Shown here: piece after piece, positions 1 through 64,000 of the stretch
How the letters are laid out: the number at the start of each line of letters is the position of its first letter
How positions within the stretch are numbered: the stretch's first letter is position 1
Source: a virus
Virus record (IMG/VR): IMGVR_UViG_3300031963_014654
Location: 1 to 64,000 of that record
Direction: 5' to 3' (one strand)
Length of the DNA: 64,000 bases
The notes under the pieces: model-generated
The model's database searches: none
The model's input: the letters and a program-made list of their open reading frames with translations, nothing else
What the model was told of the DNA's origin: nothing
Position numbers and translations under genes: made by a program

Positions 1-364
1 AATATCCTAATCCAAGTGCTGTTACTAATACTGCTGTTGCAATAAGCCATGGAAATGGTTTTTTAGCTTGTATTTCTACTACTTCCAACTGACTACCAGA
101 TTCTAATTCAAAATTTTGAATTGTGGTGCATGGGCTTGCAATACATTGTTGCGCAATTGGCTGCACTACCTGTTTTTTCATTCCTACAAATGATGCTGTT
201 ACATAACTTCCATTTGGCACAAAAAAAGCATACATTCCATTTGCATCGGATTGTGCTCCTGTTGGTGGATTTAATACATTACCATTTGCATCACTAATAT
301 AAATATTAGCACCTGGCAAGGTTTCGCCTGTTTGTTTGTCGGTTATTTTACCTTGTAACTGCAT
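1..364 (-). CDS. membrane-anchored carboxypeptidase-regulatory-like domain protein (partial, runs off left edge)
   Basis: The frame opens at an ATG at 364-362 that overlaps the stop of the upstream gene (TAATG) and stays open to base 1, giving 121 residues. Residues 3-70 read as a CarboxypepD_reg / TonB-plug-type beta sandwich, with GKITDKQTGETLPGANIYI and later DANGMYAFFVPNGSY. This domain is very common in Bacteroidetes surface proteins. A hydrophobic stretch starts near residue 104 (PFPWLIATAVLVTALGLGY) and is probably a membrane anchor. The domain may project from a virion or host membrane and bind protein or sugar; that role is inferred. The 3' end is missing. Confidence 0.7.
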   Translation of the reverse strand, partial: MQLQGKITDKQTGETLPGANIYISDANGNVLNPPTGAQSDANGMYAFFVPNGSYVTASFVGMKKQVVQPIAQQCIASPCTTIQNFELESGSQLEVVEIQAKKPFPWLIATAVLVTALGLGY

Positions 365-852
365 TATTTTTTGTATATTTTATAAGCATAAATACCTGCA
401 ATTAAAATGATGATTATTGGTAAACCATATCTAATTACTTTTGATACATTTGATATTCCACCACCTACATTTTCAACTATATCAACTGCAGCACCAATTG
501 GTTTTACAATTGTACCTGCTATTCCGGAATAAACAACATCGTATAATGCTTGGTTTTTTGAAATATAATCGCGGAATGAGGAATTGAATGATCTACAATC
601 CAATGGCACGCTATCAACAATGTAATTTGAACCAGGTGCATTTCCTCGTCCACCTGCTACAACAGATAAACCATCAAGCCATGCATCAATAAAACGTTCG
701 TTTGCTTTTTGCAATCCGTATTTTTGAACCATTGCTTTGTGCCAATTAACCCACTCGTTACATCCCCAATAATCGGCTGTACCCCAACTATCGTAAAGGG
801 GCGTTACATCGGCATTGATAGTAAAGTTTGAAAATATGCGTTTGTTTGCCAT
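364..852 (-). CDS. tail-anchored membrane protein, putative virion component
   Basis: This gene encodes 162 residues with a soluble N-terminal part containing several W residues near positions 22-37. A single C-terminal membrane span (about residues 138-158, YGLPIIIILIAGIYAYKI) is followed by lysines. No family is recognised. Its layout matches about ten neighbours, so it is probably one of a set of membrane-bound virion proteins. Its stop overlaps the start of the next gene, suggesting coupled translation. Confidence 0.7.
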   Translation of the reverse strand: MANKRIFSNFTINADVTPLYDSWGTADYWGCNEWVNWHKAMVQKYGLQKANERFIDAWLDGLSVVAGGRGNAPGSNYIVDSVPLDCRSFNSSFRDYISKNQALYDVVYSGIAGTIVKPIGAAVDIVENVGGGISNVSKVIRYGLPIIIILIAGIYAYKIYKK

Positions 853-854
853 AA

Positions 855-1097
855 TTATTTTTGTACTAATTCAATTAAAATTGCTTTTAGTTCATCATCC
901 GACAAGCCATCTAATCTACGCTTATCACCAAGGGCTGTAATTTGCTCCTTTAGTTCATCGGTATTCATTGCATTAATTGCAGCAATTGGATCACCACCTT
1001 GGCAACCACAATCTTTTTTAGCTTTTGGCTTAAATACAAAGTATAGTATTGTAATTAATGCTATTCCGATTCCGCTATATATTAGAATTTTTTTCAT
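855..1097 (-). CDS. small membrane protein with N-terminal span and CxC motif
   Basis: This gene encodes 80 residues. An N-terminal span (about residues 4-22) is followed by a KPKAKKDCGCQGG linker and a charged helical tail. The tail, with DELKEQITALGDKRRLDGLS and DDELKAILIELVQK, resembles a short two-helix SAP-like or LEM-like fold; this is only a suggestion. It starts inside the end of the upstream gene and ends 2 bp before the next one. Confidence 0.65.
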   Translation of the reverse strand: MKKILIYSGIGIALITILYFVFKPKAKKDCGCQGGDPIAAINAMNTDELKEQITALGDKRRLDGLSDDELKAILIELVQK

Positions 1098-1233
1098 TGC
1101 TTGTTCCCTCTTTTTTTGATTTGTAAATTAAGTACTTTTGTTTTCCAAACTTGTATCCGTAGTATGCGAGCACTACTATTGTAGGCACGAATACTGCGAA
1201 TAACACGTTTTTTATAACTCTTTTTTTATCCAT
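1075..1233 (-). CDS. very small membrane protein
   Basis: I choose the ATG at 1233 (MDKKRVIKN) over the longer open frame. It overlaps the stop of the upstream gene by one base (TAATG), and the longer start would run far into that gene. The product is 52 residues with one membrane span (about residues 9-28) and a basic tail. It overlaps the next gene by 23 bp. No family is recognised. Confidence 0.6.
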   Translation of the reverse strand: MDKKRVIKNVLFAVFVPTIVVLAYYGYKFGKQKYLIYKSKKEGTSNEKNSNI

Positions 1234-1667
1234 TATTTGAAAGACTTGCAGCACTCTGGCCCCCAAGTTCTTTTATCTTTGCACAAACAATCTGCACCAA
1301 TTTTATCACCTGGTTTGTAGATTTTTCCGCCTGTTTTTATTGCTTTGCAAGTTGATTCATTAACTGCATATCCGTATGCTGCTAATGCTGCTAAAATATC
1401 CTCTAATTCAGATTCAATTCTTTTGATTAATTTAGCTGTCATTCCATCGCCTTTACCTGCATTCATTAAATCAACTAGTTTTCTTAATTGACTAACTAAT
1501 TGGCAATATCTTTTTGCTAATTTATCGGCCCACTTTTGTGATCCTTTTTTAGCAAAAAGTCCTAAAAAATCTGATTTTGATGAATCATCTGATTTCTTTT
1601 TATTCCAGAAATAAATTACTGCAATGATACCTGCGATAATTAAGGCTATTTTTAAATTTTTGTTCAT
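1233..1667 (-). CDS. N-terminally anchored small membrane protein with cysteine-rich C-terminus
   Basis: This gene encodes 144 residues. A membrane span (about 5-21) is followed by a KKK stop-transfer signal, a helical middle (about 45-95) and a C-terminal region with six cysteines between residues 108 and 142 (ADCLCKD, PECCKSF). The cysteines suggest a disulfide-bonded or metal-bound extracytoplasmic tail. Function is unknown; the neighbours suggest a virion membrane protein. Confidence 0.68.
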   Translation of the reverse strand: MNKNLKIALIIAGIIAVIYFWNKKKSDDSSKSDFLGLFAKKGSQKWADKLAKRYCQLVSQLRKLVDLMNAGKGDGMTAKLIKRIESELEDILAALAAYGYAVNESTCKAIKTGGKIYKPGDKIGADCLCKDKRTWGPECCKSFK

Positions 1668-1704
1668 TTTGTTTGTTTTGGTTGTTGGTTATTATTTTGG
1701 TTTA

Positions 1705-2355
1705 TTATGCTTGTACTGTTTTTACAATTGCAAATGTGGTTGCCATTGCTATAAATGCAAATAGTAATACTATTGCCGGGTTACGCTTTACAAAGTTTGT
1801 TGCTCCATCAAAATTGATTGCATTTAATCGGTTTAACCAACCTTTTAAAAACATTCCGTATTTTGTAGGATTGCTATTTACTAAACTGTTACGGTTTGCA
1901 ATTTCGCCTGCTTTTGCAATATCAAATAGTTTTTTTGCATCTGCTTGGTTTATTAAATCGGCTTGCGCAGGCGTTAATGCACTTGAATTAACAGGTATTT
2001 TTGCAGCTCCATAATATGTATTTACATATCCTTTTACACGTTTTAATCCTACGTATCCAGATGCAATAAATGCATCAAAAAAGATATGTGCTACACTTTG
2101 GTTTACAATACGATCGCCTTGAATAACATCCCAATAGTTTTTTTTGTAAATTGCTTTTGCTTGGTCCTTTGTTAAGGCTTTCATTTTTGCAACTGTTGGG
2201 CACTCATTGTAGTAACCTTTGTATGCTATTGCTGAAATTCCGTGGTTTGTACCAATTAAAACTCCATTACAATAGTTTGCTGTATCGTTTGGAAATTGTT
2301 GAAATCCTCCTTCAAAATTAAAAGTTTTGGATGCTATTGCTAAAAAGTCGGCCAT
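1705..2355 (-). CDS. GH108-type muramidase with C-terminal membrane anchor
   Basis: This is a probable peptidoglycan hydrolase cleaving the glycan backbone. The N-terminus reads TFNFEGGFQQFPND; the E-G-G signature is typical of glycoside hydrolase family 108 and the Glu would be catalytic. Residues 1-185 cover the lysozyme fold, including KKNYWD and VAHIFFD. Residues 192-213 form a hydrophobic anchor (AIVLLFAFIAMATTFAIV). Free phage endolysins normally lack such an anchor. A membrane-bound muramidase among virion-like proteins fits a virion enzyme that opens the cell wall at entry, as P7 does in PRD1. Catalytic assignment is from motif only. Confidence 0.72.
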   Translation of the reverse strand: MADFLAIASKTFNFEGGFQQFPNDTANYCNGVLIGTNHGISAIAYKGYYNECPTVAKMKALTKDQAKAIYKKNYWDVIQGDRIVNQSVAHIFFDAFIASGYVGLKRVKGYVNTYYGAAKIPVNSSALTPAQADLINQADAKKLFDIAKAGEIANRNSLVNSNPTKYGMFLKGWLNRLNAINFDGATNFVKRNPAIVLLFAFIAMATTFAIVKTVQA

Positions 2356-2357
2356 TT

Positions 2358-3086
2358 TTATTGTTTAAATTGGTTTATAAAATTTACTATTTCGTGTAAA
2401 CGATTGTTTGATTCGTGATCATCATTCAAAATGTTGGTGAACGTATAAATACATTCCGATTTTGAAAATCCAAGTCCTAAACAAATACGCAATGCATTCA
2501 AATCACAAAATGTTTCGTTTGTATTATCGTATTTCCAATGGCTGTATTCATGTGCTCCAATAACCATTCGTTGCGGAACGGTATATTTTTTGAACATTTC
2601 GCGTGAAATTTGCATTTCGCCACTATTGTGGTCCACGCGTGCTGGTGTTGTTAATTTGCCAAGTTCGGCATCAATAATGTAATCGCTATACACAATGTAT
2701 GGGCGTAATCCTGGTGCACGATATTCGCCTGTAGGTAAATAGCTTGCTTTTTCAGCAAACTTTTGAAGGAATTTGATAAATTCAATATCTTCTTCATCAC
2801 ATTCAACTCCTACCGGATTCAAAAATTCCGAACCCATTGTTTTGATAACGGCATCACCACGTTCGGCATCCGAAAACATTGATATTTTAAGTTTTTTAGG
2901 ACTTAATGGCAATGGAAAGTCCAAACTGAATAAGCCTGGACGATCGGGATTTGCTATTCTATCAAAATAAACGGTATTTTCATCACTTGCATCGGTACCA
3001 ACAATTCGAATATCGCATGGCTTTGCATAAAACAAATCCATGTTAATTACAATTTTCTGATTATCGGTATTTAATACAGGTAACAT
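2358..3086 (-). CDS. HExxH zinc metallopeptidase-like protein
   Basis: This gene encodes 242 residues. The C-terminal third contains GAHEYSHWKYDNTNETFCD, an HExxH zinc site followed about 11 residues later by E-x-x-C-D, which could supply the third ligand. The N-terminal ~100 residues look like a beta-rich domain. No membrane span is evident. It sits 2 bp upstream of the muramidase in the virion-like operon, so it may be a virion maturation protease or an entry enzyme; the context does not decide which. Confidence 0.6.
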   Translation of the reverse strand: MLPVLNTDNQKIVINMDLFYAKPCDIRIVGTDASDENTVYFDRIANPDRPGLFSLDFPLPLSPKKLKISMFSDAERGDAVIKTMGSEFLNPVGVECDEEDIEFIKFLQKFAEKASYLPTGEYRAPGLRPYIVYSDYIIDAELGKLTTPARVDHNSGEMQISREMFKKYTVPQRMVIGAHEYSHWKYDNTNETFCDLNALRICLGLGFSKSECIYTFTNILNDDHESNNRLHEIVNFINQFKQ

Positions 3087-3089
3087 ATT

Positions 3090-3296
3090 TTATTTAAAAT
3101 TTTGGCGAACTTGTGTTACAGTCATTCCTTTTTGCTCTGCAATTGCAAGTGCATTATCTATGCCTGCAGCAAATTCGGTTGTTAATGCTTCTTCGGCTGC
3201 TTGTACTTTATCTGCAATGCTTTTTTCTAATCGTTTTTTTGCAATAAAGTATCCTACTAAGAATGCAATAATTGCCCATACGTATTTGTTTTCCAT
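3090..3296 (-). CDS. small membrane protein with coiled tail
   Basis: This gene encodes 68 residues. A membrane span at about 5-19 (YVWAIIAFLVGYFIA) precedes a charged helix rich in A, E and K. It sits 3 bp from both neighbours. No family is recognised. Confidence 0.62.
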   Translation of the reverse strand: MENKYVWAIIAFLVGYFIAKKRLEKSIADKVQAAEEALTTEFAAGIDNALAIAEQKGMTVTQVRQNFK

Positions 3297-3298
3297 GA

Positions 3299-3760
3299 TT
3301 ATTTACCTGCTTTTGAAGATTGTTTAACTCCGTACCAAACTAATCCACCAACAAGCAATACGCCCACTACAATTCCAATCCAAGCTCCTACGCCTAAACC
3401 TTTTGGTTCTTCGGGCATTGGTGCTGGTGGCATATTTGATGGTGCTACATTTTGTTGCCCAAATAATCCTTGGAAAATTTGACCTGCATTTTGCAAAATT
3501 TGACCTGCACCTTGTACATATCCTACCCATTGCGGAGTACCATCTGCACTTGTTGTTTGTGTCATTTGTGATTGCTTTTGACGAACGCAATCCATAATTA
3601 ATGAATCGGAAGTGGTATTCAACTCTTGTGAACAACGCGCACGAAGTTCAGTTTCGGTAAAATTACTCCATGTTTTTAAGCCAACTTTGTTATTATTAAA
3701 GTTGCTCCATGTTTTTAATCCCATTTGATTTTCTGTAAAATTGCTACAAGTACCACACAT
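3299..3760 (-). CDS. tail-anchored protein with N-terminal SNF repeats
   Basis: This gene encodes 153 residues. The N-terminus carries three spaced copies of a short motif (SNFTENQMGLKTW, SNFNNNKVGLKTW, SNFTETEL). A Gln-rich, glycine-containing middle (VQGAGQILQNAGQIFQGLFG) and a Pro-rich linker (about 113-123) follow. The C-terminal membrane span is about 127-148 and ends in KSSKAGK. The repeats could be short adhesive or assembly peptides. No known family is recognised. Confidence 0.66.
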   Translation of the reverse strand: MCGTCSNFTENQMGLKTWSNFNNNKVGLKTWSNFTETELRARCSQELNTTSDSLIMDCVRQKQSQMTQTTSADGTPQWVGYVQGAGQILQNAGQIFQGLFGQQNVAPSNMPPAPMPEEPKGLGVGAWIGIVVGVLLVGGLVWYGVKQSSKAGK

Positions 3761-3781
3761 GTTTTTATTTGTTTTAGGTTT

Positions 3782-4480
3782 TTACTTTTTTTGACTGTTA
3801 ATTATTTTGTAACCGGCATAAATAATTGCTACTGTTATTAATAATCCAATTACTATTTTTAATGTTGTATTCGATTTTTTTGTTTCTACTGTTGTTGCTG
3901 TTTCTGGTAAAGAAGCTGTTGCTTCTGCAGGCTTTTCGCTTTCAACTTTGTTTGTTTCAACTGCTTTGCTTTCGGCTACCATTGTTGGTTGTAAATCGGC
4001 AAGCATTTGATTCATTTTTTTTAGTGCATTTTCGGCACCTTTTTTACGATTAAGGTTAATTAATTGGCCTGTTGAATCGCATGTAAAAGGCTTCATAATT
4101 ATTAAAGAACAATCGCCAATGGCTAACACTTTTACTTCGCCCGAATAAGTGCCTTTATTGTCTTTTATTTGCACCAATTCGTTTTGTTGAAAATACTTAG
4201 CAAATGGTGTAATTAACTTTGTTATTTTAAAATCAATTGGCTTGTTTCCGTATTTTTCGGAATACTTTTGAAAAGTATCTTCGCCAAAATGATCAATAAT
4301 TGTTTTTTTCCATTTACCATTACCAAACAAGTGGTTTGCGCTTTGTGGCTCTACACTTGTAAATTCAATTGGTGTTGAATAAAAATCTAAATCTACTCGC
4401 GCACCATTAATTCTACGTTTTAATTCCTCAATGTTTTTTTCGGATGTAGTACTAATCCCAATTTTTGAATTTGCTTCCAT
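3782..4480 (-). CDS. tail-anchored membrane protein
   Basis: This gene encodes 232 residues. The first ~150 residues appear globular and soluble. A low-complexity linker rich in A, E, T and V (about 165-205) leads to a C-terminal membrane span (about 208-226) ending in KKK-type residues. The architecture is a soluble domain on a stalk with a membrane tail, as in its neighbours. No homologous family is recognised. Confidence 0.68.
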   Translation of the reverse strand: MEANSKIGISTTSEKNIEELKRRINGARVDLDFYSTPIEFTSVEPQSANHLFGNGKWKKTIIDHFGEDTFQKYSEKYGNKPIDFKITKLITPFAKYFQQNELVQIKDNKGTYSGEVKVLAIGDCSLIIMKPFTCDSTGQLINLNRKKGAENALKKMNQMLADLQPTMVAESKAVETNKVESEKPAEATASLPETATTVETKKSNTTLKIVIGLLITVAIIYAGYKIINSQKK

Positions 4481-4491
4481 TTATTTTGATT

Positions 4492-5076
4492 TTAGGCTGT
4501 TGCTGCTGCTTTTGATTTTTTTCTTATCTTAATAAAAATAATTGTTCCGATAATTAACAATACTACTCCTACAACTGCAAAAACAATCAATTTTGTTTTG
4601 CTTCCAGAAAAAGCCGCTTGCTGTGCTTCCAATTCCTTTAATGCAGCTAATGCATTTGGATCTGTTTTTGCTTTTTCTTTTAATGCCTCTATTTGCTTTT
4701 CAAATAGTGCATTGATTGAACGTTGTTCATTATCAACTTCAATTTTTTTGTTTGCAATTTCAATGTTTTTTAAGTTTGAAATTTCCTGCTTAATGCTTGC
4801 AACTTTAGCTCTTTCTATATCAACATTACGAGGATCCATTAATCCAGCATTTGCTTTCTGAATGTTTTCAGACAAATAACCTTCATGTAAAGCCAATCTT
4901 CTTTCTGCATCTGGCAATTTAACAGTTTCTAATACGCTTAATTCGGATTTTAATCGCTCCAAACGAGTAGTATCAATACCAAAATCCTTTGGTGATGTTC
5001 CTGTTATATTTGAAAATTTAGATTTTCTTGGAATTAAACCTGTTGGTTCTTTAAAAAGTCTATCGTTAGTATTCAT
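4492..5076 (-). CDS. tail-anchored coiled-coil membrane protein
   Basis: This gene encodes 194 residues. A long charged helical region (about 38-158) is a probable coiled coil. The C-terminal membrane span at about 163-183 is followed by KIRKKSKAAATA. It may form an elongated spike stalk or tether. It lies 4 bp from the next gene. No family is recognised. Confidence 0.68.
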   Translation of the reverse strand: MNTNDRLFKEPTGLIPRKSKFSNITGTSPKDFGIDTTRLERLKSELSVLETVKLPDAERRLALHEGYLSENIQKANAGLMDPRNVDIERAKVASIKQEISNLKNIEIANKKIEVDNEQRSINALFEKQIEALKEKAKTDPNALAALKELEAQQAAFSGSKTKLIVFAVVGVVLLIIGTIIFIKIRKKSKAAATA

Positions 5077-5080
5077 TTTG

Positions 5081-5305
5081 TTATTTTTTTTTGTTTTTTT
5101 TGATAATAATTATTATAACTACTGTAATTGCAATAACCCCTAAAACAGTTCCCACTATTGCACCTGTTGAAAAGCCACCGCTTGATTTATTTAATGCTTG
5201 TTGTAATGCTTGCTGTTGTAATAATAATGCTTGCTGGTTTGCTGCTTTTTGAGCATCGCGCTTTGCAATACATTCTTTATTTCCAAAACAAAGTCCTAAT
5301 TCCAT
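5081..5305 (-). CDS. small tail-anchored membrane protein, Gln-rich
   Basis: This gene encodes 74 residues with a Gln/Ala-rich helix (about 18-42), a glycine-rich turn, a membrane span (about 48-68, valine/isoleucine-rich) and a KKNKKK terminus. Its start overlaps the upstream stop by one base. Function is unknown; the overlap and spacing tie it to the virion-like operon. Confidence 0.64.
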   Translation of the reverse strand: MELGLCFGNKECIAKRDAQKAANQQALLLQQQALQQALNKSSGGFSTGAIVGTVLGVIAITVVIIIIIKKNKKK

Positions 5306-5814
5306 TATTTGTTTGCTTTTGCTTGTTTATAAATAATAAATCCTGCAGCAATTACAAGTATGCTTATTACAACAATTGCAATTGTTGTGTTTCTTTTTTT
5401 AGCTTTTTCCTTTTCGGCTGCTAGTGCAAGTATTTGTGCATTTGTAGCTGCAATGGCTGCTGAATTATCTGGTGTTTGAAACGAACCAATAATACTAGCA
5501 ATGCTATTCATAATACCAACTGTTGCTGCGGTATATCCATCTGTCATGTTTGAATAGCTGCCTGCAACCATTTGAGCAAATTCGCCTTGAAATTCTTTTG
5601 ATTTGTTTAGCATATCAACTGTTAATACAGTTAATTCATTTGCACTAATTTTTCCGTATGCAGGAACGCCAAATTTATTTAACAAATCAACTAATTCTTG
5701 TTTTTTGTTTACAACGGCATCGGCAATGTGCTCCATGCCCTTTTGTTGTTCCGGACTAACCAAATATGATTTGCCATCAAAAACTTTAGCTGTATCGCGT
5801 GTAATAATTATCAT
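5305..5814 (-). CDS. tail-anchored membrane protein
   Basis: This gene encodes 169 residues with a soluble helical N-terminal part (about 1-130) and a single membrane span (about 143-162) followed by KQAKANK. Start and stop overlap the neighbouring genes by 1-4 bases, consistent with coupled translation and fixed stoichiometry. No family is recognised. Confidence 0.67.
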   Translation of the reverse strand: MIIITRDTAKVFDGKSYLVSPEQQKGMEHIADAVVNKKQELVDLLNKFGVPAYGKISANELTVLTVDMLNKSKEFQGEFAQMVAGSYSNMTDGYTAATVGIMNSIASIIGSFQTPDNSAAIAATNAQILALAAEKEKAKKRNTTIAIVVISILVIAAGFIIYKQAKANK

Positions 5815-6314
5815 TGTTTAAATATTTTAGAACCTACAAACATTAATACAATTGCTGTTAATGCTAATAATAGGTATTGATTTGTTTTGTGTATTGAACT
5901 TCCTGGCAATTCGGTTGGAGTTGCTTGCTTTTGTTTTTCAATTATTTGTTTTTGAACAAAGGCAATGGTATCGAGTAATTCTATTTTTGATGCTTGATCG
6001 GTTGCTTTACTAAATTGTGTTGTAAGCGATTCTAATTCGGAGTTTAATTGACTTAAATTGTATTGTTTTACGTTTGAAACATAGTTATCAGGAGTAAATC
6101 CCGATTTAGTAACAAACAATTCTTTATCTGGATGAACCGAAATCATTGAATTGATAAATGAATCGCCATATTGTGCTGTTGCATAATCAACCATGGTAAA
6201 GTATTCGGCATGGCTTTTTGGCATTGGTAATGCAAATTGCTGTGTAAGCATTGGCAACACTTCGTTTTCGTTGTGTAATGCTATATAATGGATCGGATTA
6301 AGTGCGTTATACAT
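5811..6314 (-). CDS. tail-anchored membrane protein
   Basis: This gene encodes 167 residues, mostly helical with a Gln/Lys-rich segment (about 105-130) and a C-terminal membrane span (about 147-163). The start region overlaps the end of the capsid-like gene upstream by 8 bp. No family is recognised. The overlap with a capsid paralogue strengthens the case for a virion component. Confidence 0.66.
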   Translation of the reverse strand: MYNALNPIHYIALHNENEVLPMLTQQFALPMPKSHAEYFTMVDYATAQYGDSFINSMISVHPDKELFVTKSGFTPDNYVSNVKQYNLSQLNSELESLTTQFSKATDQASKIELLDTIAFVQKQIIEKQKQATPTELPGSSIHKTNQYLLLALTAIVLMFVGSKIFKQ

Positions 6315-6957
6315 TGTATTTGTTGCATTTAGGATTGCTATCCGAATTAATTAATTCAATTTTTTGAACTCTGTTTGGCTTTGAAGGTTCGGCATTTTCA
6401 ACAATGGAATCATTATTAAGAATGTTTTGCCTTACAATTTTTTGCTTTAATCTTATTACTAATCGAATTGTTGTGTTTCCTTTTATTGATCCACTAATAG
6501 CATGTATTCCATCTATTAACATCCCATTAAAATCCACAATTCGTATATTTTTGTTTGCGCTATATTGATTTTCTGGTTCAATATAGTTTAATGGTTGTAC
6601 TGTTTCTAATTCAACTAATCCTGTTGCCTCTCTCGAAAAGTATGATAAGTTATTATCTAAATTATCGGTATCGGTTGTGGAATAAAGAATTGAATCAATT
6701 ATGTAAGGATTATTATCAACTTCTCTTTTAACCTCGCCATGTGTTGCTCCATTTACATTTACTCTTACGCCTGTTGATGATCCTGCATTATTAGAAAAAC
6801 CATAAATATCGCCACCAAACAAAACATAAGAAAGACTTGTGCTAAGAGTATTTACAATTTCTACAACTAAAATTTTGTTTAACGCTTCAACTGTTTTTTC
6901 GGAAAGCCCTGTAAAATCGTTGATTTTCGTTTCAAATTTGTTTAAGAAATCAATCAT
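6307..6957 (-). CDS. capsid-like protein, paralogue of the 7035-7739 product
   Basis: This gene encodes 216 residues. It aligns by eye along most of its length with the 7035-7739 product. Shared segments include YVLFGGDIYG versus YVVFGNNIYG, AGSSTGV in both, VKRE in both, TDTDNLDNNLSY versus TSDADNLSNTISY, and PLNYIEPENQ versus PLNYQEPENN. The composition is beta-rich with no membrane span. It is probably a minor capsid or vertex protein made from a gene duplication. It lies downstream of a terminator that follows the main copy, so it is expected at lower levels. Confidence 0.65.
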   Translation of the reverse strand: MIDFLNKFETKINDFTGLSEKTVEALNKILVVEIVNTLSTSLSYVLFGGDIYGFSNNAGSSTGVRVNVNGATHGEVKREVDNNPYIIDSILYSTTDTDNLDNNLSYFSREATGLVELETVQPLNYIEPENQYSANKNIRIVDFNGMLIDGIHAISGSIKGNTTIRLVIRLKQKIVRQNILNNDSIVENAEPSKPNRVQKIELINSDSNPKCNKYNV

Positions 6958-6973
6958 TGGTGATTTGTTTTTT

Positions 6974-7005
6974 GAAAAAAAGCCAAAGAAACAAGTTCTT
7001 TGGCT
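6974..7005 (-). terminator. rho-independent terminator after the major capsid-like gene
   Basis: On the minus strand a perfect 10-bp stem AGCCAAAGAA/TTCTTTGGCT (6981-6990 with 6996-7005, 5-nt loop) is followed by a run of T (complement of 6975-6981). It sits between the 7035 stop and the next gene, so it probably attenuates downstream transcription and raises the relative yield of the capsid transcript. Confidence 0.85.
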
Positions 7006-7034
7006 TCTTTATAATTTACTTCCGTTTTTGGATT

Positions 7035-7739
7035 TTAGTAACCTAAAAACTTGCTACGTGTTGCAACATCAGGAGCAGCTACCGCTGTTGGTACAGCTAA
7101 AGGAGCAGAAACTTGTAATTGCAATGGAGCTTGTCCGTTTGGAGCAGGTCTTGAAGTTGTTACGATAACTGAATCATCAGAAGCAGCGTTACGTAAATCT
7201 ACTTTTGTACCTACTGAAAGGATTAAAGTGATTGTAGTACCTGTTTTAATGGTTCCTGTTAAATAACTACCACCATAAATATCCATACCTTCAAAGTCAG
7301 GAATACGAACCAATAAAGATTGGTTGTTTTCTGGTTCTTGGTAGTTTAATGGTGTTACAGGGATTGATTGAAACTTACCTGTTGAATCTTTTTCGATGTA
7401 CGAAATAGTATTCGATAAGTTATCAGCATCGCTAGTTTTGTACTTCGCCATTACCAATTGTGCAGGTGAGTTCGCTGTTTCGCGTTTTACCTGTGCGTGG
7501 CTTGATTCTGAAATTGTAACAGTAACACCTGTAGAAGATCCTGCAGAAGCAGCATCACCATAAATGTTATTACCAAATACAACGTAAGTTGCATCAGCAT
7601 TTGTTGCATTTGTAATTAATACCGTGAAAGTACGGTTTAATTGTTGCAAACGGTTAGCAGGAGCCATTCCGTTACCTCCAAAATTGGAGAAACGTGAAGC
7701 AGATCTAGCTACCAATGATTTGTAAGAATTTGGGTTCAT
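7035..7739 (-). CDS. candidate major capsid protein (single jelly-roll-sized, beta-rich)
   Basis: This gene encodes 234 residues. The basic N-terminal arm (about 1-25, MNPNSYKSLVARSASRF) is followed by a beta-rich core (about 30-185) and a Pro/Ala-rich tail. Two paralogues lie beside it. It has its own intergenic region upstream, a strong terminator downstream and regular codon choice, all typical of a highly expressed capsid gene. Size and secondary-structure character would fit a single jelly roll as in two-capsid-protein membrane viruses such as P23-77. This is inference; no capsid family signature is recognised with certainty. Confidence 0.6.
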   Translation of the reverse strand: MNPNSYKSLVARSASRFSNFGGNGMAPANRLQQLNRTFTVLITNATNADATYVVFGNNIYGDAASAGSSTGVTVTISESSHAQVKRETANSPAQLVMAKYKTSDADNLSNTISYIEKDSTGKFQSIPVTPLNYQEPENNQSLLVRIPDFEGMDIYGGSYLTGTIKTGTTITLILSVGTKVDLRNAASDDSVIVTTSRPAPNGQAPLQLQVSAPLAVPTAVAAPDVATRSKFLGY

Positions 7740-7790
7740 TGTTTTCTTTGTGTTTTTTTTGATTGATGTTTATTTTGCTTTTGAAAATAA

Positions 7791-7892
7791 TTAGCGACCT
7801 AACATTTTGTTTACGCTTGGTTTAACTAATTCTGCAACTAAAATCGCAACTACGATTACACCTGCATACATAAGGGCTGTTTTAAAATTCAT
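7791..7892 (-). CDS. 33-residue membrane miniprotein upstream of the capsid gene
   Basis: ATG at 7892-7890, TAA at 7793-7791. The product has one hydrophobic span (about residues 4-23) and a basic end, KPSVNKMLGR. It lies between a terminator and the major capsid-like gene, in the same transcript as that gene. Small abundant membrane miniproteins are typical of internal-membrane phages. The good frame, A-rich leader and placement support it. Confidence 0.65.
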   Translation of the reverse strand: MNFKTALMYAGVIVVAILVAELVKPSVNKMLGR

Positions 7893-8025
7893 TTTGAATG
7901 GGTTTTTTGGTTTTTAATTTTTTTTGACTATAATAAGTGATGCAAAATTCAGAAAACATTATAAATATGGAAAGTGCTTTTGTTTTACAATTATGTTTTT
8001 TGTAAATAAATAGGCTAAATGGCAC
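7893..8025 (-). promoter_or_regulatory. promoter-containing leader of the capsid transcript (candidate)
   Basis: No gene fits here. A terminator ends at about 8026, so transcription of the miniprotein and capsid genes should restart here. On the minus strand there is a TATAAT at 7963-7958 with TTG motifs upstream. A perfect TAnnTTTG box is absent. The exact promoter is uncertain. Confidence 0.35.
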
Positions 8026-8054
8026 TAAAAAAGCCACATTTTCCAATGTGGCTT
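8026..8054 (-). terminator. rho-independent terminator
   Basis: On the minus strand a perfect 10-bp stem AAGCCACATT/AATGTGGCTT (8031-8040 with 8045-8054, 4-nt loop) is followed by T residues (complement of the A run before 8031). It follows the 8103-8612 gene and separates it from the capsid transcript. Confidence 0.85.
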
Positions 8055-8102
8055 GTAATTTTATTTTTTACAAAAATTCTATTGTAAATATCAAATTTGA
8101 TT

Positions 8103-8612
8103 TTATTTTGGTACGCGTGTAAGTGTTAGGTTTGTTCCTGGTGCAAACAAATCAATTAATGATTTAATGAAATTTGACTTTTTTGTGGCTTGCTTTACCT
8201 TAATGATTACATCCATACGGCTATTGGCATTAATTACTCCTGTAATACCATCTTTACCTGTAATGGTAAGTTCGGGATTGCGAATTACAACAAAGTTTGG
8301 AATTGAATTAATTACATCTACATAATCAACCGGATTGAATGATACTTGCACGTATTTTCCTGTTGCATCACTATGCTGCAATGTAATTGGATTACTCAAT
8401 TGCTCATTGTTATTGGTGCGTATTTTAATTTCTTTTACATCAAAATAGGCTTGTGCGCTTTGGCGTGTTGCTTGCATAAGTGAACTTTCGGCTACATTTA
8501 CGGATACGCCTGGTCCACTTTGTAAGCCTTGGTTATAGCCAAATGCAGCCCATGGTAGGGCTGTTTTTGTATTATTTACTATTGTAATTGTGAGTGTATC
8601 GTTTTTAAACAT
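8103..8612 (-). CDS. third capsid-like paralogue
   Basis: This gene encodes 169 residues, beta-rich, without a membrane span. It shares the order of motifs seen in the 6307 and 7035 products: LPWAAFGYNQG in place of YVVFGNNIYG, GVSVNVAESS in place of GVTVTISESS, then TGKYVQ followed by PVDYVD. It is more diverged and lacks the basic N-terminal arm. A penton or second capsid protein is a reasonable guess. It overlaps the upstream gene by 8 bp and is followed by a terminator. Confidence 0.58.
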   Translation of the reverse strand: MFKNDTLTITIVNNTKTALPWAAFGYNQGLQSGPGVSVNVAESSLMQATRQSAQAYFDVKEIKIRTNNNEQLSNPITLQHSDATGKYVQVSFNPVDYVDVINSIPNFVVIRNPELTITGKDGITGVINANSRMDVIIKVKQATKKSNFIKSLIDLFAPGTNLTLTRVPK

Positions 8613-9270
8613 TGTGATTATGGATTGATGTTTCTGGTTGAATTATTTCGGGTGCTGTTTCAATTGGTGCAATTGTATTATCTATTACTGCTGCAGGTTC
8701 AATTGCTTTTGTATCTGCAATTGGTTCTGGATGTATTGTATTTTCTACATCGGCTTGCTGAATTGTTTGCATTGCGGAATCAACTGAACTTATCATGTAA
8801 TCGGATAATTCAAGTACTTCGTTTCGCTTGTCGGACATAAACGATTTAAGCATTTTCGAAAACATTTTTGGTATTCCAGGCATTTCGGCATTTGGATCCA
8901 TCGATTCCTTTTGAGCAACAAAATATTGCTTTATGTTTAATAAAAACGATTTTGGTACTTGAATGCTTACAACTTCATCTACAAAGGTTTCTGAATTTGG
9001 TAATTCAACTTGTTTTGTTGTTTGTAATTGTGTTCCATCGGCATTCAGTACAACCAATTCATCGGGCTTTACTTCTAAAAAATATTGTTTTTTAGTAAGC
9101 GTTAAATTGTAATGTTTTGATAAATGTGCTTTTACATTTTCATCGTCAGAGCATAAGCCTTCTGGATGCTCAATTAACACAATATCCCCACGTACTCCAT
9201 ATACGTATGTACGGTGCAATGGTTTATATTGATTAAATCCTATAAATTGTACTAAAGTTCCTTTTTTCAT
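8605..9270 (-). CDS. hypothetical virion-operon protein
   Basis: This gene encodes 221 residues. The first ~90 residues form a basic beta-rich domain (KKGTLVQFIGFNQYKPLHR) that could be SH3-like or DNA-binding. The rest is helical and ends in a Pro/Glu/Ile-rich tail (about 170-215). No family is recognised. It sits between the packaging-type ATPase and a capsid paralogue, so a role in assembly is likely. Confidence 0.58.
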   Translation of the reverse strand: MKKGTLVQFIGFNQYKPLHRTYVYGVRGDIVLIEHPEGLCSDDENVKAHLSKHYNLTLTKKQYFLEVKPDELVVLNADGTQLQTTKQVELPNSETFVDEVVSIQVPKSFLLNIKQYFVAQKESMDPNAEMPGIPKMFSKMLKSFMSDKRNEVLELSDYMISSVDSAMQTIQQADVENTIHPEPIADTKAIEPAAVIDNTIAPIETAPEIIQPETSIHNHNV

Positions 9271-9281
9271 TTTTTTTGTTT

Positions 9282-10277
9282 TTATTTGTTATTTGGTAAA
9301 TACATTTTTTTAAACTTTTCGGTTAATCGTTGTATTGCTTTTGAATGTACATCGGGGCTTTTTCGCTGTGCGGATGTAATTTCTTGGTCAAATACCATTG
9401 CTGTAATTTCATCTTGTATTACACGTGGATAATGCAAAATATATTTACGGCACGCAATGGCAAAGTTTTTATCGGATATTGGAAATAGTTTTCGTTTCCA
9501 ACGATCGATATAAATACAATACGATTTTGCTCCTAACCATTGTTCCTTGGTTATTTTTTGCGCTTCGTACAATTCATTTGCTAATGCATATTGCGCTTCT
9601 ACTGCAAAATGTGCAATCATTAACAAATTCATATCAAAATTGTTCTTTTTGTCGGCTGGCATACTCTCCGGACTATCTAATCCTTTGTGCAATCGAATAA
9701 AACGAACGTTTTCGCATTCGGTTACTCCCATTTTGCGCCATGCTTGGTGGGCAAATAAGGTATGGCAACCACGGTGGCGCAATCCCATCAAATTACCTAC
9801 TAAATCTTTGTCGCTCGATGTTCCAAATGCAGCATATCCATCAATATCATCAAATACGGCTAATCCGTTTCTGTAATTAGCCAATACATGCTTCATTACT
9901 TCTACTTTGCGCTTGCTATTCATGGCGCTACCATCACTATCAATTGGCGTTATTTGGCGTATTTCAACTGTTTTTTGAGAAACGAATTTTCGAATTGCTT
10001 CGGGTGTTGGTGGCAATGTTTTAAATTTTGCATAACCATCTTCGTTCTGAAAATTAAGAATAAGCACTTTTCTGCCATTTTTAACGCCTTGTATTGTTTG
10101 TGCGTACAATTTGCATTGCTCAATGTTTTTATGCGTTTTGCCAACGCCTGTAAGCCCAATTACGCTGGTAGAAAAACATTCCTCGGATTCAAATTTGAAT
10201 TTAGGAGCTGTATCCACTTTTGCTGCAGGATTTTTATCCTTTGGAGCTTGGTTATTTGTTGGTTTTTTGGGTTCCAT
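9282..10277 (-). CDS. P-loop ATPase, candidate genome-packaging ATPase
   Basis: This gene encodes 331 residues. A disordered N-terminus rich in K, P and N precedes Walker A GLTGVGKTHKN (about 40-50). Walker B is GLAVFDDIDGY (about 138-148). A HRGCHTLFAHQAWRK segment follows, positioned like the sensor/arginine region of HerA/FtsK-type packaging ATPases. No terminase large-subunit nuclease domain is present. A compact FtsK/HerA-like ATPase next to capsid genes is the hallmark of tailless membrane viruses. Zot-like assembly ATPases are the main alternative. Confidence 0.68.
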   Translation of the reverse strand: MEPKKPTNNQAPKDKNPAAKVDTAPKFKFESEECFSTSVIGLTGVGKTHKNIEQCKLYAQTIQGVKNGRKVLILNFQNEDGYAKFKTLPPTPEAIRKFVSQKTVEIRQITPIDSDGSAMNSKRKVEVMKHVLANYRNGLAVFDDIDGYAAFGTSSDKDLVGNLMGLRHRGCHTLFAHQAWRKMGVTECENVRFIRLHKGLDSPESMPADKKNNFDMNLLMIAHFAVEAQYALANELYEAQKITKEQWLGAKSYCIYIDRWKRKLFPISDKNFAIACRKYILHYPRVIQDEITAMVFDQEITSAQRKSPDVHSKAIQRLTEKFKKMYLPNNK

Positions 10278-11213
10278 TTATTTTACTTCTTCGGCTATTA
10301 TTGTTTCAATTTCTTCTTCGGTTTCCTTTGGTTCTTCTTTTGGACCGGATTGTTTAGGAGCTTGGCTACGGATTAAATCCATTAAGTTGTTTTCCAGAAT
10401 TTTGTTTTCTTTACGTATTTCAACAACTATTTTTGCTTTTTTAACTCCTATCATTAATAATCCAACCACTAACTTTTCGCCATTTGTTAATCCACGGATG
10501 CCTTTTTCTTGCATCATGGCAACCAATGGCTCGCGAATCATATCAATATCTTCATCGTCAAACTTAATTTTTTCGGTGTTTTTTTCGTTTTGCTCCTTAA
10601 TTTGTTCAACGGCACCTTTAAAATTATAAAATTCGCGGTGCAATTTTACTCCAACGAGCATTGGACCAAAAATACCAATTGCATAGTTTAATCCTTTTTG
10701 TCCAAAATCGATTAAATCGTTTGCCGAACCGGATGGAATGTTAAATGGACTTGTTCCATCACCACCATCATTTACGGTGTGCTGTTCGGCATAACCTTCA
10801 TCTCCTGGTGGCGTTGGTTCAAATTCCTCGTTTGGTGGTGTTGGTTCAAAATCATTTGCTGGTGCTGTATCTTTTGGATTTTGCGGATTTGGATTTGGCT
10901 GCGCTGTATCGGCTTTGGCTTTATCATTTACAGTAGATGCTGTTTTGTGCGAGTTTACGCCTGCATCGGTATAATCGCGTTCCACGGTTGGGCGTGCAAA
11001 TGGTTCCTCCGAAATATTAATTTTTCCAACTCCTTCCAATTCTACTTGGTTATCTATTGGTGTTTTTGTGGTTTTATCGTTTAGTTGATCTTCCATGCTT
11101 TTTCTGAATTGTGTGTGTGTTGTTGGTTGTTCTGGTGTTTGGTTTATTTCTTCTGTTGGTTTTGGTGGCTCGGCTGTTTGCTTTGCTTTTGGGATACGTT
11201 TTTTATATGACAT
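10278..11213 (-). CDS. hypothetical protein with acidic, Pro-rich N-terminal half
   Basis: This gene encodes 311 residues. About 1-155 are low-complexity (P, T, E, K, N), with two copies of EFEPTPPG/N-like repeats (about 121-134). About 165-280 are helical and contain an amphipathic or membrane-dipping stretch (YAIGIFGPMLVGVKL). It ends in acidic residues. The stop abuts the ATPase start exactly. It may be a scaffold or membrane-associated assembly factor; no family is recognised. Confidence 0.6.
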   Translation of the reverse strand: MSYKKRIPKAKQTAEPPKPTEEINQTPEQPTTHTQFRKSMEDQLNDKTTKTPIDNQVELEGVGKINISEEPFARPTVERDYTDAGVNSHKTASTVNDKAKADTAQPNPNPQNPKDTAPANDFEPTPPNEEFEPTPPGDEGYAEQHTVNDGGDGTSPFNIPSGSANDLIDFGQKGLNYAIGIFGPMLVGVKLHREFYNFKGAVEQIKEQNEKNTEKIKFDDEDIDMIREPLVAMMQEKGIRGLTNGEKLVVGLLMIGVKKAKIVVEIRKENKILENNLMDLIRSQAPKQSGPKEEPKETEEEIETIIAEEVK

Positions 11214-11214
11214 A

Positions 11215-11661
11215 TTATTGTTGTTTAAATTTTGTAATGTTATTTGTTATTTGCTGGTAAATGGTATGGTGATTTTTGTCGATTGCAGGAAGATCAACAA
11301 TGTTTTTCATTTTTTTTATATCCGCACTTATTTGGTTTCGAGTGTATGGATACTTAGGAAATTTGCTTTTTATTTTTGCTGCAGAAAGGTTGCAATGCAC
11401 TTTTAGCAGGTAAAAACAAGTTTTACGTGCTTTTTTGTACGGTTCGGTACGCGAAACGGCAAGGTTTTTTTGTTGCACTTTGTGGATTTCAACAACTTGT
11501 GCAACTATGTATTTTTGTAAATCGATTGAATGAAGCTGTGGATTACTTTCGAGTGAAAGTGCTTCGATAAGGTCGGCCGCTTTGGGGCTACCATGTTTAG
11601 CAATTAATGAATCAATTGCATTGTTGATACGCAATAGTGGGTTGTTTTCTGACATAAGCAA
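11215..11661 (-). CDS. putative DNA-binding protein
   Basis: This gene encodes 148 residues (146 if the second ATG, MSENNP, is used). A helix-turn-helix-like segment lies at about 90-118 (LSAAKIKSKFPKYPYTRNQISADIKK), basic and followed by a helical end. It may bind DNA as a regulator or packaging accessory. The call rests on composition and pattern only. It lies 1 bp before the next gene. Confidence 0.52.
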   Translation of the reverse strand: MLMSENNPLLRINNAIDSLIAKHGSPKAADLIEALSLESNPQLHSIDLQKYIVAQVVEIHKVQQKNLAVSRTEPYKKARKTCFYLLKVHCNLSAAKIKSKFPKYPYTRNQISADIKKMKNIVDLPAIDKNHHTIYQQITNNITKFKQQ

Positions 11662-11773
11662 ATTAATGAATATTAATATGCGCTATATCCTACCGGTTTT
11701 CCATTTTTTAGTAGTTATCAAGTATCAGCTTGATGCTGTTCCCATTATTTTTTTATGCGTGTTGTAATAAGTA

Positions 11774-12103
11774 TTAAATGTAAGTAGATTCGTTGAATTT
11801 GCGTACTGCTCTTTTGTCGAACCAAAAATATAATTTTGTAAAAGCCATAATTGCAAATGTGAATGTAATTGCAATAATTGCATCTTTTGTAAATAATGCG
11901 CTAAAAATAATTGCAAGCACTCCCATTCCATACGTAGTATCGGGGCTTTCTTTTGCATATACATCACATACATGGTACGTGGTATCGGATGGTCCTGCTG
12001 AAAAAGTAGCACCATGCATTTCGGCCATATCTTTACGTGTTTGAACGCCACTAATAGCTATTTGAATATCTTTGCCTTGGTTATTTTTTACGTATAAAAT
12101 CAT
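11774..12103 (-). CDS. two-span membrane protein
   Basis: This gene encodes 109 residues. The N-terminal half is polar; two hydrophobic segments lie at about 61-72 and 75-92. A second open frame overlaps almost all of it (11725-12051). I prefer this one because it gives coherent membrane segments and begins after an A-rich leader. A 110-bp gap to the next gene holds nothing recognisable. Confidence 0.55.
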   Translation of the reverse strand: MILYVKNNQGKDIQIAISGVQTRKDMAEMHGATFSAGPSDTTYHVCDVYAKESPDTTYGMGVLAIIFSALFTKDAIIAITFTFAIMAFTKLYFWFDKRAVRKFNESTYI

Positions 12104-12131
12104 GCTTTATTTTGGTTTTTTCAAAATATTT

Positions 12132-12512
12132 TTATAAAACATTTACAAATTTAACTGCATTATCCCAACCTTTATCTGTTGGTTCAAACCTTGCAATTGG
12201 TGAATAATAGTCTTTGTTATCGCAAAAGTGAGGATCAATTAGTATTTGTTTCATTAAGTCAGAATAAGAACACTCGTAAACCATAATCTTTTTTCCTTCG
12301 TAGTTAGTGCAATCGTGATATTTAATAAAAATTATTAAATAAACTCTATCTGGTGATTCTTTTAATACACTTGTCCATTTAACTACTGAATAATTATTTG
12401 GCTTTGGATTAGGCAAACTCGATTCAACAAAATTCGTTTCGCGTTTTTTATCGAATAAACTTCTGCTTTTCGAAAATGAGCTTTTACTAAAACCACAAGT
12501 AGGCATTCCCAT
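12132..12512 (-). CDS. hypothetical protein
   Basis: This gene encodes 126 residues with a Ser/Lys-rich N-terminus (about 8-25) and a beta-rich rest including DRVYLIIFIKYHDCT. No membrane span and no recognised family. It lies between other operon members. Confidence 0.5.
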   Translation of the reverse strand: MGMPTCGFSKSSFSKSRSLFDKKRETNFVESSLPNPKPNNYSVVKWTSVLKESPDRVYLIIFIKYHDCTNYEGKKIMVYECSYSDLMKQILIDPHFCDNKDYYSPIARFEPTDKGWDNAVKFVNVL

Positions 12513-12522
12513 ATTATTATTT

Positions 12523-13119
12523 TTACTTTTTAGTTAATGTAAATACACTTTCGCTTGCATCTTTACGGTAAAGTTTAAATTCGCCAATGGTGCAACCGGT
12601 TGGTCCAATTTCGCCAAAAAATCCTGTATTAAATCCTGCTTTTTTAAGTTCGGCTGTTGTAACTGTTGTTTTGCCTAATTCAAATAAATTTGATAAGGCT
12701 TGTTTATCGTTGGATGCTGGTTTGCTTAATTCGGCAATACGTGCTTGCTTTGCTTCGGCTTCCTTTTTTTGTGTTTGATCTTCGGCAACCACTTTTTTAA
12801 CGGCTACTTTTGTATGCTTTTTGGCTGCATCTTTTTCGGCCTTTTTTTGTGCTGCATCCTGTTCTGCCTTTTTTTGCGCTGCAATTGTTTCGGCTTCGTC
12901 CTCCATATCAAAATAATCTGGAAGGGTTTGCATAATATCAGCATCAATTGAATCCAATTCAGCCTCTATTTTTTGCTTATCCTCAATTGAAATATCGGCT
13001 GTTATTTTAGATTGCATTGCACGGAACTTTTCAATTTTACGTAAAATTCCACGTGGTAAATCGGTATCTGTTTCTTTGATACCGTTGTCATTTAATATTT
13101 TTTCGAAATCGAATAGCAT
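12523..13119 (-). CDS. coiled-coil protein with KKAE repeats
   Basis: This gene encodes 198 residues. An acidic helical N-terminus is followed by a charged, repetitive helix (about 80-130, runs of AAQKKAEQDAAQKKAEKDAA type). A globular C-terminal domain (about 140-198, with TTAELKKAGFNTGFFGEIGP) follows. The middle resembles TolA-like stalks. Function is unknown. Confidence 0.55.
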   Translation of the reverse strand: MLFDFEKILNDNGIKETDTDLPRGILRKIEKFRAMQSKITADISIEDKQKIEAELDSIDADIMQTLPDYFDMEDEAETIAAQKKAEQDAAQKKAEKDAAKKHTKVAVKKVVAEDQTQKKEAEAKQARIAELSKPASNDKQALSNLFELGKTTVTTAELKKAGFNTGFFGEIGPTGCTIGEFKLYRKDASESVFTLTKK

Positions 13120-13121
13120 AA

Positions 13122-13382
13122 TTATGTAGTTAATGTGTTTGTAAATTGCAAATTTTTAACATTTATATCGCATGGCAATGCTTCGGAAATATGAATAGCC
13201 TGGTGATCGCCATTTGTATAATTGTGTTTAATATAATTAATTGCTTGTGCTCTCTGGAACACGTGTGCATCAATATTTGAGTTTAAATAAAAAAACGATT
13301 CGCCATTATTATGAACATAATGCTCTGTTGTTTTAGATTGAACAAAATAAGCATCTGCATTTTTAAACTCTTGCTCTGTCAT
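13122..13382 (-). CDS. hypothetical protein, first gene of the left operon
   Basis: This gene encodes 86 residues, polar, with several Tyr and His, and no recognised motif. It is the first gene after the 13.5 kb regulatory region, so it would be read first from that promoter. Confidence 0.52.
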   Translation of the reverse strand: MTEQEFKNADAYFVQSKTTEHYVHNNGESFFYLNSNIDAHVFQRAQAINYIKHNYTNGDHQAIHISEALPCDINVKNLQFTNTLTT

Positions 13383-13493
13383 TTATGGGTGCTAAATTAA
13401 TAAGTGTTTTTATGAAATGCAAATTTTTTTTGCGTATTTTTTTATTTTAATTATTTTGGGCCGTTTTTTTCGGAAAGTTTTGTTTGTGTTTTA

Positions 13494-13545
13494 CAAAATT
13501 ACATATTAGGGTGTTGTTTGGGTATTGTTTGGGTGCCGATTGGGT
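13494..13545 (-). promoter_or_regulatory. promoter with four 11-bp-spaced ACCC/GGGT repeats
   Basis: The minus strand has TAATTTTG at 13501-13494, a match to the Bacteroidetes -7 box TAnnTTTG. No TTG lies at the usual -33 distance. Instead GGGT (plus strand) occurs at 13509, 13520, 13531 and 13542, exactly 11 bp apart, with similar flanks (TTGTTTGGGT twice). Same-face spacing next to a promoter suggests binding sites for an activator that replaces the -33 element and switches on the structural operon. Confidence 0.55.
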
Positions 13546-13551
13546 ATGCTA

Positions 13552-13596
13552 TACAAAAACCGCAAAGCGCGGTATTCATCTTGGAATATCGCGCTT
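13552..13596 (-). terminator. rho-independent terminator
   Basis: On the minus strand a 13-bp stem with one mismatch (13584-13596 with 13565-13577, loop of 6) has a GC-rich base, AAGCGCG/CGCGCTT. It is followed by TGCGGTTTTTG. It ends the 13626-13850 transcript just upstream of the left-operon promoter. Confidence 0.75.
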
Positions 13597-13625
13597 CGAA
13601 ACTAATTCATCCTATTGTGGAATGA

Positions 13626-13850
13626 TTAGCGGTGGTTGTTTTTGATGTTTACTGTATAATTTTTAGCATTATAGTAAATGGTGCATATACCAAATATTGC
13701 TAATGCAATGCGTACAATTGGGTGTAATTCCTTTGCTTTGTATGCTGCATAAATCATTACCGGACCAATTACCAAAACATCCAATACACGAATATTTTGG
13801 CTTTTTTGGTACTCCTGGATTGTTTCTGGTTTAGTTTCCGCTATCTCCAT
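13626..13850 (-). CDS. small membrane protein
   Basis: The ATG at 13850 (MEIAETKPE) is chosen because a longer frame would run 146 bp into the upstream gene. The product is 74 residues with two hydrophobic stretches (about 25-38 and 46-60). It overlaps the upstream gene by 20 bp and is followed by a terminator. No family is recognised. Confidence 0.58.
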   Translation of the reverse strand: MEIAETKPETIQEYQKSQNIRVLDVLVIGPVMIYAAYKAKELHPIVRIALAIFGICTIYYNAKNYTVNIKNNHR

Positions 13851-14268
13851 GTGTATTGATATAGTTTTGGTATTCGGTAGGGAAGTTTTGTTTAACCCAC
13901 TTTTTATAGCCTTGCAAATAGGAGTTTGCTGTTTCGCGGCATTCTTTACCTTCGTAAAACAAAGCAATATATGCAAGGTTTCCTATTGTGCTTGTTGTAA
14001 AATCTTGCAAGCAATCCAATTCGGCACCATCTAAATAGGCTTTAATGTGCAAATAATCATCCATTTTGGAACGAATTTCAATATCGGAATATTGAACTTG
14101 CTCGTTTATTGGATAAAATGCAATTTCGCGCTCAATATGCTTTAATCGGCCTAAATCAAATGAATCATTCGATTTTTTGTTGATAGCAAAAAGCATTTTT
14201 ACATAAAACAATATTCCGACTATAAATATTGCGCCTAATGATATTTGAATTAGTGTAATTTCTTCCAT
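13831..14268 (-). CDS. N-terminally anchored membrane protein
   Basis: This gene encodes 145 residues. A membrane span at about 5-27 (IQISLGAIFIVGILFYV) is followed by a helical soluble part with CLQDF, GYKKWVKQNF and an Asn-rich end. No family is recognised. Confidence 0.58.
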   Translation of the reverse strand: MEEITLIQISLGAIFIVGILFYVKMLFAINKKSNDSFDLGRLKHIEREIAFYPINEQVQYSDIEIRSKMDDYLHIKAYLDGAELDCLQDFTTSTIGNLAYIALFYEGKECRETANSYLQGYKKWVKQNFPTEYQNYINTHGDSGN

Positions 14269-14285
14269 TTTTTTGGGTTTAGTGA

Positions 14286-15419
14286 TTATTTATACTTTGT
14301 ATCGATTAACTCTTGAATATCTTTTTCGAGCTGGTCGGCCATTGATTTTAAACCGTATTTGCTATAAACGGCAACAAGGTCCTTTGCAAATCCTTGGGCA
14401 TTTGTTTTGTCGGCTTTAAATTCCTTTGTTTTGAATACGGATGCAATGGTTTTGATTTGCTTTTCGCGCGCTGCAGTAGTTACTTTCTTTTTTGGTGCTT
14501 CGGCACGTTTAGCAGCAGCAGCTTCTCGCTTTGCATGTATTGCTTTAACTTCGGCAATTGCTGTTTCGCAATCTACTTCGGATGCATTTTTTAGAACAAT
14601 AACTAACTTATCACCATCGTGCTTGGGTGTAATTTCTTTGCCCTCCAAAAATGATTCTAATTTTGATAGTGGAAATTCATATTGCGATTTAGATGCATTT
14701 ACATAAACAGCACGTGTGGAAAATTTAGCATCATCAACTTTTGCAAGTGTAATTTTTTTTATTTTTGGCTCTTTTACTCCTTCTTCATAAACTTCCAACT
14801 CTTTGCCAACTAACATTGATAAATCAATATCCTTGCCTGTTGGTCCAATTGGTTCCGATTTTTTTATCAATTTTTTTTTATCTTCCGGCCTTATAATTCT
14901 TTCGTACGCTTTATAGCCAATTATTCCTATAATTTTTCCTCTATTTTTTTGCGAAAACTCATTTATATCAAAATACACATCGTTTGCTGGCGATTCATCA
15001 TCAAAAAGTATTGCAGCATCATCTTCTTCGGACGCATCCATTAAAAAACGAGAATCCTTAACACTTAATCCATCTGCATTATATTTGAATTTAGATTGCT
15101 TAATTCCCGACTCGTCTTGCGTTTCTATTTCTTTAGGATTGTATAATCCTGCCTTTTTAACCAATTTTTTCTTTGGTTCGGCTTTTTTAACAATTTTCTT
15201 TTTTTCGGAAGCCTTTTTAACTAATTTTTTTTTAGCTTTTAGTGCTTCTGGATGCTTGGATTCAATTATTTTGAACAAATCGTTAAAATTGTCCTTATAA
15301 ATTTCTACCAATTCTTCATCGGAAAAATTATCGGTATCGGCTGCTATTTGGTTTACTTCGGAAGCAATGTTTGCAGGAAGTTTATCAATTAAAATTCGGT
15401 TGTATTTGTCTATTAACAT
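14286..15419 (-). CDS. lysine-repeat-rich hypothetical protein
   Basis: This gene encodes 377 residues. Near the N-terminus (about 62-92) there are repeated KKLVKKA/KKKIVKKA units like those of histone-H1-type tails, and a second basic stretch lies at about 290-320. The middle is acidic and mixed. The C-terminus (about 325-377) is a compact helical domain. Basic repeats suggest DNA or RNA contact. No family is recognised. Confidence 0.55.
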   Translation of the reverse strand: MLIDKYNRILIDKLPANIASEVNQIAADTDNFSDEELVEIYKDNFNDLFKIIESKHPEALKAKKKLVKKASEKKKIVKKAEPKKKLVKKAGLYNPKEIETQDESGIKQSKFKYNADGLSVKDSRFLMDASEEDDAAILFDDESPANDVYFDINEFSQKNRGKIIGIIGYKAYERIIRPEDKKKLIKKSEPIGPTGKDIDLSMLVGKELEVYEEGVKEPKIKKITLAKVDDAKFSTRAVYVNASKSQYEFPLSKLESFLEGKEITPKHDGDKLVIVLKNASEVDCETAIAEVKAIHAKREAAAAKRAEAPKKKVTTAAREKQIKTIASVFKTKEFKADKTNAQGFAKDLVAVYSKYGLKSMADQLEKDIQELIDTKYK

Positions 15420-15450
15420 TGTTTTGTTGTGTTTTATTAATTAAATTTTA

Positions 15451-15523
15451 GTTGCATGATTGGACTCGAACCAACGACCTCATAACTAACAGTTATGCGC
15501 TCTCCCAGCTAAGCTACATGCAA
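15451..15523 (-). tRNA. tRNA-Asn (anticodon GTT)
   Basis: A complete 73-nt cloverleaf can be folded by hand. The acceptor stem TTGCATG/CATGCAA is perfect. The D arm contains AGCTGGGA. The anticodon stem CATAA/TTATG has loop CTGTTAG, so the anticodon is GTT. The T arm is GTTGG-TTCGAGT-CCAAT. CCA is not encoded. It has its own upstream promoter and lies between two protein genes, far from the integrase. Viral tRNAs usually supplement or replace host tRNAs. Confidence 0.93.
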
Positions 15524-15535
15524 TTGTTTTTTTTG

Positions 15536-15564
15536 CAAATATAGATTATTTTTGTTTACCACAA
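15536..15564 (-). promoter_or_regulatory. promoter of the tRNA gene
   Basis: On the minus strand TTG at 15564-15562 lies 18 bp before TATATTTG at 15543-15536, matching TTG-N17-23-TAnnTTTG. Transcription would start about 7 bp further on, a few bases before the tRNA 5' end. It overlaps the 3' end of the upstream gene. Confidence 0.7.
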
Positions 15565-15831
15565 TATTTTTCGTGCCCAATAGTTTGCCGAAAAAATATC
15601 GTTCTTTGTTAGTTTCCCTTTTGCATTGCGGATTCCTGCACTACGTTTTAAGTAGTTTTTTCTACGCGAAGGATCTTTATGCTTGGTGAAATCGGAATAA
15701 CCAACTTGCCCAAAATGTATTACTTTGGTTTTGTTGCCCTTTTTAGCGAGCACAACCATCTTTTTGTCGCTTCGCCATGATCTTACAGGCGAGTTTGGTT
15801 CCAGCTTTGCTATGCGTTGTGATGTTGTCAT
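15556..15831 (-). CDS. small conserved virus-type protein (DUF5754-like)
   Basis: This gene encodes 91 residues, basic. The pattern KVIHFGQVGYSDFTKHKD, then RRKNYLKR and FSANYWARKILW at the C-terminus, resembles a small family (DUF5754 in my recollection) found in giant viruses, phages and mobile elements. Function is unknown. It lies 1 bp downstream of the giant polyvalent gene. A database check of the family name is needed. Confidence 0.6.
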   Translation of the reverse strand: MTTSQRIAKLEPNSPVRSWRSDKKMVVLAKKGNKTKVIHFGQVGYSDFTKHKDPSRRKNYLKRSAGIRNAKGKLTKNDIFSANYWARKILW

Positions 15832-15832
15832 G

Positions 15833-18800
15833 CTATTTCATTTTACGTTCATATTCCAAAATATCCTCCATGCTTAACCATTCGGGCTTTTTATTATCTG
15901 GTAACTGATTCCACAATTTTTTCATTTCGGCTATTTGTCCCTCTACATTGCCTGCCCACAAATGCTTTACATGCTTGCTTTTGCCTTCGTTGCCTAAATA
16001 ATAATCATTATCTGCCCTTAGCCTATCAAGCATTCTATAATTGTATTTATAGTCATTTACAGATCCGCCTTGCTCCATTTTATCCAATTCTAAAATACGA
16101 ATACGTTGTGATTGTGCTGCAGCTTTTGCTTTAGCAATTTTCACTTTTCGGGTGCGGTTATCATCCGTTAGTTTTTGTTCCTTTTTAAAGTTTACGGTAT
16201 CTGTTAATTTTGCATAATCGCGGTTTTGTGGGATTTTTTCGCCACCATGCTCCATTACTTGTCCTGACATACCATCCACAAGAATCCATCCATTCACCAT
16301 TTTTTTAATTTGGTCGAATGCGGTATGGCCTGCATCAAATACTTCCTGCACTACATCCATTGGAACAAAACGCCCTGTACGTTTGTAACGATCAAGAACT
16401 CGCATTTCGCTTACTTCGCGTGGAACATCAATGTAAATAATAAATATTTCGTATCCTACTGATTTTAACTTATCAATAAGCTCGTAGTATTTTTTTGCTT
16501 TATTCATTGTACCATCGTAAATAGTATCGAATTTACATTTGCCTCCAATATCATCAATTAATTCATCAACAATATCTTTTGTTTCGTGATGTGTTGCCGA
16601 AGCATTCCATCCTTTGTACTCTGGCAATTTTGCTCTAACTTCATCGGCATCAACATGGAAAATGTTTTTGCTCAATAAATATGGTGCATAATTTTTAAGG
16701 AAATGCGATTTTCCCGAACCTGGTGCACCACCTGTAAGTATTGCAATTGGTTTATCTTGCTTAATGCATGTTGCATTTTGCTTGAATGCCTCTCTTATTT
16801 TTGCATGTAGCTTTTTACGTTCGGCTGTATATTCGCCATCCTTATCCACATTTTGTTCTTTTGTTTGTGGTTGAGCATTAATACAAACGGTTAAGTGCTC
16901 TATTGCTTCTTTGTCAATTCTGCGTTCGCCTTTTTCATCCAATGGAGGGCAAGCCATTGCAATTGGCTCTTGTTTTTTCGATTTTTTAACTTTATCGTCA
17001 AGCAAATAATTTAATCGCTCAAATTCTTTTGCACGGCCAATTGCTCCAACAGATTCAACTTTATTTGCAGCACGCTCTGCAGCAATATAATCGGCTCTTA
17101 ATTTAATGTTTTCTTCGCTTGTTATTTTTGCTTTTGATTCATCCAGCTCTTTAATTCTATCGTTTAAAGAATCTTTGTATAAAGGAAGTTTTTCAATTGT
17201 TAATCCGTTTGGTTTTAAATATTCTTTTTCGGCTTTTAATAAAGTTCTGTTTGCAAGCACCAATTTATCTTGATAATAAGGCTTTCCTGCTGGTGATTTA
17301 TCGGAATAAACAACACCTTCTTTGTTTGAACGGTTGTATGTGTATTCCATTTTTTTACCTTCAGCATCCAATTGTGTTTTAACTACACCGTTTGCCAATC
17401 CAAGCAAAGTAGCAAAACTACGTGTTTCGCCCTCTTTTTTAGGTCGGTATTCATCTACATATTTATCAAAATCATTAAAATATGCTTCGAATGTTTCTTT
17501 TGCCTCAATTATTTTATCGATGTTAGATTGTTCGTTTTTTAATCCACGAATATCATCATCAATTTTTTCTTTGTCCTCAATAAGTTGCAATTCGGCCAAT
17601 ACCATTGGATCGGAAATAAGTGCCGATTTGATTTCGGAAGGGTTAAATTCCTGCAAATTAAATGTGTTGCTTTCTCCATTGCTATCCCAAATTTCGGCAA
17701 TACGTGCTGTTTTTTCGGATAATTTTTGGAAGATAAAAATATCCATACTATCCTCCATTAATGGAGTAGCTATACGAACGCTATTGTATAGGTTTCCTTG
17801 CCTCCAAATACGGCCTTCCAATTGTTTTACATCTGTTGGATTCCAATCCACAAAACAGTTGTATAAAACAGTTGAATGCTTTTGTAGGTTTATTCCTTCT
17901 TTAATTGTACTTGAACCAATTACAATTTTCATGCGTTCGGCATCTGAAATATCGTATAATTCGCCCGATTTTGCATCGTATGCTTCGCCCAAAAATGCCA
18001 TTTTTACTTTTTCCTTTGCATCTTTACCTCCTGGCATTTGTGATTTTATAATTCCAACTTCATGCTCCTTATATCCTACTTCTTTAATTAAGTATTCCTT
18101 AATTAATCCAAAATATTCAACTCCGCGGTCCATGTAAATTACTTGTCCGGAAACAGGAGTATTGTTTTTTTCGTGGTATTTTTTTACCGAACGAATACAC
18201 TCAATTACATATTGTAATTTAGGTGATGTTTCGATATAATCAATATAGTTTGGTTTGCCTAATCCTGCACATTCGTATAAGTATGGGCTTAATGCTAAGT
18301 TACGAGCATAACTCATTGCACGCAATGTTCTTACGCCTGCTTTTTCATCATCATTTAAGGTAGATTCATCTAACTCAACGCCTGCAGTAGCATCAACCAT
18401 ATCTTCATCATCCGAATCATCGGCTGTTTTTTTATCGGATAAATGGCTTGTTCCACAAATAGCTGATAATTCAATTTTAGATTCGGCATAAGCCTTAATA
18501 TCGTCCATTAATGCTCTTTGTTGGGCACTAAGTGGTAATATTGTATCTACGCGTTCTGATTCCGACAATTTAATTAACTCACCATCAATTAATTTTGACT
18601 TGTATGGAAGCACGTATTTGTTTGGGCGTGGTACACGAACCATTTCGCCTGTTTTGTAGTTTACAAATCGGCTAATTAACTGTTGTAACGATTGCAAGTT
18701 GTTAAATCCTAAAACAACTTGTTTTCTTTCTGGACGCAATTTTGCATTAATAACCAACTCGTTTGTTGCATGAACGTATGTATCAAAAAACGATTTTAGG

Positions 18801-21800
18801 TTGTTTAATCCTGATTCGCGTAGTTTACCATAAGCAATAAATGTAAGCACGCTGAAAATTTCTAGCGGACTATTTGTGAATGGCGTAGCTGTTAATGTAA
18901 GTACGTTACGGTTATTGTTGTTTTTAAGGATGTACTGACTAATCATAAATCCTTTTAATGCAATGCTTGATGGTGCTCCACCTGCTTGTATTTGATACGG
19001 ATTTTTTTCGCGATCCTCGCCATTTGATTTCATTTCACCTTTAACGCCAACAAACAACTTTTTCATTTTGTGAGCTTCGTCATAACAAGCAAAATCAAAT
19101 CCAAGGTCCTCAATATTGATTAAAGTACCTCTTAATCCTCGTCCAATAAGTGTTTGTAATCGTTCGTAGAACGATGCTTCGCGTTTTTGCCCTGATTTGG
19201 ATGAATAATCAACCGCCTTATCTGGATTTTGATCCAAAATATCATACATTTCGGCAACAATTTGATTTGCTGTGTTTTCGCTAAATCCAATTTGCTCAAA
19301 TCCTTCGTATGTTAATACGGAAATAGAGTTTTCGGGAAGCATTTCAATGTTTCCATCTGCATCTTTTAATTCCGATAAATAATCTTTGCTTAAATTGTAA
19401 AGATCATTAAATTTTACATCTGGGAACAATCCTTTACCTTCTGCCAAAAATTGCTTGTACACTTGGTTTGGCACAACAATAAATGGTCGCTTGCAATAGC
19501 CTGCATCCATAAATTGCTTTATAGCAAATAATGCGCTCCATGTTTTACCAACTCCTACATCGTAGGCAAGGCATCCGCTACCTTCATTCATTAAAAATGT
19601 TACGGCTTCGCGTTTTTCGGGGCGAATATCTACTACTGAATTGCGGTATTCTTTTGCATGTGCAAATGCTACAGGAATTTTATTGTAATTAACAGGCAAA
19701 TAACCGTTAAAACGCTCATTCCAGGTTGTTTCAATTTTTACAATATCCTCTACATTTAACCATTCAGCTAAGAAAATAGAAAATAATCGATCGCCTTCTT
19801 CTTTTGTAATGTTTAATTTACGTTGCCAAATTGCTTCTGCTTCCTTTTTGTCGACTGGCGTACCATCTTTACCTAATGATGGTCGCTGACCTTGCTGTAC
19901 GTAAATTTTAATAATTTCGGCATAGTTTGTATCTTTTTTAATTTGATACTCACCACGGTAATTTACAAGCCAATATTGGAATGCTTCGGTTAATGATAAT
20001 TGACTGAACTTTGTTTTTTTCCAATCGCTCATGTGCCCAACATATAAAAAATCGGGCCTACCTGGTTGTTTTCCACCTGCAGGTTGCGATTTCATTTTAA
20101 ATTCTTTACCATCTACCAATGTTTCAATCATAAATGTATTGGCAAACTTACTAATTGGAAGCAATTTTAAACGGTTGTCGAAATTTGCATTGGTAAGTGT
20201 TAATCGCTTATCGTAGCTTATTTTAAACACATTATCCAAAACTAACTTTTGGTTTTCAAAAACTTGATTTCCATACAATTCAATTATGGTTGATTTATCG
20301 TTTTCAAGTGCCGATTTTTTCTCCCAAATGTTCCCTGACAAATATAAATATGCTGGAATTAATGATCCACGGAAATGGAAAACTAAGCCATTGTTAATCC
20401 AATCTGTTAATGGGCTTGCTCCCATTTGCCATCCGCTTAATTGGTACCATTTATTTGAAAGACGCTCGCCAATTGCTTCCTTATACCAAACAAATACTTG
20501 TAATTCATCTTTTGATATTTCGGGATTGTTTTGGGCAAATACTTGCTCAAATGTAACCATATCGGCATCCAATACAGGATTGCTTGCAACAATTCGTGTA
20601 ACGGCTTTTGTATGTTTTTTAATTTCGCGAATAATTGTTTCTTTGCGTGTCCCTTCCAACGAAGTTTCAATATTTTGCTGTGCTTGTGGATCCTGTAAAA
20701 GTTGGTTTACAGTTTCGTTTTCAGTTGATATTGTTGGATTTTCGGATGCATTAATTTGCATAAAATTTAATGGAGCATCAATACGATTAACGCTATCAAT
20801 TTTACCACGGTATTTTGTAACTTCGCCAAAACGCCCACTTGTTTTGTATGGCTCGCCAAGTACTTTATCTGGATTTTGAGCAAACCAATTATCGTTTACA
20901 AGTAAGTTTAATGTATTGGGCTGCTTTGCTTCGCCTGCAGCAACTAATTCCATTGGAGTGTTAAAAAAGTCCTCAATAGGATCGGTTGTAGTATCTGAAA
21001 TTAAAATAAATTTACCATCACCGTATTGATAATATTGTTCCGGAGTAGAAATTCCTTTATAAACTTCAACTTGCTTTCCAAGCATGTTTGAATACCATGC
21101 TTTTGGATTAGCTTCTTTTATCCAAACTTTAAATTTCTCAATTGGCACCCATTTTTCTACTTCTGGCTCTAGTGCTTTTGGCAACTCTGCTGCATTCTCT
21201 GCAAATTCAAAACTATCGGATGTGTTTTTACCATACTTTTTGGCACGTGCATCAAATAAAACAGAATCGGGATGTTCTGCAATATAATCATCTACAATTT
21301 TATCAAAATCGGTTTGCCAACGATCATCAAACGAAGTATAGATTGATTGTTCTACTCCTGGTGCAATTGGCTTCATTGAAGATTGTGGAACAGGTGTATT
21401 GTATCCTTTAAGCACCAAAATATATGGGCTGTATGTTAATGTGGTGCCACGTGGCGAACGCTTTCCTTTTGGAATAAATGTTACGCTTAATGCTTTTTCG
21501 TATTGAGCATATTTTTTTGCTTTGATTTTTATATCAGTAACATCTATTTTGTTTATATTTCCCATAAACTCGCTTGCCAAATACATTGTAGCTGGACCGG
21601 TATATGAAAATTCCATTGGAAGTATTGGTGCGGTTGGTTTTGTTTCTGGCGTTTCTTTTTTTAATATCATGCCATCAATCGGGTTTATTTCCATCCAAAC
21701 ATCCGATACTGAATTAGCGGTTTCTTCGTTTATAACGCTTATTATTAAATCTACTCCACCATCCGTTCTATCTATTATAGATTCTTTTATGCCCATATCG

Positions 21801-24211
21801 GCAATATCTCTAAATAGTTCAATCTTATTTTTAGGGAAAACAAATTTTCTATAATAACGATTATCTCCATCCCATTTTTGCCAAAGATCAAGTTCGTGTA
21901 AGTTATCTATAAAATCCGATTTTTGTTTTTTTGGTGCTTCTGTCATGTTTTTATCTGCTTCTTTTGTTTCAACAATAGTTGGTTGTTCTTCCAAGTATTG
22001 CCAAATTTGGTGATTATTGGTAAATGCAGGCTTTGTTAATTGTTCGGCTTGTATTCTTTTTAAGTCCAATAAAACTTTTTGTATAACAGGATTATTCAAT
22101 GAATACGCCTCTTTTTTTATTTTGTTTAAAAAACTTGACTTAAATAAATTTATATCCCATCCTTCGGTTGTTCCTTTTTCGTTTTTGCTTTTTTGCAAAG
22201 AAAGAATGAACATAAAATCCTTTTTTAATTTTTTATATAATTCGCTTCCTTCTATATTCGACAATAGTTCGGATTGCTTTTGCTCTTTTTCGGCATTTCT
22301 TTTTTCCATAACCGCACTATTCATAATCGACAATTTTGCAGCAATTGCTTTTTCTAATGCTTTTTCATCATCGCTTTTAGGTGATTCAATATCCATGTTT
22401 GAATATTTTTTCTTTTTTAAAGCAATTAAATCATCCAATGGCATGTTATCATAATCCATTTTTTGTTCGGGCTGCTTTAATCCAAATTCCGCCAAATATG
22501 TTTCGGATATTTTGCCAGGAAATCTATCAGCATAAATCAAAAATAGCCTAATTACCTCTTTTCTTTTTTCTGTGTTTGTGCCCGATATATTATTTGCTAT
22601 CTGGTTTAAAACATGCCTTTCTCTAAATATATCCCCTTTCCAATTATCGTGTGGATCAATTTTATCCAATATTGCTTGGTCGAAATCCTGGCTTGTGTTT
22701 GGTTCAATTGTAATTGTGCTATTAGCATTTTTGTTAATCAATGCAAGGTCCTGTGTATCTATTTTACTTGTAATATAGGTATCGTACATTTCTTGGAACG
22801 ATGGTTTATCACCAAAAAGGCTTTCGTTTTGGTTATCAATTGCGCTTTGGTTATATGCATCAATTGAACTTTTGAATTTATTTCTACCTGCAGCAAGCAA
22901 TCGGTTCATAATTAGCACGTTTTTTTCGGGTGCTTCATCAAACATGTTGCCTTGTACAATGTAATCTTTAAAATCAAGTCCACTATCGTGTATCTTTTTT
23001 TCCAATAAGAATGCTTTGTTCAACAAATCAATTAATGAATTTTCGGCCAATGAAGCATTTTTTGCTAATACCGGTAAACTTGTAATTACAATTGTTTTAA
23101 ATTGCCTTCCGCCTGCCATGCTACCTGCAATTAATGCATCTTTTGACAAAATCATTCCTGCAAGCAAATTTTCAATTAAATCTTTTCCATTTTCGGTAAA
23201 TCCACGTTCATCAAAATATGCTGCAAGCTCATTTTTTGTAATTATATTACATGAAATAAGCATATCGCGTAGTTTTACCTGGTCGGAATAACTTGCATAA
23301 AATTGGGAGAATGTTTCGTATTCACCAACAAGCTCTGCAATCATATTTTTGCAGCCCTCGTTTTCATTCAGCATTTTACCAATTTTAATTGCTTTGTCAA
23401 TTGGGCGTTCGCTTTTTTTGGTTTCCTTGTTATACTTACTCAATTCGGTTGTATTGTACTCTTGGAAATCGTAATCTATACGAACTAAAATTGGATGGTC
23501 GAATGTTTTTGTTTCGCTATTTATTCCTGTAAAAGTGTATTTATATTCATAACTTTTACTTCCTGCAGAAACATCTACCTTTTTAATTCCAAATGCAAAA
23601 ACTTCTTCCACTAAAAAATTGCAATAATCTCTATATTCCTTTGGGAAATCGGTAATTGCTCTTTTTATGCTCATTGTACGGTTATTTCCAGATACAACAA
23701 TTCCATCTTTTGTAATTATTGGTGTTCCTGATGGTGTGCGGCTTGTGCTCACCAAAATATTTGGATCAAGGTTTTGTGCTACTTCAATAACTTTTGCTTG
23801 TGCATTTTTATCATCGGCATAGTTGCGATCGTTTATGTTTTCGCCATTTATTGTTGGATAGCCAATGGTAGTTACAAACGAATGTTCGTTATGGGATGCA
23901 AGAATATTATCGGCATTTACAATTGCAAATTGTGCTTGCCTTTTTTCGCCATTTGGCATTGATATTTCTATTTTGCGTCCGTAAACAATTGGCGTTTCCA
24001 AAAACAATGATCGGTATCCAATATTTACCGAATCGGTAATTTTGCCACCTTCCTTAAATGTGTGTTGGATATGCACTTGTTTGTGCCCTTGGTTGATTAA
24101 TGCTTGCTTTGTATGCAATGCAATTTCCTTGTCATGTGTTTTGTCAAATGATTTAAGTTCGTTGCTGGACTTATCCACATACATTATTTCATAAATTTCG
24201 GGATATTCCAT
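15833..24211 (-). CDS. giant polyvalent protein: DdrB/ParB-like + SF2 helicase + zeta-toxin-like kinase
   Basis: This gene encodes 2,792 residues. About 60-210 match a DdrB-type ParB-like domain (SRTPSGTPIITKDGIVVSGN, NRTMSIKRA). About 1,530-2,150 form an SF2/SNF2-like helicase with Walker A YDVGVGKTWSA, DEAH box FACYDEAHKMKK and motif VI QLEGRIWRQGN. About 2,485-2,640 form a zeta-toxin/polynucleotide-kinase-like fold with Walker A LTGGAPGSGKSHFL and VDADEVRAKLPEYKG. The final ~60 residues carry KMEQGGSV. Such large polyvalent proteins are known from phages and conjugative elements and are thought to enter with the DNA or protect it. The partner methyltransferase lies two genes upstream. Whether the kinase domain is a toxin or a nucleic-acid kinase is open. 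Confidence 0.85.
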   Translation of the reverse strand: MEYPEIYEIMYVDKSSNELKSFDKTHDKEIALHTKQALINQGHKQVHIQHTFKEGGKITDSVNIGYRSLFLETPIVYGRKIEISMPNGEKRQAQFAIVNADNILASHNEHSFVTTIGYPTINGENINDRNYADDKNAQAKVIEVAQNLDPNILVSTSRTPSGTPIITKDGIVVSGNNRTMSIKRAITDFPKEYRDYCNFLVEEVFAFGIKKVDVSAGSKSYEYKYTFTGINSETKTFDHPILVRIDYDFQEYNTTELSKYNKETKKSERPIDKAIKIGKMLNENEGCKNMIAELVGEYETFSQFYASYSDQVKLRDMLISCNIITKNELAAYFDERGFTENGKDLIENLLAGMILSKDALIAGSMAGGRQFKTIVITSLPVLAKNASLAENSLIDLLNKAFLLEKKIHDSGLDFKDYIVQGNMFDEAPEKNVLIMNRLLAAGRNKFKSSIDAYNQSAIDNQNESLFGDKPSFQEMYDTYITSKIDTQDLALINKNANSTITIEPNTSQDFDQAILDKIDPHDNWKGDIFRERHVLNQIANNISGTNTEKRKEVIRLFLIYADRFPGKISETYLAEFGLKQPEQKMDYDNMPLDDLIALKKKKYSNMDIESPKSDDEKALEKAIAAKLSIMNSAVMEKRNAEKEQKQSELLSNIEGSELYKKLKKDFMFILSLQKSKNEKGTTEGWDINLFKSSFLNKIKKEAYSLNNPVIQKVLLDLKRIQAEQLTKPAFTNNHQIWQYLEEQPTIVETKEADKNMTEAPKKQKSDFIDNLHELDLWQKWDGDNRYYRKFVFPKNKIELFRDIADMGIKESIIDRTDGGVDLIISVINEETANSVSDVWMEINPIDGMILKKETPETKPTAPILPMEFSYTGPATMYLASEFMGNINKIDVTDIKIKAKKYAQYEKALSVTFIPKGKRSPRGTTLTYSPYILVLKGYNTPVPQSSMKPIAPGVEQSIYTSFDDRWQTDFDKIVDDYIAEHPDSVLFDARAKKYGKNTSDSFEFAENAAELPKALEPEVEKWVPIEKFKVWIKEANPKAWYSNMLGKQVEVYKGISTPEQYYQYGDGKFILISDTTTDPIEDFFNTPMELVAAGEAKQPNTLNLLVNDNWFAQNPDKVLGEPYKTSGRFGEVTKYRGKIDSVNRIDAPLNFMQINASENPTISTENETVNQLLQDPQAQQNIETSLEGTRKETIIREIKKHTKAVTRIVASNPVLDADMVTFEQVFAQNNPEISKDELQVFVWYKEAIGERLSNKWYQLSGWQMGASPLTDWINNGLVFHFRGSLIPAYLYLSGNIWEKKSALENDKSTIIELYGNQVFENQKLVLDNVFKISYDKRLTLTNANFDNRLKLLPISKFANTFMIETLVDGKEFKMKSQPAGGKQPGRPDFLYVGHMSDWKKTKFSQLSLTEAFQYWLVNYRGEYQIKKDTNYAEIIKIYVQQGQRPSLGKDGTPVDKKEAEAIWQRKLNITKEEGDRLFSIFLAEWLNVEDIVKIETTWNERFNGYLPVNYNKIPVAFAHAKEYRNSVVDIRPEKREAVTFLMNEGSGCLAYDVGVGKTWSALFAIKQFMDAGYCKRPFIVVPNQVYKQFLAEGKGLFPDVKFNDLYNLSKDYLSELKDADGNIEMLPENSISVLTYEGFEQIGFSENTANQIVAEMYDILDQNPDKAVDYSSKSGQKREASFYERLQTLIGRGLRGTLINIEDLGFDFACYDEAHKMKKLFVGVKGEMKSNGEDREKNPYQIQAGGAPSSIALKGFMISQYILKNNNNRNVLTLTATPFTNSPLEIFSVLTFIAYGKLRESGLNNLKSFFDTYVHATNELVINAKLRPERKQVVLGFNNLQSLQQLISRFVNYKTGEMVRVPRPNKYVLPYKSKLIDGELIKLSESERVDTILPLSAQQRALMDDIKAYAESKIELSAICGTSHLSDKKTADDSDDEDMVDATAGVELDESTLNDDEKAGVRTLRAMSYARNLALSPYLYECAGLGKPNYIDYIETSPKLQYVIECIRSVKKYHEKNNTPVSGQVIYMDRGVEYFGLIKEYLIKEVGYKEHEVGIIKSQMPGGKDAKEKVKMAFLGEAYDAKSGELYDISDAERMKIVIGSSTIKEGINLQKHSTVLYNCFVDWNPTDVKQLEGRIWRQGNLYNSVRIATPLMEDSMDIFIFQKLSEKTARIAEIWDSNGESNTFNLQEFNPSEIKSALISDPMVLAELQLIEDKEKIDDDIRGLKNEQSNIDKIIEAKETFEAYFNDFDKYVDEYRPKKEGETRSFATLLGLANGVVKTQLDAEGKKMEYTYNRSNKEGVVYSDKSPAGKPYYQDKLVLANRTLLKAEKEYLKPNGLTIEKLPLYKDSLNDRIKELDESKAKITSEENIKLRADYIAAERAANKVESVGAIGRAKEFERLNYLLDDKVKKSKKQEPIAMACPPLDEKGERRIDKEAIEHLTVCINAQPQTKEQNVDKDGEYTAERKKLHAKIREAFKQNATCIKQDKPIAILTGGAPGSGKSHFLKNYAPYLLSKNIFHVDADEVRAKLPEYKGWNASATHHETKDIVDELIDDIGGKCKFDTIYDGTMNKAKKYYELIDKLKSVGYEIFIIYIDVPREVSEMRVLDRYKRTGRFVPMDVVQEVFDAGHTAFDQIKKMVNGWILVDGMSGQVMEHGGEKIPQNRDYAKLTDTVNFKKEQKLTDDNRTRKVKIAKAKAAAQSQRIRILELDKMEQGGSVNDYKYNYRMLDRLRADNDYYLGNEGKSKHVKHLWAGNVEGQIAEMKKLWNQLPDNKKPEWLSMEDILEYERKMK

Positions 24212-24212
24212 A

Positions 24213-24434
24213 TTAATCGTTAATCATGTTTGGGTTATACTCTCTTTCAATTTCGTTTATTGCTTGCCCTACTGTTATTCCGCGTTCTAAAATTCGCTTT
24301 AATACTTTTTCTTCTAATTCAGATTTTCCTTCTTTAGAATCCTTCATTTCACAAATTGTAGGAGTAAGTATTTTGTCGCATGATTCCAAATGTGAATGGA
24401 TCAATTGCTTTAGTTCTTTTAATTTTTCGCTCAT
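24213..24434 (-). CDS. small helical hypothetical protein
   Basis: This gene encodes 73 residues, charged and helical, with LEEKVLKRILERGITVGQAI. It sits 1 bp before the polyvalent gene and 3 bp after the methyltransferase gene. It might be a small partner of either. No family is recognised. Confidence 0.55.
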   Translation of the reverse strand: MSEKLKELKQLIHSHLESCDKILTPTICEMKDSKEGKSELEEKVLKRILERGITVGQAINEIEREYNPNMIND

Positions 24435-24437
24435 GGC

Positions 24438-26300
24438 TTATTTTCTTTTAAATACAAGAATATCACTTAATACATCGGTACGGTCAAAAACTCCATTTGG
24501 TAATCGGTAAGCATCTACTAAATCGGCTTTATCGGCAATCATTTGCTTAATTTTGCTGTTCCCTTGCTGTAAAAATGGTGTGCCTCCATTTGCAACTTCG
24601 GTTCCAATAATGTAAATTAATAATCCGTTTGGCAAAGTTAAGTCTAATCCGCGTAAAATAAAATATTCTATCCAATTTTTTGCGTTTGTATATTGTTTTT
24701 CGCCCATTCCCATTCCTAATCCAGAAACATCGCCATAAGGAGGATTTCCAATTACAAGGTCGAATTTTTGAATATCCGACAACTTATTTTTAACGGTATC
24801 GCGGTTTTTAATAAAAATATTTTCGAATGGCTGCAAATAAAAGTTGAATTGAGGATACAATATTTTACAAATAGTATAGCTGTATTTGTTTATTTCATAA
24901 CCTGTAGCCATGCTTTGAGTTGGAACATATTTTAAAAATTCGCCTGTTCCTACGCTTGGCTCCAAAACAGATTGCCCATCTTTAAATCCAAACTTATAAG
25001 CCAATGCCCACATTTTGCGAATAATTGCATCTGGTGTATAAAATTCTGTTAATGCTTTTTTAGCTTCTTCTATTGAGCCAAATTCTTCTACATCAATACC
25101 ACCGTAACCGGAGTATTCGCGCAAAAATTGTTTTTCTGAAAACAGGTAATTGTTTGGATCATCACCTTTTTGGTCAATTAATTGCTCAATTTCTTTGTTT
25201 TTTTGATAATCGCTTTTTTGTGGTTCGGATTTAACTGAACCATATTTACCATCCTGCGATTTATCGTTTTTAGGAAATTTCATGCGTTTGTTGATTGATC
25301 CACCGCGAGCCATATAATTATTCCCATTTATTGCAAGTCCTTTATATCCACCGTTAAAAATTGTATCTATTTTGGAGTTGATTCCAAAATTGTCTTTTAA
25401 GTATTTTTCTATTTCATAGTATCCTGTTCCAGATTTTGTAAATACGAATAGCCTTCCTGTCGGGCTGGAATATTGTTTTTCTTCATCAATTCTATATATT
25501 TTATCTTTAAATTGGCTATAAAGCTCTGCTTTTATTTCATCAAAATAATCATATAAAATTGAGCCTTTTTCAATAACATGCCCACCAATTAAACCACCAC
25601 GTGCCATTTCATCAAATTCCAAATCAACATTGTTAAGTTTAATTTCGCCACCATGCTCCATTTTATCGGTTTGTTCGCCTGCACAACCGCAATCTAATGG
25701 TTTTCCATTACCATCGCGTTGGTTAATTTCAGATAATTCATGGCAATATTCTTTGCTATTTTCGGCATTAATTACCACTTCACCACCTTCGGCTTCGGCT
25801 ACCGGTTTATTATTTACAACAATTTCGATTCCGCCATTATCGTGGCTTGGACCTTTTAATACGGTTCCATCTTTTAACTCCTGGATTGGTCCACCTTGCT
25901 TTAACACACCCATTTCTAATTTACGGTAATAATCGGGTGTTTCTTGAATATGATCGGCTGCAATGTATTTTGCTGCTTTGGTTGTGGATGGTAATTCGGT
26001 TTGTATTTTTTTGATTGTGGCTTTATGCTCCAATTCGGTTTGGCCACCTTCATTTATTTTTTTGATTAAATAATCGATGTATTTTTTTTCGGCTTTTGAT
26101 ACAAATGTAAATCGATGCCCAGAATGATCGTAAATAACGTATGGCTTTTGTTTATACGAATCCAATTGCTTTACATCAATAAGTTTTTTAACGAGAATAA
26201 CATCATCAATCATTTCTTTTTTGGTGATTAATTTTTCTTCGTAAATAACCTTGTTACGCAATGCTGCAGGAAGTGAATTAGCTTTTTTGTAGTCAATCAT
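24438..26300 (-). CDS. polyvalent protein with C-terminal N6-adenine DNA methyltransferase domain
   Basis: This gene encodes 620 residues. About 390-620 form a type I/Eco57I-like N6-methyltransferase, with the SAM loop VLEPSVGTGEFL and catalytic motif VIGNPPYGDVSG. About 130-205 contain a phage-type segment, TVLKGPSHDNGGIEI and EAEGGEVVINAE. Six xxGGx motifs dot the N-terminal half (GG at about 85, 136, 172, 217, 235, 333). In many elements this methyltransferase is fused to a helicase like the one in the 15833-24211 product; here the two are separate neighbouring genes. Likely role: methylation of viral DNA against restriction. Confidence 0.82.
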   Translation of the reverse strand: MIDYKKANSLPAALRNKVIYEEKLITKKEMIDDVILVKKLIDVKQLDSYKQKPYVIYDHSGHRFTFVSKAEKKYIDYLIKKINEGGQTELEHKATIKKIQTELPSTTKAAKYIAADHIQETPDYYRKLEMGVLKQGGPIQELKDGTVLKGPSHDNGGIEIVVNNKPVAEAEGGEVVINAENSKEYCHELSEINQRDGNGKPLDCGCAGEQTDKMEHGGEIKLNNVDLEFDEMARGGLIGGHVIEKGSILYDYFDEIKAELYSQFKDKIYRIDEEKQYSSPTGRLFVFTKSGTGYYEIEKYLKDNFGINSKIDTIFNGGYKGLAINGNNYMARGGSINKRMKFPKNDKSQDGKYGSVKSEPQKSDYQKNKEIEQLIDQKGDDPNNYLFSEKQFLREYSGYGGIDVEEFGSIEEAKKALTEFYTPDAIIRKMWALAYKFGFKDGQSVLEPSVGTGEFLKYVPTQSMATGYEINKYSYTICKILYPQFNFYLQPFENIFIKNRDTVKNKLSDIQKFDLVIGNPPYGDVSGLGMGMGEKQYTNAKNWIEYFILRGLDLTLPNGLLIYIIGTEVANGGTPFLQQGNSKIKQMIADKADLVDAYRLPNGVFDRTDVLSDILVFKRK

Positions 26301-26316
26301 GGTGTTTGTGAAATAG

Positions 26317-26356
26317 CAAAAAAAAGGGAAACAATATTTTGTGTTTCCCTTTTTTT
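26317..26356 (-). terminator. rho-independent terminator after the histone-like gene
   Basis: On the minus strand a perfect 10-bp stem AAGGGAAACA/TGTTTCCCTT (26342-26351 with 26324-26333) lies between A and T runs. Transcripts of the short basic gene should end here, with some read-through into the methyltransferase gene. Confidence 0.85.
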
Positions 26357-26367
26357 AAAATTTTATT

Positions 26368-26553
26368 TTACTTTTTTTTAGCAACCTTTGCTGGTGCTTT
26401 TTTTGCTGCTTTTTTTGGTGCTGCTTTTACAACTTCCTTTTTAACAGCTTTTTTTGGAGCTACTTTTTTCACTACTTTTTTTGGAGCTACTTTTTTTGCT
26501 TCTGCTTTTTTAGCAACCTTTGCAGGTGCTTTTTTTGCTACTTTTTTGGCCAT
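26368..26553 (-). CDS. histone H1-like lysine/alanine-rich protein
   Basis: I start at the ATG at 26553 (MAKKVAKKAP), which follows the promoter at a normal leader distance; a longer frame would begin 39 bp earlier. The 61 residues are nearly all K, A, P and V in KKVAPKKVVKK-type repeats, as in bacterial H1-like proteins and histone H1 tails. It should bind and compact DNA. It is a single-gene transcript with its own promoter and terminator, which suggests high expression and possibly packaging in the virion (inference). Confidence 0.75.
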   Translation of the reverse strand: MAKKVAKKAPAKVAKKAEAKKVAPKKVVKKVAPKKAVKKEVVKAAPKKAAKKAPAKVAKKK

Positions 26554-26589
26554 GTGTTTAAATTTTTTGGTTATTAAATAATTAGATTG

Positions 26590-26621
26590 CAAATTTATGA
26601 ACTAATTGTTTAATAACCAAA
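26590..26621 (-). promoter_or_regulatory. Bacteroidetes-type promoter of the histone-like gene
   Basis: On the minus strand TTTG at 26621-26618 is separated by 20 bp from TAAATTTG at 26597-26590, a full match to the -33/-7 consensus. The expected transcription start is about 30 bp before the chosen ATG. Confidence 0.75.
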
Positions 26622-26638
26622 TTTTTAAGGCACAATTT

Positions 26639-26968
26639 TTATTTTGTAGTTTTCCATTCTGGAATTGTGCCTAATTGTTTGTATTGAAAATCAATTTTTT
26701 CTAAAACTTCGTCAGTAGGCTTTAATGATAACGCGTGCCCTGGACAACCTTTTTGATAGCAAAAACGTGTGCAATCGGCATTCATTGGCAATACTCTTTT
26801 CCCTTCATATTGCGCCATTAAAAATATTTGCTTTGCTTTTTCGGGGGCCATTGGTGTTCCATCGCTTTCCGAACAAAAACGTATTTTTTTGCGTGTGAAT
26901 TGGGCAAGCACCCCACCTACACTTATTGACATGTGGTGCTTTACTGATTTATTATAGTGCTTTTTCAT
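26639..26968 (-). CDS. hypothetical protein with cysteine cluster
   Basis: This gene encodes 109 residues, basic, with cysteines in DCTRFCYQKGCPGHA (about 69-83) that could bind zinc or form disulfides. No family is recognised. Its start shares one base with the stop of the upstream gene. Confidence 0.52.
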   Translation of the reverse strand: MKKHYNKSVKHHMSISVGGVLAQFTRKKIRFCSESDGTPMAPEKAKQIFLMAQYEGKRVLPMNADCTRFCYQKGCPGHALSLKPTDEVLEKIDFQYKQLGTIPEWKTTK

Positions 26969-27528
26969 TACTTTTTAGAAATTGCTTTTAAGTATTTTTT
27001 AGCCTTTGTTGTTGGTTTCCACTTTTGGATACGGCTTTCGCCTGTGGTGCATTGCAGCAAACCTAATGCAACTAAACGGTTGAATGTATAATTATCCAAT
27101 TGCTGTTGTTTATCTTTTTGCCAATTGATATGCAATGCTTTTCCAACTTTTACAATGTAACCTGCATGCGCACGCTTTAAAACAGTAATTTCGGGTGGTG
27201 AAAGGAATTGTTTTTTAAGTGTTTCGGCTCCATTTCGAAGCTCGCGGTACTCAAAAATGTGTTGGTATTTTTTGTTTTTAGATGCAAATTTGCGTGCATA
27301 ACGGCTGGTGAATGCATCGTTTATTTTCCATTTTGGATCTGTTGTTTGGATGCTTACATACCAACGGATGTAGCCAATTAATTGTTTTGCACTAATTTTT
27401 GTGCGCCCAAGCTGGATTGCTCTGAATACTTCTGATTCAAATTTTTTCCATACTAATGGATTTTTTTTGTCAAATTCGGAAAATGCAGCATCTATGCTTT
27501 TATTGCGGTCTGATTGAAATGTTCCCAT
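26968..27528 (-). CDS. hypothetical two-domain protein
   Basis: This gene encodes 186 residues. The first ~95 residues (AFSEFDKKNPLVWKKFESEV ... INDAFTSRYARKFA) resemble a small domain seen in phage and mobile-element proteins. The second part is a basic winged-helix-like region (about 118-186, FNRLVALGLLQCT). It could be a DNA-binding regulator. Family assignment is not certain. Confidence 0.52.
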   Translation of the reverse strand: MGTFQSDRNKSIDAAFSEFDKKNPLVWKKFESEVFRAIQLGRTKISAKQLIGYIRWYVSIQTTDPKWKINDAFTSRYARKFASKNKKYQHIFEYRELRNGAETLKKQFLSPPEITVLKRAHAGYIVKVGKALHINWQKDKQQQLDNYTFNRLVALGLLQCTTGESRIQKWKPTTKAKKYLKAISKK

Positions 27529-27588
27529 TTTTTTGTTGTTTTTTTGGTTTATGATTTATTGAATATGAAAGTTATTGATAGTAAAGAT

Positions 27589-27930
27589 TTAAACGCTACC
27601 TGGCTGTGTGTTGTCTGTTGGTTTTTTATATTGTTCAATTACCTTATTTAAACTTCCACTCATTTGAGCAAATATTTGAAGTTCGGAAGCAACTTTTTGC
27701 AAGTCTGAAATCATTTCATTGATTGCGTCTAAAGTTGCAAAGCATCTGTATTCGCTTAGCTCTCTGTCTTTCTCAATAAACGATTCTGTTTTTACTTTTT
27801 TAATTTTATAAACAGGTTCTTGGGTAAGCAATATTATTTCCACTTGTGGTGTTAATAATAGGTTTTCATAATTAACACTCATTGTGCAATTGCTTCTTAC
27901 TTGTATCAAATGTTTTTTTGTTGATGCCAT
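27589..27930 (-). CDS. hypothetical protein
   Basis: This gene encodes 113 residues. The N-terminal beta-rich part is followed by an amphipathic helix (about 66-96) with a polar tail ending DNTQPGSV. No family is recognised. Confidence 0.48.
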   Translation of the reverse strand: MASTKKHLIQVRSNCTMSVNYENLLLTPQVEIILLTQEPVYKIKKVKTESFIEKDRELSEYRCFATLDAINEMISDLQKVASELQIFAQMSGSLNKVIEQYKKPTDNTQPGSV

Positions 27931-27942
27931 TTTTTTGTTGTT

Positions 27943-28473
27943 TTAATTTGTAATTTGTTTTCTATAACTTTCGCTTTTTATTTTTGATGCCATTGCGTTG
28001 GCTCTTAACCACAACTCATGATCTTCTTTACTTAGCTCATTTGTGCTTTTGGCTCCATGTGATACAAGCAAATCATTTGCTTTACAAAATGCCACAAAAA
28101 AAATTTTAAGCTCCTGCTTATACAATTTTTGGTAAATATTGAGCATTGAATCAATTTCTACGTATTCGGCAACTGTACACGTAATCATATAATTACCTTG
28201 TAATCCCAAATCTTTTACTTTTTTTGCAGGAAATGGCCCATATTTTTTAATTTCATGGTTTACTCTTGCCACAACTTGCCCCCACAAACGTTCTTCTTCT
28301 TTTTTTAAAGTAAAAAAATAATCAATTGTTTGTTCTCCCTCAATATCTTCAATTTTCAAATTGTGCTTTTTAAGTAAATCATTAAGCATTTTTTCGGCAT
28401 TAACTTTTTCGCCACCAACTCCTTTTTCGGAAAGTGCTTTAAGTTTTTTAGCTAATTCAATGTATTTGCTCAT
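27943..28473 (-). CDS. DUF2786-like protein
   Basis: This gene encodes 176 residues. The N-terminus (YIELAKKLKALSEKGVGGEK, VNAEKMLNDLLKKHNL) matches the opening helices of DUF2786 proteins, which are common in phages. A longer C-terminal region follows. Biochemical role is unknown. It lies in a cluster of small early-type genes. Confidence 0.62.
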   Translation of the reverse strand: MSKYIELAKKLKALSEKGVGGEKVNAEKMLNDLLKKHNLKIEDIEGEQTIDYFFTLKKEEERLWGQVVARVNHEIKKYGPFPAKKVKDLGLQGNYMITCTVAEYVEIDSMLNIYQKLYKQELKIFFVAFCKANDLLVSHGAKSTNELSKEDHELWLRANAMASKIKSESYRKQITN

Positions 28474-28496
28474 TTATGGTTTTTTATAAAATAAAT

Positions 28497-28883
28497 TTAT
28501 TGAAGTAAATAATTAGCATAGGCTATTTGGTATCCTGTTCCTGATTGAAAATCGTGCGAAACTGTGGCCCCATTAACCTGTATTTGTGCATTAATTGCTG
28601 CATACGGTATTGTTATATTGCAACTTACTGATATTGCAGGACGATCACCGCTTTCCATGGTGCAAACCAAATCGAATTTATCAACAAATGTTAATGTATC
28701 TGAAACATTGTGCCCTGCAAATGTGTAATTGATAATTTTTACTTGTCCGGATGGTGGCAAATCGCAATGGTAAGTTACCGTGTATTGCGTTTTTGGCTTT
28801 GCTGGTTCTTCTTTTTTGCATGAAACAAGTAATATTGTTGAAAAAAATGCAAATAGACTGAATTTTCTGAATAGCTTTTTCAT
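28497..28883 (-). CDS. small lipoprotein
   Basis: This gene encodes 128 residues. A signal peptide (about 1-22) ends in the lipobox LLVSC, with Cys22 as the predicted lipidated residue, followed by KKEEPAKPK. The mature part is beta-rich. Lipoproteins encoded by phages often sit in the host envelope and block superinfection; that role is inferred here. No stop/start overlap with neighbours, so it may be separately controlled. Confidence 0.66.
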   Translation of the reverse strand: MKKLFRKFSLFAFFSTILLVSCKKEEPAKPKTQYTVTYHCDLPPSGQVKIINYTFAGHNVSDTLTFVDKFDLVCTMESGDRPAISVSCNITIPYAAINAQIQVNGATVSHDFQSGTGYQIAYANYLLQ

Positions 28884-28895
28884 ATTGAATGGGTT

Positions 28896-29342
28896 TTATT
28901 GGTTTAACTTTTTTTGATCTGCAATGTATTCTTCATCTACAGGTTCCCAATTTACAATTCTATCGGGAAAGTACTTTTTAATGGTTTTGGTGAATCGTTT
29001 TATTTCTTTTTTATCATCTATACAATAGAACTCGATTAAAAATGGACCTTCGTGTGGCTCTGGATTATTTATGTTGCGCGGAACATAGTGCCAAAGTCCT
29101 TTTTTTACTTCGTAGCAATCCTGTATTTTGTTTACAATTGCTACTGCTTGCGTTGTAAATAAAAATGCTACATGCTTAAATGGTGATAAATCTACTTTTA
29201 CTCGTTCCTCGGTAACTCCGTATGTAATTTCCTCCACCACTTTTACTTCCTGACGCATTCCATTGGTTTCGGTAACGCCTTCTTTTAATTCGCCTATTGG
29301 TATGTTTAATTTTGGGATTTCGGATGTGTTTTCTGTATTCAT
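28896..29342 (-). CDS. hypothetical protein
   Basis: The start at 29342 (MNTENTSEIPK) is preferred over a longer frame that would run 82 bp into the upstream gene. The product is 148 residues, soluble, with an HVAFLFTTQAVAIVNKIQDC stretch and KIKKYF-type basic end. No family is recognised. Confidence 0.52.
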   Translation of the reverse strand: MNTENTSEIPKLNIPIGELKEGVTETNGMRQEVKVVEEITYGVTEERVKVDLSPFKHVAFLFTTQAVAIVNKIQDCYEVKKGLWHYVPRNINNPEPHEGPFLIEFYCIDDKKEIKRFTKTIKKYFPDRIVNWEPVDEEYIADQKKLNQ

Positions 29343-29350
29343 TGTGATTT

Positions 29351-29650
29351 TTATTTTGCTTGGTGTATAATTTTGAAGTTTAATCCTTTTGCAAGTGTAT
29401 ATTCTACAATTGCACCTTTTGACTGTTGCCAATTATTGAGCATGTAAATTGAATCGCAATTTAACATTTCTTTTAAATCGGCACGCATGTAATTTTCCCA
29501 TGATTTATCGTGATCGTGATTTATTTTCATTGGATTAACTGTTTCGCAACCTGGATACATTCCCTTTAATTGTGTTTCGGCCAACTTGAATAAACCTTCG
29601 GCTTGTGGATGTGTTAGCCCTGTAATTTTACCTGATATGTATATTTTCAT
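29351..29650 (-). CDS. DUF4406 / nucleoside deoxyribosyltransferase-like protein
   Basis: This gene encodes 99 residues. MKIYISGKITGL, the middle VNPMKINHDHDKSWENYM and the C-terminal CDSIYMLNNWQQSKGAIVEY match DUF4406, related to the nucleoside 2-deoxyribosyltransferase fold. These are frequent in phages and may act on nucleotides. The substrate is not known. Confidence 0.78.
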   Translation of the reverse strand: MKIYISGKITGLTHPQAEGLFKLAETQLKGMYPGCETVNPMKINHDHDKSWENYMRADLKEMLNCDSIYMLNNWQQSKGAIVEYTLAKGLNFKIIHQAK

Positions 29651-29654
29651 AAGA

Positions 29655-29795
29655 TTAATTTTTGAATTGTTTTTTTGCTAATGCTGCTGCAATTTTGAAT
29701 TGCTGCAATCTGTTTATTTGTAAATTGTTTTGGGCTGCAACTAATTTAATTAGTGGCAATACTTTTGATACTTTTTGTTTTCCGAATGATTCCAT
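29655..29795 (-). CDS. 46-residue basic protein
   Basis: ATG at 29795 after an AAAAAA leader, TAA at 29657-29655, 4 bp before the next gene. The product is helical and basic (LQINRLQQFKIAAALAKKQF). A TAAATTTG box lies 52 bp upstream. No family is recognised. Confidence 0.6.
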   Translation of the reverse strand: MESFGKQKVSKVLPLIKLVAAQNNLQINRLQQFKIAAALAKKQFKN

Positions 29796-29846
29796 TTTTT
29801 TAATTTTTGATTACGGTGCTAAACTACTTTGCTTTTTTGTGTTTTG

Positions 29847-29854
29847 CAAATTTA
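29847..29854 (-). promoter_or_regulatory. candidate -7 promoter box
   Basis: TAAATTTG on the minus strand matches TAnnTTTG and lies in the 110-bp gap upstream of the 46-residue gene. No TTG is at the usual -33 distance, so this is weaker than the other promoters. The rest of the gap holds nothing recognisable. Confidence 0.4.
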
Positions 29855-29904
29855 TTTTTGCTTTTTTTCTTATTATTTTGCTAACTTATTGATTTTCAAT
29901 CTTA

Positions 29905-31107
29905 TTATTTTTTTGGGTTTTCCAAAACTTTAGGAAAAATATCTACTAATAAATCGGTATTTGTATGCCAAGTGTATAGTTGTTGGACCGCTAAATTTGC
30001 TCCTTCCGCCATCTTTTTACGTGCTCCTTCATTGCTGATCATAAACTCTATTTTTGCAATCCAATCGTCTGGATTGTTGTTGCATTTTACTGCAGGTATT
30101 TTACCTGGTGCATATATTGTTTCGCCTTGTTTTGCAATAATATCGGTATATGGTTTTACATTACTTACAATGGCAGGAATACCCAATTGCGCATATTGCA
30201 ATAGTTTGTGATGACTTTTGCATCGGTTAAATTCATTGTCGAGCAATGGCATTAATACAAAATCTAATCGCAAATTTGCTAATGTTTTGAAATATTGCTG
30301 AATGCCTACTGTTTTTACATGCTTAAATTTTACGCCTTGGAGTGCATTTACTTTGGCTTTTACTCCATCCCAACCAAATAGCACAAATTCTACTTTATCG
30401 GAATGCTTTTTAAGTATTTCCAACATTACTTTGCGCATTGGAGCAAGGTCCAAAAATTGTGTTGGGTTAAGTTGCATTCCTATTTGTAGCTTTTGCGGCT
30501 TTGGTTCTGTAATTTTTACACCATCGGCAACATAATAATCGTTGCTCATAAGATTTGGAAGGAATTGAAATTGTGGCAATTCATAACCATTTTGGGTTAA
30601 AAGGTTTGCATAATAATCAATAAGCTCCACGCTTGGGCTGGTAACAATATCAACTGCTGCTAGGTTTATTAGTAATTGTGATCGTCTTTTTTCGGCTGCT
30701 TGTGCATTTTCGCCATGCATTGAAATATGATAATTATCATCTATATGCATTCCAAACTTTAGGTTTGGCTTTTTGTTTGTTTCTTTTATGGCTTTAATAT
30801 CGGCTGGTAAATCATGGAATGATGTATTGAACATGATGTAATCGGCCCACATAAGGATTGAATCGTTTATTTGAACATCGAATCCGTTGGATTGCTTTTG
30901 CGGAGTAGGTTCCTCTATTTGGTTTACAATTGCTTGGTGAGTGCTCGTTTTGTTTAATTCCATGGCAGGAATGATGCTTGAATACAAGCCTGTTCCATTG
31001 GCATAACATGCAATGAATAATACATGCACTTTTGATGGATCGGGATTAAGTACTTGTGCGTAACGGATTGCGTAATCCTCGTTTTGTAGGTTGAAAATTT
31101 GGTTCAT
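29905..31107 (-). CDS. GT-B glycosyltransferase (GT4-like)
   Basis: This gene encodes 400 residues with a two-Rossmann GT-B layout. The N-terminal half has VHVLFIACYANGTGLYSSII. The C-terminal half has KLQIGMQLNPTQF, HKLLQYAQLGIPAIVSNV and PYTDIIAKQGETIYAPG, the pattern of the nucleotide-sugar-binding region of GT4 enzymes. It would transfer a sugar from an activated donor to a glycan. First of a group of about nine sugar-transfer genes. The donor and acceptor cannot be read from the sequence. Confidence 0.78.
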   Translation of the reverse strand: MNQIFNLQNEDYAIRYAQVLNPDPSKVHVLFIACYANGTGLYSSIIPAMELNKTSTHQAIVNQIEEPTPQKQSNGFDVQINDSILMWADYIMFNTSFHDLPADIKAIKETNKKPNLKFGMHIDDNYHISMHGENAQAAEKRRSQLLINLAAVDIVTSPSVELIDYYANLLTQNGYELPQFQFLPNLMSNDYYVADGVKITEPKPQKLQIGMQLNPTQFLDLAPMRKVMLEILKKHSDKVEFVLFGWDGVKAKVNALQGVKFKHVKTVGIQQYFKTLANLRLDFVLMPLLDNEFNRCKSHHKLLQYAQLGIPAIVSNVKPYTDIIAKQGETIYAPGKIPAVKCNNNPDDWIAKIEFMISNEGARKKMAEGANLAVQQLYTWHTNTDLLVDIFPKVLENPKK

Positions 31108-31112
31108 GTTAT

Positions 31113-31532
31113 TTATTTTAGTTTAACGGCTTGTTCTTTAATAGTTTTGGATGTGGTTACTTTTACAAATTCAATATCTTTTTTAATATCAAAATATTCA
31201 GATGCACCATGCCCTAATGTTATTTGTGGGTGAAAATGAGTGCTAATATTCTTTTTGTTTAAGCGATTAAATTCTTTTTCGGTAAATCGCTCAATTAAAA
31301 CACCTTTGCTATAAACCGTTTTGGCATAGTGAGTTCTGGTAACATTTCTACTTAAACGAGCTTCGTAGTGTACGATTTCGGATTGTTTTTCGGTAATATC
31401 TTTTTCGGGTTGCAGCAATTTGATTGCTTCGTTTACTTTATCTTTCCAGCAACCTTGGCAATGTGGTCCATCGCACTCTTGATTTTTAGGCAAAAGTGCC
31501 TCTTTTAGAATATCGATTATTTTACTGTTCAT
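31113..31532 (-). CDS. hypothetical protein
   Basis: This gene encodes 139 residues. The N-terminal part carries ECDGPHCQGCWKDK (about 19-32), a short cysteine motif. The rest is mixed helix and strand, with THFHPQITLGH. The ATG overlaps the upstream stop (ATGA). No family is recognised. Confidence 0.52.
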   Translation of the reverse strand: MNSKIIDILKEALLPKNQECDGPHCQGCWKDKVNEAIKLLQPEKDITEKQSEIVHYEARLSRNVTRTHYAKTVYSKGVLIERFTEKEFNRLNKKNISTHFHPQITLGHGASEYFDIKKDIEFVKVTTSKTIKEQAVKLK

Positions 31533-31699
31533 TTTTTTATTTCTATTTTTAGTGATTGTGCGTTATCTTCGATATATGCTTTAATTTCGGGTGAGCATTT
31601 ATTGTTTTCGTACAACCATTTTAAATAATGATCCGGTACGTTTGCCATTTTTTTTCCTTTATGAGCACCCCAAGGCATTATTGTTTCGTCTGTTACCAT
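31529..31699 (-). CDS. DUF3820-like small protein
   Basis: A 56-residue frame, ATG at 31699, TGA at 31531-31529. MPWGAHKGKKMANVPDHYL followed by KWLYENN matches the DUF3820 pattern MPFGKYKGKxLxDLPxxYLxWL. The family has been linked to virulence regulation and to DNA-polymerase-associated proteins; here its role is unknown. Confidence 0.72.
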   Translation of the reverse strand: MVTDETIMPWGAHKGKKMANVPDHYLKWLYENNKCSPEIKAYIEDNAQSLKIEIKK

Positions 31700-31700
31700 G

Positions 31701-32138
31701 TTAATTATTTATTTTGTTTACTTTATCGTGGAGAATTTCCAGAAAATCGTGGCTAACTTCAAATATTCTAGTATCTGGATCATTATCAATTTCTTCGGCA
31801 ATCCATTGCGTTAATTCCTGGTGGAGTAACAACATGTTTTCTGTTTTGGTTTGCTTTTCCTGTAATTGAACTATTTGATTCCTTAAACCTTGGTTTACTT
31901 CTTCTTTATCGATTAAATTGTTTTGTAGCCTATCGCGTTGTTCCTCTGCTACAACAACTTCGCTTTTTAAATTTTCGCATTCAGTAACAAGCATATCGTT
32001 ATAATTTTCTTGCAAAATCAATTGATTAAGCAATACGGTTATTTCGCTTGTTTCAAATTCGAGTGGTCCATCTCCAAAATCAGCAATTTTATTTTTGATT
32101 TTTTCAAGTGTTTCTTCAGTTTTTAGTTCGTTAGCCAT
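31701..32138 (-). CDS. coiled-coil protein
   Basis: This gene encodes 145 residues, largely a coiled coil (about 50-120), acidic, without a membrane span. It overlaps the neighbouring gene by 8 bp. No family is recognised. Confidence 0.5.
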   Translation of the reverse strand: MANELKTEETLEKIKNKIADFGDGPLEFETSEITVLLNQLILQENYNDMLVTECENLKSEVVVAEEQRDRLQNNLIDKEEVNQGLRNQIVQLQEKQTKTENMLLLHQELTQWIAEEIDNDPDTRIFEVSHDFLEILHDKVNKINN

Positions 32139-32334
32139 TTTTTTTAAGATTTGTTATTTTCAAATTACACTTGCCACCACAATCATCGCTTATGGAGCTG
32201 TGGTGTACTGCATGTTTTGATTTTAGTTTTAATTCTACTGCTTTTTTTGCTTCTGCTTTGTTTCGAGCATAGGTTGTTGTGCATCCAAAAAAATGCTTAC
32301 AACTATAATCGCATGAAAATTTTAAATTGTCCAT
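32131..32334 (-). CDS. small Cys/His-rich protein
   Basis: This gene encodes 67 residues with Cys and His in SCDYSCKHFFGCTTTYARNK and DDCGGKCNLKI, plus HAVHHSS between. These may form a zinc-bound fold. No family is recognised. Confidence 0.52.
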   Translation of the reverse strand: MDNLKFSCDYSCKHFFGCTTTYARNKAEAKKAVELKLKSKHAVHHSSISDDCGGKCNLKITNLKKNG

Positions 32335-32347
32335 TTTTTTGTTATTT

Positions 32348-33187
32348 CTAAATTTTAATCCAATCTGCAGGAATTAAATCCTGTGTATTGTAATGGTTTA
32401 ATTGTGGTCCGAACCATTGGTTTGGTGCAATTGTGATTCCGTATTGGTTATCAAAAAACATGTTTTTGGCAAGCCATGCAGCCCACCAACTAAAACTACT
32501 GTTTGCAATAATGTGGCTTTTGCATTGGGCCATTAAAAACAAATCCACAATATCGGAGTTTCCAGATACAAAATGGAGCTTGCAAATATCGTCCGGAACG
32601 GTTATGTTTTGTTTGCACCATTCAATATCATCTGAAAATACAATAAAATTAACCATTGACTTTACAGGAAATTCAAAATCTTTATAACTTAATAGTTTTA
32701 TGATTGCTCTATTGTAATAATCGGTTTCGGATAATGGTGGATGGCAATCTGGCTTTTGCAAATAATCGCCTCTACGAACATGAATTGCTACGGTATTTTG
32801 TAAATTCAAAAATTCGGCTCCTGCATTTCGAACAACACGCAAAAATTCGTTTTTTGGCATAAAGTGCCTGATAATCAAATCTTTGTTTTGAACAAAATAC
32901 TTTTCTGACTGAAAAAAGCCATGCAAAATTGCATTTTTTTCCAATGGTAATGGTTTGTATTCGAATTGCAGGGCAAGTAATGGGTTATGCATTATGCCAT
33001 TAAATTTGCAATCGTATGTTGTATCCAAATTATCATCAATTGGATTGATAAAGTATTTATTGTATTCCCATGTGGTAAATTGGGCTGCATCGTTTACATT
33101 GGCTGCATGTGATAATGTAGCTGCAATTTGAAACAATTGATTGCCTAACCTACCGGTATTTGGTGGATCAATTTTAAATATTACCAT
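32348..33187 (-). CDS. alpha-1,2-fucosyltransferase-like (GT11)
   Basis: The start at 33187 (MVIFKIDPP) is used because a longer frame would overlap the upstream gene by 137 bp. The product has 279 residues. GRLGNQLFQIAA near the N-terminus, VAIHVRRGDYL in the middle, FIVFSDDIEWCK and ANSSFSWWAAWL near the C-terminus are the ordered motifs of GT11. It would transfer fucose from GDP-fucose, commonly to galactose. Fucosylated glycans on Bacteroidetes surfaces or on the virion are possible targets. Confidence 0.85.
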   Translation of the reverse strand: MVIFKIDPPNTGRLGNQLFQIAATLSHAANVNDAAQFTTWEYNKYFINPIDDNLDTTYDCKFNGIMHNPLLALQFEYKPLPLEKNAILHGFFQSEKYFVQNKDLIIRHFMPKNEFLRVVRNAGAEFLNLQNTVAIHVRRGDYLQKPDCHPPLSETDYYNRAIIKLLSYKDFEFPVKSMVNFIVFSDDIEWCKQNITVPDDICKLHFVSGNSDIVDLFLMAQCKSHIIANSSFSWWAAWLAKNMFFDNQYGITIAPNQWFGPQLNHYNTQDLIPADWIKI

Positions 33188-33497
33188 CGTAACCTGCTTT
33201 TGGTGGTGTATTATCTGATACTTCTTTTTGGATGTTTTCGGGATTACCGATAATGGTATTTCCTTCCTGGTCGATAATTTTCCAACCTGCAATTGCACAA
33301 AAACGTGCAAAGTCGCGTGCGCTCATTCCACCATAACCTTTAATTAGGGATGAAATTTTGTCGGCACGAAGGTGCATTTTTTTTAAATGTGGCTCGCGTG
33401 GTTTGTTTTTTATAAAAAATTCGGATACAAACTTTAGAATATCAAATTGCTTAAATATTGGTAGTTTTTCTTCTGGTTTAATTGGCTGTGTGCTCAT
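33174..33497 (-). CDS. putative DNA-binding or regulatory protein
   Basis: This gene encodes 107 residues. A helical basic section (about 40-75, RADKISSLIKGYGGMSARDF) resembles a helix-turn-helix, followed by GWKIIDQEGNTIIGNPENI. The pattern is reminiscent of the small repressor-like phage proteins, but no firm family. Confidence 0.5.
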   Translation of the reverse strand: MSTQPIKPEEKLPIFKQFDILKFVSEFFIKNKPREPHLKKMHLRADKISSLIKGYGGMSARDFARFCAIAGWKIIDQEGNTIIGNPENIQKEVSDNTPPKAGYDGNI

Positions 33498-33502
33498 TTT
33501 CT

Positions 33503-34297
33503 TTAGTTTTGTTTTTCTATAAAATGCTTTTTTACTATTTCTAAAATCCCTAAAATTTCTAATGTATTAACAGATTTTTCTGGAACAGAATCGTACTCTA
33601 ATCCTATTTGACCATTATTCATTATAACAGAAAAAGTTACTTTACGAATACCGCTATTCATTTCGGCTTCTTTTTCGGCACGTAATTGTGGTTGATTAAA
33701 CAAGTGGAACAATTTTAGGGATAGTTTTGATATTGCTTTATCTAAATTAAAACCAACATCATTGGCCATTTTGAAGTAAATATCCCAAAATTCTGTGTTA
33801 TTTAATTCAGAAACAAAAACATCGTTTTCGGATTTGTACATTGCAAATTTATGTTCGCAACGCATTTGTTCATTCTGCTTTGTTACATCCGATTCGTTTG
33901 GATGTAGTTTTTCTTTACCTGCAAGTGAATATTTTACATTTGCAATGCGGTCGCACAATTTAATAATGGTTGCAAATGGATTTATTTTTAATTTTTCGTA
34001 GTATTCTGGTGAAGCTCGTTTACCGGTATGGTTTGTAAGCAACCAAACAAGTTCTGCTACTTGTTTTCCAAATTCGTCCTCCAAAACAGCATTATTGATT
34101 TTTTCATCTTCCATAATATCGTGCAACCATGCTGCAGCAATAACGGCATCTTGATGTTGTTTTGGGATTAAATGAATTACTTCAAGTAATTCATCTATAA
34201 CTATTTTTAGGTGATGTGTGTATGGTTTTGTTCCATACAAGCCTTTATGCTTATCGGCAGCAAATTTTTCGGCTTTTTGAGCGAGTGTAATTTCCAT
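33503..34297 (-). CDS. HD-domain hydrolase resembling (p)ppGpp hydrolase (MESH1/SpoT-like)
   Basis: This gene encodes 264 residues. AEKFAADKHKGLYGTKPYTHH supplies the first His, AAWLHDIMED the HD pair, and IIKLCDRIANVKYS the terminal Asp, in the spacing of the SpoT/MESH1 hydrolase domain. A C-terminal part (about 190-264) is not recognised. Degrading (p)ppGpp, or a related nucleotide used in host defence, would keep host growth going during infection; this is inference. Confidence 0.75.
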   Translation of the reverse strand: MEITLAQKAEKFAADKHKGLYGTKPYTHHLKIVIDELLEVIHLIPKQHQDAVIAAAWLHDIMEDEKINNAVLEDEFGKQVAELVWLLTNHTGKRASPEYYEKLKINPFATIIKLCDRIANVKYSLAGKEKLHPNESDVTKQNEQMRCEHKFAMYKSENDVFVSELNNTEFWDIYFKMANDVGFNLDKAISKLSLKLFHLFNQPQLRAEKEAEMNSGIRKVTFSVIMNNGQIGLEYDSVPEKSVNTLEILGILEIVKKHFIEKQN

Positions 34298-34354
34298 TTT
34301 TTATTGAATTTTAGTTAATTTATTGGCAATATTATACAATAAGTTTGTATTGTG

Positions 34355-34389
34355 CAAATTTATTTTGTGTTTTTTTTGCTATTAACAAA
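34355..34389 (-). promoter_or_regulatory. Bacteroidetes-type promoter upstream of the HD-domain gene
   Basis: On the minus strand TTTG at 34389-34386, 23 bp, then TAAATTTG at 34362-34355, about 58 bp before the HD-domain ATG. It overlaps the 3' end of the upstream gene. Confidence 0.55.
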
Positions 34390-34995
34390 CATTTGTACTA
34401 ATTGTTCCTGTGATTTGTTATCGAATTTTTTTCGAATGTATTCAGCAATAAATGCTTGTACCCTACCTGGAGGATTTCCAAGGCTTATTAATTTGTCGGC
34501 TTGTGTATAAAGTTGTCCGTAGGTTTTGAAATTGTAATTGTTTATATCAAAATCATCTATTGCAGCTTTCTCTTTATCTTTTAATGGGCGAAGTCCAAGT
34601 GCCGGCCTTCCGCCATTAATTGCATCGTAAAAGTTTTGGAGGAATTTACGGATACGCCAATTAATGTTTTTTAGGTAATAATCGGATAACCGGTAATCAT
34701 TATGGTAAAGTGTAATGATTAATGGATCTTCCTGCTTTGATGCAATTGGTGCTTTGCGTTGGTAAATTTCGATGTGTGTTGCTCGGTTTAAATATCCATT
34801 TTTGTAGAGCATTTCGCACTTTGCCATTAATACATCTTCTTTGTCCTTGGCTTCGTCATAGTTTTGAAATTTTGAATAGCCTTGAATTTCCTGTGCATTG
34901 TTTTGTGGATTTTGTGGATCCAAGTAAATTATCCACCAGAAAGTACAGTTTACCTTATCGGCAAGTCCATGAAATTTTTTTCGGTTTTTTTCCAT
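34360..34995 (-). CDS. hypothetical protein
   Basis: This gene encodes 211 residues, Tyr- and Lys-rich, soluble. It includes FWWIIYLDPQNPQNN near the N-terminus and a helical basic C-terminus. It is the first gene after a 420-bp gap. A replication- or recombination-related role would suit its position, but no motif supports this. Confidence 0.5.
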   Translation of the reverse strand: MEKNRKKFHGLADKVNCTFWWIIYLDPQNPQNNAQEIQGYSKFQNYDEAKDKEDVLMAKCEMLYKNGYLNRATHIEIYQRKAPIASKQEDPLIITLYHNDYRLSDYYLKNINWRIRKFLQNFYDAINGGRPALGLRPLKDKEKAAIDDFDINNYNFKTYGQLYTQADKLISLGNPPGRVQAFIAEYIRKKFDNKSQEQLVQMFVNSKKNTK

Positions 34996-35414
34996 TTTTA
35001 GAGTAGTTTAATTTATTTACAATTTTGTTTGTTTTTGTACAATTCGTTATGAATTTGTACCGTTTTGTTTAATATTCTGCAATTTTTGGCAATATTTTAA
35101 ATATTTGCGTTTTAATTTGTCGGCTTAATTGTTTAATTTTCAATGGTTTAATTGCATAAATTGGACCTTTTGGCGGCTCTCCTAACATTTAGTACATTTA
35201 AGTACTGTGTATTTTTGAACATAGAACATTAGAACATTTTTTACAAAAAGATTTTCGAGGTACACCCCTAACTGTATAACATGGAAATTTGTAAAAAATA
35301 AAATTTAGGCAATAGTTTTTTGGCTCGGTGCAAAAATGTTGTTTTTGCCGAAGGTATGAAAATTAAGACTGCTTATTTGTCGCGAACAACTAAGCCGAAT
35401 GGTTTGGTTGTGGC
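34996..35414 (-). other. 420-bp gene-free gap with short repeats and hairpins
   Basis: No plausible gene was found on either strand. It contains three GAACAT repeats at 35217, 35224 and 35232, a bulged hairpin at about 35325-35350 and an inverted repeat ACTAAGCC/GGCTTAGT at 35389-35419 that overlaps the end of the next gene. No TAnnTTTG box was found on the minus strand. It may be a regulatory region or an origin-like site; nothing decides between these. Confidence 0.4.
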
Positions 35415-35771
35415 TTAGTATTTTTTCATGGGAGTGATTGAGATTAGTTGTTGGTTAATACTTGTATTAAAATGCGACAAAACAGCCATTGTGTGAGGAT
35501 TGGATGTTTTATGTTGCGCTAAATATGTTTGAACAGCAAAGCAATCGGCTGTAGATAATTTTAATGAGTATTTTTTACCAGGATTAAGGTAAAATGATTG
35601 TATTTTGGATTCGATTGATTTATACAAGCCAGCTACAATTGCATAAACGCAATTTAGTGGATCGGTTTGAGTAGTAGGAACAAAATCAATTGCAGGTTGA
35701 AAAACAATACACAATGCTTGCATATCGCTTTCGGTTAGCTTTTTGATTTTTATTTTACTAAGCATTTGCAT
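35415..35771 (-). CDS. hypothetical protein
   Basis: This gene encodes 118 residues, mixed helix and strand, with PTTQTDPLNCVYAIVAGLYK and LSTADCFAVQTYL. No membrane span or known family. It overlaps the upstream gene by 14 bp. Confidence 0.5.
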   Translation of the reverse strand: MQMLSKIKIKKLTESDMQALCIVFQPAIDFVPTTQTDPLNCVYAIVAGLYKSIESKIQSFYLNPGKKYSLKLSTADCFAVQTYLAQHKTSNPHTMAVLSHFNTSINQQLISITPMKKY

Positions 35772-35979
35772 CGAAATTTGATATTAATTCAATAAGACTT
35801 TTTGTATCTTCTGGCAATGGCAAATTAGCCATACCTGTTAAACCTTTTAAGGTTTTGATATGTGCATCACCTTTTTTAATAAAGAATTGGATTAATAGAA
35901 TTTGTTGTTTAGATAAACCATGGATAGAAAACTCCTGCTCTCCTTGCTCGTTTTTTGATTTGTCTATATATAGGTTCAT
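35758..35979 (-). CDS. hypothetical protein
   Basis: This gene encodes 73 residues, helical, with FSIHGLSKQQILLIQFFI and a leucine-rich end. It may pair with the overlapping downstream gene. No family is recognised. Confidence 0.48.
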   Translation of the reverse strand: MNLYIDKSKNEQGEQEFSIHGLSKQQILLIQFFIKKGDAHIKTLKGLTGMANLPLPEDTKSLIELISNFDANA

Positions 35980-36078
35980 ACGCTTAAACTTTATTGGATG
36001 GCAAAGATTGAATTAATTTTTTAGTTGTGCAAGATATTTTTAAAATTTATTTTATTTAAGTTATTAACATGGTATTGC

Positions 36079-36563
36079 TTATAATAAAACTACTTTCCCT
36101 AGATTGCTATCTATTAATGATTGTACGTTGTTTTTACCGTATGCAATTAATACGCTTGGTGCTCCTGCAGAACCTTTTTTTATTCCATCAACTGTGTAAA
36201 ATTGGATTCTTTTTTCAATAAAACAAATAGCATTTGCACTATTCCATACATGATCAAAAAACATTTTTGTTTCTGTTCTGGCAAATACAAGTGCAATTGC
36301 GTTTCCATGTTCGGCACATTTACGAAGCCATAAGTGCGTTTTTTTACCGTATGGAGGATTGCACCAAACACGCTGCCCCCCCCCCCCCAATTTTGCTGCA
36401 ATCCATCGTCATTAATGGTAAAGTGTGTGGTTGCTGTATCCCATGGCCGATTAATTGGAGCGCATGGATCTAAATCAAATTTACCAAGTTTATGTACTAA
36501 TGAAGGTGGTGTAAGCCATTCTTCTTTATAGTTTACTATATTGCGTTCGAATTGTACATCCAT
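36079..36563 (-). pseudogene. phage-type Dam N6-adenine methyltransferase, interrupted by a poly-G run (phase-variable or frameshifted)
   Basis: Two overlapping frames together give one intact phage DNA N-6-adenine methyltransferase. The first (start 36563) has KEEWLTPPSLVHKL and GKFDLDPCAPINRPWDT. The second has VWCNPPYGKKTHLWLRKC, ALVFARTETKMF and KGSAGAPSVLIAYG. NPPY is the catalytic motif. The junction is 13 consecutive G on the coding strand. With 13 the frame shifts and stops; with 11 or 14 the frames join as W-G(n)-Q-R-V-W-C-N-P-P-Y. This is the layout of a slipped-strand on/off switch. A sequencing miscount of the run is the alternative. If on, it would methylate adenines in viral or host DNA. 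Confidence 0.82.
36376..36388. repeat. homopolymer of 13 C (G on coding strand)
   Basis: Thirteen C in an AT-rich genome, inside the Dam gene upstream of its NPPY motif. No comparable G/C homopolymer was noticed elsewhere in the window, so it is unlikely to be chance drift. Confidence 0.9.
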
Positions 36564-37324
36564 TATATTACATCAATAAGTTTATTACTATTTTTAATTT
36601 CATTAAAGCAATCAACTACATGCTGTTTGCCTTTTATATATTCAGCTCCAAATTGGTTTACTTTATTGTAGCTGCTTAACCGGTTGGCATATTGTTCGTG
36701 TTTTTGGATAAGGTAATCGATTCCAATGTATTTGTAATGCAGGAGCTTTAAATGTTCGCTGCGGTATGATAAGTTACGTTTGTATTGTTCTTTTATTACA
36801 GGATTGCAATAGTGTGCTCCTGGTCCATAGTTTATTTCTTCCAACATTTTTGGTTGAAACAGAATTGATTTATCAAAGTTTGGAGCACGAACGCCTTTAG
36901 TAATTAATGTTGTTAAATTGGCAATGTATTTATCTGGGAATGTTTCTGAAAACATATTATAGCCGTATGGCATAATTATAGGGCATGACGATCCAAGTGT
37001 TATTAAAAAATCGATTATGCCAAATCCAGAATAGTTATAATGCAGCAACTCATCCATATCACAAACAATTACCCAATCGGCTTTGGATTGTTTCCAGCAA
37101 TTGTTTTTAATGTATGTATAGGCTGAATCGTTTAATTGATTGTTGGAATCGTATTGAACTATTTTTACACGTTCGGAAAATTCGTTTTTGATAATTGAAA
37201 TGGTATTATCGGTGCTGTAATTATCGATTATAGTTACTTTGCTGCAAAAGTTTAAATAATGGGCCAATGTGTAACGAATAAGTTTTTCTTCGTTGTAACA
37301 CAATATAAATGCTTCTATTTTCAT
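36563..37324 (-). CDS. GT2/GT92-like glycosyltransferase
   Basis: This gene encodes 253 residues. AFILCYNEEKLIRYTLAHYL begins the GT-A fold. VTIIDNYSTDNT and WVIVCDMDELLH (with the D-x-D-type metal site) follow. The C-terminal part has GPGAHYCNP and HLKLLHYKYIG, as in GT2/GT92-like enzymes. It would use a nucleotide sugar and metal. Its last base is shared with the Dam gene start region, so both are in one transcript. Confidence 0.8.
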   Translation of the reverse strand: MKIEAFILCYNEEKLIRYTLAHYLNFCSKVTIIDNYSTDNTISIIKNEFSERVKIVQYDSNNQLNDSAYTYIKNNCWKQSKADWVIVCDMDELLHYNYSGFGIIDFLITLGSSCPIIMPYGYNMFSETFPDKYIANLTTLITKGVRAPNFDKSILFQPKMLEEINYGPGAHYCNPVIKEQYKRNLSYRSEHLKLLHYKYIGIDYLIQKHEQYANRLSSYNKVNQFGAEYIKGKQHVVDCFNEIKNSNKLIDVI

Positions 37325-37762
37325 TTATTGTTGCTCAATTTTATTGTTTAAAACCATTATTTTATTAATAAGTTCGCTATTGTCCTTTTGTAGCCTTGTT
37401 ATTGTTTTTGCTTGCTTTGAAATGGTATCATTTAGTTTTTTGATACGTGCATCGGCTGCTAAATTTTTATCAATATCGGATTGTGATGTTTTTTCAACGG
37501 ATTGCATCTTTTGTTGCAGCTTGTACAGTTTTATTTCGAGGGATTTTGCGTATCCGCCCGATTTTAATTGAGTTATTTCCTGCAGAGAATCGTTGTAAAG
37601 TTTTTTATAGTCGGGAATGGATGTTAAATGCCATGCGTTGCATATATTGCAAAGGTAGGCACGTGTAGGCTGCTTTGCTCGCGTGCTTTTTTCTTTTATT
37701 CGGGCAATGTCCTGGTTGGCCAATTGCTCGGATGCATACATAACTTTTTTGCAGGTTCCCAT
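37325..37762 (-). CDS. phage-type zinc-motif protein with coiled coil
   Basis: This gene encodes 145 residues. The N-terminus has MGTCKKVMYASE and later RAYLCNICNAWHLTS, a C..C plus H pattern found in many small phage proteins. A long coiled coil (about 60-145) follows. Role unknown. Confidence 0.58.
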   Translation of the reverse strand: MGTCKKVMYASEQLANQDIARIKEKSTRAKQPTRAYLCNICNAWHLTSIPDYKKLYNDSLQEITQLKSGGYAKSLEIKLYKLQQKMQSVEKTSQSDIDKNLAADARIKKLNDTISKQAKTITRLQKDNSELINKIMVLNNKIEQQ

Positions 37763-37771
37763 TTTTTTAGT

Positions 37772-38008
37772 TTACTTTCTAATTTTTTCTTTCAGAAAGG
37801 AAATATTATCATTTAGTATATCAATTAAATCAAAAAATTGAAGATGATCAATTGTGTCATCCATTACAAGTGCGCCAATGTATTGAAAACTTACTTTTTC
37901 GAGTTCAACAAGTAATTTTACGTATTCGTAGGTAGAAATATTGGGCTGTTTTAATTGTTTGCACAGCCGTTCCATTTGATTGCGAAAACGTGTTACTTTG
38001 TTGTTCAT
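37772..38008 (-). CDS. hypothetical protein
   Basis: This gene encodes 78 residues, helical, with a basic N-terminus (VTRFRNQMERLCKQLKQPN). It overlaps the upstream gene by 4 bp. No family is recognised. Confidence 0.48.
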   Translation of the reverse strand: MNNKVTRFRNQMERLCKQLKQPNISTYEYVKLLVELEKVSFQYIGALVMDDTIDHLQFFDLIDILNDNISFLKEKIRK

Positions 38009-38313
38009 GGCAATGGTATTATAGCTGGTTGGCTTTGTTTTATCATGTTAATCATTGAATCAACTGTAGGCACAAGCTCGTATTGTTCGGATTGAAAAAT
38101 TAATTCTTGTCTTTTGTGGATTAATCCATGCAATGTGTTTATCATTTCTACCTGGTATTGCACTTGCCCAAAAAAACGATATTTTTTTCGTTTATGAATT
38201 TCTCGTATTGAGTAGCCAAGTTTTAAGACAGAATCGATGTATGGTTGTACCGTTTGTAAATCGGTAAACCATACGGTATGTATTGCTATTGCAGGATGAT
38301 AACTATAATCCAT
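38005..38313 (-). CDS. hypothetical protein
   Basis: This gene encodes 102 residues with Tyr- and Lys-rich HKRKKYRFFGQVQYQVEM and a Pro-ended tail. No family is recognised. It lies just downstream of an FkbM methyltransferase gene. Confidence 0.48.
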   Translation of the reverse strand: MDYSYHPAIAIHTVWFTDLQTVQPYIDSVLKLGYSIREIHKRKKYRFFGQVQYQVEMINTLHGLIHKRQELIFQSEQYELVPTVDSMINMIKQSQPAIIPLP

Positions 38314-38324
38314 GTTAAATTTTG

Positions 38325-38942
38325 TTATTTAATTTTCCAAATATAATCATGTTCGGTTAATTGTTCAACTTTTTTATGTGTTTTTTTCAACAATTGTTCA
38401 ATTTCGGCTTGGTTGTATTGTTCCTCTATGCAAATATGGTTTACACGGTGGCGCATTGTTTCGAATCCTTTTAATGCTTGTGGTTCGTATCCTTCCACAT
38501 CTAAGCTCAATAAATCTATTTGTTGATTAATTGGCAAATAATGGAAAATAAGTGTGTCTAATTTAATTGAATAGCAAATTTGCTTAACTCCTGGTTCGCC
38601 TGCTTTTTTTAAATGATCGCTTTCGGTATTTATTCCGGCAACGGTGCTCATTAATCCATTGCATTCGGGAGTATGAATTAATTCTATTTTTTGATTATCG
38701 TGCTCACCAAGGGCTTTGTTTACAATAATTGTGTTGTGATGCCTATTGCGTACACATGCTTGAAACTGTTCGAATATTGGTTCTACCAAAATACCGGTCC
38801 ATTGCATTTGTTGTTCAAAAAATGCGGTATTTGATTGTGTTAAACCATCGTTTGCGCCTGCTTCGATAAAAAAGCCTTTTTTAATTCCATCAAAATACTT
38901 TTGGCGGAGTAATTTATCAATATTGTTTATGGAGTGGTACAT
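38325..38942 (-). CDS. FkbM-family methyltransferase
   Basis: This gene encodes 205 residues. GFFIEAGANDGLTQSNTAFF is the SAM-binding start. GILVEPIFEQFQAC and DLLSLDVEGYEPQALKG are the hallmark FkbM motifs. It would O-methylate a sugar or similar group using S-adenosylmethionine. Its place among glycosyltransferases points to methyl-capped glycans. Confidence 0.86.
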   Translation of the reverse strand: MYHSINNIDKLLRQKYFDGIKKGFFIEAGANDGLTQSNTAFFEQQMQWTGILVEPIFEQFQACVRNRHHNTIIVNKALGEHDNQKIELIHTPECNGLMSTVAGINTESDHLKKAGEPGVKQICYSIKLDTLIFHYLPINQQIDLLSLDVEGYEPQALKGFETMRHRVNHICIEEQYNQAEIEQLLKKTHKKVEQLTEHDYIWKIK

Positions 38943-38947
38943 ATTGA

Positions 38948-39307
38948 TTATTTATTTTTTTGGTAATATTTTTTAATTTCATATTTTGCAATATATGATT
39001 TTGCTATTTGTTCACTTTCAGTTTTAACTTCAATGTATTCTTGCTTATAAGCATAATCGGGAGTTATGTGTTTTTTATCCACAAAATCGCCTTCTGGATA
39101 AAAATGCTTTATGGTTAAATTGCAATTTTCTCCTAAATACTTTTTAAGTGGCTCGCTATCACAAATAAGTGCCCTCCCTATATCTGGTTGAAAATATTCA
39201 GTTCCAAAACAATTAGTAAAAATTGCGCCTGTTAAATAATTAACAAAGTCGCACTTTTGCCCATAATTATGAATCCGCCAAGTTCTTTTTATTATAAAGT
39301 TTTGCAT
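38948..39307 (-). CDS. hypothetical protein
   Basis: This gene encodes 119 residues. It begins MQNFIIKRTWRIHNYGQKCD and has a Lys/Tyr-rich end. No membrane span and no recognised family. It lies between two methyltransferase genes. Confidence 0.48.
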   Translation of the reverse strand: MQNFIIKRTWRIHNYGQKCDFVNYLTGAIFTNCFGTEYFQPDIGRALICDSEPLKKYLGENCNLTIKHFYPEGDFVDKKHITPDYAYKQEYIEVKTESEQIAKSYIAKYEIKKYYQKNK

Positions 39308-39310
39308 TTT

Positions 39311-39949
39311 TTATCGATTAATCCACTTTTTATGTTTTTGCAATAGAATGCTTTTGCCTCCATCAATCCAATTATTAAAGCTGCATGAAAACTGCTGTAT
39401 TATTACAAATTCGTGCTTGTATAACAAATCCAAAAAATCGGTTTGGTTAATAATTGAATGGTATGTTTTTGCATTGTAACTATCGTTTACTGTTGTACGT
39501 GTTTGGCCTGTATTATCAAATTCCTGCCTGTGCAATATTACATAATTTTTGGCATTTTCCAATACTTTTTCCAATTGCTGCAATGGATGCTCCATTACAT
39601 CAATAAATGCATTCATAAGAATTATATCAAAATCGGCAATAGGTAGATCGTTTATGTTTTGGGATTTAATGTATTTATAGTTTGGGTGCCATTTTTGGGC
39701 GCATTGCTCAATTATGTATGGCAAATCGGAGCCATTGTATTCAAAATGATAATCATTAAATAGTTTTGAAATTTGGGCTGTTCCGCAACCAATATCCAAT
39801 ACACGTTGTTGGTTATGGCGGAATGGTATTGCTTTTATTTGTTCTTTTAATACTTGTATGTGTTGTGTTTCGTCCATCAAATTAAGATAAACAGGATAAT
39901 TGCGATTCATTTCAATTGCAACTTCGGGTGTGTGCCAGCATTCTATCAT
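39311..39949 (-). CDS. class I SAM-dependent methyltransferase
   Basis: This gene encodes 212 residues. RVLDIGCGTAQISKLFND is motif I, then FEYNGSDLPYI, and IADFDIILMNAFIDVMEHPL as motif IV region. A class I Rossmann methyltransferase of the UbiE/Methyltransf type. The substrate is probably a sugar or small molecule in the glycan pathway, by position. Confidence 0.78.
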   Translation of the reverse strand: MIECWHTPEVAIEMNRNYPVYLNLMDETQHIQVLKEQIKAIPFRHNQQRVLDIGCGTAQISKLFNDYHFEYNGSDLPYIIEQCAQKWHPNYKYIKSQNINDLPIADFDIILMNAFIDVMEHPLQQLEKVLENAKNYVILHRQEFDNTGQTRTTVNDSYNAKTYHSIINQTDFLDLLYKHEFVIIQQFSCSFNNWIDGGKSILLQKHKKWINR

Positions 39950-39967
39950 TATATTGGTTGTTGGTTA

Positions 39968-40525
39968 TTAGTTGTTGGTTGTTGGTCTGTTTAAAATTCG
40001 GATTGCTTTTATTGTGTTAATTTCGGTTAGTCCGTATCCATGAACATTATCTGGATGTTCTGATACATTTGAGCATTGCACATAATTGTTGAATTGTTTC
40101 ATTAAAAAATCGGTATCATCATCTAAAATAACGTAGTTTTTTATGGTTCCAAATGCTTGGGATTCGTTTTGTATCCAATAGTCTACTTCGCAACCACGTG
40201 GAACGGAATATCCTTTTATACGTGGTGTTTGTTTTGCAGATAATTTATTGTTCCAAAATTGAATATTGTTTGTTCCTTTAAATATATACAAACTTGGTGT
40301 TGTATCTATAACTTCGCCAGGTAAATTGCGGTATTCCCACATTTCCTGCATAATTTTTAATGAACTTTTGCGCCAACTGCTGCTTATTACAATTTTGGCT
40401 TGTGTTTCATCAATAATTCGTTTTAAGTTATTTACAAAATGTGGATGAAACAATTGTCCATATTCATCGTGCTCCTGACTTGCAACGGCTAAAACGCCAT
40501 CAATATCTACAAATGCTATGTTCAT
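39968..40525 (-). CDS. HAD-superfamily phosphatase-like protein
   Basis: This gene encodes 185 residues. NIAFVDIDGVLAVAS is HAD motif I, AKIVISSSWRKSS motif II and NYVILDDDTDFLMKQF motif IV. Small HAD proteins with this pattern occur often in phages and may remove phosphate from nucleotides, nucleic acid ends or sugar phosphates. The upstream start overlaps by 4 bp. Confidence 0.76.
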   Translation of the reverse strand: MNIAFVDIDGVLAVASQEHDEYGQLFHPHFVNNLKRIIDETQAKIVISSSWRKSSLKIMQEMWEYRNLPGEVIDTTPSLYIFKGTNNIQFWNNKLSAKQTPRIKGYSVPRGCEVDYWIQNESQAFGTIKNYVILDDDTDFLMKQFNNYVQCSNVSEHPDNVHGYGLTEINTIKAIRILNRPTTNN

Positions 40526-41025
40526 GGTTTTGTTGAATCATTTTTTTGTTGATTATAATATAATTGCATTATGTTTGCTTCGGATAGGATTGTTTTAAAA
40601 TTATCGTTTGAATAATAATTTGCACCAATCATTTTTATATATCCATTATCGCGTGCCCATGTTGTTCCGCTAATTAAACTTGGATATAAATGGTTTTGGA
40701 AATTGGCTTCGAGCTGTTTTATTGCTGCATCGGCAACTATATGTGGAAAATTGTTAATTGCAGCATTTTGCACAACAACTTTCTCCCACAATTCTTTATG
40801 CTCTTGCTGTTTTACAGCATAAACAAGTGCCCCATATTCAAATGCTGATTTTAAAAATGCATGTTTATTTTCATACACATCAAAGCTATAAAGATTGTCT
40901 TGTATGTAATTTTGGATCTTGGATTTTGTTTCGGAATCAATTACATTGCATTTATCAATAATTTTATTGAGTTCATCAATTATTGCTTTGCGTAAATCGT
41001 GTTTGTTTATATCTAATGGGTTCAT
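40522..41025 (-). CDS. hypothetical protein
   Basis: This gene encodes 167 residues, helical, with ENKHAFLKSAFEYGALVYAV and GTTWARDNGYIKMIGANY. Overlaps the HAD gene by 4 bp. No family is recognised. Confidence 0.5.
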   Translation of the reverse strand: MNPLDINKHDLRKAIIDELNKIIDKCNVIDSETKSKIQNYIQDNLYSFDVYENKHAFLKSAFEYGALVYAVKQQEHKELWEKVVVQNAAINNFPHIVADAAIKQLEANFQNHLYPSLISGTTWARDNGYIKMIGANYYSNDNFKTILSEANIMQLYYNQQKNDSTKP

Positions 41026-41049
41026 TTTACAATATTTTTTCGATTAATT

Positions 41050-41130
41050 TTAAACCTGCGAAATTTTTGTATTAATGTATTGGTTCAATGCTTTTTGCAA
41101 TTTTTCTTTTTGTGGTTTTTGTGCTTTCAT
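41050..41130 (-). CDS. 26-residue basic peptide (candidate)
   Basis: A short open frame (ATG 41130, TAA 41052-41050) encodes a Lys/Gln-rich peptide. It fills an otherwise empty 110-bp gap and starts 5 bp after the stop of the upstream gene. The length leaves real doubt. Confidence 0.35.
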   Translation of the reverse strand: MKAQKPQKEKLQKALNQYINTKISQV

Positions 41131-41135
41131 GGTTT

Positions 41136-41405
41136 TTATTTTAAATCATCAAATTGTTTTTGGAGGTCGGCTATTCTATAAGTAATAGAATTATAAACCG
41201 CTTCGGCATCTTCTTTATGAATTTCTTTGAATGAACTTACATCATGGTGAATTGGAACTATGGCTTTTTGTCCAAAAAACTCCATTTCTACCTTAATTCC
41301 AAATGACTTGCCTTCAAATAATGCTGAAAGATATTGTTTTGTCATTCTCAAAAAGTAAATCCTTTGTTGGATTTGTTGTGCAACTTCAAATGTTTCTGGT
41401 TTCAT
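41136..41405 (-). CDS. hypothetical protein
   Basis: This gene encodes 89 residues, helical, with VAQQIQQRIYFLRMTKQYLS and a coiled C-terminus. It shares one base with the gene upstream. No family is recognised. Confidence 0.48.
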   Translation of the reverse strand: MKPETFEVAQQIQQRIYFLRMTKQYLSALFEGKSFGIKVEMEFFGQKAIVPIHHDVSSFKEIHKEDAEAVYNSITYRIADLQKQFDDLK

Positions 41406-41713
41406 TATAGTTTTAGTTTTGCTTCGTAATTTAACATTAATGCGCTTGGTTTGTTTTGTTTGCCTTCTTCAAAAAATGCATCCATTTTGGTTTTATCGTT
41501 TGGCTTCAACAATGTTAATGCATAGGCATATTTCATGCATGTAAGTTTGTAATACAAGTTGTTTTTACTACGTGGTGTGTAATGCTCAAATGCAATTAAA
41601 TAACCAAGCAAAATGGCTGTTTCTAGCTTTAATTGTTTGTAACTTAATTTACGTAAATATTTACGATATTGAACGAATGCAGGCAATGTGTTGCCTATGT
41701 TTTTTTTAGCCAT
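41405..41713 (-). CDS. hypothetical protein
   Basis: This gene encodes 102 residues, basic and helical (YRKYLRKLSYKQLKLETAI). No motif is recognised. It overlaps its upstream neighbour by 8 bp. Confidence 0.48.
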   Translation of the reverse strand: MAKKNIGNTLPAFVQYRKYLRKLSYKQLKLETAILLGYLIAFEHYTPRSKNNLYYKLTCMKYAYALTLLKPNDKTKMDAFFEEGKQNKPSALMLNYEAKLKL

Positions 41714-42332
41714 TATCTATAAGTTTAAATTCATATACAAATACCCATGGATTTTTGTTCCATGAATCGTTTCCATTAATAAAGCTCCATAAAGACTTAA
41801 AAGAATAAGTTGTTTGCTTATGTGCAAAATTATCATCAAAATAGCATTTATACAATTCGGTATCTCTCCAATGCTTTTCCACTCCTTCTTTTAAGGCATC
41901 GTATTCGGAAATATCCTGCAATCGTTCTACTCGAATATTGGTAACTTGTACTTTAAAACGTGCTGATACTGCAGGCATCATTAATTTTGATTTCCACTTT
42001 ATTTTTTTGCGTGCTTCTGGATCATAATCGGCTTGATAAATGTGATGGTGTGTTGTATTGCCTGCAATGGCATAGTTTTCCTTTAAATAGCAAATATCAC
42101 CTATTTGGTATTTTGGCTTGCATGATATTAATGCTGATGTGCTTGGATTGTCTAAATCAACAAAAAGTGCATACAATTGGTCCTTTTCGGTAATTGGTGG
42201 TAATAATGCATGAAACTTGTAACGGCTTGGATTTTCATTGACTTTTTCAAGTCCGTGAGTTCTGCGTGTTTGTGTTTTTACTTTAGCAACAACTTGCTTT
42301 AATAAAAACTCTTTGAACATAAATGATTTCAT
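41706..42332 (-). CDS. ASCH-like phage protein
   Basis: This gene encodes 208 residues. KTQTRRTHGL, then KYQIGDICYLKENYAI, then IRVERLQDISEYDALKEGVE and NKNPWVFVYEFKLI match the ordered motifs of a common phage protein related to ASCH (PUA-like) domains. Such domains bind modified nucleosides in RNA or DNA. The partner molecule is unknown. Confidence 0.7.
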   Translation of the reverse strand: MKSFMFKEFLLKQVVAKVKTQTRRTHGLEKVNENPSRYKFHALLPPITEKDQLYALFVDLDNPSTSALISCKPKYQIGDICYLKENYAIAGNTTHHHIYQADYDPEARKKIKWKSKLMMPAVSARFKVQVTNIRVERLQDISEYDALKEGVEKHWRDTELYKCYFDDNFAHKQTTYSFKSLWSFINGNDSWNKNPWVFVYEFKLIDNG

Positions 42333-42351
42333 TTTCCCATTTTTTTTATAA

Positions 42352-42576
42352 TCAACTTGGCAATAATATACAATCTTTTTGATGTATCAAAATAAAATGA
42401 TTACATTCTTTTGTTGTTTTATAATAGTTTTTGCCATGTGGTACTACCGGAAGGCTTTGCCCAATACTTTTGGATAACAAAACGCTATTCCTATCGGTTA
42501 AAACGCCTTTGTATTCTACAATTGGATATGCTCCATTGGAGTATCCTGTAATTTGTACCCAAAGTTCTTGATCCAT
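42352..42576 (-). CDS. hypothetical protein
   Basis: This gene encodes 74 residues, beta-rich, with a basic patch in the middle. Start shares a base with the methyltransferase stop upstream. No family is recognised. Confidence 0.47.
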   Translation of the reverse strand: MDQELWVQITGYSNGAYPIVEYKGVLTDRNSVLLSKSIGQSLPVVPHGKNYYKTTKECNHFILIHQKDCILLPS

Positions 42577-43181
42577 TATTTTTTCTTTTGTTTTGCTATT
42601 TTTAAGCCTGTTGCATGTTGTTCTGGACTAGCAATTACATCGGTAGCTTTTACTACTTTTTTGTTTTGTAGTGCTTTTATTTTAAATAAATGCAATGCAA
42701 ATTCGCCTTTTTGGTGCTGCAAGTATTGTTCGGCTTGGAAATACTCGTTTCTGCGGTATTGTTCCTGTGGATGATTAAAATCGAACATAAATACGCGTGT
42801 GGTATCTGTGCCAATGTTTTCGCACATGCGTGCGCAATGTACGCGAGCACGCCCACGGATAATTACTACCGAAAATTTGCCAAAACGTTTTAATTGTTGT
42901 TCGGCTTCCTGTATGTATGCATGAAACTCGCGTTCGTTACCATCATCGGATTGCATTGGCTCGGTTGGTGGAACATATACGGAAGTCATGTTTTGTGGCT
43001 GCAAATCAATAATTTTGCCTAACGCATCAAGCTCATGTGTAATAACGGTTACGTGTTTTACTTTATCGGCAATTTGAAGTGATAAATCACCATTTCCCCA
43101 TTCCAATACACGATCGGTAGGTTTTAAGTTTTTTAATAAAAAAGCTGCTTCGGCTTCGGTACAAATGTTTTCGAAATTCAT
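42576..43181 (-). CDS. SAM-dependent methyltransferase-like protein
   Basis: This gene encodes 201 residues. RVLEWGNGDLSLQIADKVKH resembles the SAM-binding loop, and VVIIRGRARVHCARMC may carry the acidic/strand-4 region. The pattern resembles small Rossmann methyltransferases in glycan loci. The substrate is unknown, and catalytic competence is uncertain because motif I is atypical (EWGNGD). Confidence 0.62.
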   Translation of the reverse strand: MNFENICTEAEAAFLLKNLKPTDRVLEWGNGDLSLQIADKVKHVTVITHELDALGKIIDLQPQNMTSVYVPPTEPMQSDDGNEREFHAYIQEAEQQLKRFGKFSVVIIRGRARVHCARMCENIGTDTTRVFMFDFNHPQEQYRRNEYFQAEQYLQHQKGEFALHLFKIKALQNKKVVKATDVIASPEQHATGLKIAKQKKK

Positions 43182-43202
43182 GGTTTGTTTATTTTTTATT
43201 TG

Positions 43203-43421
43203 TTATTGAGCATCGATAAAATTAACGGAATTAAATCCTATGTTTGGTATTTCTTGAATATACACTACTGTATGCCATCCATCAACTTTGGTAGATTGAA
43301 TTGTGTATTTGCCTCCTACCTTTAAATACTTATTTGCTAATTCGGCTTCGGGTTCATTACCATTGTTAATTGATTCTTTTGTTACAATTACTTTGTGCCC
43401 TTGTTTTGCGTATATGTTCAT
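43203..43421 (-). CDS. hypothetical small protein
   Basis: Start at 43421 (MNIYAKQGHK), 22 bp after a TATATTTG promoter box; the alternative start 24 bp upstream lies too close to that box. The product has 72 residues, beta-rich, KVIVTKESINNGNEPEA. Similar small proteins occur in phages. Role unknown. Confidence 0.52.
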   Translation of the reverse strand: MNIYAKQGHKVIVTKESINNGNEPEAELANKYLKVGGKYTIQSTKVDGWHTVVYIQEIPNIGFNSVNFIDAQ

Positions 43422-43442
43422 GGTATAAATTTTATTTAATTG

Positions 43443-43470
43443 CAAATATAATTATTTTTTTATAAACAAA
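43443..43470 (-). promoter_or_regulatory. Bacteroidetes-type promoter
   Basis: On the minus strand TTTG at 43470-43467, 16 bp, TATATTTG at 43450-43443. It overlaps the 3' end of the HNH gene. It would start transcription just before the 43203-43421 gene and the genes after it. Confidence 0.5.
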
Positions 43471-44018
43471 TCTATTTGGTCGGGTTGCTTAAATTCCTTC
43501 CAATTGAAGTCTTTTTTTGTTTTTGTTTTGTGGCAAGGCTTGCACAATGGCTTGAAATTTCCTAACCAACAACCACCACCGCCATGCTTAACAGGTATAA
43601 TGTGATCTATATCTTCCCAATCATTTTCGTTGCATTCGCAACACTTGCTTCCGTAATATGTATGAAGAAGAACTTTTGCCTCTTTTGTTCCGTAAGCAAT
43701 TATTGAATAAACACGGTATGCAAAGTTTTTACAATTTTGGTCGGCCCAACTAAATTTTGCTTTTTGTCCGCAACCACAACGGCAATCGCCATTATCGTTT
43801 TTTGGAAACAGAGCTTCTATTGTTAATTTGCCTTGGTTTCTTCTGTATGGATTAATTAAATGGCTTATTCGTTGATATATTTCTGTGGGATTAAAGAATA
43901 TTAATCGCAATCGATTATTCCAATATCCCATTCTTAAAGAATCTTCCAAAAACCATTCGGGAGCACTAATTTCCTTTTGTGGTAATGGCTTTATTGTTTC
44001 CGCATTTATTTCCATCAA
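43452..44018 (-). CDS. HNH endonuclease domain protein
   Basis: This gene encodes 188 residues. The N-terminal part contains a CRCGCGQKAKF zinc-type motif. The C-terminal HNH core has SKCCECNENDWEDIDHIIPV, then GGGGCWLGNFKPLCKPCHKTK. The D-H and N and H ligands are intact. It would cut DNA. A homing or host-degradation role is possible. Its start overlaps the glycosyltransferase upstream by 4 bp. Confidence 0.83.
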   Translation of the reverse strand: MMEINAETIKPLPQKEISAPEWFLEDSLRMGYWNNRLRLIFFNPTEIYQRISHLINPYRRNQGKLTIEALFPKNDNGDCRCGCGQKAKFSWADQNCKNFAYRVYSIIAYGTKEAKVLLHTYYGSKCCECNENDWEDIDHIIPVKHGGGGCWLGNFKPLCKPCHKTKTKKDFNWKEFKQPDQIDLFIKK

Positions 44019-44911
44019 TGAAACGCCCTTTCCAACAAAAATGGTGTTAATTGTGCTTCAAACTCCTTTTTTAGCTGTTTCATGGCTTTGGTGATAGCAA
44101 ATGGATGGCAACCTGTGAAACGTGTTGTATAGCAATCGCCACGTGCATCTGGTGTAAATTCGTGTACGCCTTGGTATTTTTGTTCTATTGATTGCTTTTG
44201 CTCTGCATTACCTGTTACCCATGGTAAATATACGCTATTGAAATAATCGGGGATGCATTTGCCTGGTGAAATTACTGCCCCCTCGTAATATTGTACTTTT
44301 TCGAATACTTGTCGCGGAAACGTGTAACTGTAATGATACATGTAAATTCCTTGTGCGGCCAATTGCTCGCTCGATAAGTGTTTTTTGTCTACTCCTGCAG
44401 GTAATTCCATTGTTGGTGGACGATGGTTTATCCATTGTGCGCCCCAATATGGATATTTGCGGATACGAATAAATTCGTGATCATGGTCGAAGCCGGTTAA
44501 ATAATGCTCAAATCCACCATAAAAACTGTATGCTTTAAATCCAACGCTGGTTGGTTTTTCGGTTTCGAGTAGTTTAATTGTTGATTGAATATCGGCTGCT
44601 TTAAAAACTTCATCGGCATCAATATTCCAGATGTAATCGGTATCGGCTTCTACATGCTGCATGTATGCATTGGCTTGCTCGGTTTTTTCCAAGTATGTGC
44701 CATGTACAATTTTGATTTTTTTCTGTGGATCGGGAAAGTTTTTGAGTATTTGGTTTGTACGGTCCAACGATGTGGTGAATCCTTTATCTTTCCAATATGT
44801 AACACAACCTTCGGAAATAAGGATTTGGTTCATGTATGGATAAATGCTTTCCAATACTTGTTGTAATACAAAATCGGAATTAAAAACGATTATTCCTGCT
44901 GCTATTTTCAT
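44015..44911 (-). CDS. GT2-type glycosyltransferase
   Basis: This gene encodes 298 residues. AAGIIVFNSDFVLQQVLESI starts the GT-A fold and YIWNIDADEVF is the DxD metal site, followed by SVGFKAYSFYGGFEHYLTGF. It belongs to the GT2-like sugar-transferases in this operon. Donor and acceptor are unknown. Confidence 0.8.
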   Translation of the reverse strand: MKIAAGIIVFNSDFVLQQVLESIYPYMNQILISEGCVTYWKDKGFTTSLDRTNQILKNFPDPQKKIKIVHGTYLEKTEQANAYMQHVEADTDYIWNIDADEVFKAADIQSTIKLLETEKPTSVGFKAYSFYGGFEHYLTGFDHDHEFIRIRKYPYWGAQWINHRPPTMELPAGVDKKHLSSEQLAAQGIYMYHYSYTFPRQVFEKVQYYEGAVISPGKCIPDYFNSVYLPWVTGNAEQKQSIEQKYQGVHEFTPDARGDCYTTRFTGCHPFAITKAMKQLKKEFEAQLTPFLLERAFH

Positions 44912-44921
44912 GGGTTATTTT

Positions 44922-45323
44922 TTATTGTTCTCTATATTTGCTTAATAGCTGTTCAAACTTTATTCCTTCATCAACATTTCCATCTGACTTTTGATACCAT
45001 AAACCATTTGCTCCTTTTATCCAATATCCAGCATCAATAAAATCAGCAAAATCCTCCATTTCATTGTTTTTTTTTACTGAATTTTCTTCTGCTCCCTTTT
45101 TTATAGTAATACTTGTTAATCCTGGAGTACCATCATCTGTCCATGTAAATTCTTCCATAACTGCAAATGAAGGATTTTCGCCTGTTTGTTGTTTGTATGC
45201 TTGTTTCAACGTTACAGCCAAACTCAAGCATTCCGATAAATCCGTTAAAAACAAATCTATATTATCTTTTGTTACTGCATTTACTGCATCGGCTACTGTT
45301 TTAATATTGTATTTTTTTGCCAT
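44922..45323 (-). CDS. hypothetical protein
   Basis: This gene encodes 133 residues, acidic. The N-terminus is helical (TVADAVNAVTKDNIDLFLTD), the C-terminus has ADFIDAGYWIKGANGLWYQK. Phage-like small protein without a recognised family. Confidence 0.5.
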   Translation of the reverse strand: MAKKYNIKTVADAVNAVTKDNIDLFLTDLSECLSLAVTLKQAYKQQTGENPSFAVMEEFTWTDDGTPGLTSITIKKGAEENSVKKNNEMEDFADFIDAGYWIKGANGLWYQKSDGNVDEGIKFEQLLSKYREQ

Positions 45324-45328
45324 TTTTT

Positions 45329-45571
45329 TTAATTATTGTTTTTACGATGTATAAAGCAATTTTGTGTTTCTATTTGGCATGTATTTGGAATAAATGCTAC
45401 AGGTTTGTTGAATTTGGAGCATGTTCCATAATTGCAGCGATGCGATGCTTTTAATTGCCCTTGGTGCAAATGGTCGAATGATTTCATTTTTTCAAAATCG
45501 CGGACCATAAAAGCACAATCGTTGCAATTGCAATCTATGAGCTGCAATTCATACAAACTATTTTTATCCAT
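45329..45571 (-). CDS. Cys-rich phage-type protein
   Basis: This gene encodes 80 residues. Seven cysteines in DCNCNDCAF, ASHRCNYGTC, NTCQIETQNC suggest a zinc or iron-sulfur binding fold. The pattern recalls a common small phage protein, but its role is unknown. Confidence 0.58.
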   Translation of the reverse strand: MDKNSLYELQLIDCNCNDCAFMVRDFEKMKSFDHLHQGQLKASHRCNYGTCSKFNKPVAFIPNTCQIETQNCFIHRKNNN

Positions 45572-45784
45572 TTAATCTTTTTTTGAAAACAATGCCTTAA
45601 CAATTACTATTATTAAAAATAGCCCTATTGATATTACTGCTGGTGCCCATAAAGGTGCTGTTACTGCCCACCAACTCCAATTGGCTACCATACCAATTTG
45701 TGTAAGTTTTAGTACTAAAAAGATAAGGAATACTACTATTAAAAGTAATGATAAGGCTCCGGAGTTTGATTTTTTTTCTGACAT
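45572..45784 (-). CDS. two-span membrane protein
   Basis: This gene encodes 70 residues with two hydrophobic spans (about 11-28 and 38-64) and basic ends. It resembles generic small phage membrane proteins; a holin function is possible but unsupported. Confidence 0.55.
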   Translation of the reverse strand: MSEKKSNSGALSLLLIVVFLIFLVLKLTQIGMVANWSWWAVTAPLWAPAVISIGLFLIIVIVKALFSKKD

Positions 45785-45789
45785 TTTTT

Positions 45790-46440
45790 TTAGTTTTTAT
45801 ATTTATTATACAATTGTGTGAATAATGGTGTTGGATTTTTTAAGCAACAGGTGTTTTCGGCTCCATGATCATCGTCAATAGGGCGAAGTATTTCTACCTT
45901 TGGTATTAAGCATGTATATTCCATATCGGATTGATAGTGCCTTAATTCATAATCGTGTGGGCGATGGCCTATACGCCTAAAAAACTTTTTTGCATATTCG
46001 GCTTTAAAAATACAATTTGTTCCTAAATAAAATCGTTTGAAAGGTATGCAAAACTTTTCGAAGTTTGGTGCTGTAAATCGAATAATTTTAACAAATTCAT
46101 CTTCATAAATTGCTGGTACATGTTTAGAGCACTCCATTTCTACCTGGTGGAAACTTGTACGAATAACATCTACGCTATGCTCTGCTGCTTTTTGCATAAT
46201 GTAATCAAATGTATTTTTATCCTGCAGCACGCAAAAATGATCTTCCTCAAAATTCAAAAAATAATCGGAATCGGCTTTTAAATTATTGTTAATCAATTCA
46301 ATCATTTTTTCGCCATGGCTTTGTTCTGAATTTATTATAATTTCAGATGGAGCTTTAATAAAATCAATTGAATCTCTTGATATTGCATAAAACAATCCGC
46401 GCTCCTTTGATTTTAGGTGTATGTTGCCTAATATGTGCAT
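45790..46440 (-). CDS. putative GT-A-type glycosyltransferase
   Basis: This gene encodes 216 residues. SDYFLNFEEDHFCVLQDKN looks like the strand-metal site region of a GT-A fold, and FKRFYLGTNCIFKAEYAKKF fits the acceptor half. Shorter than usual GT2 enzymes and lacking a clear N-terminal nucleotide motif, so the call is tentative. It lies between other glycan genes. Confidence 0.5.
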   Translation of the reverse strand: MHILGNIHLKSKERGLFYAISRDSIDFIKAPSEIIINSEQSHGEKMIELINNNLKADSDYFLNFEEDHFCVLQDKNTFDYIMQKAAEHSVDVIRTSFHQVEMECSKHVPAIYEDEFVKIIRFTAPNFEKFCIPFKRFYLGTNCIFKAEYAKKFFRRIGHRPHDYELRHYQSDMEYTCLIPKVEILRPIDDDHGAENTCCLKNPTPLFTQLYNKYKN

Positions 46441-46682
46441 TATTTGAATTTGATTTGTTTTAGATGGTCCATTAATTCTTTTTTGTTTTCGGGATTTATG
46501 TGCATATTGTGCTCGTTTCCGTTTTTATCGGTAAGGAGCATGTATTGTTGGCTTTGTTCGGAACCTTGGTCGAAGTTTAATCCAATGCGGCATTTTGGAT
46601 TGCCACAAGCACATTTAACTTTTCGATTATCCAAGTTTGTTGGTGTATTTTTTAAATACACGCTGTACCATTCCATTGCCAA
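46440..46682 (-). CDS. hypothetical protein with CxCGNPKC motif
   Basis: This gene encodes 80 residues. KCACGNPKCRIGLNF suggests a small zinc-binding knuckle. Start shares a base with the stop of the upstream reading. No family is recognised. Confidence 0.52.
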   Translation of the reverse strand: MAMEWYSVYLKNTPTNLDNRKVKCACGNPKCRIGLNFDQGSEQSQQYMLLTDKNGNEHNMHINPENKKELMDHLKQIKFK

Positions 46683-46766
46683 TTAGTATTCGGGCGATGC
46701 TGGACCATAAAGCGAAATAAGTGTTGAACGAATGTTTTGGTATGGTTTATTTGCGATTCCTGCCAT
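46683..46766 (-). CDS. 27-residue peptide (candidate)
   Basis: Open frame from ATG 46766 after an AAAAAA leader to TAA 46685-46683. Peptide MAGIANKPYQNIRSTLISLY plus a short tail. It overlaps the upstream gene end by 20 bp and ends 1 bp before the next start. Plausible given the packing, but short. Confidence 0.45.
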   Translation of the reverse strand: MAGIANKPYQNIRSTLISLYGPASPEY

Positions 46767-47016
46767 TTTTTTTAGGTTTTTTTCTGCGTTGGTTACGTAA
46801 TTGCCTTCCTGTTGGTTGTATTTTATTTTCTACCAAATAGGTTGCACTATAATTATGAATTATTATTGGTGGTGGTCCAAAAACGTTGGTGATGCTTTTT
46901 TCTTCCGGTTCATGTTCGTTTTTTATAATTACCGTTGTTGTTTTTTCTGGAACGGTTGTTTGTGCAAAAATTGGAGCACTTGCGCCAATTATTAATATTT
47001 TACTTCTTTTTGACAT
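46747..47016 (-). CDS. hypothetical protein with possible signal peptide and basic tail
   Basis: This gene encodes 89 residues. A short hydrophobic N-terminus (KILIIGASAPIFAQ) may be a signal peptide with cleavage near AQ, and the last 20 residues are strongly basic (RNQRRKKPKKNGRNRK). No family is recognised. Confidence 0.5.
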   Translation of the reverse strand: MSKRSKILIIGASAPIFAQTTVPEKTTTVIIKNEHEPEEKSITNVFGPPPIIIHNYSATYLVENKIQPTGRQLRNQRRKKPKKNGRNRK

Positions 47017-47021
47017 TTTAT

Positions 47022-47945
47022 TTAATATTGATTAATCAAATTTAATGCTTTTTGTAATTCGGATGCATAATTTTGGTAATAATTGCCAATTGCGGAGCAA
47101 TATTGCTCAATTGGTTTACCATCTTGGTTCCATTCGCCATGATCATCGCTTCGCCAGGTTCCATCATTATTTATTACAAAATGGCTAAAATGATTAAACA
47201 CTAATGGTTTTGATGCTTCGCCAAATTTATGTACACGATTGTTATTATCAAAATGATAACGTGTAAAATTCCATGGTGCTCCATGCAAAATATCGGTATC
47301 TCTATCAAATACACATACGTTTTTTGCGCCAAACAGCGGAATAAACAGGTCTAAATACTTTTGATCGCCACAAGTGCCGTATTTTTCGTAATACTTGTTT
47401 TTAGGGTTTAATAACCAATTTTTCCAATGGTCGCTTATGATTGCTCCATCTATATCGTTACGGAAAAATACACAACCTACATTAAATTCGCCTACATTAT
47501 TTGTATCTGGATTGTAGGATTCGAATTGATGTGTATGTATTCCTACCGAAAAAATAGCACATGCATCGAATATTAATTGCGGTGGATGGTAAAAATACAA
47601 ATCGGCATCGCAATAGAGTAATTCGCCTTTGCGTGGAATTTCGTTACGTAGTAACCAATTGATAAAATAAGGTGTTAAGGTCCAACAAAATTGGCTGTAT
47701 GAATTACCATATTGGCTTGCTGGATTGTTGCGTGCCAATGATAATTCTTTGTTTTGCTGCTCTAAATTTGCTAAACTTATTGGTGCAAGGGATGGTAAAC
47801 CAAGTTTACACAATGTTGTGTATGTTGAATCGTCTGTGCAAAGATAAAACAATTTAAAATTGGGATCCAATGCAGCAATTGAGTTGTACAATGCAATACC
47901 TTTTGCAAGGTAGTTTATATCGGAATGGGTGCAATAGTAGTTCAT
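47022..47945 (-). CDS. GT-A glycosyltransferase (GT8-like)
   Basis: This gene encodes 307 residues. YYCTHSDINYLAKGIALYNS starts the fold, LLYCDADLYFYHPP is the DxD site, FNVGCVFFRND and GDQKYLDLF follow, and NHFSHFV near the C-terminus may be a metal His. The order resembles GT8-type enzymes that use UDP-sugars with retention; the exact family is uncertain. Confidence 0.75.
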   Translation of the reverse strand: MNYYCTHSDINYLAKGIALYNSIAALDPNFKLFYLCTDDSTYTTLCKLGLPSLAPISLANLEQQNKELSLARNNPASQYGNSYSQFCWTLTPYFINWLLRNEIPRKGELLYCDADLYFYHPPQLIFDACAIFSVGIHTHQFESYNPDTNNVGEFNVGCVFFRNDIDGAIISDHWKNWLLNPKNKYYEKYGTCGDQKYLDLFIPLFGAKNVCVFDRDTDILHGAPWNFTRYHFDNNNRVHKFGEASKPLVFNHFSHFVINNDGTWRSDDHGEWNQDGKPIEQYCSAIGNYYQNYASELQKALNLINQY

Positions 47946-47960
47946 TATGGTTGTTGGTTG

Positions 47961-48341
47961 TTAGGAATTATAAACGTTTTGATTTAATATTTCTGATTTT
48001 AAAGCATTATGATAATTATCACAAATAAGGAATCCAAGATCGGTACGGTATATTCGTAAATATTTTAAATTCCAATTTTCCCCATATCCTGTTAATTGAA
48101 AAAATCGCCATTCTTTATCTGCTCCACCAGAATCTACAAAATATCTATCAAGAAGTTGTTTCAATTGTTCTAATGTATGGAAAAAGTGGGGATATTTTTT
48201 AATTAATTCCCAATCTTCGTGATTTTCTGTTTGAAAATTATATCCTGCATGAAAATCGCGTGTATCGATATTGAATCGGTTGTTTTTAGGGCAATTAAAA
48301 TCTAATTCTTTGTAAAATACCCATTCGTCTTTTTCTTCCAT
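47961..48341 (-). CDS. hypothetical protein
   Basis: This gene encodes 126 residues, acidic and aromatic-rich, with YFVDSGGADKEWRFFQLTGY. Its end resembles a segment of the neighbouring 48345 product (YNEWGADQYI), so the pair may be related. No family is recognised. Confidence 0.48.
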   Translation of the reverse strand: MEEKDEWVFYKELDFNCPKNNRFNIDTRDFHAGYNFQTENHEDWELIKKYPHFFHTLEQLKQLLDRYFVDSGGADKEWRFFQLTGYGENWNLKYLRIYRTDLGFLICDNYHNALKSEILNQNVYNS

Positions 48342-48344
48342 TTC

Positions 48345-48737
48345 TTAAATATTTACAGTTACAATTTTGTGATAGCCTCTTATTCTGTTAAAAAATGATT
48401 TTAAGCTCGGTTTTGGGTTTATGTATTGGTCTGCTCCCCATTCGTTATAAAAAATATCCAGCATTTGAATAATTCCTTCTCTTGAATTACGTTGTTCTAC
48501 TATATTATCCTTCCAATTTACATAAGAAAAAATGCTTTCGGAGCAAATAATAATTCCATACTTATCGTTATCAAATTCAAAACAATTGTATTGTCCTAAA
48601 TATGGGCATGTAACAATACGAACGCGATTGCCTTTGTGCAAATTATTGATAAATGCAAATCGAGCATTGTTAATTATCCATTCTATTGTTTGGCTTTGCG
48701 ACCACAAATAGGATTGCTGAAATTTTATTTGTTTCAT
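48345..48737 (-). CDS. hypothetical protein
   Basis: Start at 48737 (MKQIKFQQS) leaves a 1-bp gap to the upstream stop and follows an A-rich leader; a longer frame would overlap that gene by 38 bp. The product has 130 residues, aromatic-rich (RVRIVTCPYLGQYNCFEFDN). No family is recognised. Confidence 0.5.
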   Translation of the reverse strand: MKQIKFQQSYLWSQSQTIEWIINNARFAFINNLHKGNRVRIVTCPYLGQYNCFEFDNDKYGIIICSESIFSYVNWKDNIVEQRNSREGIIQMLDIFYNEWGADQYINPKPSLKSFFNRIRGYHKIVTVNI

Positions 48738-48738
48738 G

Positions 48739-49008
48739 TTATTCAAAAATATTTTTACTATGTGGTGAGTGAACAAAATTTTCGGCTGCTTTTTTTAACC
48801 AAGCATCTGTACGCCTTATTTCCTCCAATAATAGTTGTTTTTTGTATGCCGATGGTGGATTTCCTTTATCGTCTTTACCATAAAGGAAATAATCCATCAA
48901 TCGGTTTTTATAATCGCCAATATCCAACAAATCCTGTTGGTATATTGGCTTTGTATGGTGCTTTTTTACAAATGTAAAAAAAGGTAATGATTTATTCAAT
49001 TCTCCCAT
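48739..49008 (-). CDS. hypothetical protein
   Basis: This gene encodes 89 residues, basic and helical (KKQLLLEEIRRTDAWLKKAA). No family is recognised. Confidence 0.48.
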   Translation of the reverse strand: MGELNKSLPFFTFVKKHHTKPIYQQDLLDIGDYKNRLMDYFLYGKDDKGNPPSAYKKQLLLEEIRRTDAWLKKAAENFVHSPHSKNIFE

Positions 49009-49019
49009 TTTTATTGAAT

Positions 49020-49316
49020 TTAATCGTTTAATAATTTATCGGTAAAGGCTTTATCGTTACCAAGGTAATTTACCCAATATCCGGATTGACCTTGTAATGC
49101 AAACTTTTTACGAACTTCATCGGATGAAGTATAGCATATTGGCCGCATTTCGGATTGTGTGCCTTGATATATCACCACTAAGTTTTTTTTAATGATTGCT
49201 ATCACAAAAAGCAAATCGCGGTTTTCGGCAAACATATCACCTTCCTTTAGTTCGGCAAAGGCATGGTTTGTATCCAATTGGTTTTTCTGAAAAGGATGTA
49301 CTGTTGATGCTTCCAT
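49020..49316 (-). CDS. hypothetical protein
   Basis: This gene encodes 98 residues, beta-rich in the middle (NRDLLFVIAIIKKNLVVIYQ), no membrane span with certainty. No family is recognised. Confidence 0.48.
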   Translation of the reverse strand: MEASTVHPFQKNQLDTNHAFAELKEGDMFAENRDLLFVIAIIKKNLVVIYQGTQSEMRPICYTSSDEVRKKFALQGQSGYWVNYLGNDKAFTDKLLND

Positions 49317-49333
49317 TTTTTATGATTTATTGG

Positions 49334-49540
49334 TTAAATAAATTGTTTACGGTACAATTGCAAGCCATTTGTATCGATTGACATACCACATTTTTTGGTA
49401 AGATAATCTAACTTGCCCCAGCTTTTATTACCAAGTGGTTCGGCTTTGGTTAAATCGATTGCGCCTGTATTGGAAAAGTTTACTTTTTTTGCAGCAAGTG
49501 ATCTTATTGCTTTGTCGGGATTTAGTTCGCGTCCTTTCAT
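49334..49540 (-). CDS. hypothetical protein
   Basis: This gene encodes 68 residues, basic, with GNKSWGKLDYLTKKCGMSID. No family is recognised. It is followed upstream by another gene shorter than 60 codons. Confidence 0.46.
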   Translation of the reverse strand: MKGRELNPDKAIRSLAAKKVNFSNTGAIDLTKAEPLGNKSWGKLDYLTKKCGMSIDTNGLQLYRKQFI

Positions 49541-49546
49541 AAATTA

Positions 49547-49723
49547 TTAGTTGTTTTTTAAAATTGGTTGATTACCTGTTAAAATTGCTTTGTCGGACTT
49601 GTTTCCAACCCATTGATAGCCATCTTTATAGCTTACTTTGTGATTATCTTCGTATCCTTTACGAAGTAATGGTGTGGCTACTTGTGCGCAAGCAATACGC
49701 TGCTGAACTGAATTTTTGCTCAT
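49547..49723 (-). CDS. 58-residue basic protein
   Basis: ATG 49723, TAA 49549-49547. The protein (MSKNSVQQRIACAQVATPLL ... KGYEDNHKVSYKDGYQWVGN) is well placed 6 bp before the next gene, on the leader of an FkbM 3' remnant. No family is recognised. Confidence 0.6.
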   Translation of the reverse strand: MSKNSVQQRIACAQVATPLLRKGYEDNHKVSYKDGYQWVGNKSDKAILTGNQPILKNN

Positions 49724-49733
49724 AAATGTTTTT

Positions 49734-49773
49734 TTAGTTTTGTTTTATGTTTTTACGAATATAGAACTTATCT
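49734..49773 (-). pseudogene. 3' end remnant of the FkbM gene
   Basis: The minus strand reads DKFYIRKNIKQN then stop, almost the same as the current end of the FkbM gene (DKFYIRKNINKG, 50542-50581). The first 30 bp are identical to 50552-50581. It is most simply the original end of that gene, displaced by the inserted cassette. Confidence 0.7.
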
Positions 49774-49967
49774 TATGACTTTTGAAGAAATTTTATTTTC
49801 TTTTTTTCACCAATCATTGAATTATAGTCTAATTCAACTTTTAATGAATTAATTATTTTACCTGCCGTATTTGCAAGCTCTTTACCCATTTTCAAATCCA
49901 TTTTTTTTGTTTTCATTTGCTCATAATTATCAAGCAAACTAACTCTTAATTCTTCGATGTTTTGCAT
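49773..49967 (-). CDS. small companion protein of the nuclease-like gene
   Basis: This gene encodes 64 residues, helical (LANTAGKIINSLKVELDYNS). The stop lies inside the left direct repeat. It overlaps the nuclease-like gene by 22 bp, so both move together. Similar small proteins accompany HNH genes in phages as far as I recall; no defined function. Confidence 0.58.
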   Translation of the reverse strand: MQNIEELRVSLLDNYEQMKTKKMDLKMGKELANTAGKIINSLKVELDYNSMIGEKKKIKFLQKS

Positions 49968-50536
49968 AGTCTTTTTGTTTGGATTAATATTCTTTTAATT
50001 TCTAATAATTCTGGATTCTCCTTCAATTGATCCACGGTATATCCGTTTTTTTCCCTTAATAATTTACTTACATACCTATCCGCAATTTGCTCCCTTTTCG
50101 TCTTTTCTTTTTTGCTATCCCTTAAATTTATTTTTGCTCTGTTTTTTTTATTATAATCTTGATATGTTTTTTTGTTTTTGATATAATCATTTTTATTCCA
50201 TACTTCGTTTTTTTGTTTCTTTTTACATGTAGGGCAATATTTAGCAATCAATATCCTATCAAACAATGAAGTTCCGCATCTCTTGCATAGGTTTTTAGCT
50301 TTTTTTTCTAAAATAATTTTTTCCTTTTTTTCACGATTTTCTTCTGCATTTTTAGAATGCCATATTTTAGAATTGTTACGATACCTTTTTAACTTTTCTG
50401 GATTATTTAATAGCCAAATTTTATGATTAGCATATACGCATGATTTACAGCTACTTGTGTATTTCCCTTTTTTAATTTGAAATTCGGATATTTCTTTTTT
50501 ATCATTGCATTTAGTGCAAATCTTAAATTCAACCAT
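49946..50536 (-). CDS. zinc-finger nuclease-like protein (HNH/homing-type)
   Basis: This gene encodes 196 residues. The N-terminus FKICTKCNDKKEISEFQIKK and CKSC, and the middle NLCKRCGTSLFDRILIAKYC with CPTC, form two CxxC...CxxC zinc motifs as in phage homing nucleases. A clear HNH catalytic core is not visible. The rest is very basic. Position inside the 30-bp repeats supports a mobile nuclease. Confidence 0.58.
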   Translation of the reverse strand: MVEFKICTKCNDKKEISEFQIKKGKYTSSCKSCVYANHKIWLLNNPEKLKRYRNNSKIWHSKNAEENREKKEKIILEKKAKNLCKRCGTSLFDRILIAKYCPTCKKKQKNEVWNKNDYIKNKKTYQDYNKKNRAKINLRDSKKEKTKREQIADRYVSKLLREKNGYTVDQLKENPELLEIKRILIQTKRLCKTSKN

Positions 50537-50541
50537 AACGT

Positions 50542-51186
50542 TTAACCTTTATTTATGTTTTTACGAATATAGAACTTATCTCCCCAATGGCAATCGGTCA
50601 TTTTGCATTCGGCTGCTTCAAATCCATGTTCGGATAAAAAAGCATCAATTTCATGTACCAATGCACAACCTTTGTAAAGCTCCTGATCATTAACTTCGGT
50701 ATAAATGTAATTTATGTGCTTTAGGTTATTTTCCATGCCTTTTAATGCAAGCAATTCGGCACCTTGAATATCTATATTCAAAAAATCGTAATACTCCATA
50801 TCAATGCATCCATGTTCAATTATATCATCTGCGGTGATGGTAATCATTTCAATTGATTGCACATTTTGAACGGAAGGATGGTATTCCAAATGCTTATCGA
50901 GTGGCAAAAAGGATGAAGATTCGCCATTATTGTTGGTAATGTTGAATGTAACTGATTGAAGTGATTTATCACTTACACATGCTTGTATTGCAAATGCATG
51001 TGGGTTTGATTCGATGTGTTTTTGAAGTTGTTCGAAAATTTCGGGGATTGGTTCAATCCAAATTTGATTTTCAACTCCTTTATCCAGGTATTGTTGTGCC
51101 TCCTGCCCTGTATTGGCACCAATATGGAATACACCCTTGGGGCGTATTCCGTATTTATCTATAAGTGTTGCGAATGGTATAAGCAT
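50542..51186 (-). CDS. FkbM-family methyltransferase
   Basis: This gene encodes 214 residues. GVFHIGANTGQEAQQYLDKG is the SAM site, IWIEPIPEIFEQLQKH and DFLNIDIQGAELLALKGME are FkbM hallmarks. It would O-methylate a sugar residue. The last residues (DKFYIRKNINKG) lie in the direct repeat of the adjoining cassette, so its C-terminus was recently replaced with a near-identical one. Confidence 0.86.
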   Translation of the reverse strand: MLIPFATLIDKYGIRPKGVFHIGANTGQEAQQYLDKGVENQIWIEPIPEIFEQLQKHIESNPHAFAIQACVSDKSLQSVTFNITNNNGESSSFLPLDKHLEYHPSVQNVQSIEMITITADDIIEHGCIDMEYYDFLNIDIQGAELLALKGMENNLKHINYIYTEVNDQELYKGCALVHEIDAFLSEHGFEAAECKMTDCHWGDKFYIRKNINKG

Positions 51187-51584
51187 TATTTTTGCTCTCC
51201 TTTCATCATTTTTGCTGCTACAGCAAAAAATTCGCCTTTATCAATTGTAATTGATTGATTTTGGATTTCGTGCATTTTTTGTAAGATAATGTTAAAATCA
51301 CCAGAAACATTAATTTTGCAATCGTTTGCTTCGTTTAATTCAAATGATACACGTGCGGTAATTTTTGGACCGGATTGCATTTGACTTTCTCTAATTTTTT
51401 GTTCCAACTTTTCACTTTCTGCACCTGCAGTTCTACCGTGCAAATATGCTCCAATAATTTTTTTATCGGTTTCGGATGGTGCTGTTGGTTTAAATATTTT
51501 TATTGATTTTTCTTTCGAAACACTTTTTGATTTACCTGCAGCCTTTTGGGGTGCTGTTTTTTTTGTGGTTGCTTTTTTTGCCAT
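51186..51584 (-). CDS. hypothetical protein with basic N-terminus
   Basis: This gene encodes 132 residues. The first ~30 residues are Lys/Ala/Thr-rich (KKATTKKTAPQKAAGKSKSV), like nucleic-acid-binding tails. The rest is mixed. Its stop overlaps the FkbM start. No family is recognised. Confidence 0.52.
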   Translation of the reverse strand: MAKKATTKKTAPQKAAGKSKSVSKEKSIKIFKPTAPSETDKKIIGAYLHGRTAGAESEKLEQKIRESQMQSGPKITARVSFELNEANDCKINVSGDFNIILQKMHEIQNQSITIDKGEFFAVAAKMMKGEQK

Positions 51585-51588
51585 GATT

Positions 51589-52323
51589 TTATTTTTGTTT
51601 ATAGGTTTGAATTAATTGATTGATTTTTTCGGTATAATTTTTTGTATTGAAATGACTATTTGCATGAATGCGGTGGTCCACTAACTTTTGGTTTATGTTA
51701 GTGAATTTAGCATCGGTATAACGCATAATGCGTAGCCATAAATCATAATCTTCTATTCCATCAAGTTCGGGATTGTATGGAAATTGTTCCATTAAATTGG
51801 CACGAATAAGTGCGCTGCAATTTACAATTGGGTTGTGGCCATTGTAGGCATCTTCTACTATTTTATCGTGCAAAAATGGGCGTGGGCGTGGATTTATTTC
51901 TATTTCTTTGCTTTGTGCATCAATATAATAACAATCGGTACCAATAACATCGTATGCATTGGCGTATTTTAATTGTTCTTCCAGCTTTGTTGGATGCCAT
52001 ACATCATCTGCATCTTGGATTGCAAACCATTGTGCTTTTGGAAGCGAATATAAATTTTCTGAATATTGTAGTAGCAAATTAGATATAAAATTTAATGCAT
52101 CTGATTTATTATCACAAGTTCCCATTGTAAAATCTTTAATTTTACCTGGATTATTTAAACGATATTCATCAACAATTTTTTGAGTATTGTCGGTGCATCC
52201 GTTTAACGCAACAATAAGATTAAAATTTTGGTGGGTTTGGTTTAGAACGCTTTCAATAGCTTGCCTAATGTAGCGTTCGCCATTACGAACCGCTAAAAGC
52301 ACATATACATGATTATTTCCCAT
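51589..52323 (-). CDS. GT2-family glycosyltransferase
   Basis: Start at 52323 (MGNNHVYVLL) used; a longer frame adds 17 residues without conserved features. The product has 244 residues. VYVLLAVRNGERYIRQAIES, then ALNGCTDNTQKI, WFAIQDADDVWHPTKLEEQL (DxDD metal site), and EDYDLWLRIM are typical of GT2. It would transfer a sugar from a nucleotide donor. The acceptor is unknown. Confidence 0.87.
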   Translation of the reverse strand: MGNNHVYVLLAVRNGERYIRQAIESVLNQTHQNFNLIVALNGCTDNTQKIVDEYRLNNPGKIKDFTMGTCDNKSDALNFISNLLLQYSENLYSLPKAQWFAIQDADDVWHPTKLEEQLKYANAYDVIGTDCYYIDAQSKEIEINPRPRPFLHDKIVEDAYNGHNPIVNCSALIRANLMEQFPYNPELDGIEDYDLWLRIMRYTDAKFTNINQKLVDHRIHANSHFNTKNYTEKINQLIQTYKQK

Positions 52324-52408
52324 TTTTTGTTTGTAAATTTTAGGCAATATTAAACCTTTATTTGTAATATGCAAACTTTATTTTAATTTACTTATTAACA
52401 ATTAAATG

Positions 52409-53197
52409 TTAATTACGGTAATAATTGGTTCCTTTTGCTGCTTTATCTTTATCTACAAATATAATTTTGGGCGTAAATGGTGGTTCTATTGCCCAACGCT
52501 GTTTAATGTATTCTTGGTTTTCCATCCAAAGTTCGTACATGTATGGGTTAAGTTTACCAGGTTCGTGCTCGCAATAATGGTAGGTTGGTGGTAGAATTTT
52601 CACCAAAGGTTCATTATTACACACAAATTTATTAATTGCTGATTCATCGTGCCAAATTGGTGTAATTCCAGCAAATTTATCGTTTTGAATGTATAAAAAC
52701 ATTAATGCGCACATAGCTTTAAAATTATACGTTTGACCTCCATAAAATCCGCCTCCTACATAGATTGTTGGCTTGTGAGCAAAGCATGATGAATTGGCGT
52801 TTGTTTCGAATGGTGCTGCATCTGTTCTGTTTATGTATGCGCCATGTGCAACACAAACAATATGGTGCTTACATATTAAAGGAGTGATTTCGGAAGCAAA
52901 ATAAGCATCGGCATCTATTGCAAAACAATGTGTAAATTTTTCGTAGTGATTAAAATCGGAAAGGTATTTTGAATAAAAATACGAACGCCACATGGATGCT
53001 TCTGGGAATGGCTTATGCTCTACTTCGATGTATTCAATATCTCTTTTTGTTTCGGGCAAAGGTGTTGCTATATCGGAAACAAATATAACGTAAACAACTT
53101 CCTGCTGTGGCAAAAAATATTGATCGGCCGATTCGATTAATTTTGGAAGAAACTCGGTGTATTTGCCGGTTGCTGTAATAAATAGTGCTATTTTCAT
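52409..53197 (-). CDS. GT6-family (ABO-like) glycosyltransferase
   Basis: This gene encodes 262 residues. HCFAIDADAYFASE is the DxD site, YVGGGFYGGQTYNF the acceptor loop, ITPIWHDESAINKF the WHDES motif. This ordered set is that of GT6, the histo-blood-group ABO family, which transfers galactose or N-acetylgalactosamine in alpha linkage. A few bacteria and phages have such a gene. A possible product is an ABO-like cap on the virus or host glycan. Confidence 0.85.
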   Translation of the reverse strand: MKIALFITATGKYTEFLPKLIESADQYFLPQQEVVYVIFVSDIATPLPETKRDIEYIEVEHKPFPEASMWRSYFYSKYLSDFNHYEKFTHCFAIDADAYFASEITPLICKHHIVCVAHGAYINRTDAAPFETNANSSCFAHKPTIYVGGGFYGGQTYNFKAMCALMFLYIQNDKFAGITPIWHDESAINKFVCNNEPLVKILPPTYHYCEHEPGKLNPYMYELWMENQEYIKQRWAIEPPFTPKIIFVDKDKAAKGTNYYRN

Positions 53198-53754
53198 TTT
53201 ATTAAAGAAAGTGTTTTTGGTATTCCGTTTTTAAAAAAGAATGTAGTAGTCCAACCTGTATAAGTAAATCCGTATTTGTCGGGTTCGTGTTGGTATGTTT
53301 CTATTCGTTGAAAACTATTCATTAAATTTTTTCCTGGTGCATAATACTCGCGTTCGGAATTATCCAATATTAAAACTCCATTTTTGGCTAAATATGGCAA
53401 TGCGGATTGAATACATGCTGCACGATTGCGCCCATCTACCAAAATAATATCGTATTTATCCCCAATTTTAGCTGCTTCGGCAATAGCATCGTGGTAAGAT
53501 TGCTCCCTGCGCATTAACATACCATCTTGAGGCTTTGCTAAAAAACTTTTAGCTTGTTTGGTAATCTCATCCCACCATTGTGTATCGTGCTCCACAGAAT
53601 GCAGCACTTTTACATTTTTTTGCTTTAAAAACCAAATGGTGCTTGCTCCCATTCCGTATTCGAAAATACGCAAATCTTTGCCATTATCAATTATTTTTTG
53701 AAGTATTCGATTAGCTTCTTCGGTAAGCCATGGTTCGGTGCGTAGTTGGTCCAT
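53194..53754 (-). CDS. class I SAM-dependent methyltransferase
   Basis: This gene encodes 186 residues. RIFEYGMGASTIWFLKQKNV is motif I, HSVEHDTQWW motif II, YDIILVDGRNRAACIQSALP motif IV region and LILDNSE motif V. The start is inside the end of the integrase gene, in another frame (44-bp overlap). Substrate unknown; next to a GT6 gene. Confidence 0.8.
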   Translation of the reverse strand: MDQLRTEPWLTEEANRILQKIIDNGKDLRIFEYGMGASTIWFLKQKNVKVLHSVEHDTQWWDEITKQAKSFLAKPQDGMLMRREQSYHDAIAEAAKIGDKYDIILVDGRNRAACIQSALPYLAKNGVLILDNSEREYYAPGKNLMNSFQRIETYQHEPDKYGFTYTGWTTTFFFKNGIPKTLSLIK

Positions 53755-54592
53755 TTGAGTTTAAATTTATATGTGATATTGGAGTTTGTATTTTGCTAAT
53801 TGTATTGTGGCTCAAATGTAAGTAAATATTTGTTGTTTTTACATTGTTGTGCCCTAATAATCGTTGTATTAAATTAATATCTGTACCATATTCTACCATG
53901 TGCGTAGCACTTGTGTGGCGAATAAGGTGAGCATATATTCGCTTATTGCAAATTCCGGCTTTATCGGCCAATTGTTTTAAAACTTGGTTTACGCTGCTTT
54001 CGGTATATTGAATATCAAATTGGCCATTTAACACATACGTTTGGGATTTGTATTGATAATAATATGTTTCCAACAATTTTATTAAATCGGGATCAAGTGG
54101 AACTTGCCTATCTTTTTTGCCTTTTGCTTGAATGATATTTATTATCATTCTACTACGATCAATGTGTTGCCATTTAAGGTTTATTAATTCGGAAACACGT
54201 AAGCTGCAGGAGTAAAGTAGCGATAATATTACTTTGTGCTTTAGGTTTGCACATACATCAAACATTTTTTGTATTTCCTGTACCGACAAAACGATTGGTA
54301 ATTTTTTGTCTTTTTTAGAAAAAGGAATTTTTTCTAATTTAATGGGCATTCCAACTGTTATTGAATAAAAGGATTTTATTGCACATAGTTTATGGTTACG
54401 TGTATTTATTGTTGGAAACGTTAATAGCCATTCTTTAATTTTTTGCGTTGAAATTGCTTTTGGCTCTGTTTCGCTGCTAAAATATTTTAAGAATGTTCCA
54501 ACCGAACACAAATAGTTTTCTTGCGTTCGCTCACTTGGATATTTTAACTTACAATCTGTCGAATATTTATCATACCATTTTCGAAATTCCAT
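53711..54592 (-). CDS. tyrosine recombinase (XerC/D-like)
   Basis: This gene encodes 293 residues. An N-terminal SAM-like core-binding domain (about 5-85) is followed by the catalytic domain: YSCSLRVSELINLKW (first Arg), HLIRHTSATHMVEYG (H-x-x-R), LLGHNNVKTTNIYLHLS (His and Tyr nucleophile). The extra integron-integrase insert was not seen. It has an AAGGAGGT Shine-Dalgarno, unlike other genes here. It abuts three methyltransferase genes with attC-like spacers, and its last ~15 codons run over the next gene. It is the likely mover of that array. Confidence 0.9.
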   Translation of the reverse strand: MEFRKWYDKYSTDCKLKYPSERTQENYLCSVGTFLKYFSSETEPKAISTQKIKEWLLTFPTINTRNHKLCAIKSFYSITVGMPIKLEKIPFSKKDKKLPIVLSVQEIQKMFDVCANLKHKVILSLLYSCSLRVSELINLKWQHIDRSRMIINIIQAKGKKDRQVPLDPDLIKLLETYYYQYKSQTYVLNGQFDIQYTESSVNQVLKQLADKAGICNKRIYAHLIRHTSATHMVEYGTDINLIQRLLGHNNVKTTNIYLHLSHNTISKIQTPISHINLNSNGPTTHRTMAYRRS

Positions 54593-54597
54593 TTTGG

Positions 54598-54605
54598 ACC
54601 TCCTT
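54598..54605 (-). promoter_or_regulatory. unusual strong Shine-Dalgarno before the integrase
   Basis: AAGGAGGT on the minus strand lies 5-6 bp before the integrase ATG. The other starts I checked have only A-rich leaders, as expected for Bacteroidetes. It fixes the start at 54592 and hints that the integrase came from another background. Confidence 0.8.
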
Positions 54606-54643
54606 GTTTTATTGTTGTTTTAGACTGTTTTATCTATATAGTA

Positions 54644-54666
54644 GTTAGGTGCAAGTTTTAAAACCC
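54644..54666. repeat. array site A, inverted core of the first cassette
   Basis: GTTAGGTG, 3 bases, then GTTTTAAAAC. The mirror image lies at 55594-55615 (GTTTTAAAAC, 4 bases, CACCTAAC), so the 54683-55543 gene is enclosed by inverted repeats. On the minus strand ACCTAAC matches the attC core RYYYAAC. Confidence 0.65.
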
Positions 54667-54682
54667 TACCCACCTGTGTTTA

Positions 54683-55543
54683 TCAAACTAAGTGGTTAAA
54701 AATGTGTTCTATTACAGGTACAGTCCATCCGTTTCCTAGTAAATGGTATCTTTTACCACTTGCCACACCATTTGTATAATCTAAAGTAACCCCTTGTAAT
54801 ATCTCACACTCATTTTCTGTTAATTTTCTAAGCCCTTTTTTCATCTTAACTATATTAGTAGCTGACCTATCGCATCTAAACGAATGTGGTGTTATGCAAT
54901 TAGCTCTATTGTATTTTATTGATTTATTATAAAAATCAACAACTTCAATAGTATTTCCACTTTCTAAATATCTACAATTATCGTAATGTTTTATCTGATG
55001 TTCTTTACAGTAATATTTTTCATCTACATTTTCTAACAATACATTATCTATATAATATTGCTTAGTTATTATGTTTTCTAAAGGAATATTTGTCCAATAA
55101 TATCTTTCTCTATTTTGTGCGGTAAAATTATTTGAATTTATTAAAACGCCTTTTACTCCTAAAAAATTATCTAAATCCAATTTACTTTTTTCTTTCATTT
55201 TTACATTTTCTAATAAAAAGTATTTAGGATTAGTTTCTTTTAAAATTCTTAGGTATTCATAAAATAGTTTTGATTTATCACCGTCTAATTCCTTACGTTC
55301 AAATTTTAAACTTGAAAAATCCTGACAGGGTGAGCCTCCAATAAGTAAATCAATTTTAGGTAAATCAATTGACTTTACATCAATAACGCTTCCGATATGT
55401 TTTGTATTTGGATAGTTTTTTTTAGTTATGAAAATAGCATCTTTATCAATTTCACTCGCAAAATAATTATCTACTTTGATTCCTAAATTATTTAAAGCTA
55501 TTTGTCCACAACTCATTCCATCAAATAAACTAAGTACATTCAT
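54683..55543 (-). CDS. C5-cytosine DNA methyltransferase
   Basis: This gene encodes 286 residues. VLSLFDGMSCGQIAL is motif I, LLIGGSPCQDFSSLKF the catalytic Pro-Cys motif IV, YFLLENVKMK motif VI (ENV), NAQNRERYYW-like motif VIII (FTAQNRERYYWTN), and YHLLGNGWTVPVIEHI motif X. All main motifs are present, so it is probably active. It would methylate cytosine at an unknown site. It is the first cassette after the integrase. Confidence 0.92.
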   Translation of the reverse strand: MNVLSLFDGMSCGQIALNNLGIKVDNYFASEIDKDAIFITKKNYPNTKHIGSVIDVKSIDLPKIDLLIGGSPCQDFSSLKFERKELDGDKSKLFYEYLRILKETNPKYFLLENVKMKEKSKLDLDNFLGVKGVLINSNNFTAQNRERYYWTNIPLENIITKQYYIDNVLLENVDEKYYCKEHQIKHYDNCRYLESGNTIEVVDFYNKSIKYNRANCITPHSFRCDRSATNIVKMKKGLRKLTENECEILQGVTLDYTNGVASGKRYHLLGNGWTVPVIEHIFNHLV

Positions 55544-55593
55544 TTTGTTTTAATTTTAAATTATATGTTTTACATTCCAATTTGCACTCCTTC

Positions 55594-55664
55594 GTTTTAA
55601 AACCAGACACCTAACCGCACCTAATAAACAGCAAGCCGATTTATTAGCTGCAAACCGTTAGCAG
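55594..55664. repeat. array site B, attC-like palindrome
   Basis: Contains the inverted core CACCTAAC, then a 12-bp stem with one mismatch (55617-55628 with 55640-55651) around a short loop, then CCGTTAGCAG at 55655-55664. On the minus strand the order is GCTAAC, stem, loop, stem, GTTAGGT, as in attC. Confidence 0.6.
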
Positions 55665-55670
55665 AAAGCA

Positions 55671-56372
55671 CTACACTACTGCTAAAATTGAACTTTCGAT
55701 TATTTCTTGACATAATTCTTTTGGTATTTTTGAACGGTTAAAACTTCCTTTTTTGCCTTGCGTTCCTGTTTTCGATCCTCTTGGTGCAGGTTGATGATGA
55801 CAATTTTTGTTTCCGTTGTGGCACATTGGTCTTGGTTGCCATACTTCGCTATTTGTCCATATATCCGTTGGCTTTGCTCTATCGTCGCCATAAGTACAAT
55901 ACCAAACCGTATGCCTTTTAAATCTTTGCATAAATGGCATTTTACGCATCATTCCTCTTGGGTTTTCAATAAAGAATACCATTTTAGGATTAATCAAAAG
56001 CCATTCATCGATTAGGCTAATAAAGTGTTGGTTTACTGCATCGCATTTTTTAGCGTATTCGCTTTTTGGATCTGTTCCATTTCGGTGTGTGCTTATTGCT
56101 GCAATAGTGTAAGTTGTGCAATCAGGAGAAGCCCAAACAACATCTGGAATAAATGGCACATCTTTAGTTTGTAATTCTTCAATATCAATGGCTAAATCTA
56201 TTTTATCAAACTTTTGCCAATCAATACTAAAAACATTCATCCCTTTTGCTTCGGCTACACTTCCAACGGATCGAGAACCAGCGAATAATTCTACTAAATT
56301 ACCCGTGCCATCTGCTAACATCGGTTTGGCAAAATTGCCGTTTGGTGCTTCTATTGAACTTTTATCTATCAT
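55671..56372 (-). CDS. C5-methyltransferase-like phage protein
   Basis: This gene encodes 233 residues. LVELFAGSRSVGSVAEAKGM is the SAM motif, VWASPDCTTYTIAAIS holds a Pro-(Asp)-Cys motif in place of PC, and FFIENPRGMMRKM resembles the ENPxG motif of phage cytosine methyltransferases. The PDC rather than PC spelling is usual in this branch. Target base and site unknown. It sits between sites B and C. Confidence 0.75.
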   Translation of the reverse strand: MIDKSSIEAPNGNFAKPMLADGTGNLVELFAGSRSVGSVAEAKGMNVFSIDWQKFDKIDLAIDIEELQTKDVPFIPDVVWASPDCTTYTIAAISTHRNGTDPKSEYAKKCDAVNQHFISLIDEWLLINPKMVFFIENPRGMMRKMPFMQRFKRHTVWYCTYGDDRAKPTDIWTNSEVWQPRPMCHNGNKNCHHQPAPRGSKTGTQGKKGSFNRSKIPKELCQEIIESSILAVV

Positions 56373-56399
56373 TTGAACATTTGTTTTTTAATTAAACTT

Positions 56400-56441
56400 T
56401 TGGGAACGGCAACTTCGCCAAGCCGATAACCGTTATGTGCC
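56400..56441. repeat. array site C, attC-like palindrome
   Basis: AACGG and CCGTT (56405-56409, 56430-56434) with an inner CGGC/GCCG pair form a hairpin, and GTTATGTGCC ends it at 56432-56441. GGCACATAAC, its exact inverse, is at 56999-57008 beyond the MT-A70 gene. Confidence 0.58.
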
Positions 56442-56443
56442 AT

Positions 56444-56968
56444 TTAAAGAGCGACACTACTCTCAACTTCATTGCCCCAAACATCCCAACCATCGGGTTT
56501 TATTCGGGCAAATAGTTCAATCCTGTCTTTTCCGAAAATCTCTATCATCTCTCTTATCTCTTTTGGTTTTTCTGAATGTCTTAATTTTTTTGAACTTATC
56601 TGAATAAGTGTTGGTATAGTTTTCCGTTTTGGGAATTTAGGTAAATTACCTTTTCTGCCAACTAATAGAAATTCAGTTCTGTGATGGAATCCGTATAAGC
56701 ACAATCCATTCATTTTATCCCAAGTAATAGTTCTTTGATAGTTAAATCCCCATTCTTCCATAACTTCAAATGCTTGTCTTAAATATCCTTGTGTTGTCCA
56801 CAAAAACAAAATACTATCATCTTTTGCCAACATTTCCACATTCAAATTTTTTATATCCTCTATTTTCATCATCGGATATGAATGTTCTATCTGATTTGGT
56901 CTTGTTTTTCTTTTAAACATTTTTACATCCCAAGCAGGGTCGGCATATATTACATCGTATTTCTTCAT
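56444..56968 (-). CDS. MT-A70-family adenine methyltransferase
   Basis: This gene encodes 174 residues. DVIYADPAWDVKMF carries the catalytic D-P-x-W motif, SILFLWTTQGYLRQAFEVME and RTITWDKMNG, then HRTEFLLVGRKG follow. Common in phages as N6-adenine DNA (or RNA) methyltransferases. It is the third cassette, enclosed by GTTATGTGCC and its inverse. Confidence 0.88.
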   Translation of the reverse strand: MKKYDVIYADPAWDVKMFKRKTRPNQIEHSYPMMKIEDIKNLNVEMLAKDDSILFLWTTQGYLRQAFEVMEEWGFNYQRTITWDKMNGLCLYGFHHRTEFLLVGRKGNLPKFPKRKTIPTLIQISSKKLRHSEKPKEIREMIEIFGKDRIELFARIKPDGWDVWGNEVESSVAL

Positions 56969-56996
56969 ATTTCTAAATTAAATTCGTAAATAAAAA

Positions 56997-57100
56997 ACGG
57001 CACATAACACGGTATATAAGCAAGTTTGCCATTAAGTTTGTGGGTAATTTGAAACATTCTGCAAGGCAAACCTGCTCATATACCCATCCGTTATATCCCC
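56997..57100. repeat. array site D, long attC-like palindrome
   Basis: A 104-bp imperfect palindrome. TATATAAGCAAGTTTGCC (57013-57030) pairs with GGCAAACCTGCTCATATA (57065-57082) with mismatches. The outer ends are ACGGCACATAAC and CCGTTATATCC. The stop codon of the upstream gene lies within its outer end. This is the clearest attC-like structure of the array. Confidence 0.65.
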
Positions 57101-57510
57101 TTAATCAAATCGGCTACATTTTTCCAATCATTTGGTGATGCTGTGCTTTTGTTTTTATATAATTGGCGCAATACATTTAAAGTGTTATTAACCCTATCTT
57201 TTTTGGTATTATTGCTTTCATTATTTTTAACAGGCAAATTATCTGTTAAATCCCATTCTATGCAAATTCTACCGGTAACGCTGCATTTCTTTTCACCTTT
57301 TTCATAAATAACGCCTAATTCTCTTAACTCTGTGAACCTTGCTCTTGCTTGTGAAAAAATATTTTTCGAATTTAAACTATTTTGCATTGCCTCCGAACTT
57401 GTGCAAGGAGCATGTTGATATATCAATTCATAAACTTCTAGCCTGCGTTTTGTAAGCAAACCTTCGTTTTTTATTTGATTGTAACAATCAATGGATGTTT
57501 GTCTTGCCAT
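57091..57510 (-). CDS. winged-helix phage protein
   Basis: This gene encodes 139 residues. The core EVYELIYQHAPCTSSEAMQN, then QARARFTELRELGVIYEKGE, is a winged helix-turn-helix as in phage regulators and replication accessories. Its stop codon forms part of array site D. Regulatory role inferred. Confidence 0.68.
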   Translation of the reverse strand: MARQTSIDCYNQIKNEGLLTKRRLEVYELIYQHAPCTSSEAMQNSLNSKNIFSQARARFTELRELGVIYEKGEKKCSVTGRICIEWDLTDNLPVKNNESNNTKKDRVNNTLNVLRQLYKNKSTASPNDWKNVADLIKGI

Positions 57511-57514
57511 TTTT

Positions 57515-57814
57515 TTATTTATTTTGATTGTTATTTTTCATTTCGGCCATTTCGTTAAGTTTTTGCTGGAACTTACTTACTTTTAATACCTTTTTTGGCG
57601 TTTCTGTGGCTGCAGGTTCATTTTCTTGTTCCTGGTTAATTTTCCATACATAGTATGTTTTAAAATCGCTATCGGAAGTATTTAGTATGTTGCACCAAAA
57701 TTGAGCAATCCATTTGAACTTGAATTTTGTTGGATTGTGATTTTTGGGCTTACAAAACAACCAAAAACGTACTGATCCGTATGTGAATATTCCGTTGTAT
57801 TTTATTATGTGCAT
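57515..57814 (-). CDS. hypothetical protein
   Basis: This gene encodes 99 residues. Trp-rich N-terminal half (FKFKWIAQFWCNILN), Lys/Gln-rich tail. No family is recognised. It follows the structured RNA region. Confidence 0.5.
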   Translation of the reverse strand: MHIIKYNGIFTYGSVRFWLFCKPKNHNPTKFKFKWIAQFWCNILNTSDSDFKTYYVWKINQEQENEPAATETPKKVLKVSKFQQKLNEMAEMKNNNQNK

Positions 57815-57829
57815 ATTTTACAATTTTTA

Positions 57830-57963
57830 TATAAAAACAAAGCATCCCGAAACGGCTAGGTAAACAATAGTGGAAATGGGAAACCACACATGAAAACCAT
57901 CGCCAATTTCGGGATGCTTCTTATTTCGTTACAGTTCAAATTTCCCATTTTTTGAATGTTTAA
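57830..57963 (-). ncRNA. structured RNA (leader or small RNA)
   Basis: On the minus strand: a perfect 13-bp stem AAGCATCCCGAAA/TTTCGGGATGCTT (57907-57919 with 57840-57852) followed by TTTGTTTTTATAT, typical of a terminator. Inside it GTGG/CCAC closes a 10-base loop (57874-57883) whose sequence TTTCCCATTT is complementary to AAATGGGAAA just upstream (57941-57950), allowing a pseudoknot or switch. A promoter sits at the 5' end. Either a terminated small RNA of about 130 nt or a riboregulator controlling the genes downstream. Confidence 0.6.
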
Positions 57964-57969
57964 CCGTGG

Positions 57970-58000
57970 CAAATATAATGGTTTATTTTATACTTGCAAA
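57970..58000 (-). promoter_or_regulatory. Bacteroidetes-type promoter of the structured RNA
   Basis: On the minus strand TTTG at 58000-57997, 19 bp, TATATTTG at 57977-57970. Expected start near 57963. A second TAAATTTG overlaps the -33 element (58004-57997). It serves the RNA and perhaps the two genes beyond it. Confidence 0.72.
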
Positions 58001-58016
58001 TTTATTTTATAAACAC

Positions 58017-58169
58017 TTATGCCATGCCCGATTTTTTCAAATCAAGCTCATACTGCAATTTGCGGTATTTGTGGCCTTGGTGTATATTCCAAATGCTTAA
58101 TGCAAAAAATGCTACTGTTAGCAATGTAATTGCTGTTTGCATTCGTTTATGTTCGAGTAAATTTACCAT
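58017..58169 (-). CDS. 50-residue membrane protein
   Basis: ATG 58169, TAA 58019-58017. A span at about 10-29 (QTAITLLTVAFFALSIWNI) is followed by a basic tail (HKYRKLQYELDLKKS). It overlaps the upstream stop by 7 bp. This topology resembles phage spanins/Rz-like or small accessory lysis proteins, which is only a guess. Confidence 0.62.
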   Translation of the reverse strand: MVNLLEHKRMQTAITLLTVAFFALSIWNIHQGHKYRKLQYELDLKKSGMA

Positions 58170-58402
58170 CTTTTTGCTGGGCAATATTGTTTTTTTAATG
58201 TTTGCTTTTCACTTAATATACAACCACATAATTTTATTACTTTGCCATTGTAATTAACATAGTTACCTGTTATTGGTGTTCCGCACCATTTACCATTTTT
58301 GAAGCTACATGTATTGCATTGTGCTTTACGAAAATTAATAACGGCTTGACTTGCTAATTCATCATTAGTAAGTACTTTAACTATGTTGGCTATTGTTCCC
58401 AT
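58163..58402 (-). CDS. Cys-rich phage-type protein
   Basis: This gene encodes 79 residues. QCNTCSFKNGKWCGTPITGN with CGCILSEK and YCP suggests a zinc-binding fold with seven Cys. Similar small proteins occur in phage genomes next to holin-like genes. Role unknown. Confidence 0.6.
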   Translation of the reverse strand: MGTIANIVKVLTNDELASQAVINFRKAQCNTCSFKNGKWCGTPITGNYVNYNGKVIKLCGCILSEKQTLKKQYCPAKRW

Positions 58403-58634
58403 TGCGGCTTTTCTTTTCGGCTTTGCGTTTGCTTAAATAGCTAAATAACGATGCAACAGCAACACTACTACCTGCCAACAGTCCTACATCTTTAATTATT
58501 ACGCCAATAAATTCGGCAACTTCAGTTGATTCGGGAATATTTATCATAGCAATTAAGCCTGTGGTAATTGAACTTAACAATCCAGATACTCCAGGATGCT
58601 CAATTATTGCATTGGCAAGTTGTTTAAAAATCAT
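58377..58634 (-). CDS. holin-like membrane protein (candidate)
   Basis: Start at 58634 (MIFKQLANAI), 22 bp after the promoter -7 box, preferred to an ATG upstream within it. The product has 85 residues with two possible spans (about 15-33 and 42-65) and a basic end (SKRKAEKKSRN). The two-span, basic-tail layout is that of class II holins. No sequence match is certain. Confidence 0.55.
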   Translation of the reverse strand: MIFKQLANAIIEHPGVSGLLSSITTGLIAMINIPESTEVAEFIGVIIKDVGLLAGSSVAVASLFSYLSKRKAEKKSRNGNNSQHS

Positions 58635-58655
58635 ATTTTTGTTTTGCGTTTGATG

Positions 58656-58687
58656 CAAAGTTAAGTATTTTTTTATTTGTTTACAAA
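58656..58687 (-). promoter_or_regulatory. Bacteroidetes-type promoter of the holin-like gene
   Basis: On the minus strand TTTG at 58687-58684, 20 bp, TAACTTTG at 58663-58656. It overlaps the 3' end of the upstream gene. Confidence 0.68.
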
Positions 58688-58993
58688 TATTTCGTAAATG
58701 GGCACCAAATCAACAGATAATTTGTTTTCGTCATTTATTTTTTTTAACCCTTCGCGAATTTCGTTTAATTCTAATTCACTAAATTCTATTAAAAAAGTTG
58801 CTTTTGATCCTTTTTCGTTCCATCTTAATTGTGGTCCAAATTCAGTTATTTCAAAATCTTTTAATTCTTTTTGTGTTAATTGGCATTTTTTTGTAATGTC
58901 TTTATTGATAATCATTTGTGAGTAATTACCTTCTTTTTTCAATACGCCTGGAATCATTAAACGATCCAACAATGTTAATTTGATTTTTTTCAT
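58673..58993 (-). CDS. hypothetical phage-like protein
   Basis: This gene encodes 106 residues, charged. KIKLTLLDRLMIPGVLKKEGNYSQMI and later LRWNEKG resemble a small family seen in phages. Ends EIFVNK. Role unknown. Confidence 0.52.
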   Translation of the reverse strand: MKKIKLTLLDRLMIPGVLKKEGNYSQMIINKDITKKCQLTQKELKDFEITEFGPQLRWNEKGSKATFLIEFSELELNEIREGLKKINDENKLSVDLVPIYEIFVNK

Positions 58994-59016
58994 TTTTTTT
59001 GGTTTTTTATTTATAA

Positions 59017-59235
59017 TTAATAATTTTTAAAACTATCTTCTTTTTCTTCCATATTAGCCCACTCTATTCCTTTTTCCTTTATTTTACCGGTTTGTTTTTC
59101 AATAGATATGGATTCATCAATTTTTTTATTGAGCTTGTTTTCTTCCAACCAATCCTCAAGATGCTTTTCGTTTTCAAACAATTGGCTCCCATTCATTCCT
59201 TCTGGTGGATTTGGTATTGTTAATAGTATTTTCAT
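59017..59235 (-). CDS. hypothetical protein
   Basis: This gene encodes 72 residues, acidic-basic, with MKILLTIPNPPEGMNGSQLF. No family is recognised. It lies 2 bp before the methyltransferase gene. Confidence 0.48.
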   Translation of the reverse strand: MKILLTIPNPPEGMNGSQLFENEKHLEDWLEENKLNKKIDESISIEKQTGKIKEKGIEWANMEEKEDSFKNY

Positions 59236-59237
59236 TG

Positions 59238-59804
59238 TTATTTTTTAGTTAAAATAAAATGTAAATCATCAACTACATTCCAATAATGACTGCCTGCAAA
59301 TTGCTTTGCCTCTAATGATCGTGCAACCCAATTACCATTAACTGCTTCGCCAACAACATAATCAAAATCGCATTTAACATTGTAATGGTCTAATTTATTT
59401 ACTTCTCTCCATGCTTTGTTAAAATACAATACAGTTTGTGCTGGAATAAATCTACGATGTGTTGGATCTTGAAATGCTCTTGTACTTGTACAGTTTGGGA
59501 AAATTAATGTTACTTTGCCTCCTGGTTTTAAAATTCGGTAGCATTCATCAATAAATGCAAATAGTTTATCTTTTCCATTTATAAACTCCATGGGAATATG
59601 TTCAATAAAATGTGATGAAAATATTTCATCTACCGTATTATCTTCGAATGGATAAGGGAAGTTGTTAAACAAATCGTGTTTAATATCACAATCGCCTGCT
59701 ATATCAACGCCAATAAATCCTGGTTGCTTGTTTTGGCCACATGCTAAATCAACTCTTAATGGACCTTCTGGTTGTACTGTTTTAATGCTTTTTTTCTTTG
59801 TCAT
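59238..59804 (-). CDS. class I SAM-dependent methyltransferase
   Basis: This gene encodes 188 residues. LRVDLACGQNKQPGFIGVDI is motif I-II, VDEIFSSHFIEHIP motif IV and YRILKPGGKVTLIFPN motif V-VI. A UbiE-like enzyme; the RxLKPGG signature is clear. Located between a small gene and a glycosyltransferase, so probably part of glycan synthesis. Confidence 0.86.
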   Translation of the reverse strand: MTKKKSIKTVQPEGPLRVDLACGQNKQPGFIGVDIAGDCDIKHDLFNNFPYPFEDNTVDEIFSSHFIEHIPMEFINGKDKLFAFIDECYRILKPGGKVTLIFPNCTSTRAFQDPTHRRFIPAQTVLYFNKAWREVNKLDHYNVKCDFDYVVGEAVNGNWVARSLEAKQFAGSHYWNVVDDLHFILTKK

Positions 59805-59816
59805 ATTTTTTTATTT

Positions 59817-60530
59817 TTACCAAGTTATATCTGAATTTAAGTCATAATGACCTACTTTAACCGAACAATCTATTGCGCAACGGTATCCATGTTTTCGAGC
59901 ATCGGCCCAAAAATATAAATCTTGCGTTCCAATACCTTGCCCTTCAATGCCTGTTAATGTTTTGAACCATGGCCTTCTTAGGTTTGAATCTTTAAACATT
60001 GATATTCTCCATAAATTAAAGCCCATGCCTGTTCCGCAGCATTCAACTAATCCGCCATTAATATCTGGTGGTTGTGGTCTAAAATTTATGTTTGGATCTT
60101 TTGCATCGCCCCATATTTGTGGCACGCCTCCTTCTCCTTTGGTCCAATACAATCCTCCAATACATGATAAATGTGGATTTTTTTCCATTGCTTGTATTAA
60201 TCGAAGTAAACCATCTGCAGGTGGAATATTATCATGTTCAATTGTTAGTATGTATTCCCATTGCGATAATTCTGGATGTGATAATACTTGCTCTATTGCA
60301 GATGAAAATGCCTCGCCTACTTCCAATCCAATAGCAGCCATTTTAAATGAACCGTTGTTTGGTGGAAACATTAATGAGCAATGCGATAAATAAACTTTTG
60401 TTGGAATTGTTTTTGCGGCTGGAATAATCATTACAACACGTTGTTGTTTCCATGAACCGCCTTCAATTATTCTTTTTTGTGAATTAACAAGATTTTGATT
60501 GTGAATCCCACTTTCTATTCCTACTATCAT
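59817..60530 (-). CDS. GT-A-type glycosyltransferase-like protein
   Basis: This gene encodes 237 residues. The middle WEYILTIEHDNIPPADGLLR has the strand and metal-type acidic motif of a GT-A enzyme; VECCGTGMGFNLWRISMF and GTQDLYFWADARKHGYRCAI resemble the acceptor and C-terminal sections of phage glycosyltransferase-like proteins. First gene after a strong promoter. Confidence 0.68.
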   Translation of the reverse strand: MIVGIESGIHNQNLVNSQKRIIEGGSWKQQRVVMIIPAAKTIPTKVYLSHCSLMFPPNNGSFKMAAIGLEVGEAFSSAIEQVLSHPELSQWEYILTIEHDNIPPADGLLRLIQAMEKNPHLSCIGGLYWTKGEGGVPQIWGDAKDPNINFRPQPPDINGGLVECCGTGMGFNLWRISMFKDSNLRRPWFKTLTGIEGQGIGTQDLYFWADARKHGYRCAIDCSVKVGHYDLNSDITW

Positions 60531-60550
60531 ATTTCATTTTTTTATAATCG

Positions 60551-60582
60551 CAAATATATAGTATTATTTTTTATCCAACAAA
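60551..60582 (-). promoter_or_regulatory. Bacteroidetes-type promoter of the right-end operon
   Basis: On the minus strand TTTG at 60582-60579, 20 bp, TATATTTG at 60558-60551, 21 bp before the 60530 start. It lies in the 53-bp gap after the fibre-like genes. Confidence 0.72.
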
Positions 60583-60583
60583 A

Positions 60584-62593
60584 TTATCTTGATATAAATG
60601 TCATCATAGGCATAACTGTTGCTGTCATACCCATTGCTGTTATGTTTACAGCACTTGGTAGTTGTGAACCACCATAAGCAGCCGAACCTGTTGATGTTGC
60701 AACGCCCCAAGGAATTTTAACTAAAGTGTTTGCTGTTCCTGTGTAAGCTGCGGTACTTGAACCTAATCCCCCTGCACTTACAGGTGCCGCCATTACATTA
60801 CCACCTAACGCAAAAGCCATTCCACCGTTGGCGCTTGATGAACTTTGTCTTTGATGAATACCCACCCAATAAATCCCTTCACTCATACTCATAGTGTTGC
60901 CAAAACCAAAACTCATAATTCTATTACCTGCTGTACCAAATAAAGATTGTGCTTGTGCTGTTGTGGTTGCATTAAAGTTAGAATATGTGTATCCTCCTGC
61001 TGTTCTATAAGACGCTGGACAATTTATAGTAAAACTTACAGAACTACCTGTTAAACCAACCGAATAAGAACTTGAACTAATAAGGCTTAATGTTCCTGCA
61101 TTATTTGAAAATAGACCAAATTGATGTGTAACAGTATGGCTAAATGCAACCGATGAACTAACAACCGAAGCTGTCATTAATTGTTCTAATTGATTAAATT
61201 CAATAGGTTCCAATAATAAAACAGGGAAATACCATGCAGATGCACTTGTTACTCCTTGCGCCCCTAAAGTTTGCACCCCTGTTGATGCAGGATAGTAAGG
61301 GATATGAGTTTTTATTGGTTGTTTATCTACTGTTAAAGTAATACTATTCCCATTTATAGATTGGCTCATTCTTATCCCATCCTCTCCAACAAAAACGATT
61401 TGACCACCTGCACCAGCTACCGTTCCTGTTGTTCCTGCTGTATTTCCAAATGTAGAAACACCAACATTTATAGCATTAAATGATGCCGTAATTGTTGATC
61501 CGCTTAATCCAAAGGATAAATTATTTGAATTGGCAAAAGATACATTTGCAAGTGCTGCATTTGTTGATCCTGCACTAAATGTTACATTTCCTGCTGCTGC
61601 ATTTGGTGCGTCAATAACAACACTTCCATTGCTTACTCCAACTGATACTGCACCTTGCCCTTTGAATATAAGATTACTTAATGCAATTGTTCCAGATGAA
61701 CTATTTGTAGTATTGCTTGTTGCGTATGCTGTAAGTTGTGTTAATCCGCCACCTGCTGCAACTGATATGGCTAATCCATTGCTATTTAATGTAACGCTTG
61801 CATTTGTAGCACTTGTTCCTGTGCCTGCATAACCTGCTGCATTAATAGAAATTCCACTACTATTTACAGTCCATGTTACATTGGTTTGGGCTGTATTTAA
61901 ACCAACTCCATCATTTGATGCACGTGCTGTTGTTAAATAGTTTGTTTGTACGCTTGCTGTTACAATTCCATTTGTTTCTAATCCAAATGTTACACCATTT
62001 AAGTTTGAAAAAGTTACATCCGACCTGTTGGAAGATAATGTGCCTGCACTTACTTTTATTGCTGATAATAATCCATTTGTTGTAACAGGAGCAGCTACCG
62101 AAACAGCTAATCCATTGCTATTTAATGTAACGCTTGCATTTGTAGCACTTGTTCCTGTGCCTGCATAACCTGCTGCATTAATAGAAATTCCGCTACTATT
62201 TACAGTCCATGTTACATTTGTTTGGGCTGTATTTAAACCAACTGCAGGTTGTGTGCTTTGTTGTGTTATACCATTGTGCGATGCTGTAATAACAGAACTA
62301 TTGCTCATTCCAAATGTGATTCCATTTTGGTTTGAAAATAATACAGAATTTGTGCTTCCTGCTGTTTGTGTTCCTGCTATTAATATATTTCCACCATCAC
62401 CTGCACCACCAGCATTAGCCGATAATACAATTGTGGAACCTGTAATGGATGCTGTTAAATTACCTGCAGCGGATAAATAAATATCACCACCGGTAATTGA
62501 TGTTCCACCTGCTGTATTTCCTGTAAGTAAAATACTTTGCACCATTTGCACGCTTTGCGATGCCTGTATGTTTCCAAATTCTGATAGTGCCAT
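60584..62593 (-). CDS. fibre-like protein with repeated Asn/Ser/Gly/Thr-rich units
   Basis: This gene encodes 669 residues. The N-terminal ~430 residues consist of repeats with SNxNGVTFGL, SVITASH and SSGISINAAGYAG-type lines, typical of phage receptor-binding or collagen-like fibre proteins. One 112-residue repeat occurs twice at nucleotide level (61770-61907, 62106-62243). The C-terminal ~240 residues are a separate domain with Gly/Ser-rich strands. No signal peptide. It probably trimerises and binds host glycans. Confidence 0.66.
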   Translation of the reverse strand: MALSEFGNIQASQSVQMVQSILLTGNTAGGTSITGGDIYLSAAGNLTASITGSTIVLSANAGGAGDGGNILIAGTQTAGSTNSVLFSNQNGITFGMSNSSVITASHNGITQQSTQPAVGLNTAQTNVTWTVNSSGISINAAGYAGTGTSATNASVTLNSNGLAVSVAAPVTTNGLLSAIKVSAGTLSSNRSDVTFSNLNGVTFGLETNGIVTASVQTNYLTTARASNDGVGLNTAQTNVTWTVNSSGISINAAGYAGTGTSATNASVTLNSNGLAISVAAGGGLTQLTAYATSNTTNSSSGTIALSNLIFKGQGAVSVGVSNGSVVIDAPNAAAGNVTFSAGSTNAALANVSFANSNNLSFGLSGSTITASFNAINVGVSTFGNTAGTTGTVAGAGGQIVFVGEDGIRMSQSINGNSITLTVDKQPIKTHIPYYPASTGVQTLGAQGVTSASAWYFPVLLLEPIEFNQLEQLMTASVVSSSVAFSHTVTHQFGLFSNNAGTLSLISSSSYSVGLTGSSVSFTINCPASYRTAGGYTYSNFNATTTAQAQSLFGTAGNRIMSFGFGNTMSMSEGIYWVGIHQRQSSSSANGGMAFALGGNVMAAPVSAGGLGSSTAAYTGTANTLVKIPWGVATSTGSAAYGGSQLPSAVNITAMGMTATVMPMMTFISR
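61770..62243. repeat. near-exact 138-bp repeats, 336 bp apart
   Basis: 61770-61907 and 62106-62243 agree apart from a few bases. They encode the same module in the fibre gene and would allow repeat-number change by recombination. Confidence 0.8.
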
Positions 62594-62594
62594 G

Positions 62595-64000
62595 TTATGT
62601 TCCTATTATTCCGTGTGTTGTTAAATCGTCAATTAGAGCTTTTAAAGTTTGTGCTAATTGCGTTACTGTTGCTGTTGTTGTAGCATACCCTGCTCTTGAT
62701 GCTGTTCCTGTTGGAGAAGTCCACCCTGTTACGCGTGGGCCTAATACTTGTGTTCCTGTATTAAATAAATTTCCATTTAATAAATTCAACTTCCCATCAA
62801 CTCCCAATGCATAAGAATTGGTTATTGTTGCATTTGATCCTACTATTGGTGCCCCTGATACGTAAGCGGTATATGCATTTGTAATAATACTTGCAGCAAC
62901 AAAACTATAAGTTGGAGCTTGTATTAAAAATTCGCGTTGTCTTGTTATTGCGCCTGTAGCCCATGTGCGAGTAGCCGATAAATTTGCATTAAAACCAACT
63001 ATTTCGGTGGATGCTGTTTGCCCTGTATTTGAAGCCGATGTAAACGTAAATGGAGTTACTGCTCCTGTTGTTGCTATTCCAGGACTAAACGTAGCTGCTG
63101 TATTGCTAAATGAAGCTCTTTGACCATTCAAAACTCTAATTTCTACAGTCCCATTTGTTCCAGGAGCATTGACCAACGTTGATGAAGTAGTTGTTAATAA
63201 AGTATAGTTAGTGCCTGTGAGTGATGCACTAACCATGTATATACAAGCATTACTAGAAGATACTGTTTGATCTCTAATTGTTACTGCTGTTGATCCTACA
63301 TCAAAACGTGCTGCTCCGCTTTGGCTCCAAATACTGTATGAATTTGTAATTGATGCATTTGTACTCGCAATTGGTGCTCCGGAAATAGCTAATGTTGCTG
63401 CATTTGTTATAACACTTGCACCAACAAAACTATAAGTTGGAGCTTGGATTAAAAATTCGCGCTGTGTTGCTATTGCACCGGTAGCCCATTGCCTACCATC
63501 GGTTGTGAATAAAACTCTGTTTATTTCGGCACTTGCTGTTTGATTTGTGTTTGATGCTCCTGTAAATGTAAAATCTACCTGCGCCCCTGTTGTAACTGCT
63601 GTTGGGCTAACTGAAATAGTAGTGCTAAATATAGAACCTCCTGTACTATTAACCCTCCATCTTTCGGTTAATGTACCTGCACTATTTGCTGTTTTAAATA
63701 ATATTCTACCTGGAATTTGGTCGGATGCTATTGTTCCTTCTGCTTCGTGCTCAATTGATGATGAAATTGCAAAATCAGTTCCATCGTAACCTAATGCAAA
63801 TATGTCTAATATGTTATCGCCACTTTGAATTACTGCAGGAGTTGCAAATGAACCCCTTGCCCTTGTTCCGTAAATAGTTGTTCCCCATGAAGCTGTTGCG
63901 CTTGTTGAATGAAATTCGGCATTTGCTACAGAAGTTGATGAACTATGTACAGAAAATCGCAGTCCAATAGATGAACCACCAATTGTTACTGTAGTAGAAT
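62595..64000 (-). CDS. fibre-like protein, 5' end beyond the window
   Basis: The frame is open from the window edge to 62595 without a stop, at least 468 residues; an ATG at 63236 is internal, since the codons before it continue the same kind of sequence. The visible part is rich in S, T, A and G, with lines such as EGTIASDQIPGRILFK and LTERWRVNSTGG. A module with REFLIQAPTYSFV occurs twice (about 62.85-62.95 and 63.41-63.47 kb). It resembles phage tail-fibre or adhesin proteins. The N-terminus and attachment site are unseen. Confidence 0.68.
   Translation of the reverse strand, partial: STTVTIGGSSIGLRFSVHSSSTSVANAEFHSTSATASWGTTIYGTRARGSFATPAVIQSGDNILDIFALGYDGTDFAISSSIEHEAEGTIASDQIPGRILFKTANSAGTLTERWRVNSTGGSIFSTTISVSPTAVTTGAQVDFTFTGASNTNQTASAEINRVLFTTDGRQWATGAIATQREFLIQAPTYSFVGASVITNAATLAISGAPIASTNASITNSYSIWSQSGAARFDVGSTAVTIRDQTVSSSNACIYMVSASLTGTNYTLLTTTSSTLVNAPGTNGTVEIRVLNGQRASFSNTAATFSPGIATTGAVTPFTFTSASNTGQTASTEIVGFNANLSATRTWATGAITRQREFLIQAPTYSFVAASIITNAYTAYVSGAPIVGSNATITNSYALGVDGKLNLLNGNLFNTGTQVLGPRVTGWTSPTGTASRAGYATTTATVTQLAQTLKALIDDLTTHGIIGT

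What the first reader, a model, noticed from the sequence alone, without database searches (positions are those of the whole stretch)
6307..8612. Three paralogous beta-rich capsid candidates around one central strong gene
The 6307 and 7035 products align with shared motifs, and the 8103 product keeps the motif order. Terminators before and after isolate the middle copy. Multiple paralogues suggest separate hexon and vertex roles.
Basis: partly seen in the sequence, partly recalled or inferred. Interest (0 to 1): 0.75.

Follow-up and report, generated by a model that had tools for sequence, protein, structure and literature searches.

The report
Triplicated jelly-roll capsid genes, tailless phages
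A bacterial virus carries three sister genes that very probably build its shell from small single-barrel proteins, and similar gene sets in more than thirty other uncultured viruses point to a poorly known group of large, apparently tailless, membrane-containing phages.

Summary
Observation confirmed. Three minus-strand genes (6307-6957, 7035-7739, 8103-8612) are paralogues (BLASTP E 1e-33, 2e-14, 3e-11), and predicted terminator hairpins lie before and after the middle gene. With 18 aligned sequences the 7035 core is predicted as one jelly-roll barrel (pLDDT 77, pTM 0.71); the other two copies were not modelled. The genes follow a HerA/FtsK-type ATPase whose family profile picks P23-77's packaging ATPase first of 56 P23-77 and SSIP-1 proteins. 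They sit in an arm rich in single-TM proteins (19 of 30 ORFs against 5 of 80 elsewhere). No TerL, portal or HK97-capsid Pfam match was found. Counting the window, 27 of 33 virus records carry 2-4 paralogues. Best reading: major capsid proteins of tailless, internal-membrane viruses that work like P23-77/SH1 (several upright single-barrel MCPs), with no detectable sequence kinship to known MCPs. The window's copies form their own clade, so any division of labour probably arose within its lineage. Hexon against vertex roles cannot be assigned. No virion has been seen.

The parts
8103..8612 (-). capsid paralogue 1 (169 aa), no N-terminal extension
7035..7739 (-). capsid paralogue 2 (234 aa), middle copy between two terminators; core residues 25-192 (7164-7667) predicted as one jelly roll
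6307..6957 (-). capsid paralogue 3 (216 aa)
7791..7892 (-). 33-aa ORF with one hydrophobic helix, in the same terminator-bounded unit as the middle copy
   Evidence: and the sequence
8031..8054 (-). terminator-like hairpin between paralogue 1 and the middle unit
6980..7006 (-). terminator-like hairpin after the middle copy
8605..9270 (-). 221-aa protein between ATPase and capsid genes, no family match at E<=0.01
9282..10277 (-). HerA/FtsK-superfamily ATPase, candidate genome-packaging ATPase (331 aa)
10278..11213 (-). 311-aa charged protein preceding the ATPase; similar-sized proteins stand at this place in relatives
   Evidence: position seen
11215..11655 (-). DnaA-like HTH protein (146 aa), orthologue found in 6 of 7 relatives
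5811..6314 (-). C-terminal single-TM protein directly after the capsid genes
5305..5814 (-). C-terminal single-TM protein with homologues in 6 of 7 relatives
3299..5305 (-). four further ORFs (3299, 3782, 4492, 5081), each with one C-terminal hydrophobic segment
2358..3086 (-). predicted HExxH metalloprotease, orthologue in 6 of 7 relatives; candidate maturation protease
1705..2355 (-). GH108-type endolysin with C-terminal TM segment
364..1667 (-). three ORFs (364, 855, 1233), each with one hydrophobic segment

Best explanation
The three genes encode paralogous single-jelly-roll major capsid proteins of a tailless dsDNA phage with an internal membrane. Inferred mechanism, by analogy with P23-77 and HCIV-1: the barrels stand upright, pair as homo- or heterodimers and form pseudo-hexameric capsomers on a membrane vesicle that carries the many single-TM proteins; the HerA/FtsK-type ATPase encoded next door packages the circular or terminally redundant ~70.3-kb genome. 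Two or three copies would share the hexon positions, and one may plug the five-fold vertices. Shown here: paralogy, predicted single-barrel fold of one copy, linkage to the ATPase, conservation in other viruses. Inferred: the fold of the other two copies, virion location, barrel orientation, division of labour, absence of a tail.
For: Paralogy. Core of 7035 modelled as one barrel with 18 aligned sequences, pLDDT 77.4, pTM 0.71; many nearest solved structures are viral jelly-roll coat proteins, including double-barrel MCPs PR772 (Z 6.0, 124 aligned) and PRD1 P3 (Z 5.8, 117 aligned), though no match exceeds Z 8. ATPase family: Pfam DUF87/HerA in 5 of 7 members, best E 6.6e-5; 37-sequence profile ranks P23-77 ORF13 first of 56 proteins (P 3e-5, 146 columns), and among 29 proteins the order is P23-77 ORF13, SH1 ORF17, PRD1 P9, SSIP-1 gp40, T7 TerL. 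TM segments in 19 of 30 structural-arm ORFs against 5 of 80 elsewhere, Fisher 1.3e-9. 0 of 8 records match PF03237, PF03354, PF04860 or PF05065, controls ring in 3-6 of 14 genomes. Capsid homologue on the same strand near the ATPase in 27 of 30 further virus loci, downstream in nearly all. Contig ends repeat over 228 bp at 99.6%, so the genome is near-complete.
Against: No sequence similarity to MCPs of P23-77, SH1, SSIP-1 or PRD1. Fold matches are tied with cement proteins (KHP40 Z 6.8, KHP30 6.4), nucleoplasmin, furin P-domains and FlhE (7.1), and with uncultured Caudovirales proteins in the viral library. The only PDB sequence match of the family profile is a crAss-like phage ring protein (E 0.013; the phage name is recalled, the call names it 'Ring protein 4/5 gp34'), and one of 18 members touches a Pfam head-completion model (E 0.0022). 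One ATPase member touches a PHROG terminase (E 3e-4). One record with the ATPase lacks a detected capsid gene (G032) and five carry only one copy. No proteomics.
Confidence: 0.72

Rival explanations
1. The three proteins are minor single-jelly-roll parts (pentons, spikes or decoration) of a tailless membrane virus whose true major capsid protein is a separate, undetected double-barrel protein.
For: Penton VP9 of HCIV-1 is a separate minor capsid protein beside two MCPs (PMC6414509, passages). Cement trimers score in the same Z range. Several module proteins of 310-460 aa have no assigned fold.
Against: The family is multi-copy in 27 of 33 records and lies next to the ATPase, the usual MCP place in P23-77 and PRD1. 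No other conserved large protein of the module was shown to be beta-rich, but none was modelled either.
Confidence: 0.13
2. They are jelly-roll head-decoration or head-tail ring proteins of a divergent tailed phage.
For: Weak profile hit to a phage ring protein gp34 (E 0.013); one Pfam head-completion touch; tail-fibre-type PHROG hits for the long repeat proteins at the end of the record.
Against: 0 of 8 records match four terminase, portal or HK97-capsid models; no terminase or portal was named among the window proteins scanned with PHROGs (30 of roughly 110 ORFs); the arm is full of single-TM proteins. Fibres also occur in tailless viruses.
Confidence: 0.08
3. They are non-virion beta-barrel proteins (lectin-, nucleoplasmin- or cupin-like) amplified in a mobile element.
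For: Nucleoplasmin and furin P-domain folds tie with viral ones.
Against: Conserved place beside a packaging-type ATPase and membrane proteins in many viral contigs; shared N-terminal motif with the TM proteins of the same arm in relatives.
Confidence: 0.05

Closest known systems
Thermus phage P23-77 (Matshushitaviridae, Helvetiavirae, realm Singelaviria)
   Same: ATPase gene shortly upstream of two adjacent single-jelly-roll MCP genes, then small membrane proteins and lysis enzymes; ATPase profile match P 3e-5; two MCP types, VP16 and VP17 (PMC12429598, PMC4958249, passages)
   Different: 17-kb genome against ~70 kb; no detectable MCP sequence similarity; three lineage-specific paralogues here; HExxH protease and giant polyvalent protein here
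[quoted passage not shown]
   Same: Tailless, membrane-containing, circular dsDNA, 44 kb, T=49 (PMC6260650, PMC6356626, passages); adjacent paralogous structural genes gp45/gp46 (E 1.4e-12); ATPase and giant methyltransferase annotated as structural proteins; many proteins with C-terminal hydrophobic ends (seen by eye)
   Different: No match of ATPase or capsid profiles; only a weak methyltransferase match (E 0.001)
Haloarcula viruses SH1, HHIV-2, HCIV-1 (Sphaerolipoviridae)
   Same: Two single-barrel MCPs plus a penton protein on an internal membrane (PMC6414509, passages); SH1 ATPase is second in the profile ranking
   Different: 30-kb linear genomes, archaeal hosts; no MCP similarity found for SH1 VP4/VP7
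PRD1 and FLiP
   Same: Tailless icosahedral, internal membrane, jelly-roll capsid
   Different: Double-barrel MCPs (PRD1 P3 gene is 1188 nt; FLiP from PMC5894146, passages); copies here hold one barrel

Membership tests
Helvetiavirae / Singelaviria (P23-77, SH1 kind) | Two (or more) genes for single-jelly-roll capsid proteins | tested here: met
   Three paralogues; one modelled as a single barrel; 27 of 33 records with 2-4 copies. Met for gene content and predicted fold; the capsid role is inferred.
Helvetiavirae / Singelaviria (P23-77, SH1 kind) | Homology of MCPs to known helvetiavirus MCPs | tested here: inconclusive
   No hhalign signal to VP16, VP17, SH1 VP4, VP7; structural alignment to these chains not run directly.
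Helvetiavirae / Singelaviria (P23-77, SH1 kind) | FtsK/HerA-like packaging ATPase near the MCP genes | tested here: met
   Packaging function not shown.
Helvetiavirae / Singelaviria (P23-77, SH1 kind) | Tailless virion with internal membrane, vertical barrels | not testable with these tools
   Only indirect: TM-rich arm, no head-and-packaging hallmark matches of tailed phages.
SSIP-1-like phages | Shared ATPase, capsid pair and giant protein by sequence | tested here: not met
   no ATPase or capsid match; methyltransferase part E 0.001 only.
Double-jelly-roll viruses (PRD1, PM2, FLiP) | One MCP chain with two fused barrels | tested here: not met
   Products of 169, 216 and 234 aa; the modelled core has one barrel. 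A separate double-barrel protein elsewhere was not excluded.
Tailed phages (Caudoviricetes) | Terminase large subunit, portal, HK97-fold capsid | tested here: inconclusive
   0 of 8 records match PF03237, PF03354, PF04860, PF05065; very divergent versions could be missed.

The most novel reading that the evidence does not exclude
These viruses are a separate, widespread lineage of large tailless phages (about 50-85 kb, perhaps up to 146 kb) whose shell is built from 2-4 single-barrel paralogues that duplicated independently in different branches, with a virus-encoded HExxH protease that matures virion proteins at a shared motif of the SNAxG type: a capsid lineage parallel to, and not nested in, the known Singelaviria.
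Probability: 0.3. Interest if true: 0.85.

Novelty: new variant of a known kind. Interest (0 to 1): 0.68.

Why it matters
The known viruses with two single-barrel major capsid proteins that I read about come from extreme habitats and have small genomes (17-44 kb). A group on contigs of mostly 41-85 kb, whose capsid proteins match no Pfam or PHROG model, would widen the size range of this architecture and show capsid-gene duplication in several branches, which bears on how two-protein capsomers arise. It also offers a capsid profile with which such viruses can be recognised.

Tried and rejected
Scans for relatives with the capsid proteins, their alignments and the ATPase found nothing; one search gave one insignificant plasmid match (E 0.8). 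Scans with the whole polyvalent protein and the integrase found nothing; a fragment around helicase motif VI gave the first relatives. A first model with only the three paralogues was poor (pLDDT 51). P23-77 VP16/VP17 do not appear among the 50 rows shown in either structural look, which says nothing either way. SSIP-1 as a sequence relative was tested and dropped. Promoter evidence for a strong middle gene: none found. The tail-ring reading from the PDB hit was kept as a weak rival. Placing 8103, 7035 and 6307 as small, large and vertex orthologues was rejected because they form one clade (99/96), with long branches as a caveat. Host: not settled; a plasmid search with the C5 methylase named no phylum.

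Rows dropped or merged: L050, L059, L062, L070, L071 are contigs already held and were left out (30 of 35 used); 25 of the 30 new contigs were searched whole (L042, L063, L064, L069, L072 left out); in G015 two overlapping matches in one frame were counted as one gene. Several contigs look like near-copies of each other (for example L043/L045, L051/L052), so the counts are not independent.

Full report
CHECK. The three minus-strand ORFs exist as stated and are paralogues; the whole 70,501-bp record holds no fourth. Predicted terminators stand before and after the middle gene, which shares its unit with a 33-aa TM ORF. The record's first and last 228 bases agree at 99.6%, so it is probably circular or terminally redundant and near-complete.

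FOLD. With only the three paralogues AlphaFold2 gave a poor model (pLDDT 51), yet the best matches were plant-virus jelly rolls. With 18 rows, including relatives found later, the 7035 core (7164-7667) reached pLDDT 77.4 and pTM 0.71: about nine strands and one main helix, one barrel. Nearest solved structures are jelly rolls and other beta sandwiches of many kinds: small plant-virus coats, phage cement trimers, PR772 and PRD1 MCPs, nucleoplasmin, furin P-domain, FlhE, all at Z about 6-7; two matches in the viral library reach E <= 0.001, the best an uncultured Caudovirales protein. The fold is therefore most likely a jelly roll, and fold alone does not show a capsid role. The other two copies were not modelled; their fold is inferred from homology.

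RELATIVES. No Pfam or PHROG model fits, and no phage record matches the window protein; a relative's protein gives one insignificant match. Seven relatives were reached through a helicase fragment and then a capsid pair. Profiles found two to four paralogues in six of them, and one in L021, whose contig ends inside the gene. The main pattern is a small (220-252 aa) and a large (314-338 aa) copy; in several relatives the large one directly follows the protease gene. An ATPase-profile scan gave 35 loci, 30 of them new contigs; 27 of the 30 carry a capsid homologue on the same strand as the ATPase, and the three without end 0.3 to 3.9 kb after it. Whole-record searches: 7 of 8 records and 20 of 25 have at least two copies, together 27 of 33; five have one and one has none. 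In a 19-row tree the window copies form one clade (99/96), the large copies another (96/91), the small ones a weak one (71/39). Branches are long; the reading that the window lineage made its own triple is likely, not certain.

SURROUNDINGS. Reading along the minus strand: DnaA-like HTH, charged protein, ATPase, 221-aa protein, the three capsid genes, then a run of single-TM proteins, HExxH protease, GH108 endolysin. Orthologues in the seven relatives: ATPase 7 of 7, protease 6 of 7, HTH 6 of 7; the held stretch of G006 stops before the protease and that of G004 starts at the ATPase. TM segments by a hydropathy cut-off: 19 of 30 structural-arm ORFs against 5 of 80 others. The ATPase family matches Pfam HerA and, by profile, P23-77 ORF13 > SH1 ORF17 > PRD1 P9 > SSIP-1 gp40 > T7 TerL. 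Four terminase, portal and HK97-capsid models find nothing in 8 records.

MECHANISM. By analogy with HCIV-1, where VP7-VP4 heterodimers form pseudo-hexamers on the membrane and VP9 plugs the vertices (PMC6414509, abstract and passages), and P23-77, where VP16 and VP17 do so (PMC4958249 and PMC12429598, passages), I propose that the window's copies share hexon and possibly vertex positions. Nothing here decides which copy does what. The middle copy's own terminators would let it be expressed at another level, but no promoter was found.

KNOWN OR NEW. The architecture is that of Singelaviria, a realm based on single-jelly-roll capsid proteins (PMC12714852, abstract and passages). SSIP-1 is the nearest known virus in lifestyle and size (PMC6260650, PMC6356626, passages) but not by sequence. 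PMC8812541 (passages) describes helvetiavirus capsomers as built of two single-barrel MCPs that arose by gene duplication, which is the frame in which I read the paralogues here. I found no description of this group in the search listings, made in an open-access library without preprints; that is not proof that none exists.

A SIDE RESULT. A motif, [FYM]S[NYFE][AVIFC].G, defined on the first eight records, occurs 40 times in 900 ORFs of 30 further loci against 4.25 expected from shuffles: in 9 of 33 capsid ORFs, 14 of 324 other ORFs with a TM segment, and 10 of 543 remaining ORFs, several of which are the same protein start in near-copies. In the capsid proteins it stands just before the barrel. 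In the window itself it is weak (2 against 0.5). It may be a cleavage site for the HExxH protease; this is untested.

Noticed in passing
window 2358-3086 and relatives: Conserved HExxH metalloprotease without a Pfam family, present in 22 of 30 further loci; together with the [FYM]S[NYFE][AVIFC].G motif in virion-type proteins it suggests proteolytic maturation.
   Followed up: partly
L019 (146,216-bp contig): Four capsid paralogues on a 146-kb virus contig whose ends carry a 48-bp inverted repeat; completeness and single origin of the contig are unproven.
   Followed up: partly
G001 contig ends (L025, L026): 130-bp inverted terminal repeat at 99.2%, either a true linear end or a fold-back assembly artefact.
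   Followed up: no
window 15833-24211: 2792-aa polyvalent protein with ParB-like, SNF2/helicase, zeta-toxin and LPD11 domains beside a DarB-like methylase at 24438-26300.
   Followed up: partly
window 15451-15523: Lone tRNA-Asn (gtt) gene on the minus strand.
   Followed up: no
L038:2766-3371 (G005 contig 10765-11370): Divergent capsid-type paralogue lying far from the structural module, in a stretch that also holds a 479-aa helicase-like gene (helicase name recalled, not tested).
   Followed up: no
window 29905-53197: Many glycosyltransferase- and methyltransferase-like genes; two glycosyltransferases were named by PHROGs, the rest only seen by eye.
   Followed up: no

Follow-up and report, generated by a model that had tools for sequence, protein, structure and literature searches.

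Does a DNA adenine methyltransferase gene that is broken by a run of 13 G in a viral genome represent a decayed gene, an assembly error, or a switch that turns the enzyme on and off? We addressed this question for a 64,000-nucleotide stretch of viral DNA (positions 1 to 64,000 of IMG/VR record IMGVR_UViG_3300031963_014654), which we refer to as the window. A first-pass annotation made from the sequence alone had proposed that the gene is phase variable, that tract lengths of 11 or 14 restore the frame, and that the virus would thereby hedge against restriction or methyl-dependent nucleases. The locus comprises the following features:

36079..36563, - strand, Dam-family (PF05869, phrog_111) DNA adenine methyltransferase gene, from the ATG at 36563 to the stop ending at 36079, split into two frames by the tract
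36389..36563, - strand, upstream half, from the start codon to the T of the conserved W59 codon (TPP, FDLDPC, and DGL motifs)
36376..36388, - strand, run of 13 G, the putative switch
36079..36375, - strand, downstream half, from RVW-C-NPPYG to the stop codon
36349..36360, - strand, catalytic NPPY codons, out of frame in the assembled allele
36180..36563, - strand, assembled out-of-frame ORF of 127 aa, lacking NPPY

The observation is real. The run begins at codon 59 (W, TGG), is exactly 13 bases long, and is followed by CAGCGTGTTTGGTGC and the NPPY codons. It is the only G or C run longer than 5 in the window, where about 1e-5 such runs are expected from base composition, and 0 of 100 dinucleotide shuffles gave as many G8 matches. 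The upstream half matches phrog_111 (1.5e-11), and the downstream half matches phrog_111 (9e-24) and PF05869 (5e-8). Read across the tract with a two-base correction, which equals 11 G, a single 160-aa protein matches PF05869 (3.6e-16; 59.7 bits against a cut-off of 28.1) and phrog_111 (1.8e-40). As assembled, the product diverges right after the tract and never reaches NPPY. In one respect the first-pass annotation needs correction, as 8 G also restores the frame.

The tract lies at a conserved site directly before the catalytic loop. The invariant T-P, W, and N-P-P positions are present in the sequence; in 47 aligned genes W59, N68, P69, and P70 are invariant, and most close relatives read W-x-G-R-V-W-C-N-P-P-Y. 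The tract therefore falls on the x-G of the W-x-G turn, and the window gene would read W-G-G-Q-R with 8 G and W-G-G-G-Q-R with 11 G. A single-sequence structure prediction was uninformative (pLDDT 30), but an alignment-based AlphaFold2 model was confident (mean pLDDT 91) and placed the glycines (residues 60-62) in a loop between the short helix 53-55 and the strand 65-67 that leads into NPPY, a place that should tolerate one glycine more or less. Searching solved structures by sequence gave no match, and Foldseek matches in the PDB were weak (best E 0.02) but mostly SAM methyltransferases, among them T4 Dam and E. coli Dam.

We next asked whether the tract recurs, since the first-pass annotation had named its absence from relatives as evidence against a switch. 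Of 80 viral relatives of the downstream half (37-65% identity), only one has a G run of 5 or more at the site, a G8 that is in frame. Two scans of viral contigs, with the 620-aa methylase-like protein and the polyvalent protein of the virus, found no near relatives of the virus itself. However, a frame-blind scan of IMG/VR for at least 8 G followed within 20 bases by W-x-NPP(Y/F) returned 104 contigs, a scan of bacterial genomes returned 12, and a second scan covered runs of 6-7. After filtering for Dam-like sequence and removing duplicates, 118 genes with at least 7 G at this same junction remained, nearly all in phage contigs; 71 are in frame and 47 are out of frame. By run length, the in-frame counts are 11/19 for 7 G, 17/23 for 8, 29/38 for 9, 2/19 for 10, 11/15 for 11, 1/2 for 12, 0/1 for 13 (the window), and 0/1 for 14. 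Sequences that were not Dam-like or were unreadable upstream were left out of these counts, among them a Bacteroides acidifaciens contig with a G9 tract and unrelated sequence just upstream, within 72 bases of the contig end, which is possibly an assembly break at the tract. The tract-bearing Dam is not an ordinary host gene, as only 1 of 393 Bacteroidales genomes has such a site.

Genes encoding the same W-G-G peptide, but with a first glycine codon other than GGG, served as controls. Of 59 scan hits, 55 are in frame and the other four are not Dam-like; after the same filter 50 of 50 are in frame (Fisher p 2e-9). Frame breaks are thus confined to the tract. W-G-G is coded GGG-GGG in 60 of 121 in-frame cases (50%), where the codon use of the contigs themselves predicts 2%, a roughly 24-fold excess; shared ancestry inflates the p-value but not the size of the effect. 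Background runs of 9 or more G or C occur 3-4 times per Mb in comparable phage DNA. Seven of the tract-bearing stretches hold a second G or C run of 9 or more elsewhere, and other phage genes may be phase variable too.

Tract length differs between near-identical phages. The 118 genes fall into 77 clusters at 80% nucleotide identity, and of the 12 clusters with several members, 10 vary in length and seven hold both reading states. For example, two assemblies (L160 and L166) are 99.9% identical over 13.7 kb, with seven substitutions and two 3-base indels, one of which is G11 against G14. Another pair (L130 and L196) differs over 4.8 kb by 82 substitutions and a single indel, one G of the tract, which turns an in-frame gene out of frame. 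The largest cluster (23 genes) has runs of 8 to 12 on closely similar proteins. We also found apparent stabilised alleles: in one (L233) the run is interrupted by a C (TGGGGCGGGGGG, in frame), and in the other (L125) a G10 is accompanied by an extra A that restores the frame; both are about 93% identical to each other's group.

The same variation is seen in a cultured temperate phage species. LoVEphage, a phage of Bacteroidales, has six deposited genomes of this region, with tracts of G6 (MW660583), G7 (PQ571265), G8 (OY725593 and OY731444), and G9 (OY731433 and PQ571302), plus G9 in B. oleiciplenus YIT 12058; only G8 is in frame (W-G-G-R-I-W). This is a different phage and Dam subgroup from the window virus, and its tracts are shorter, yet their position is identical. 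In the five genomes aligned, the tract is the only indel in the gene, and identity is 96.7-100% over 1 kb. Runs of 6-9 are likely within what short reads call correctly, so sequencing error does not explain these alleles. Several out-of-frame versions were annotated as two methyltransferase genes; if the switch is real, frameshifted phage dam genes should not be dismissed as errors. Three LoVEphage-species phages were induced from B. thetaiotaomicron, P. dorei, and P. vulgatus (PMC12629997); the two LoVEphage papers examined, including this one, mention neither homopolymers nor phase variation.

Out-of-frame alleles of the large cluster keep low pN/pS in both halves (0.17 upstream, 0.24 downstream), as in-frame alleles do (0.13 and 0.34), so they are recent or revertible rather than old pseudogenes. 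Taking one allele per cluster, 45 of 77 are in frame, against one third by chance. For runs of 10 or more, however, the in-frame share (14/38) is no better than chance, and long runs look freely drifting. On a FastTree tree of 222 genes, tract presence needs at least 33 changes, although sampling by tract and weak branch support limit the exact number. The window gene sits among tract-free genes, so its tract probably arose separately.

We consider it likely that the run is a contingency locus inside a phage Dam-family methyltransferase gene, which supports the first-pass interpretation. When W-G-G is coded TGG GGG GGG, it forms a run of 8 or more G that is inferred to gain or lose G's by slipped-strand mispairing during replication, the simplest cause of differences of one or a few G and one established for polyG tracts in Campylobacter (e.g., PMC4889913). 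One length in three gives a full enzyme in which only the number of glycines in a loop changes, and the other lengths truncate it before NPPY, presumably with loss of activity. A phage population would then hold genomes with and without an active gene, and virion DNA would be adenine-methylated or not. The window virus is OFF as assembled, but without reads its length of 13 may be off by some bases and mixed populations were not seen directly, and with no close relative of the virus found, the case for this lineage rests on one genome plus the recurrent pattern elsewhere. The benefit is likewise inferred: probably escape from restriction when methylated and from methyl-dependent nucleases when not, or, in temperate phages such as LoVEphage, altered methylation of the lysogenised host. 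It is somewhat more likely than not that phages of many unrelated lineages have repeatedly turned one coding accident, W-G-G next to the catalytic motif of their Dam enzyme, into the same switch, such that methylation is a heritable, randomly flipping trait of virions and a form of phase-variable anti-restriction encoded by viruses.

Other explanations appear less likely. The tract could be a neutral mutational hotspot, in which W-G-G coding makes a G run, slippage breaks a dispensable gene, and broken copies are later lost, so that the variation is real but no switch is selected. The chance-level in-frame share of long runs is what such a hotspot would give, and most close relatives of the window gene get by without a tract. 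Yet the excess of paired GGG codons, the surplus of in-frame alleles per cluster, the low pN/pS of out-of-frame alleles, and the repeated changes of tract state on the tree speak against it, and we regard it as unlikely. An assembly or sequencing error, with a true and fixed length of 11 or 14 in the window, is also unlikely: long G runs are error-prone and a single assembled genome supports the length of 13, but errors do not create 11 extra G's between aligning halves, and length differences recur both in the cultured phages, where the rest of the gene is gap-free, and in the two assemblies that are 99.9% identical. Programmed transcriptional or ribosomal slippage, which would make full-length enzyme at a set fraction whatever the length, seems least probable. 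Homopolymers of eight or more are typical transcriptional slippage sites (PMC3711429) and both halves stay intact when out of frame, but a programmed site should keep one frame relation, whereas here all three occur, often inside one cluster, and known cases are mainly A/T runs.

PolyG tracts that produce phenotypic variants within a phage population are known from Campylobacter phages (Sorensen et al. 2021, Cell Rep 35:109214, as summarised in PMC11868660), where the switched gene encodes a receptor-binding protein in phages of one host genus; here the gene is Dam-family and the tract occurs at one codon position in many unrelated phages. Phase-variable methyltransferases are well known in bacteria, including type III Mod phasevarions and the Campylobacter type IIG enzyme Cj0031 with a G9 tract (PMC4889913). 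Those are host restriction-modification genes, whereas this is a lone Dam-family gene in a virus, with no endonuclease found beside it. Dam proteins of Bacteroides phages B40-8, BT19, and BKO1-TP3 share the family, motifs, and motif order, but BT19 and BKO1-TP3 read W[FI]GRVW at the junction and have no tract. The Campylobacter CJIE1 prophage Dam is not a precedent, as the papers describe homopolymers in other genes and not in dam. Two surveys of gut phage methylation contain neither 'phase variation' nor 'frameshift', and we found no report of a phage methyltransferase switched by a homopolymer or of its recurrence at one codon, although subscription journals were mostly outside the search and this is weak evidence of absence. 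Phage methylation is usually treated as a fixed property of a phage species. If the switch is real, one phage stock is a mixture of modified and unmodified genomes, which would help explain partial methylation, change how restriction and methyl-dependent defences select on phages, and give lysogens a switchable methylome.

The window virus has at least four methyltransferases, only one with a tract; the three others, all on the - strand, are an N6_Mtase/DarB-like protein (24438-26300), a phrog_116 methyltransferase (54683-55543), and a phrog_757 methyltransferase (55671-56372). A tyrosine-recombinase (Phage_integrase) gene (53711-54592, - strand) indicates that the virus may be temperate. The window also encodes a 2792-aa polyvalent protein with ddrB-like ParB, helicase (ResIII, Helicase_C), Zeta toxin, and LPD11 domains (15833-24211, - strand). 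Many glycosyltransferase genes are present on the - strand (29905-31107, 32348-33310, 36563-37324, 44015-44911, and 51589-53197), one of them directly upstream of dam, with a stop that overlaps the dam start codon, together with an FkbM methyltransferase at 38325-38942. Outside the window, a tract-free Dam gene (positions 1501-1983 of the stretch analysed, L303) lies inside the conjugative transfer genes of a Parabacteroides distasonis plasmid, after traK and before traM.

What the first reader, a model, noticed from the sequence alone, without database searches (positions are those of the whole stretch)
49734..50581. 30-bp direct repeat cassette that replaced the end of an FkbM gene
Exact repeats at 49744-49773 and 50552-50581 flank a zinc-motif nuclease-like gene and a small partner. 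The left copy with its remnant reads DKFYIRKNIKQN-stop, nearly the same as the current C-terminus. The insertion carried a replacement 3' end, so no gene was lost. It may be a new class of gene-sparing mobile unit.
Basis: partly seen in the sequence, partly recalled or inferred. Interest (0 to 1): 0.72.

Follow-up and report, generated by a model that had tools for sequence, protein, structure and literature searches.

The report
Mobile phage gene pair duplicating its target
A small two-gene cassette that turns up at many different places in phage genomes has landed in the last codons of a virus gene, leaving a 30-base copy of the target on each side and the gene still complete; the bookkeeping resembles known gene-sparing elements, but the cassette itself appears undescribed and is not a demonstrable nuclease.

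Summary
In detail: an exact 30-bp direct repeat (49744-49773, 50552-50581) brackets two genes in a 70.5-kb IMG/VR virus record. Joining the flanks over one copy restores an FkbM gene of the same length (214 aa) ending KQN instead of NKG. The insert is foreign-looking (26% GC against 34%). The pair is a widespread phage module: 46 and 146 relatives were confirmed in two IMG/VR scans. It consists of a hypervariable first protein with a constant C-terminus, plus a 64-aa helical-hairpin partner. Related phages carry it at different loci, and flanks that are 97% identical can hold unrelated first genes. The first protein has an endonuclease-VII-like zinc finger but no catalytic motif, and about half of the family lacks the finger, so 'nuclease' is unsupported. 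Edge repeats of this kind occur in only 2 of 115 other modules (L042, L049); in L042 the duplicated piece is a gene start. Gene-sparing 3' replacement is therefore not a defining feature. Best reading: ectopic capture of a mobile phage cassette by error-prone break repair that duplicated about 20-30 bp of target, kept because it spared the gene. Fungal mitochondrial mORFs and e14/icd are precedents for the principle. The window's own empty site was not found.

The parts
50552..50581 (-). right copy of the 30-bp direct repeat = codons of the FkbM C-terminus (DKFYIRKNI)
49744..49773 (-). left copy of the 30-bp repeat, directly after the partner gene (its first base is the last base of the partner's stop codon)
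49734..49773 (-). remnant of the pre-insertion FkbM 3' end, reading DKFYIRKNIKQN-stop
49774..50551 (-). 778-bp insert between the repeat copies, 26.1% GC (0.6th percentile of the window)
50542..51186 (-). FkbM-type methyltransferase, target gene; the Pfam domain covers residues 21-190 of 214, so the altered tail lies outside it
49946..50536 (-). first module gene (196 aa): zinc finger, helical linker, second zinc ribbon, constant C-terminus; no nuclease catalytic motif
50438..50518 (-). N-terminal zinc finger CTKC...CKSC (endonuclease VII / HNH-associated type)
50225..50287 (-). second zinc ribbon CKRC...CPTC, shared with L029-L032
49946..50089 (-). family-constant C-terminal segment (DRYVSKLLREKNGYTVDQLKENPELLEIKRILIQTKRLCKTSKN)
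49773..49967 (-). 64-aa partner gene, overlapping the first gene by 22 nt; predicted helical hairpin (pLDDT 93.5)
49547..49723 (-). 58-aa gene that followed FkbM directly before the insertion

Best explanation
The cassette is a mobile two-gene phage module (variable DNA-binding-like protein plus constant helical partner) that entered the last ten codons of fkbM by an ectopic, non-homologous event. A break or stalled fork in fkbM was repaired by copying the module in from another phage and rejoining about 30 bp upstream of where copying had left the target, which duplicated those 30 bp. The insert's first bases (TAAAGGTTAA) supplied three codons, a stop and a ribosome-binding site, so FkbM stayed 214 aa long. 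The tail outside the FkbM domain tolerates the change, so the insertion survived. Shown: repeat, composition, module family, its presence at different loci, and two further modules with edge repeats. Inferred: the break-repair route, the direction of the event, and that the module's proteins bind DNA. Unknown: whether they promote the event.
For: Exact repeat, unique in the record; restored FkbM of equal length; insert GC 26.1% against a 33.6% mean. Module family in IMG/VR: 46 and 146 confirmed relatives in two scans. Homology between modules at different loci ends at the partner's stop codon (L018 against L022), and the constant C-terminus plus partner recur in unrelated surroundings (L024 against L017). 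The polA/exonuclease slot is filled by the module in L062, L095, L103, L113, L130 and L132, while in L083 that slot holds another gene and the module sits elsewhere. Independent edge repeats: L042 29/31 and L049 21/22, with 2 copies only in each contig. Without the window: 2/115 against 5/3804 control pairs scoring 17 or more, p=0.016; exact edge matches of 10 bp or more 7/75 against 17/1096 in same-phage controls, p=0.0005. Repeat sequences share no core, and the right boundary falls at slightly different points around the partner stop, as for illegitimate repair rather than defined ends. T4 precedent: illegitimate break repair with microhomology lets homing elements enter ectopic sites (PMC2988022).
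Against: No uninserted relative of this fkbM site was found, so the direction (insertion rather than loss of a second fkbM) is inferred. Most modules have no edge repeat, so the repeat may belong to a minority route. The p-values rest on only two clear cases outside the window, and the L023-type dispersed element shows that repeats at edges can have other causes.
Confidence: 0.6

Rival explanations
1. Homing-type co-conversion, as in fungal mORFs: the module was already resident at the 3' end of fkbM in a donor phage and came over with the donor's fkbM end, leaving the recipient's own end as the left copy.
For: mORFs show this anatomy: imported C-terminus upstream, native C-terminus downstream (PMC3630166). 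The two fkbM ends differ in the last three codons yet stop at the same codon.
Against: The copies are 30/30 identical and then drop at once to unrelated sequence; the mORF copies read here are 51-279 bp and the inserted ends are 64-81% identical to the native ends. No catalytic motif. No fkbM is seen next to any of the modules examined (tblastn of FkbM against the loci gave no hit).
Confidence: 0.15
2. The cassette is a true transposon-like element whose own proteins make a staggered cut of about 20-30 bp, giving target duplications in a fixed size range.
For: Three insertions with 22-31 bp near-exact duplications at the module edges; an excess of 10-11 bp edge matches in further modules (5/73 against 17/1096, p=0.009).
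Against: No fixed termini: the left edge lies from about 24 bp before to 18 bp inside the first gene, and the right edge falls before, within or after the partner stop. No catalytic domain, no terminal repeats, no edge repeat in most members.
Confidence: 0.1
3. Remnant of a tandem fkbM duplication: FkbM1 - pair - FkbM2, in which nearly all of FkbM2 was deleted.
For: A second FkbM-like protein is encoded at 38325-38942 (by eye), so paralogues may exist in this virus.
Against: The deletion would have to end exactly at the partner stop codon; it does not explain the low GC of the pair or its presence elsewhere without fkbM.
Confidence: 0.07
4. Site-specific integration by a tyrosine recombinase, the repeats being attL and attR, as for e14 in icd.
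For: A tyrosine recombinase gene lies at 53711-54592; such elements restore the 3' ends of genes (PMC6379469).
Against: The insert has no integrase; the repeats of the window, L042 and L049 share no core sequence; the family sits at many unrelated sites.
Confidence: 0.05
5. Assembly artefact of a metagenomic contig.
For: The record is an IMG/VR metagenomic virus record and reads were not available.
Against: Intact frames across both junctions, a plausible restored gene, and a coherent family elsewhere.
Confidence: 0.03

Closest known systems
Fungal mitochondrial mobile ORFs (mORFs), e.g. Allomyces macrogynus atp6; Glomus sp. atp6, atp9, cox2, nad3 (PMC3630166)
   Same: An inserted ORF flanked by two copies of the target gene's 3' end; the upstream copy keeps the gene usable and the downstream copy is a remnant.
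   Different: mORFs encode LAGLIDADG or GIY-YIG endonucleases; the copies are longer and diverged because one is imported. Here 30 bp, identical, no catalytic domain, two genes, and a virus genome.
Free-standing homing endonuclease genes of phages (T4 seg/mob; ICP1 T5orf172 HEGs; PMC2988022, PMC10448857)
   Same: Sporadic occurrence between conserved phage genes, zinc-finger DNA-binding parts, domain shuffling with one constant part, occupation of exchange boundaries.
   Different: No nuclease domain found; constant C-terminus plus a small partner always present; about half of the members lack the zinc finger.
Phage endonuclease VII / HNH-associated zinc-finger proteins (PHROG 1035, 2255, 2340)
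   Same: N-terminal CxxC...CxxC finger and charged helical linker.
   Different: The match covers only the finger and linker; the catalytic half is absent and the C-terminus is family-specific.
e14 prophage in E. coli icd (PMC6379469)
   Same: The insertion supplies a replacement gene 3' end, leaving a duplicated pseudo-end beyond the element.
   Different: 163-bp pseudo-end, site-specific integration, kilobase-sized prophage.
Tenacibaculum phage JQ, record positions about 31918-32474 (MT002873)
   Same: The same two-gene module in a cultured phage (34% and 47.5% identity), overlapping genes.
   Different: No flanking repeat; annotated only as hypothetical protein, the partner not annotated as its own gene.

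Membership tests
Homing endonuclease (HNH / EndoVII / GIY-YIG) | catalytic nuclease motif | tested here: not met
   Pfam finds no nuclease domain in 53 members; PHROG matches of the window protein cover only the zinc finger/linker region; motif scan negative for the window; AF2 model shows finger plus helices, no significant PDB match.
Homing endonuclease (HNH / EndoVII / GIY-YIG) | cleavage of the uninserted allele | not testable with these tools
   Needs a biochemical assay.
Homing endonuclease (HNH / EndoVII / GIY-YIG) | same insertion site occupied or empty in relatives | tested here: inconclusive
   For the polA/exonuclease slot L083 lacks the module but holds another small gene; no relative of the window site was found.
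mORF-type gene-sparing element | duplicated 3' end of the target gene flanking the insert | tested here: met
   30-bp duplication and restored FkbM.
mORF-type gene-sparing element | upstream 3' end imported and diverged from the native one | tested here: not met
   30/30 identity between the copies; only the last three codons differ.
mORF-type gene-sparing element | 3'-end duplication as a recurrent property of the family | tested here: not met
   2 of 115 other modules have comparable edge repeats; L042 duplicates a gene start, L049 a short ORF start.
Transposon with target-site duplication | short direct repeats of target at both ends | tested here: met
   Window 30 bp, L042 29/31, L049 21/22; absent from most other modules.
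Transposon with target-site duplication | defined element termini and a transposase | tested here: not met
   Edges vary relative to the ORFs; no transposase or other catalytic domain in the pair.
Tyrosine-recombinase element with att repeats | own integrase and a common att core | tested here: not met
   No integrase in the insert; the three repeat pairs share no core.
Phage moron-like mobile cassette | sporadic extra genes with aberrant composition between conserved genes at varying loci | tested here: met
   GC lower than the locus in 106 of 117 modules.
Phage moron-like mobile cassette | own promoter and terminator | not tested
   -

The most novel reading that the evidence does not exclude
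The two-gene cassette is an autonomous phage mobile element of an unrecognised type: its variable protein and helical partner together direct insertion, with a duplication of about 20-30 bp of target, into gene ends and starts, and swapping of the variable region re-aims it.
Probability: 0.1. Interest if true: 0.75.

Novelty: new variant of a known kind. Interest (0 to 1): 0.45.

Why it matters
It identifies an apparently undescribed mobile gene pair, annotated at best as hypothetical or 'endonuclease', that is common in uncultured phages, and gives three insertions with readable junctions. If the pair drives its own spread, it would be a selfish phage element without a recognised nuclease. 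If not, it shows how break repair in phages can add genes at gene ends without loss, using a small target duplication, which is the same outcome as fungal mORFs by another route. The swap of the variable region between phages with 97% identical flanks (L006/L039) is a testable sign of selection for diversity.

Tried and rejected
Single-protein scans of viral contigs with FkbM, the first gene, a glycosyltransferase and a putative ATPase found no relatives of this virus; a degenerate pattern for GDKFYIRKNIK gave none; blastn of the region against INPHARED gave none. So the window's own empty site could not be shown. L023's 83-bp edge repeat was rejected as a target duplication because the same sequence is dispersed between genes of those phages. 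The L004 repeat is internal to its first gene. Sampling 395 and 299 bacterial genomes found no modules beyond those already known, so the module is rare in prophages. A mispaired-phage control for edge matches was replaced by a same-phage control because shared composition could inflate the contrast. The partner's structure gave no informative PDB match. Site-specific recombination was rejected for lack of a shared core.

Full report
Observation. On the minus strand the order is fkbM (50542-51186), a 196-aa gene (49946-50536), a 64-aa gene (49773-49967) and then a 58-aa gene (49547-49723). An exact 30-bp direct repeat lies in the last codons of fkbM and again directly behind the 64-aa gene. 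It occurs only twice in the record, which is a 70,501-bp virus record of IMG/VR, and is far beyond what window pairs of equal geometry give (30 against at most 16 in 1042 controls). Joining the flanks over one repeat copy gives an fkbM gene of 214 codons ending ...DKFYIRKNIKQN, leading into the 58-aa gene; the present gene also has 214 codons and ends ...DKFYIRKNINKG. The 778 bp between the copies have 26.1% GC, lower than 99% of windows of that size.

What the pair is. The 64-aa protein led to Tenacibaculum phage JQ, which has both genes in the same overlapping order, and then to IMG/VR: 7, 46 and 146 confirmed relatives in successive scans, some overlapping. In almost all (111 of 116) the first gene overlaps the start of the partner gene. 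The partner is well conserved and predicted as a confident helical hairpin. The first protein has a constant C-terminal segment (D-Y...PELIE-KR...IK-KR) and an otherwise variable body: about half (27 of 58 non-redundant members) have a CxxC...CxxC finger, and many consist of charged repeats of the YREANKEK type. The window's protein shares its full length, including a second zinc ribbon, with L029-L032 (46% identity).

Is it a nuclease? Only the finger and linker match phage endonuclease VII / HNH profiles; Pfam finds no nuclease domain in any of 53 members, the window protein has no HNH or GIY-YIG motif, the model shows a small finger followed by long helices, and neither PDB nor BFVD gives a convincing full-length structural match. 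The family may descend from finger-bearing homing-type proteins, but a nuclease function is not shown.

Does it move? Modules with closely related constant parts sit in unrelated surroundings. Between L018 and L022 the similarity runs to the last base of the partner's stop codon and no further. In a group of phages the module fills the slot between a DNA polymerase gene and an exonuclease-like gene (L062, L095, L103, L113, L130, L132), whereas the related L083 has another small gene there and carries its module elsewhere; the names of these two neighbours rest on their sequence motifs as read by eye. L006 and L039, about 97% identical in the flanks, hold unrelated first genes between a shared start codon and a point about 70 nt before the partner. 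The pair is rare in bacterial genomes.

Are edge repeats a property of the family? Of 115 testable other modules two have clear ones: L042 (29/31) and L049 (21/22), each with no further copy in its contig. L023's longer repeat is a dispersed intergenic element. In L042 the duplicated piece holds the ribosome-binding site and first six codons (MNTTPD) of the downstream gene, which the first module gene now uses as its own start; in L049 it is the start of a short ORF, and the partner's stop codon lies in the repeat. Two of 115 against 5 of 3804 control pairs gives p=0.016; exact edge matches of 10 bp or more occur in 7 of 75 against 17 of 1096 in a same-phage control, p=0.0005. So duplication of target at the edges is a real but minority feature, and gene ends and gene starts are both affected.

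How it most likely works. The repeat identity (30/30, 29/31, 21/22), the lack of a shared sequence and the loose edges relative to the two ORFs point to duplication of the target during a non-homologous insertion, most simply by repair of a break that copies the module and rejoins upstream of the exit point. Illegitimate break repair that lets homing elements enter ectopic sites is documented for phage T4 (PMC2988022). Sparing of fkbM follows because the hit lay in the last ten codons, outside the FkbM domain (residues 21-190), and because the insert begins with an in-frame stop. That the event was an insertion and not the loss of a second fkbM is inferred, since no relative of this virus could be found.

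Comparison. The anatomy is that of fungal mitochondrial mORFs, where an endonuclease ORF is flanked by an imported and a native copy of the gene's 3' end (PMC3630166), and of e14 in icd (PMC6379469). It differs in the short identical copies, the absence of a catalytic domain, the two-gene make-up, and in not being a rule for the family. In distribution and modular shuffling it works like phage homing genes (PMC10448857), but the defining catalytic feature was tested and not met, so it is not filed as one.

Verdict. Observation confirmed; interpretation partly supported; a new variant of a known kind, of moderate interest.

Noticed in passing
L006:3345-3989 and L039:3375-3989: Phages with about 97% identical flanks and near-identical partner genes carry unrelated first genes; the exchange runs from the start codon to about 70 nt before the partner, a sign of rapid swapping of the variable region.
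   Followed up: partly
L014:3579-4022 and L017:3375-4022: Same neighbours and partner, but one first gene has a zinc finger and the other does not.
   Followed up: partly
window 43452-44018 (-): A gene with a Pfam HNH domain above the curated cut-off (PF01844); a better nuclease candidate than the one in the finding.
   Followed up: no
L020, L023, L027, L028, L033 (TAACGGTTTGC... element, e.g. L023:2151 and 3022): A dispersed intergenic element of about 60-80 bp, in some cases running into the next start codon, in related phages; it can mimic target duplications. Similar words occur in L050 and near window 55660.
   Followed up: partly
window 1-12000 (-): Many small genes with C-terminal transmembrane-like segments and a putative P-loop ATPase (9282-10277) without Pfam, PHROG or INPHARED matches; the virus may belong to an undescribed group.
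   Followed up: partly
window 55671-56372 (-); L020:2533, L026:3429, L050:3606: The window gene's start (MIDKSSIEAPNGNFAKPMLAD) resembles the N-terminal leaders of the first genes in L020, L026 and L050 (e.g. MIDRNTNV...FAKPMLAEVP), which suggests a shared, shuffled 5' leader.
   Followed up: no
window 61770-62243: Exact internal repeats of 86, 26 and 24 bp at a spacing of 336 bp inside the 669-aa gene 60584-62593, probably a structural or fibre-like protein.
   Followed up: no

Follow-up and report, generated by a model that had tools for sequence, protein, structure and literature searches.

An integron-like cassette array rich in DNA methyltransferase genes, encoded by a bacterial virus next to a non-IntI tyrosine recombinase

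The analysed window, a stretch of 64,000 nucleotides, is part of the 70.5-kb IMG/VR virus record IMGVR_UViG_3300031963_014654 and encodes on its minus strand a tyrosine recombinase (53711-54592; Pfam Phage_integrase, 2e-36), which is preceded by three cassettes (54644-57089), each with one DNA methyltransferase gene and bounded by attC-like sites. Cassette 1 (54644-55656, minus strand) carries a C5-cytosine DNA methyltransferase (ORF 54683-55543; PF00145, 4e-39), cassette 2 (55657-56431, minus strand) a DNA methyltransferase of the phrog_757 type (ORF 55671-56372; 1e-26) and cassette 3 (56432-57089, minus strand) an MT-A70 family adenine methyltransferase (ORF 56444-56968; PF05063, 3e-29). Each gene is enclosed by a GTT box and its mirror, namely GTTAGGTG (54644) and CACCTAAC (55615) over 8 bp, GTTAGCAGA (55657) and TCTGCTAAC (56319) over 9 bp, and GTTATGTGCC (56432) and GGCACATAAC (57008) over 10 bp, which is the expected signature of integron cassettes, because the start box of a cassette and the first box of its own attC were one site in the circular form. 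The cassettes end in attC-like sites, all on the minus strand: site B (55609-55663) with 41 nt between its boxes, site C (56313-56438) with 112 nt between its boxes, and site D (57002-57096), with a 20-bp stem, at the outer end of the array. An attI-like junction (54632-54646, minus strand AAC^TACTATATAGAT, where ^ marks the junction) is located 51 bp upstream of the recombinase start codon. On the outer side the array is flanked by a phage gene (57091-57510, minus strand; phrog_1123), which in relative L004 (59% identical) is followed directly by another phage gene without an array, while a Methyltransf_24 gene (53194-53754, minus strand) overlapping the recombinase 3' end is a fixed flank outside the array. 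Contig L002 carries the same array at 99.99% identity.

The original prediction, an integron-like array of three methyltransferase cassettes with hairpin spacers of attC-like order and an XerC/D-like recombinase forming an exchangeable anti-restriction locus and possibly an undescribed integration platform, is confirmed as an observation, which proves larger than claimed, and supported as an interpretation, although with corrections. The middle site is 126 nt long and covers the 5' end of the second methyltransferase ORF, rather than being the short spacer next to the stop codon, the fourth proposed site (54632-54646) is not an attC but a half-site, the conserved junction AAC^TACTATAT, and the array ends at 57090-57096, inside the stop codon of the next phage gene.

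The hairpins of sites B, C and D fold as single-stranded DNA with z -3.72, -2.97 and -3.34, respectively, and in 200 dinucleotide shuffles of the region the array parser found one cassette six times and never a chain of two, against the three observed. As no Rfam model matched the region, covariance models of attC were built. A model from 23 attCs of genuine Bacteroidota IntI integrons, none of them from phages, has sites C and D as its two best hits in 64 kb on both strands (17.9 and 16.7 bits, next best 10.3), although with rough E values of only 0.07 and 0.13, while a model from 56 attCs of other phages, none of them from the window, recovers site C with E 1.6e-16 and site D with E 1.2e-6; site B is too short to score well (E about 1). 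The two types of model also cross-recognize, as the IntI-attC model hits phage sites to E 1.6e-7 and the phage-attC model hits IntI attCs at E 0.003-0.007.

Searches with the recombinase, and subsequently with an alignment of twelve, identified relatives on 188 viral contigs, of which 80 were kept. In the first twelve loci, with recombinases down to 41% identity, the motif AAC^T(A/T)CTATAT lies 50-52 bp before the start codon while the sequence upstream is unrelated, and in 11 of 11 of those tested the box before the junction is mirrored, over 8-10 bp, at the start of the last cassette. Over 70 loci with at least 400 bp upstream, 62 have at least one chained cassette at one junction, usually 50-53 bp before the recombinase start codon, with 215 cassettes in all and up to 17 in contig L116, a median attC of 116 nt and a median cassette of 537 bp, whereas eight shuffle replicates gave 0-4 loci and 0-5 cassettes each. 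Several contigs are near-copies, so these are not 70 independent events, and 8 of 70 loci show no chained cassette with the strict rule (the strict parser failed on L003, L213, L215, L217, L246, L266, L271 and L276). The three methyltransferase genes of the window are not fixed in relatives. A Bacteroidales MAG contig (L010) with a clade recombinase and three cassettes also holds a second C-terminal fragment of such a recombinase (4314-4445).

Gain, loss and reordering of cassettes are seen in relatives, although not in the window's own lineage. Contigs L213-L221 have recombinases that match that of L005 at 72% and almost each other, yet four different last cassettes abut the same junction. 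Near-identical phages L218/L220 and L216/L219 share 98-100% identical flanks, but carry cassettes 03-04-01-02-00-06 versus 00-05-07-02-01-08-09, that is, cassettes 00, 01 and 02 in different order among others which they do not share. The best evidence comes from cultivated phages, the ten Polaribacter phage Freya isolates from one host strain deposited as complete genomes, of which the seven sequences compared differ by exact cassette loss or gain. Against Freya_10, Freya_9 lacks 307 bp, Freya_8 902 bp, Freya_5 3198 bp, Freya_2 4100 bp and Freya_1, which has an empty junction, 4942 bp, all bounded by AAC^ boxes upstream of the integrase, while Freya_6 equals Freya_5 plus a new 472-bp insert at the junction, which seems to have a very long attC loop that contains a small ORF. 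Freya_3, 4 and 7 have the same lengths as Freya_2 and 6. The source paper gives Freya genome sizes of 44.0-48.9 kb and an integrase, read as a sign of temperate life, and does not use the word integron (PMC8776804). Phage Leef_1 also has a junction, 54 bp from its integrase start, and an attC chain. However, the phage-attC model does not reach E 0.01 in Freya, Leef or Polaribacter phage P12002L, so those attCs rest on boxes, stems and exact variants. Danklef, the sister of Freya, does not provide a second series of gain and loss: Danklef_1 keeps an array region with an MT-A70 gene, but its annotated integrase (11361-11492) is only a 132-bp fragment, and the visible difference to Danklef_5 is a methyltransferase gene next to the portal gene, not a cassette. 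MT839798 has no array upstream.

Interestingly, the polarity of the attC sites is standard while that of the cargo is not. In attI-centred orientation the attC spacers are 1-2 nt and then 5 nt, as in eight genuine Bacteroidota IntI arrays, where they are 2-3 and 5-6 nt. In these control integrons genes mostly run away from attI, whereas of 215 cassettes in the phage loci 173 have ORFs that run toward it and 12 away, with 30 lacking an ORF of 50 aa. The gene strand, equivalent to the integron bottom strand, forms the more stable hairpin in 51 of 56 phage attCs and at all three window sites.

The recombinase possesses all six catalytic residues (R132, K157, H222, R225, H248 and Y257), but scores below the cut-offs of every NCBIfam tyrosine-recombinase equivalog, the best being the XerA-type NF040815 (184.5 against 220 bits), while the integron integrase model TIGR02249 gives 149 against 265 bits. 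The stretch between catalytic K and H is 58-69 residues in 52 clade members, 105 in all 16 IntI and 69-74 in Xer, that is, the enzyme lacks the IntI-specific insert, which is taken as the mark of integron integrases (PMC9668308) and is reported to be lacking in XerCD (PMC4792948). In the phylogenetic tree IntI, Xer and the phage clade are separate with starred support, while the Freya and Ingeline recombinases group with bacterial XerA-like proteins and that of Leef is unplaced. The predicted structural model (pLDDT 78, pTM 0.57) matches IntI4 and XerA about equally. Among the bacterial XerA-like recombinases closest to the clade only 3 of 31 show one chained cassette, near the shuffle level, so no cellular counterpart is claimed, although a recombinase nearest the phage clade (L162), with one chained cassette at 90-953 bp upstream, is possibly a cellular relative.

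Of 149 distinct cassette proteins, Pfam identifies N6_N4_Mtase in 16, C5 methylase in 9, Dam in 5, and MT-A70 and D12 in 1 each (members may overlap), so that about a fifth are DNA methyltransferases, besides PAPS reductase-like proteins in 6, a TET-associated glycosyltransferase in 2 and an Acb2/Tad1 hairpin in 1; most are unknown. Counter-defence is a reasonable but unproven theme.

Taken together, these observations are explained, with high confidence, by a phage-encoded cassette-capture platform that works like an integron, although recombination by this enzyme itself is inferred and not shown. In this model the XerA-like recombinase binds a double-stranded attI-like site 51 bp upstream of its own gene and the folded single strand of attC hairpins and exchanges them at the AAC/GTT core, whereby circular cassettes are inserted next to the recombinase, excised and reshuffled. 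The hairpin strand corresponding to the recombinogenic bottom strand of integrons, its use likewise being inferred, is here the coding strand of the cassette genes, so inserted genes point at the recombinase and lie codirectional with the surrounding phage operon, which is inferred to transcribe them. The array most likely serves as an exchangeable store of anti-restriction and other counter-defence genes, a function of the cargo that is also inferred. On the other hand, the recombinase lacks the insert that in IntI grips the extrahelical bases of attC, so how it would handle folded strands is unexplained, and the cleanest series of gain and loss, in Freya, involves a recombinase only about 31% identical and outside the window's clade.

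Among alternatives, a dual use, in which recombinase and attI also integrate the phage into chromosomal attC or dif-like sites with cassette exchange partly a by-product of lysogeny, is possible but doubtful. The recombinase is the only PF00589 protein found in the record, the Freya and Leef homologues are annotated as phage integrases and IntI-bearing Bacteroidota hosts are common, with 84 of 296 genomes sampled carrying IntI; yet no integrated copy or attP/attB pair, which were not looked for, was seen, and arrays of up to 17 cassettes and reordering are not needed for lysogeny. Less likely still is a cluster of attC sites without its own integrase (CALIN) that happens to sit next to an ordinary lysogeny integrase and is mobilized by host IntI in trans, as in the phages of Qi et al. 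2023 (PMC9892861), whose CALINs contain methyltransferase cassettes and whose attCs are recombined by IntI1. Although the recombinase belongs to the phage-integrase superfamily and host integron integrases acting in trans are not excluded, the junction lies at a conserved distance from the recombinase start codon, variation in Freya and in L213-L221 starts exactly there, and Bacteroidota IntI arrays have genes pointing away from attI. Plain phage mosaicism by homologous or illegitimate recombination, with the hairpins as terminators, is very unlikely even though phage genomes are mosaic and intergenic hairpins can be terminators, as boundaries fall on the same base of the core box in every Freya variant compared and in reordered cassettes, inverted boxes match over 8-10 bp per cassette and attC covariance models hit these sites.

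Canonical integrons such as the Bacteroidota chromosomal integrons share with the phage arrays the attC type and its polarity relative to attI, chained boxes, tandem cassettes next to the recombinase and exact gain, loss and shuffling, but differ in having a recombinase of the IntI clade with the specific insert, a junction about 200-230 bp instead of about 51 bp from the recombinase start and cassette genes that mostly point away, and in not being carried by phages. The phage array is not a member of the integron family as defined by IntI. Phage arrays of attC sites with methyltransferase cassettes were already reported, notably for P12002L (PMC9892861), but without an adjacent recombinase, the proposed recombining enzyme being a bacterial IntI; the attC-like sites of P12002L (NC_028924, 32226-32921 and 38038-39241) have genes antisense to attC polarity as well, so this may be a relic of the same kind of array. 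In the pdif/Xer modules of Acinetobacter plasmids (PMC6449649) and in CTXphi integration by host XerCD (discussed in PMC4792948), Xer-type recombinases also move gene modules or recombine a folded strand, but these involve host XerC/D and dif-type sites, whereas here the element encodes its own recombinase and uses hairpins of 41-123 nt that, without a search for dif motifs, fit attC models. The reverse integrons of spirochaetes (noted in PMC9668308) likewise show an unusual relative orientation of integrase and array, but use true IntI.

What appears to be new is the combination of a phage-encoded non-IntI recombinase with reversed cargo; only the 2023 phage CALIN study was found as a precedent in the open-access literature, but priority is not certain, as preprints and subscription papers were not covered. 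It is somewhat more likely than not that a distinct class of integron native to bacteriophages exists, driven by XerA-like recombinases that handle folded attC strands without the IntI domain, with at least two recombinase lineages (the window clade and the Freya/Ingeline type) and inverted cargo, which acts as an interchangeable counter-defence store and shares attC sites, hence cassettes, with bacterial chromosomal integrons. As integrons are thought to need IntI and its special domain to recombine folded single-stranded DNA, a large phage family that does so with a plain XerA-like enzyme would bear directly on how integron recombination arose and on what the IntI domain is for, and would give phages their own adaptive cassette store opposite the defence cassettes kept in bacterial integrons, with cassettes able to pass between the two.

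Outside the array, the phage may carry further defence evasion, as of a 2792-aa and an adjacent 620-aa protein (15833-26300) the latter matches DarB-like antirestriction and methyltransferase PHROGs. Several glycosyltransferase genes are also present in the window (29905-31107, 32348-33310, 44015-44911 and 52409-53197), including a family-6 type next to the recombinase locus.
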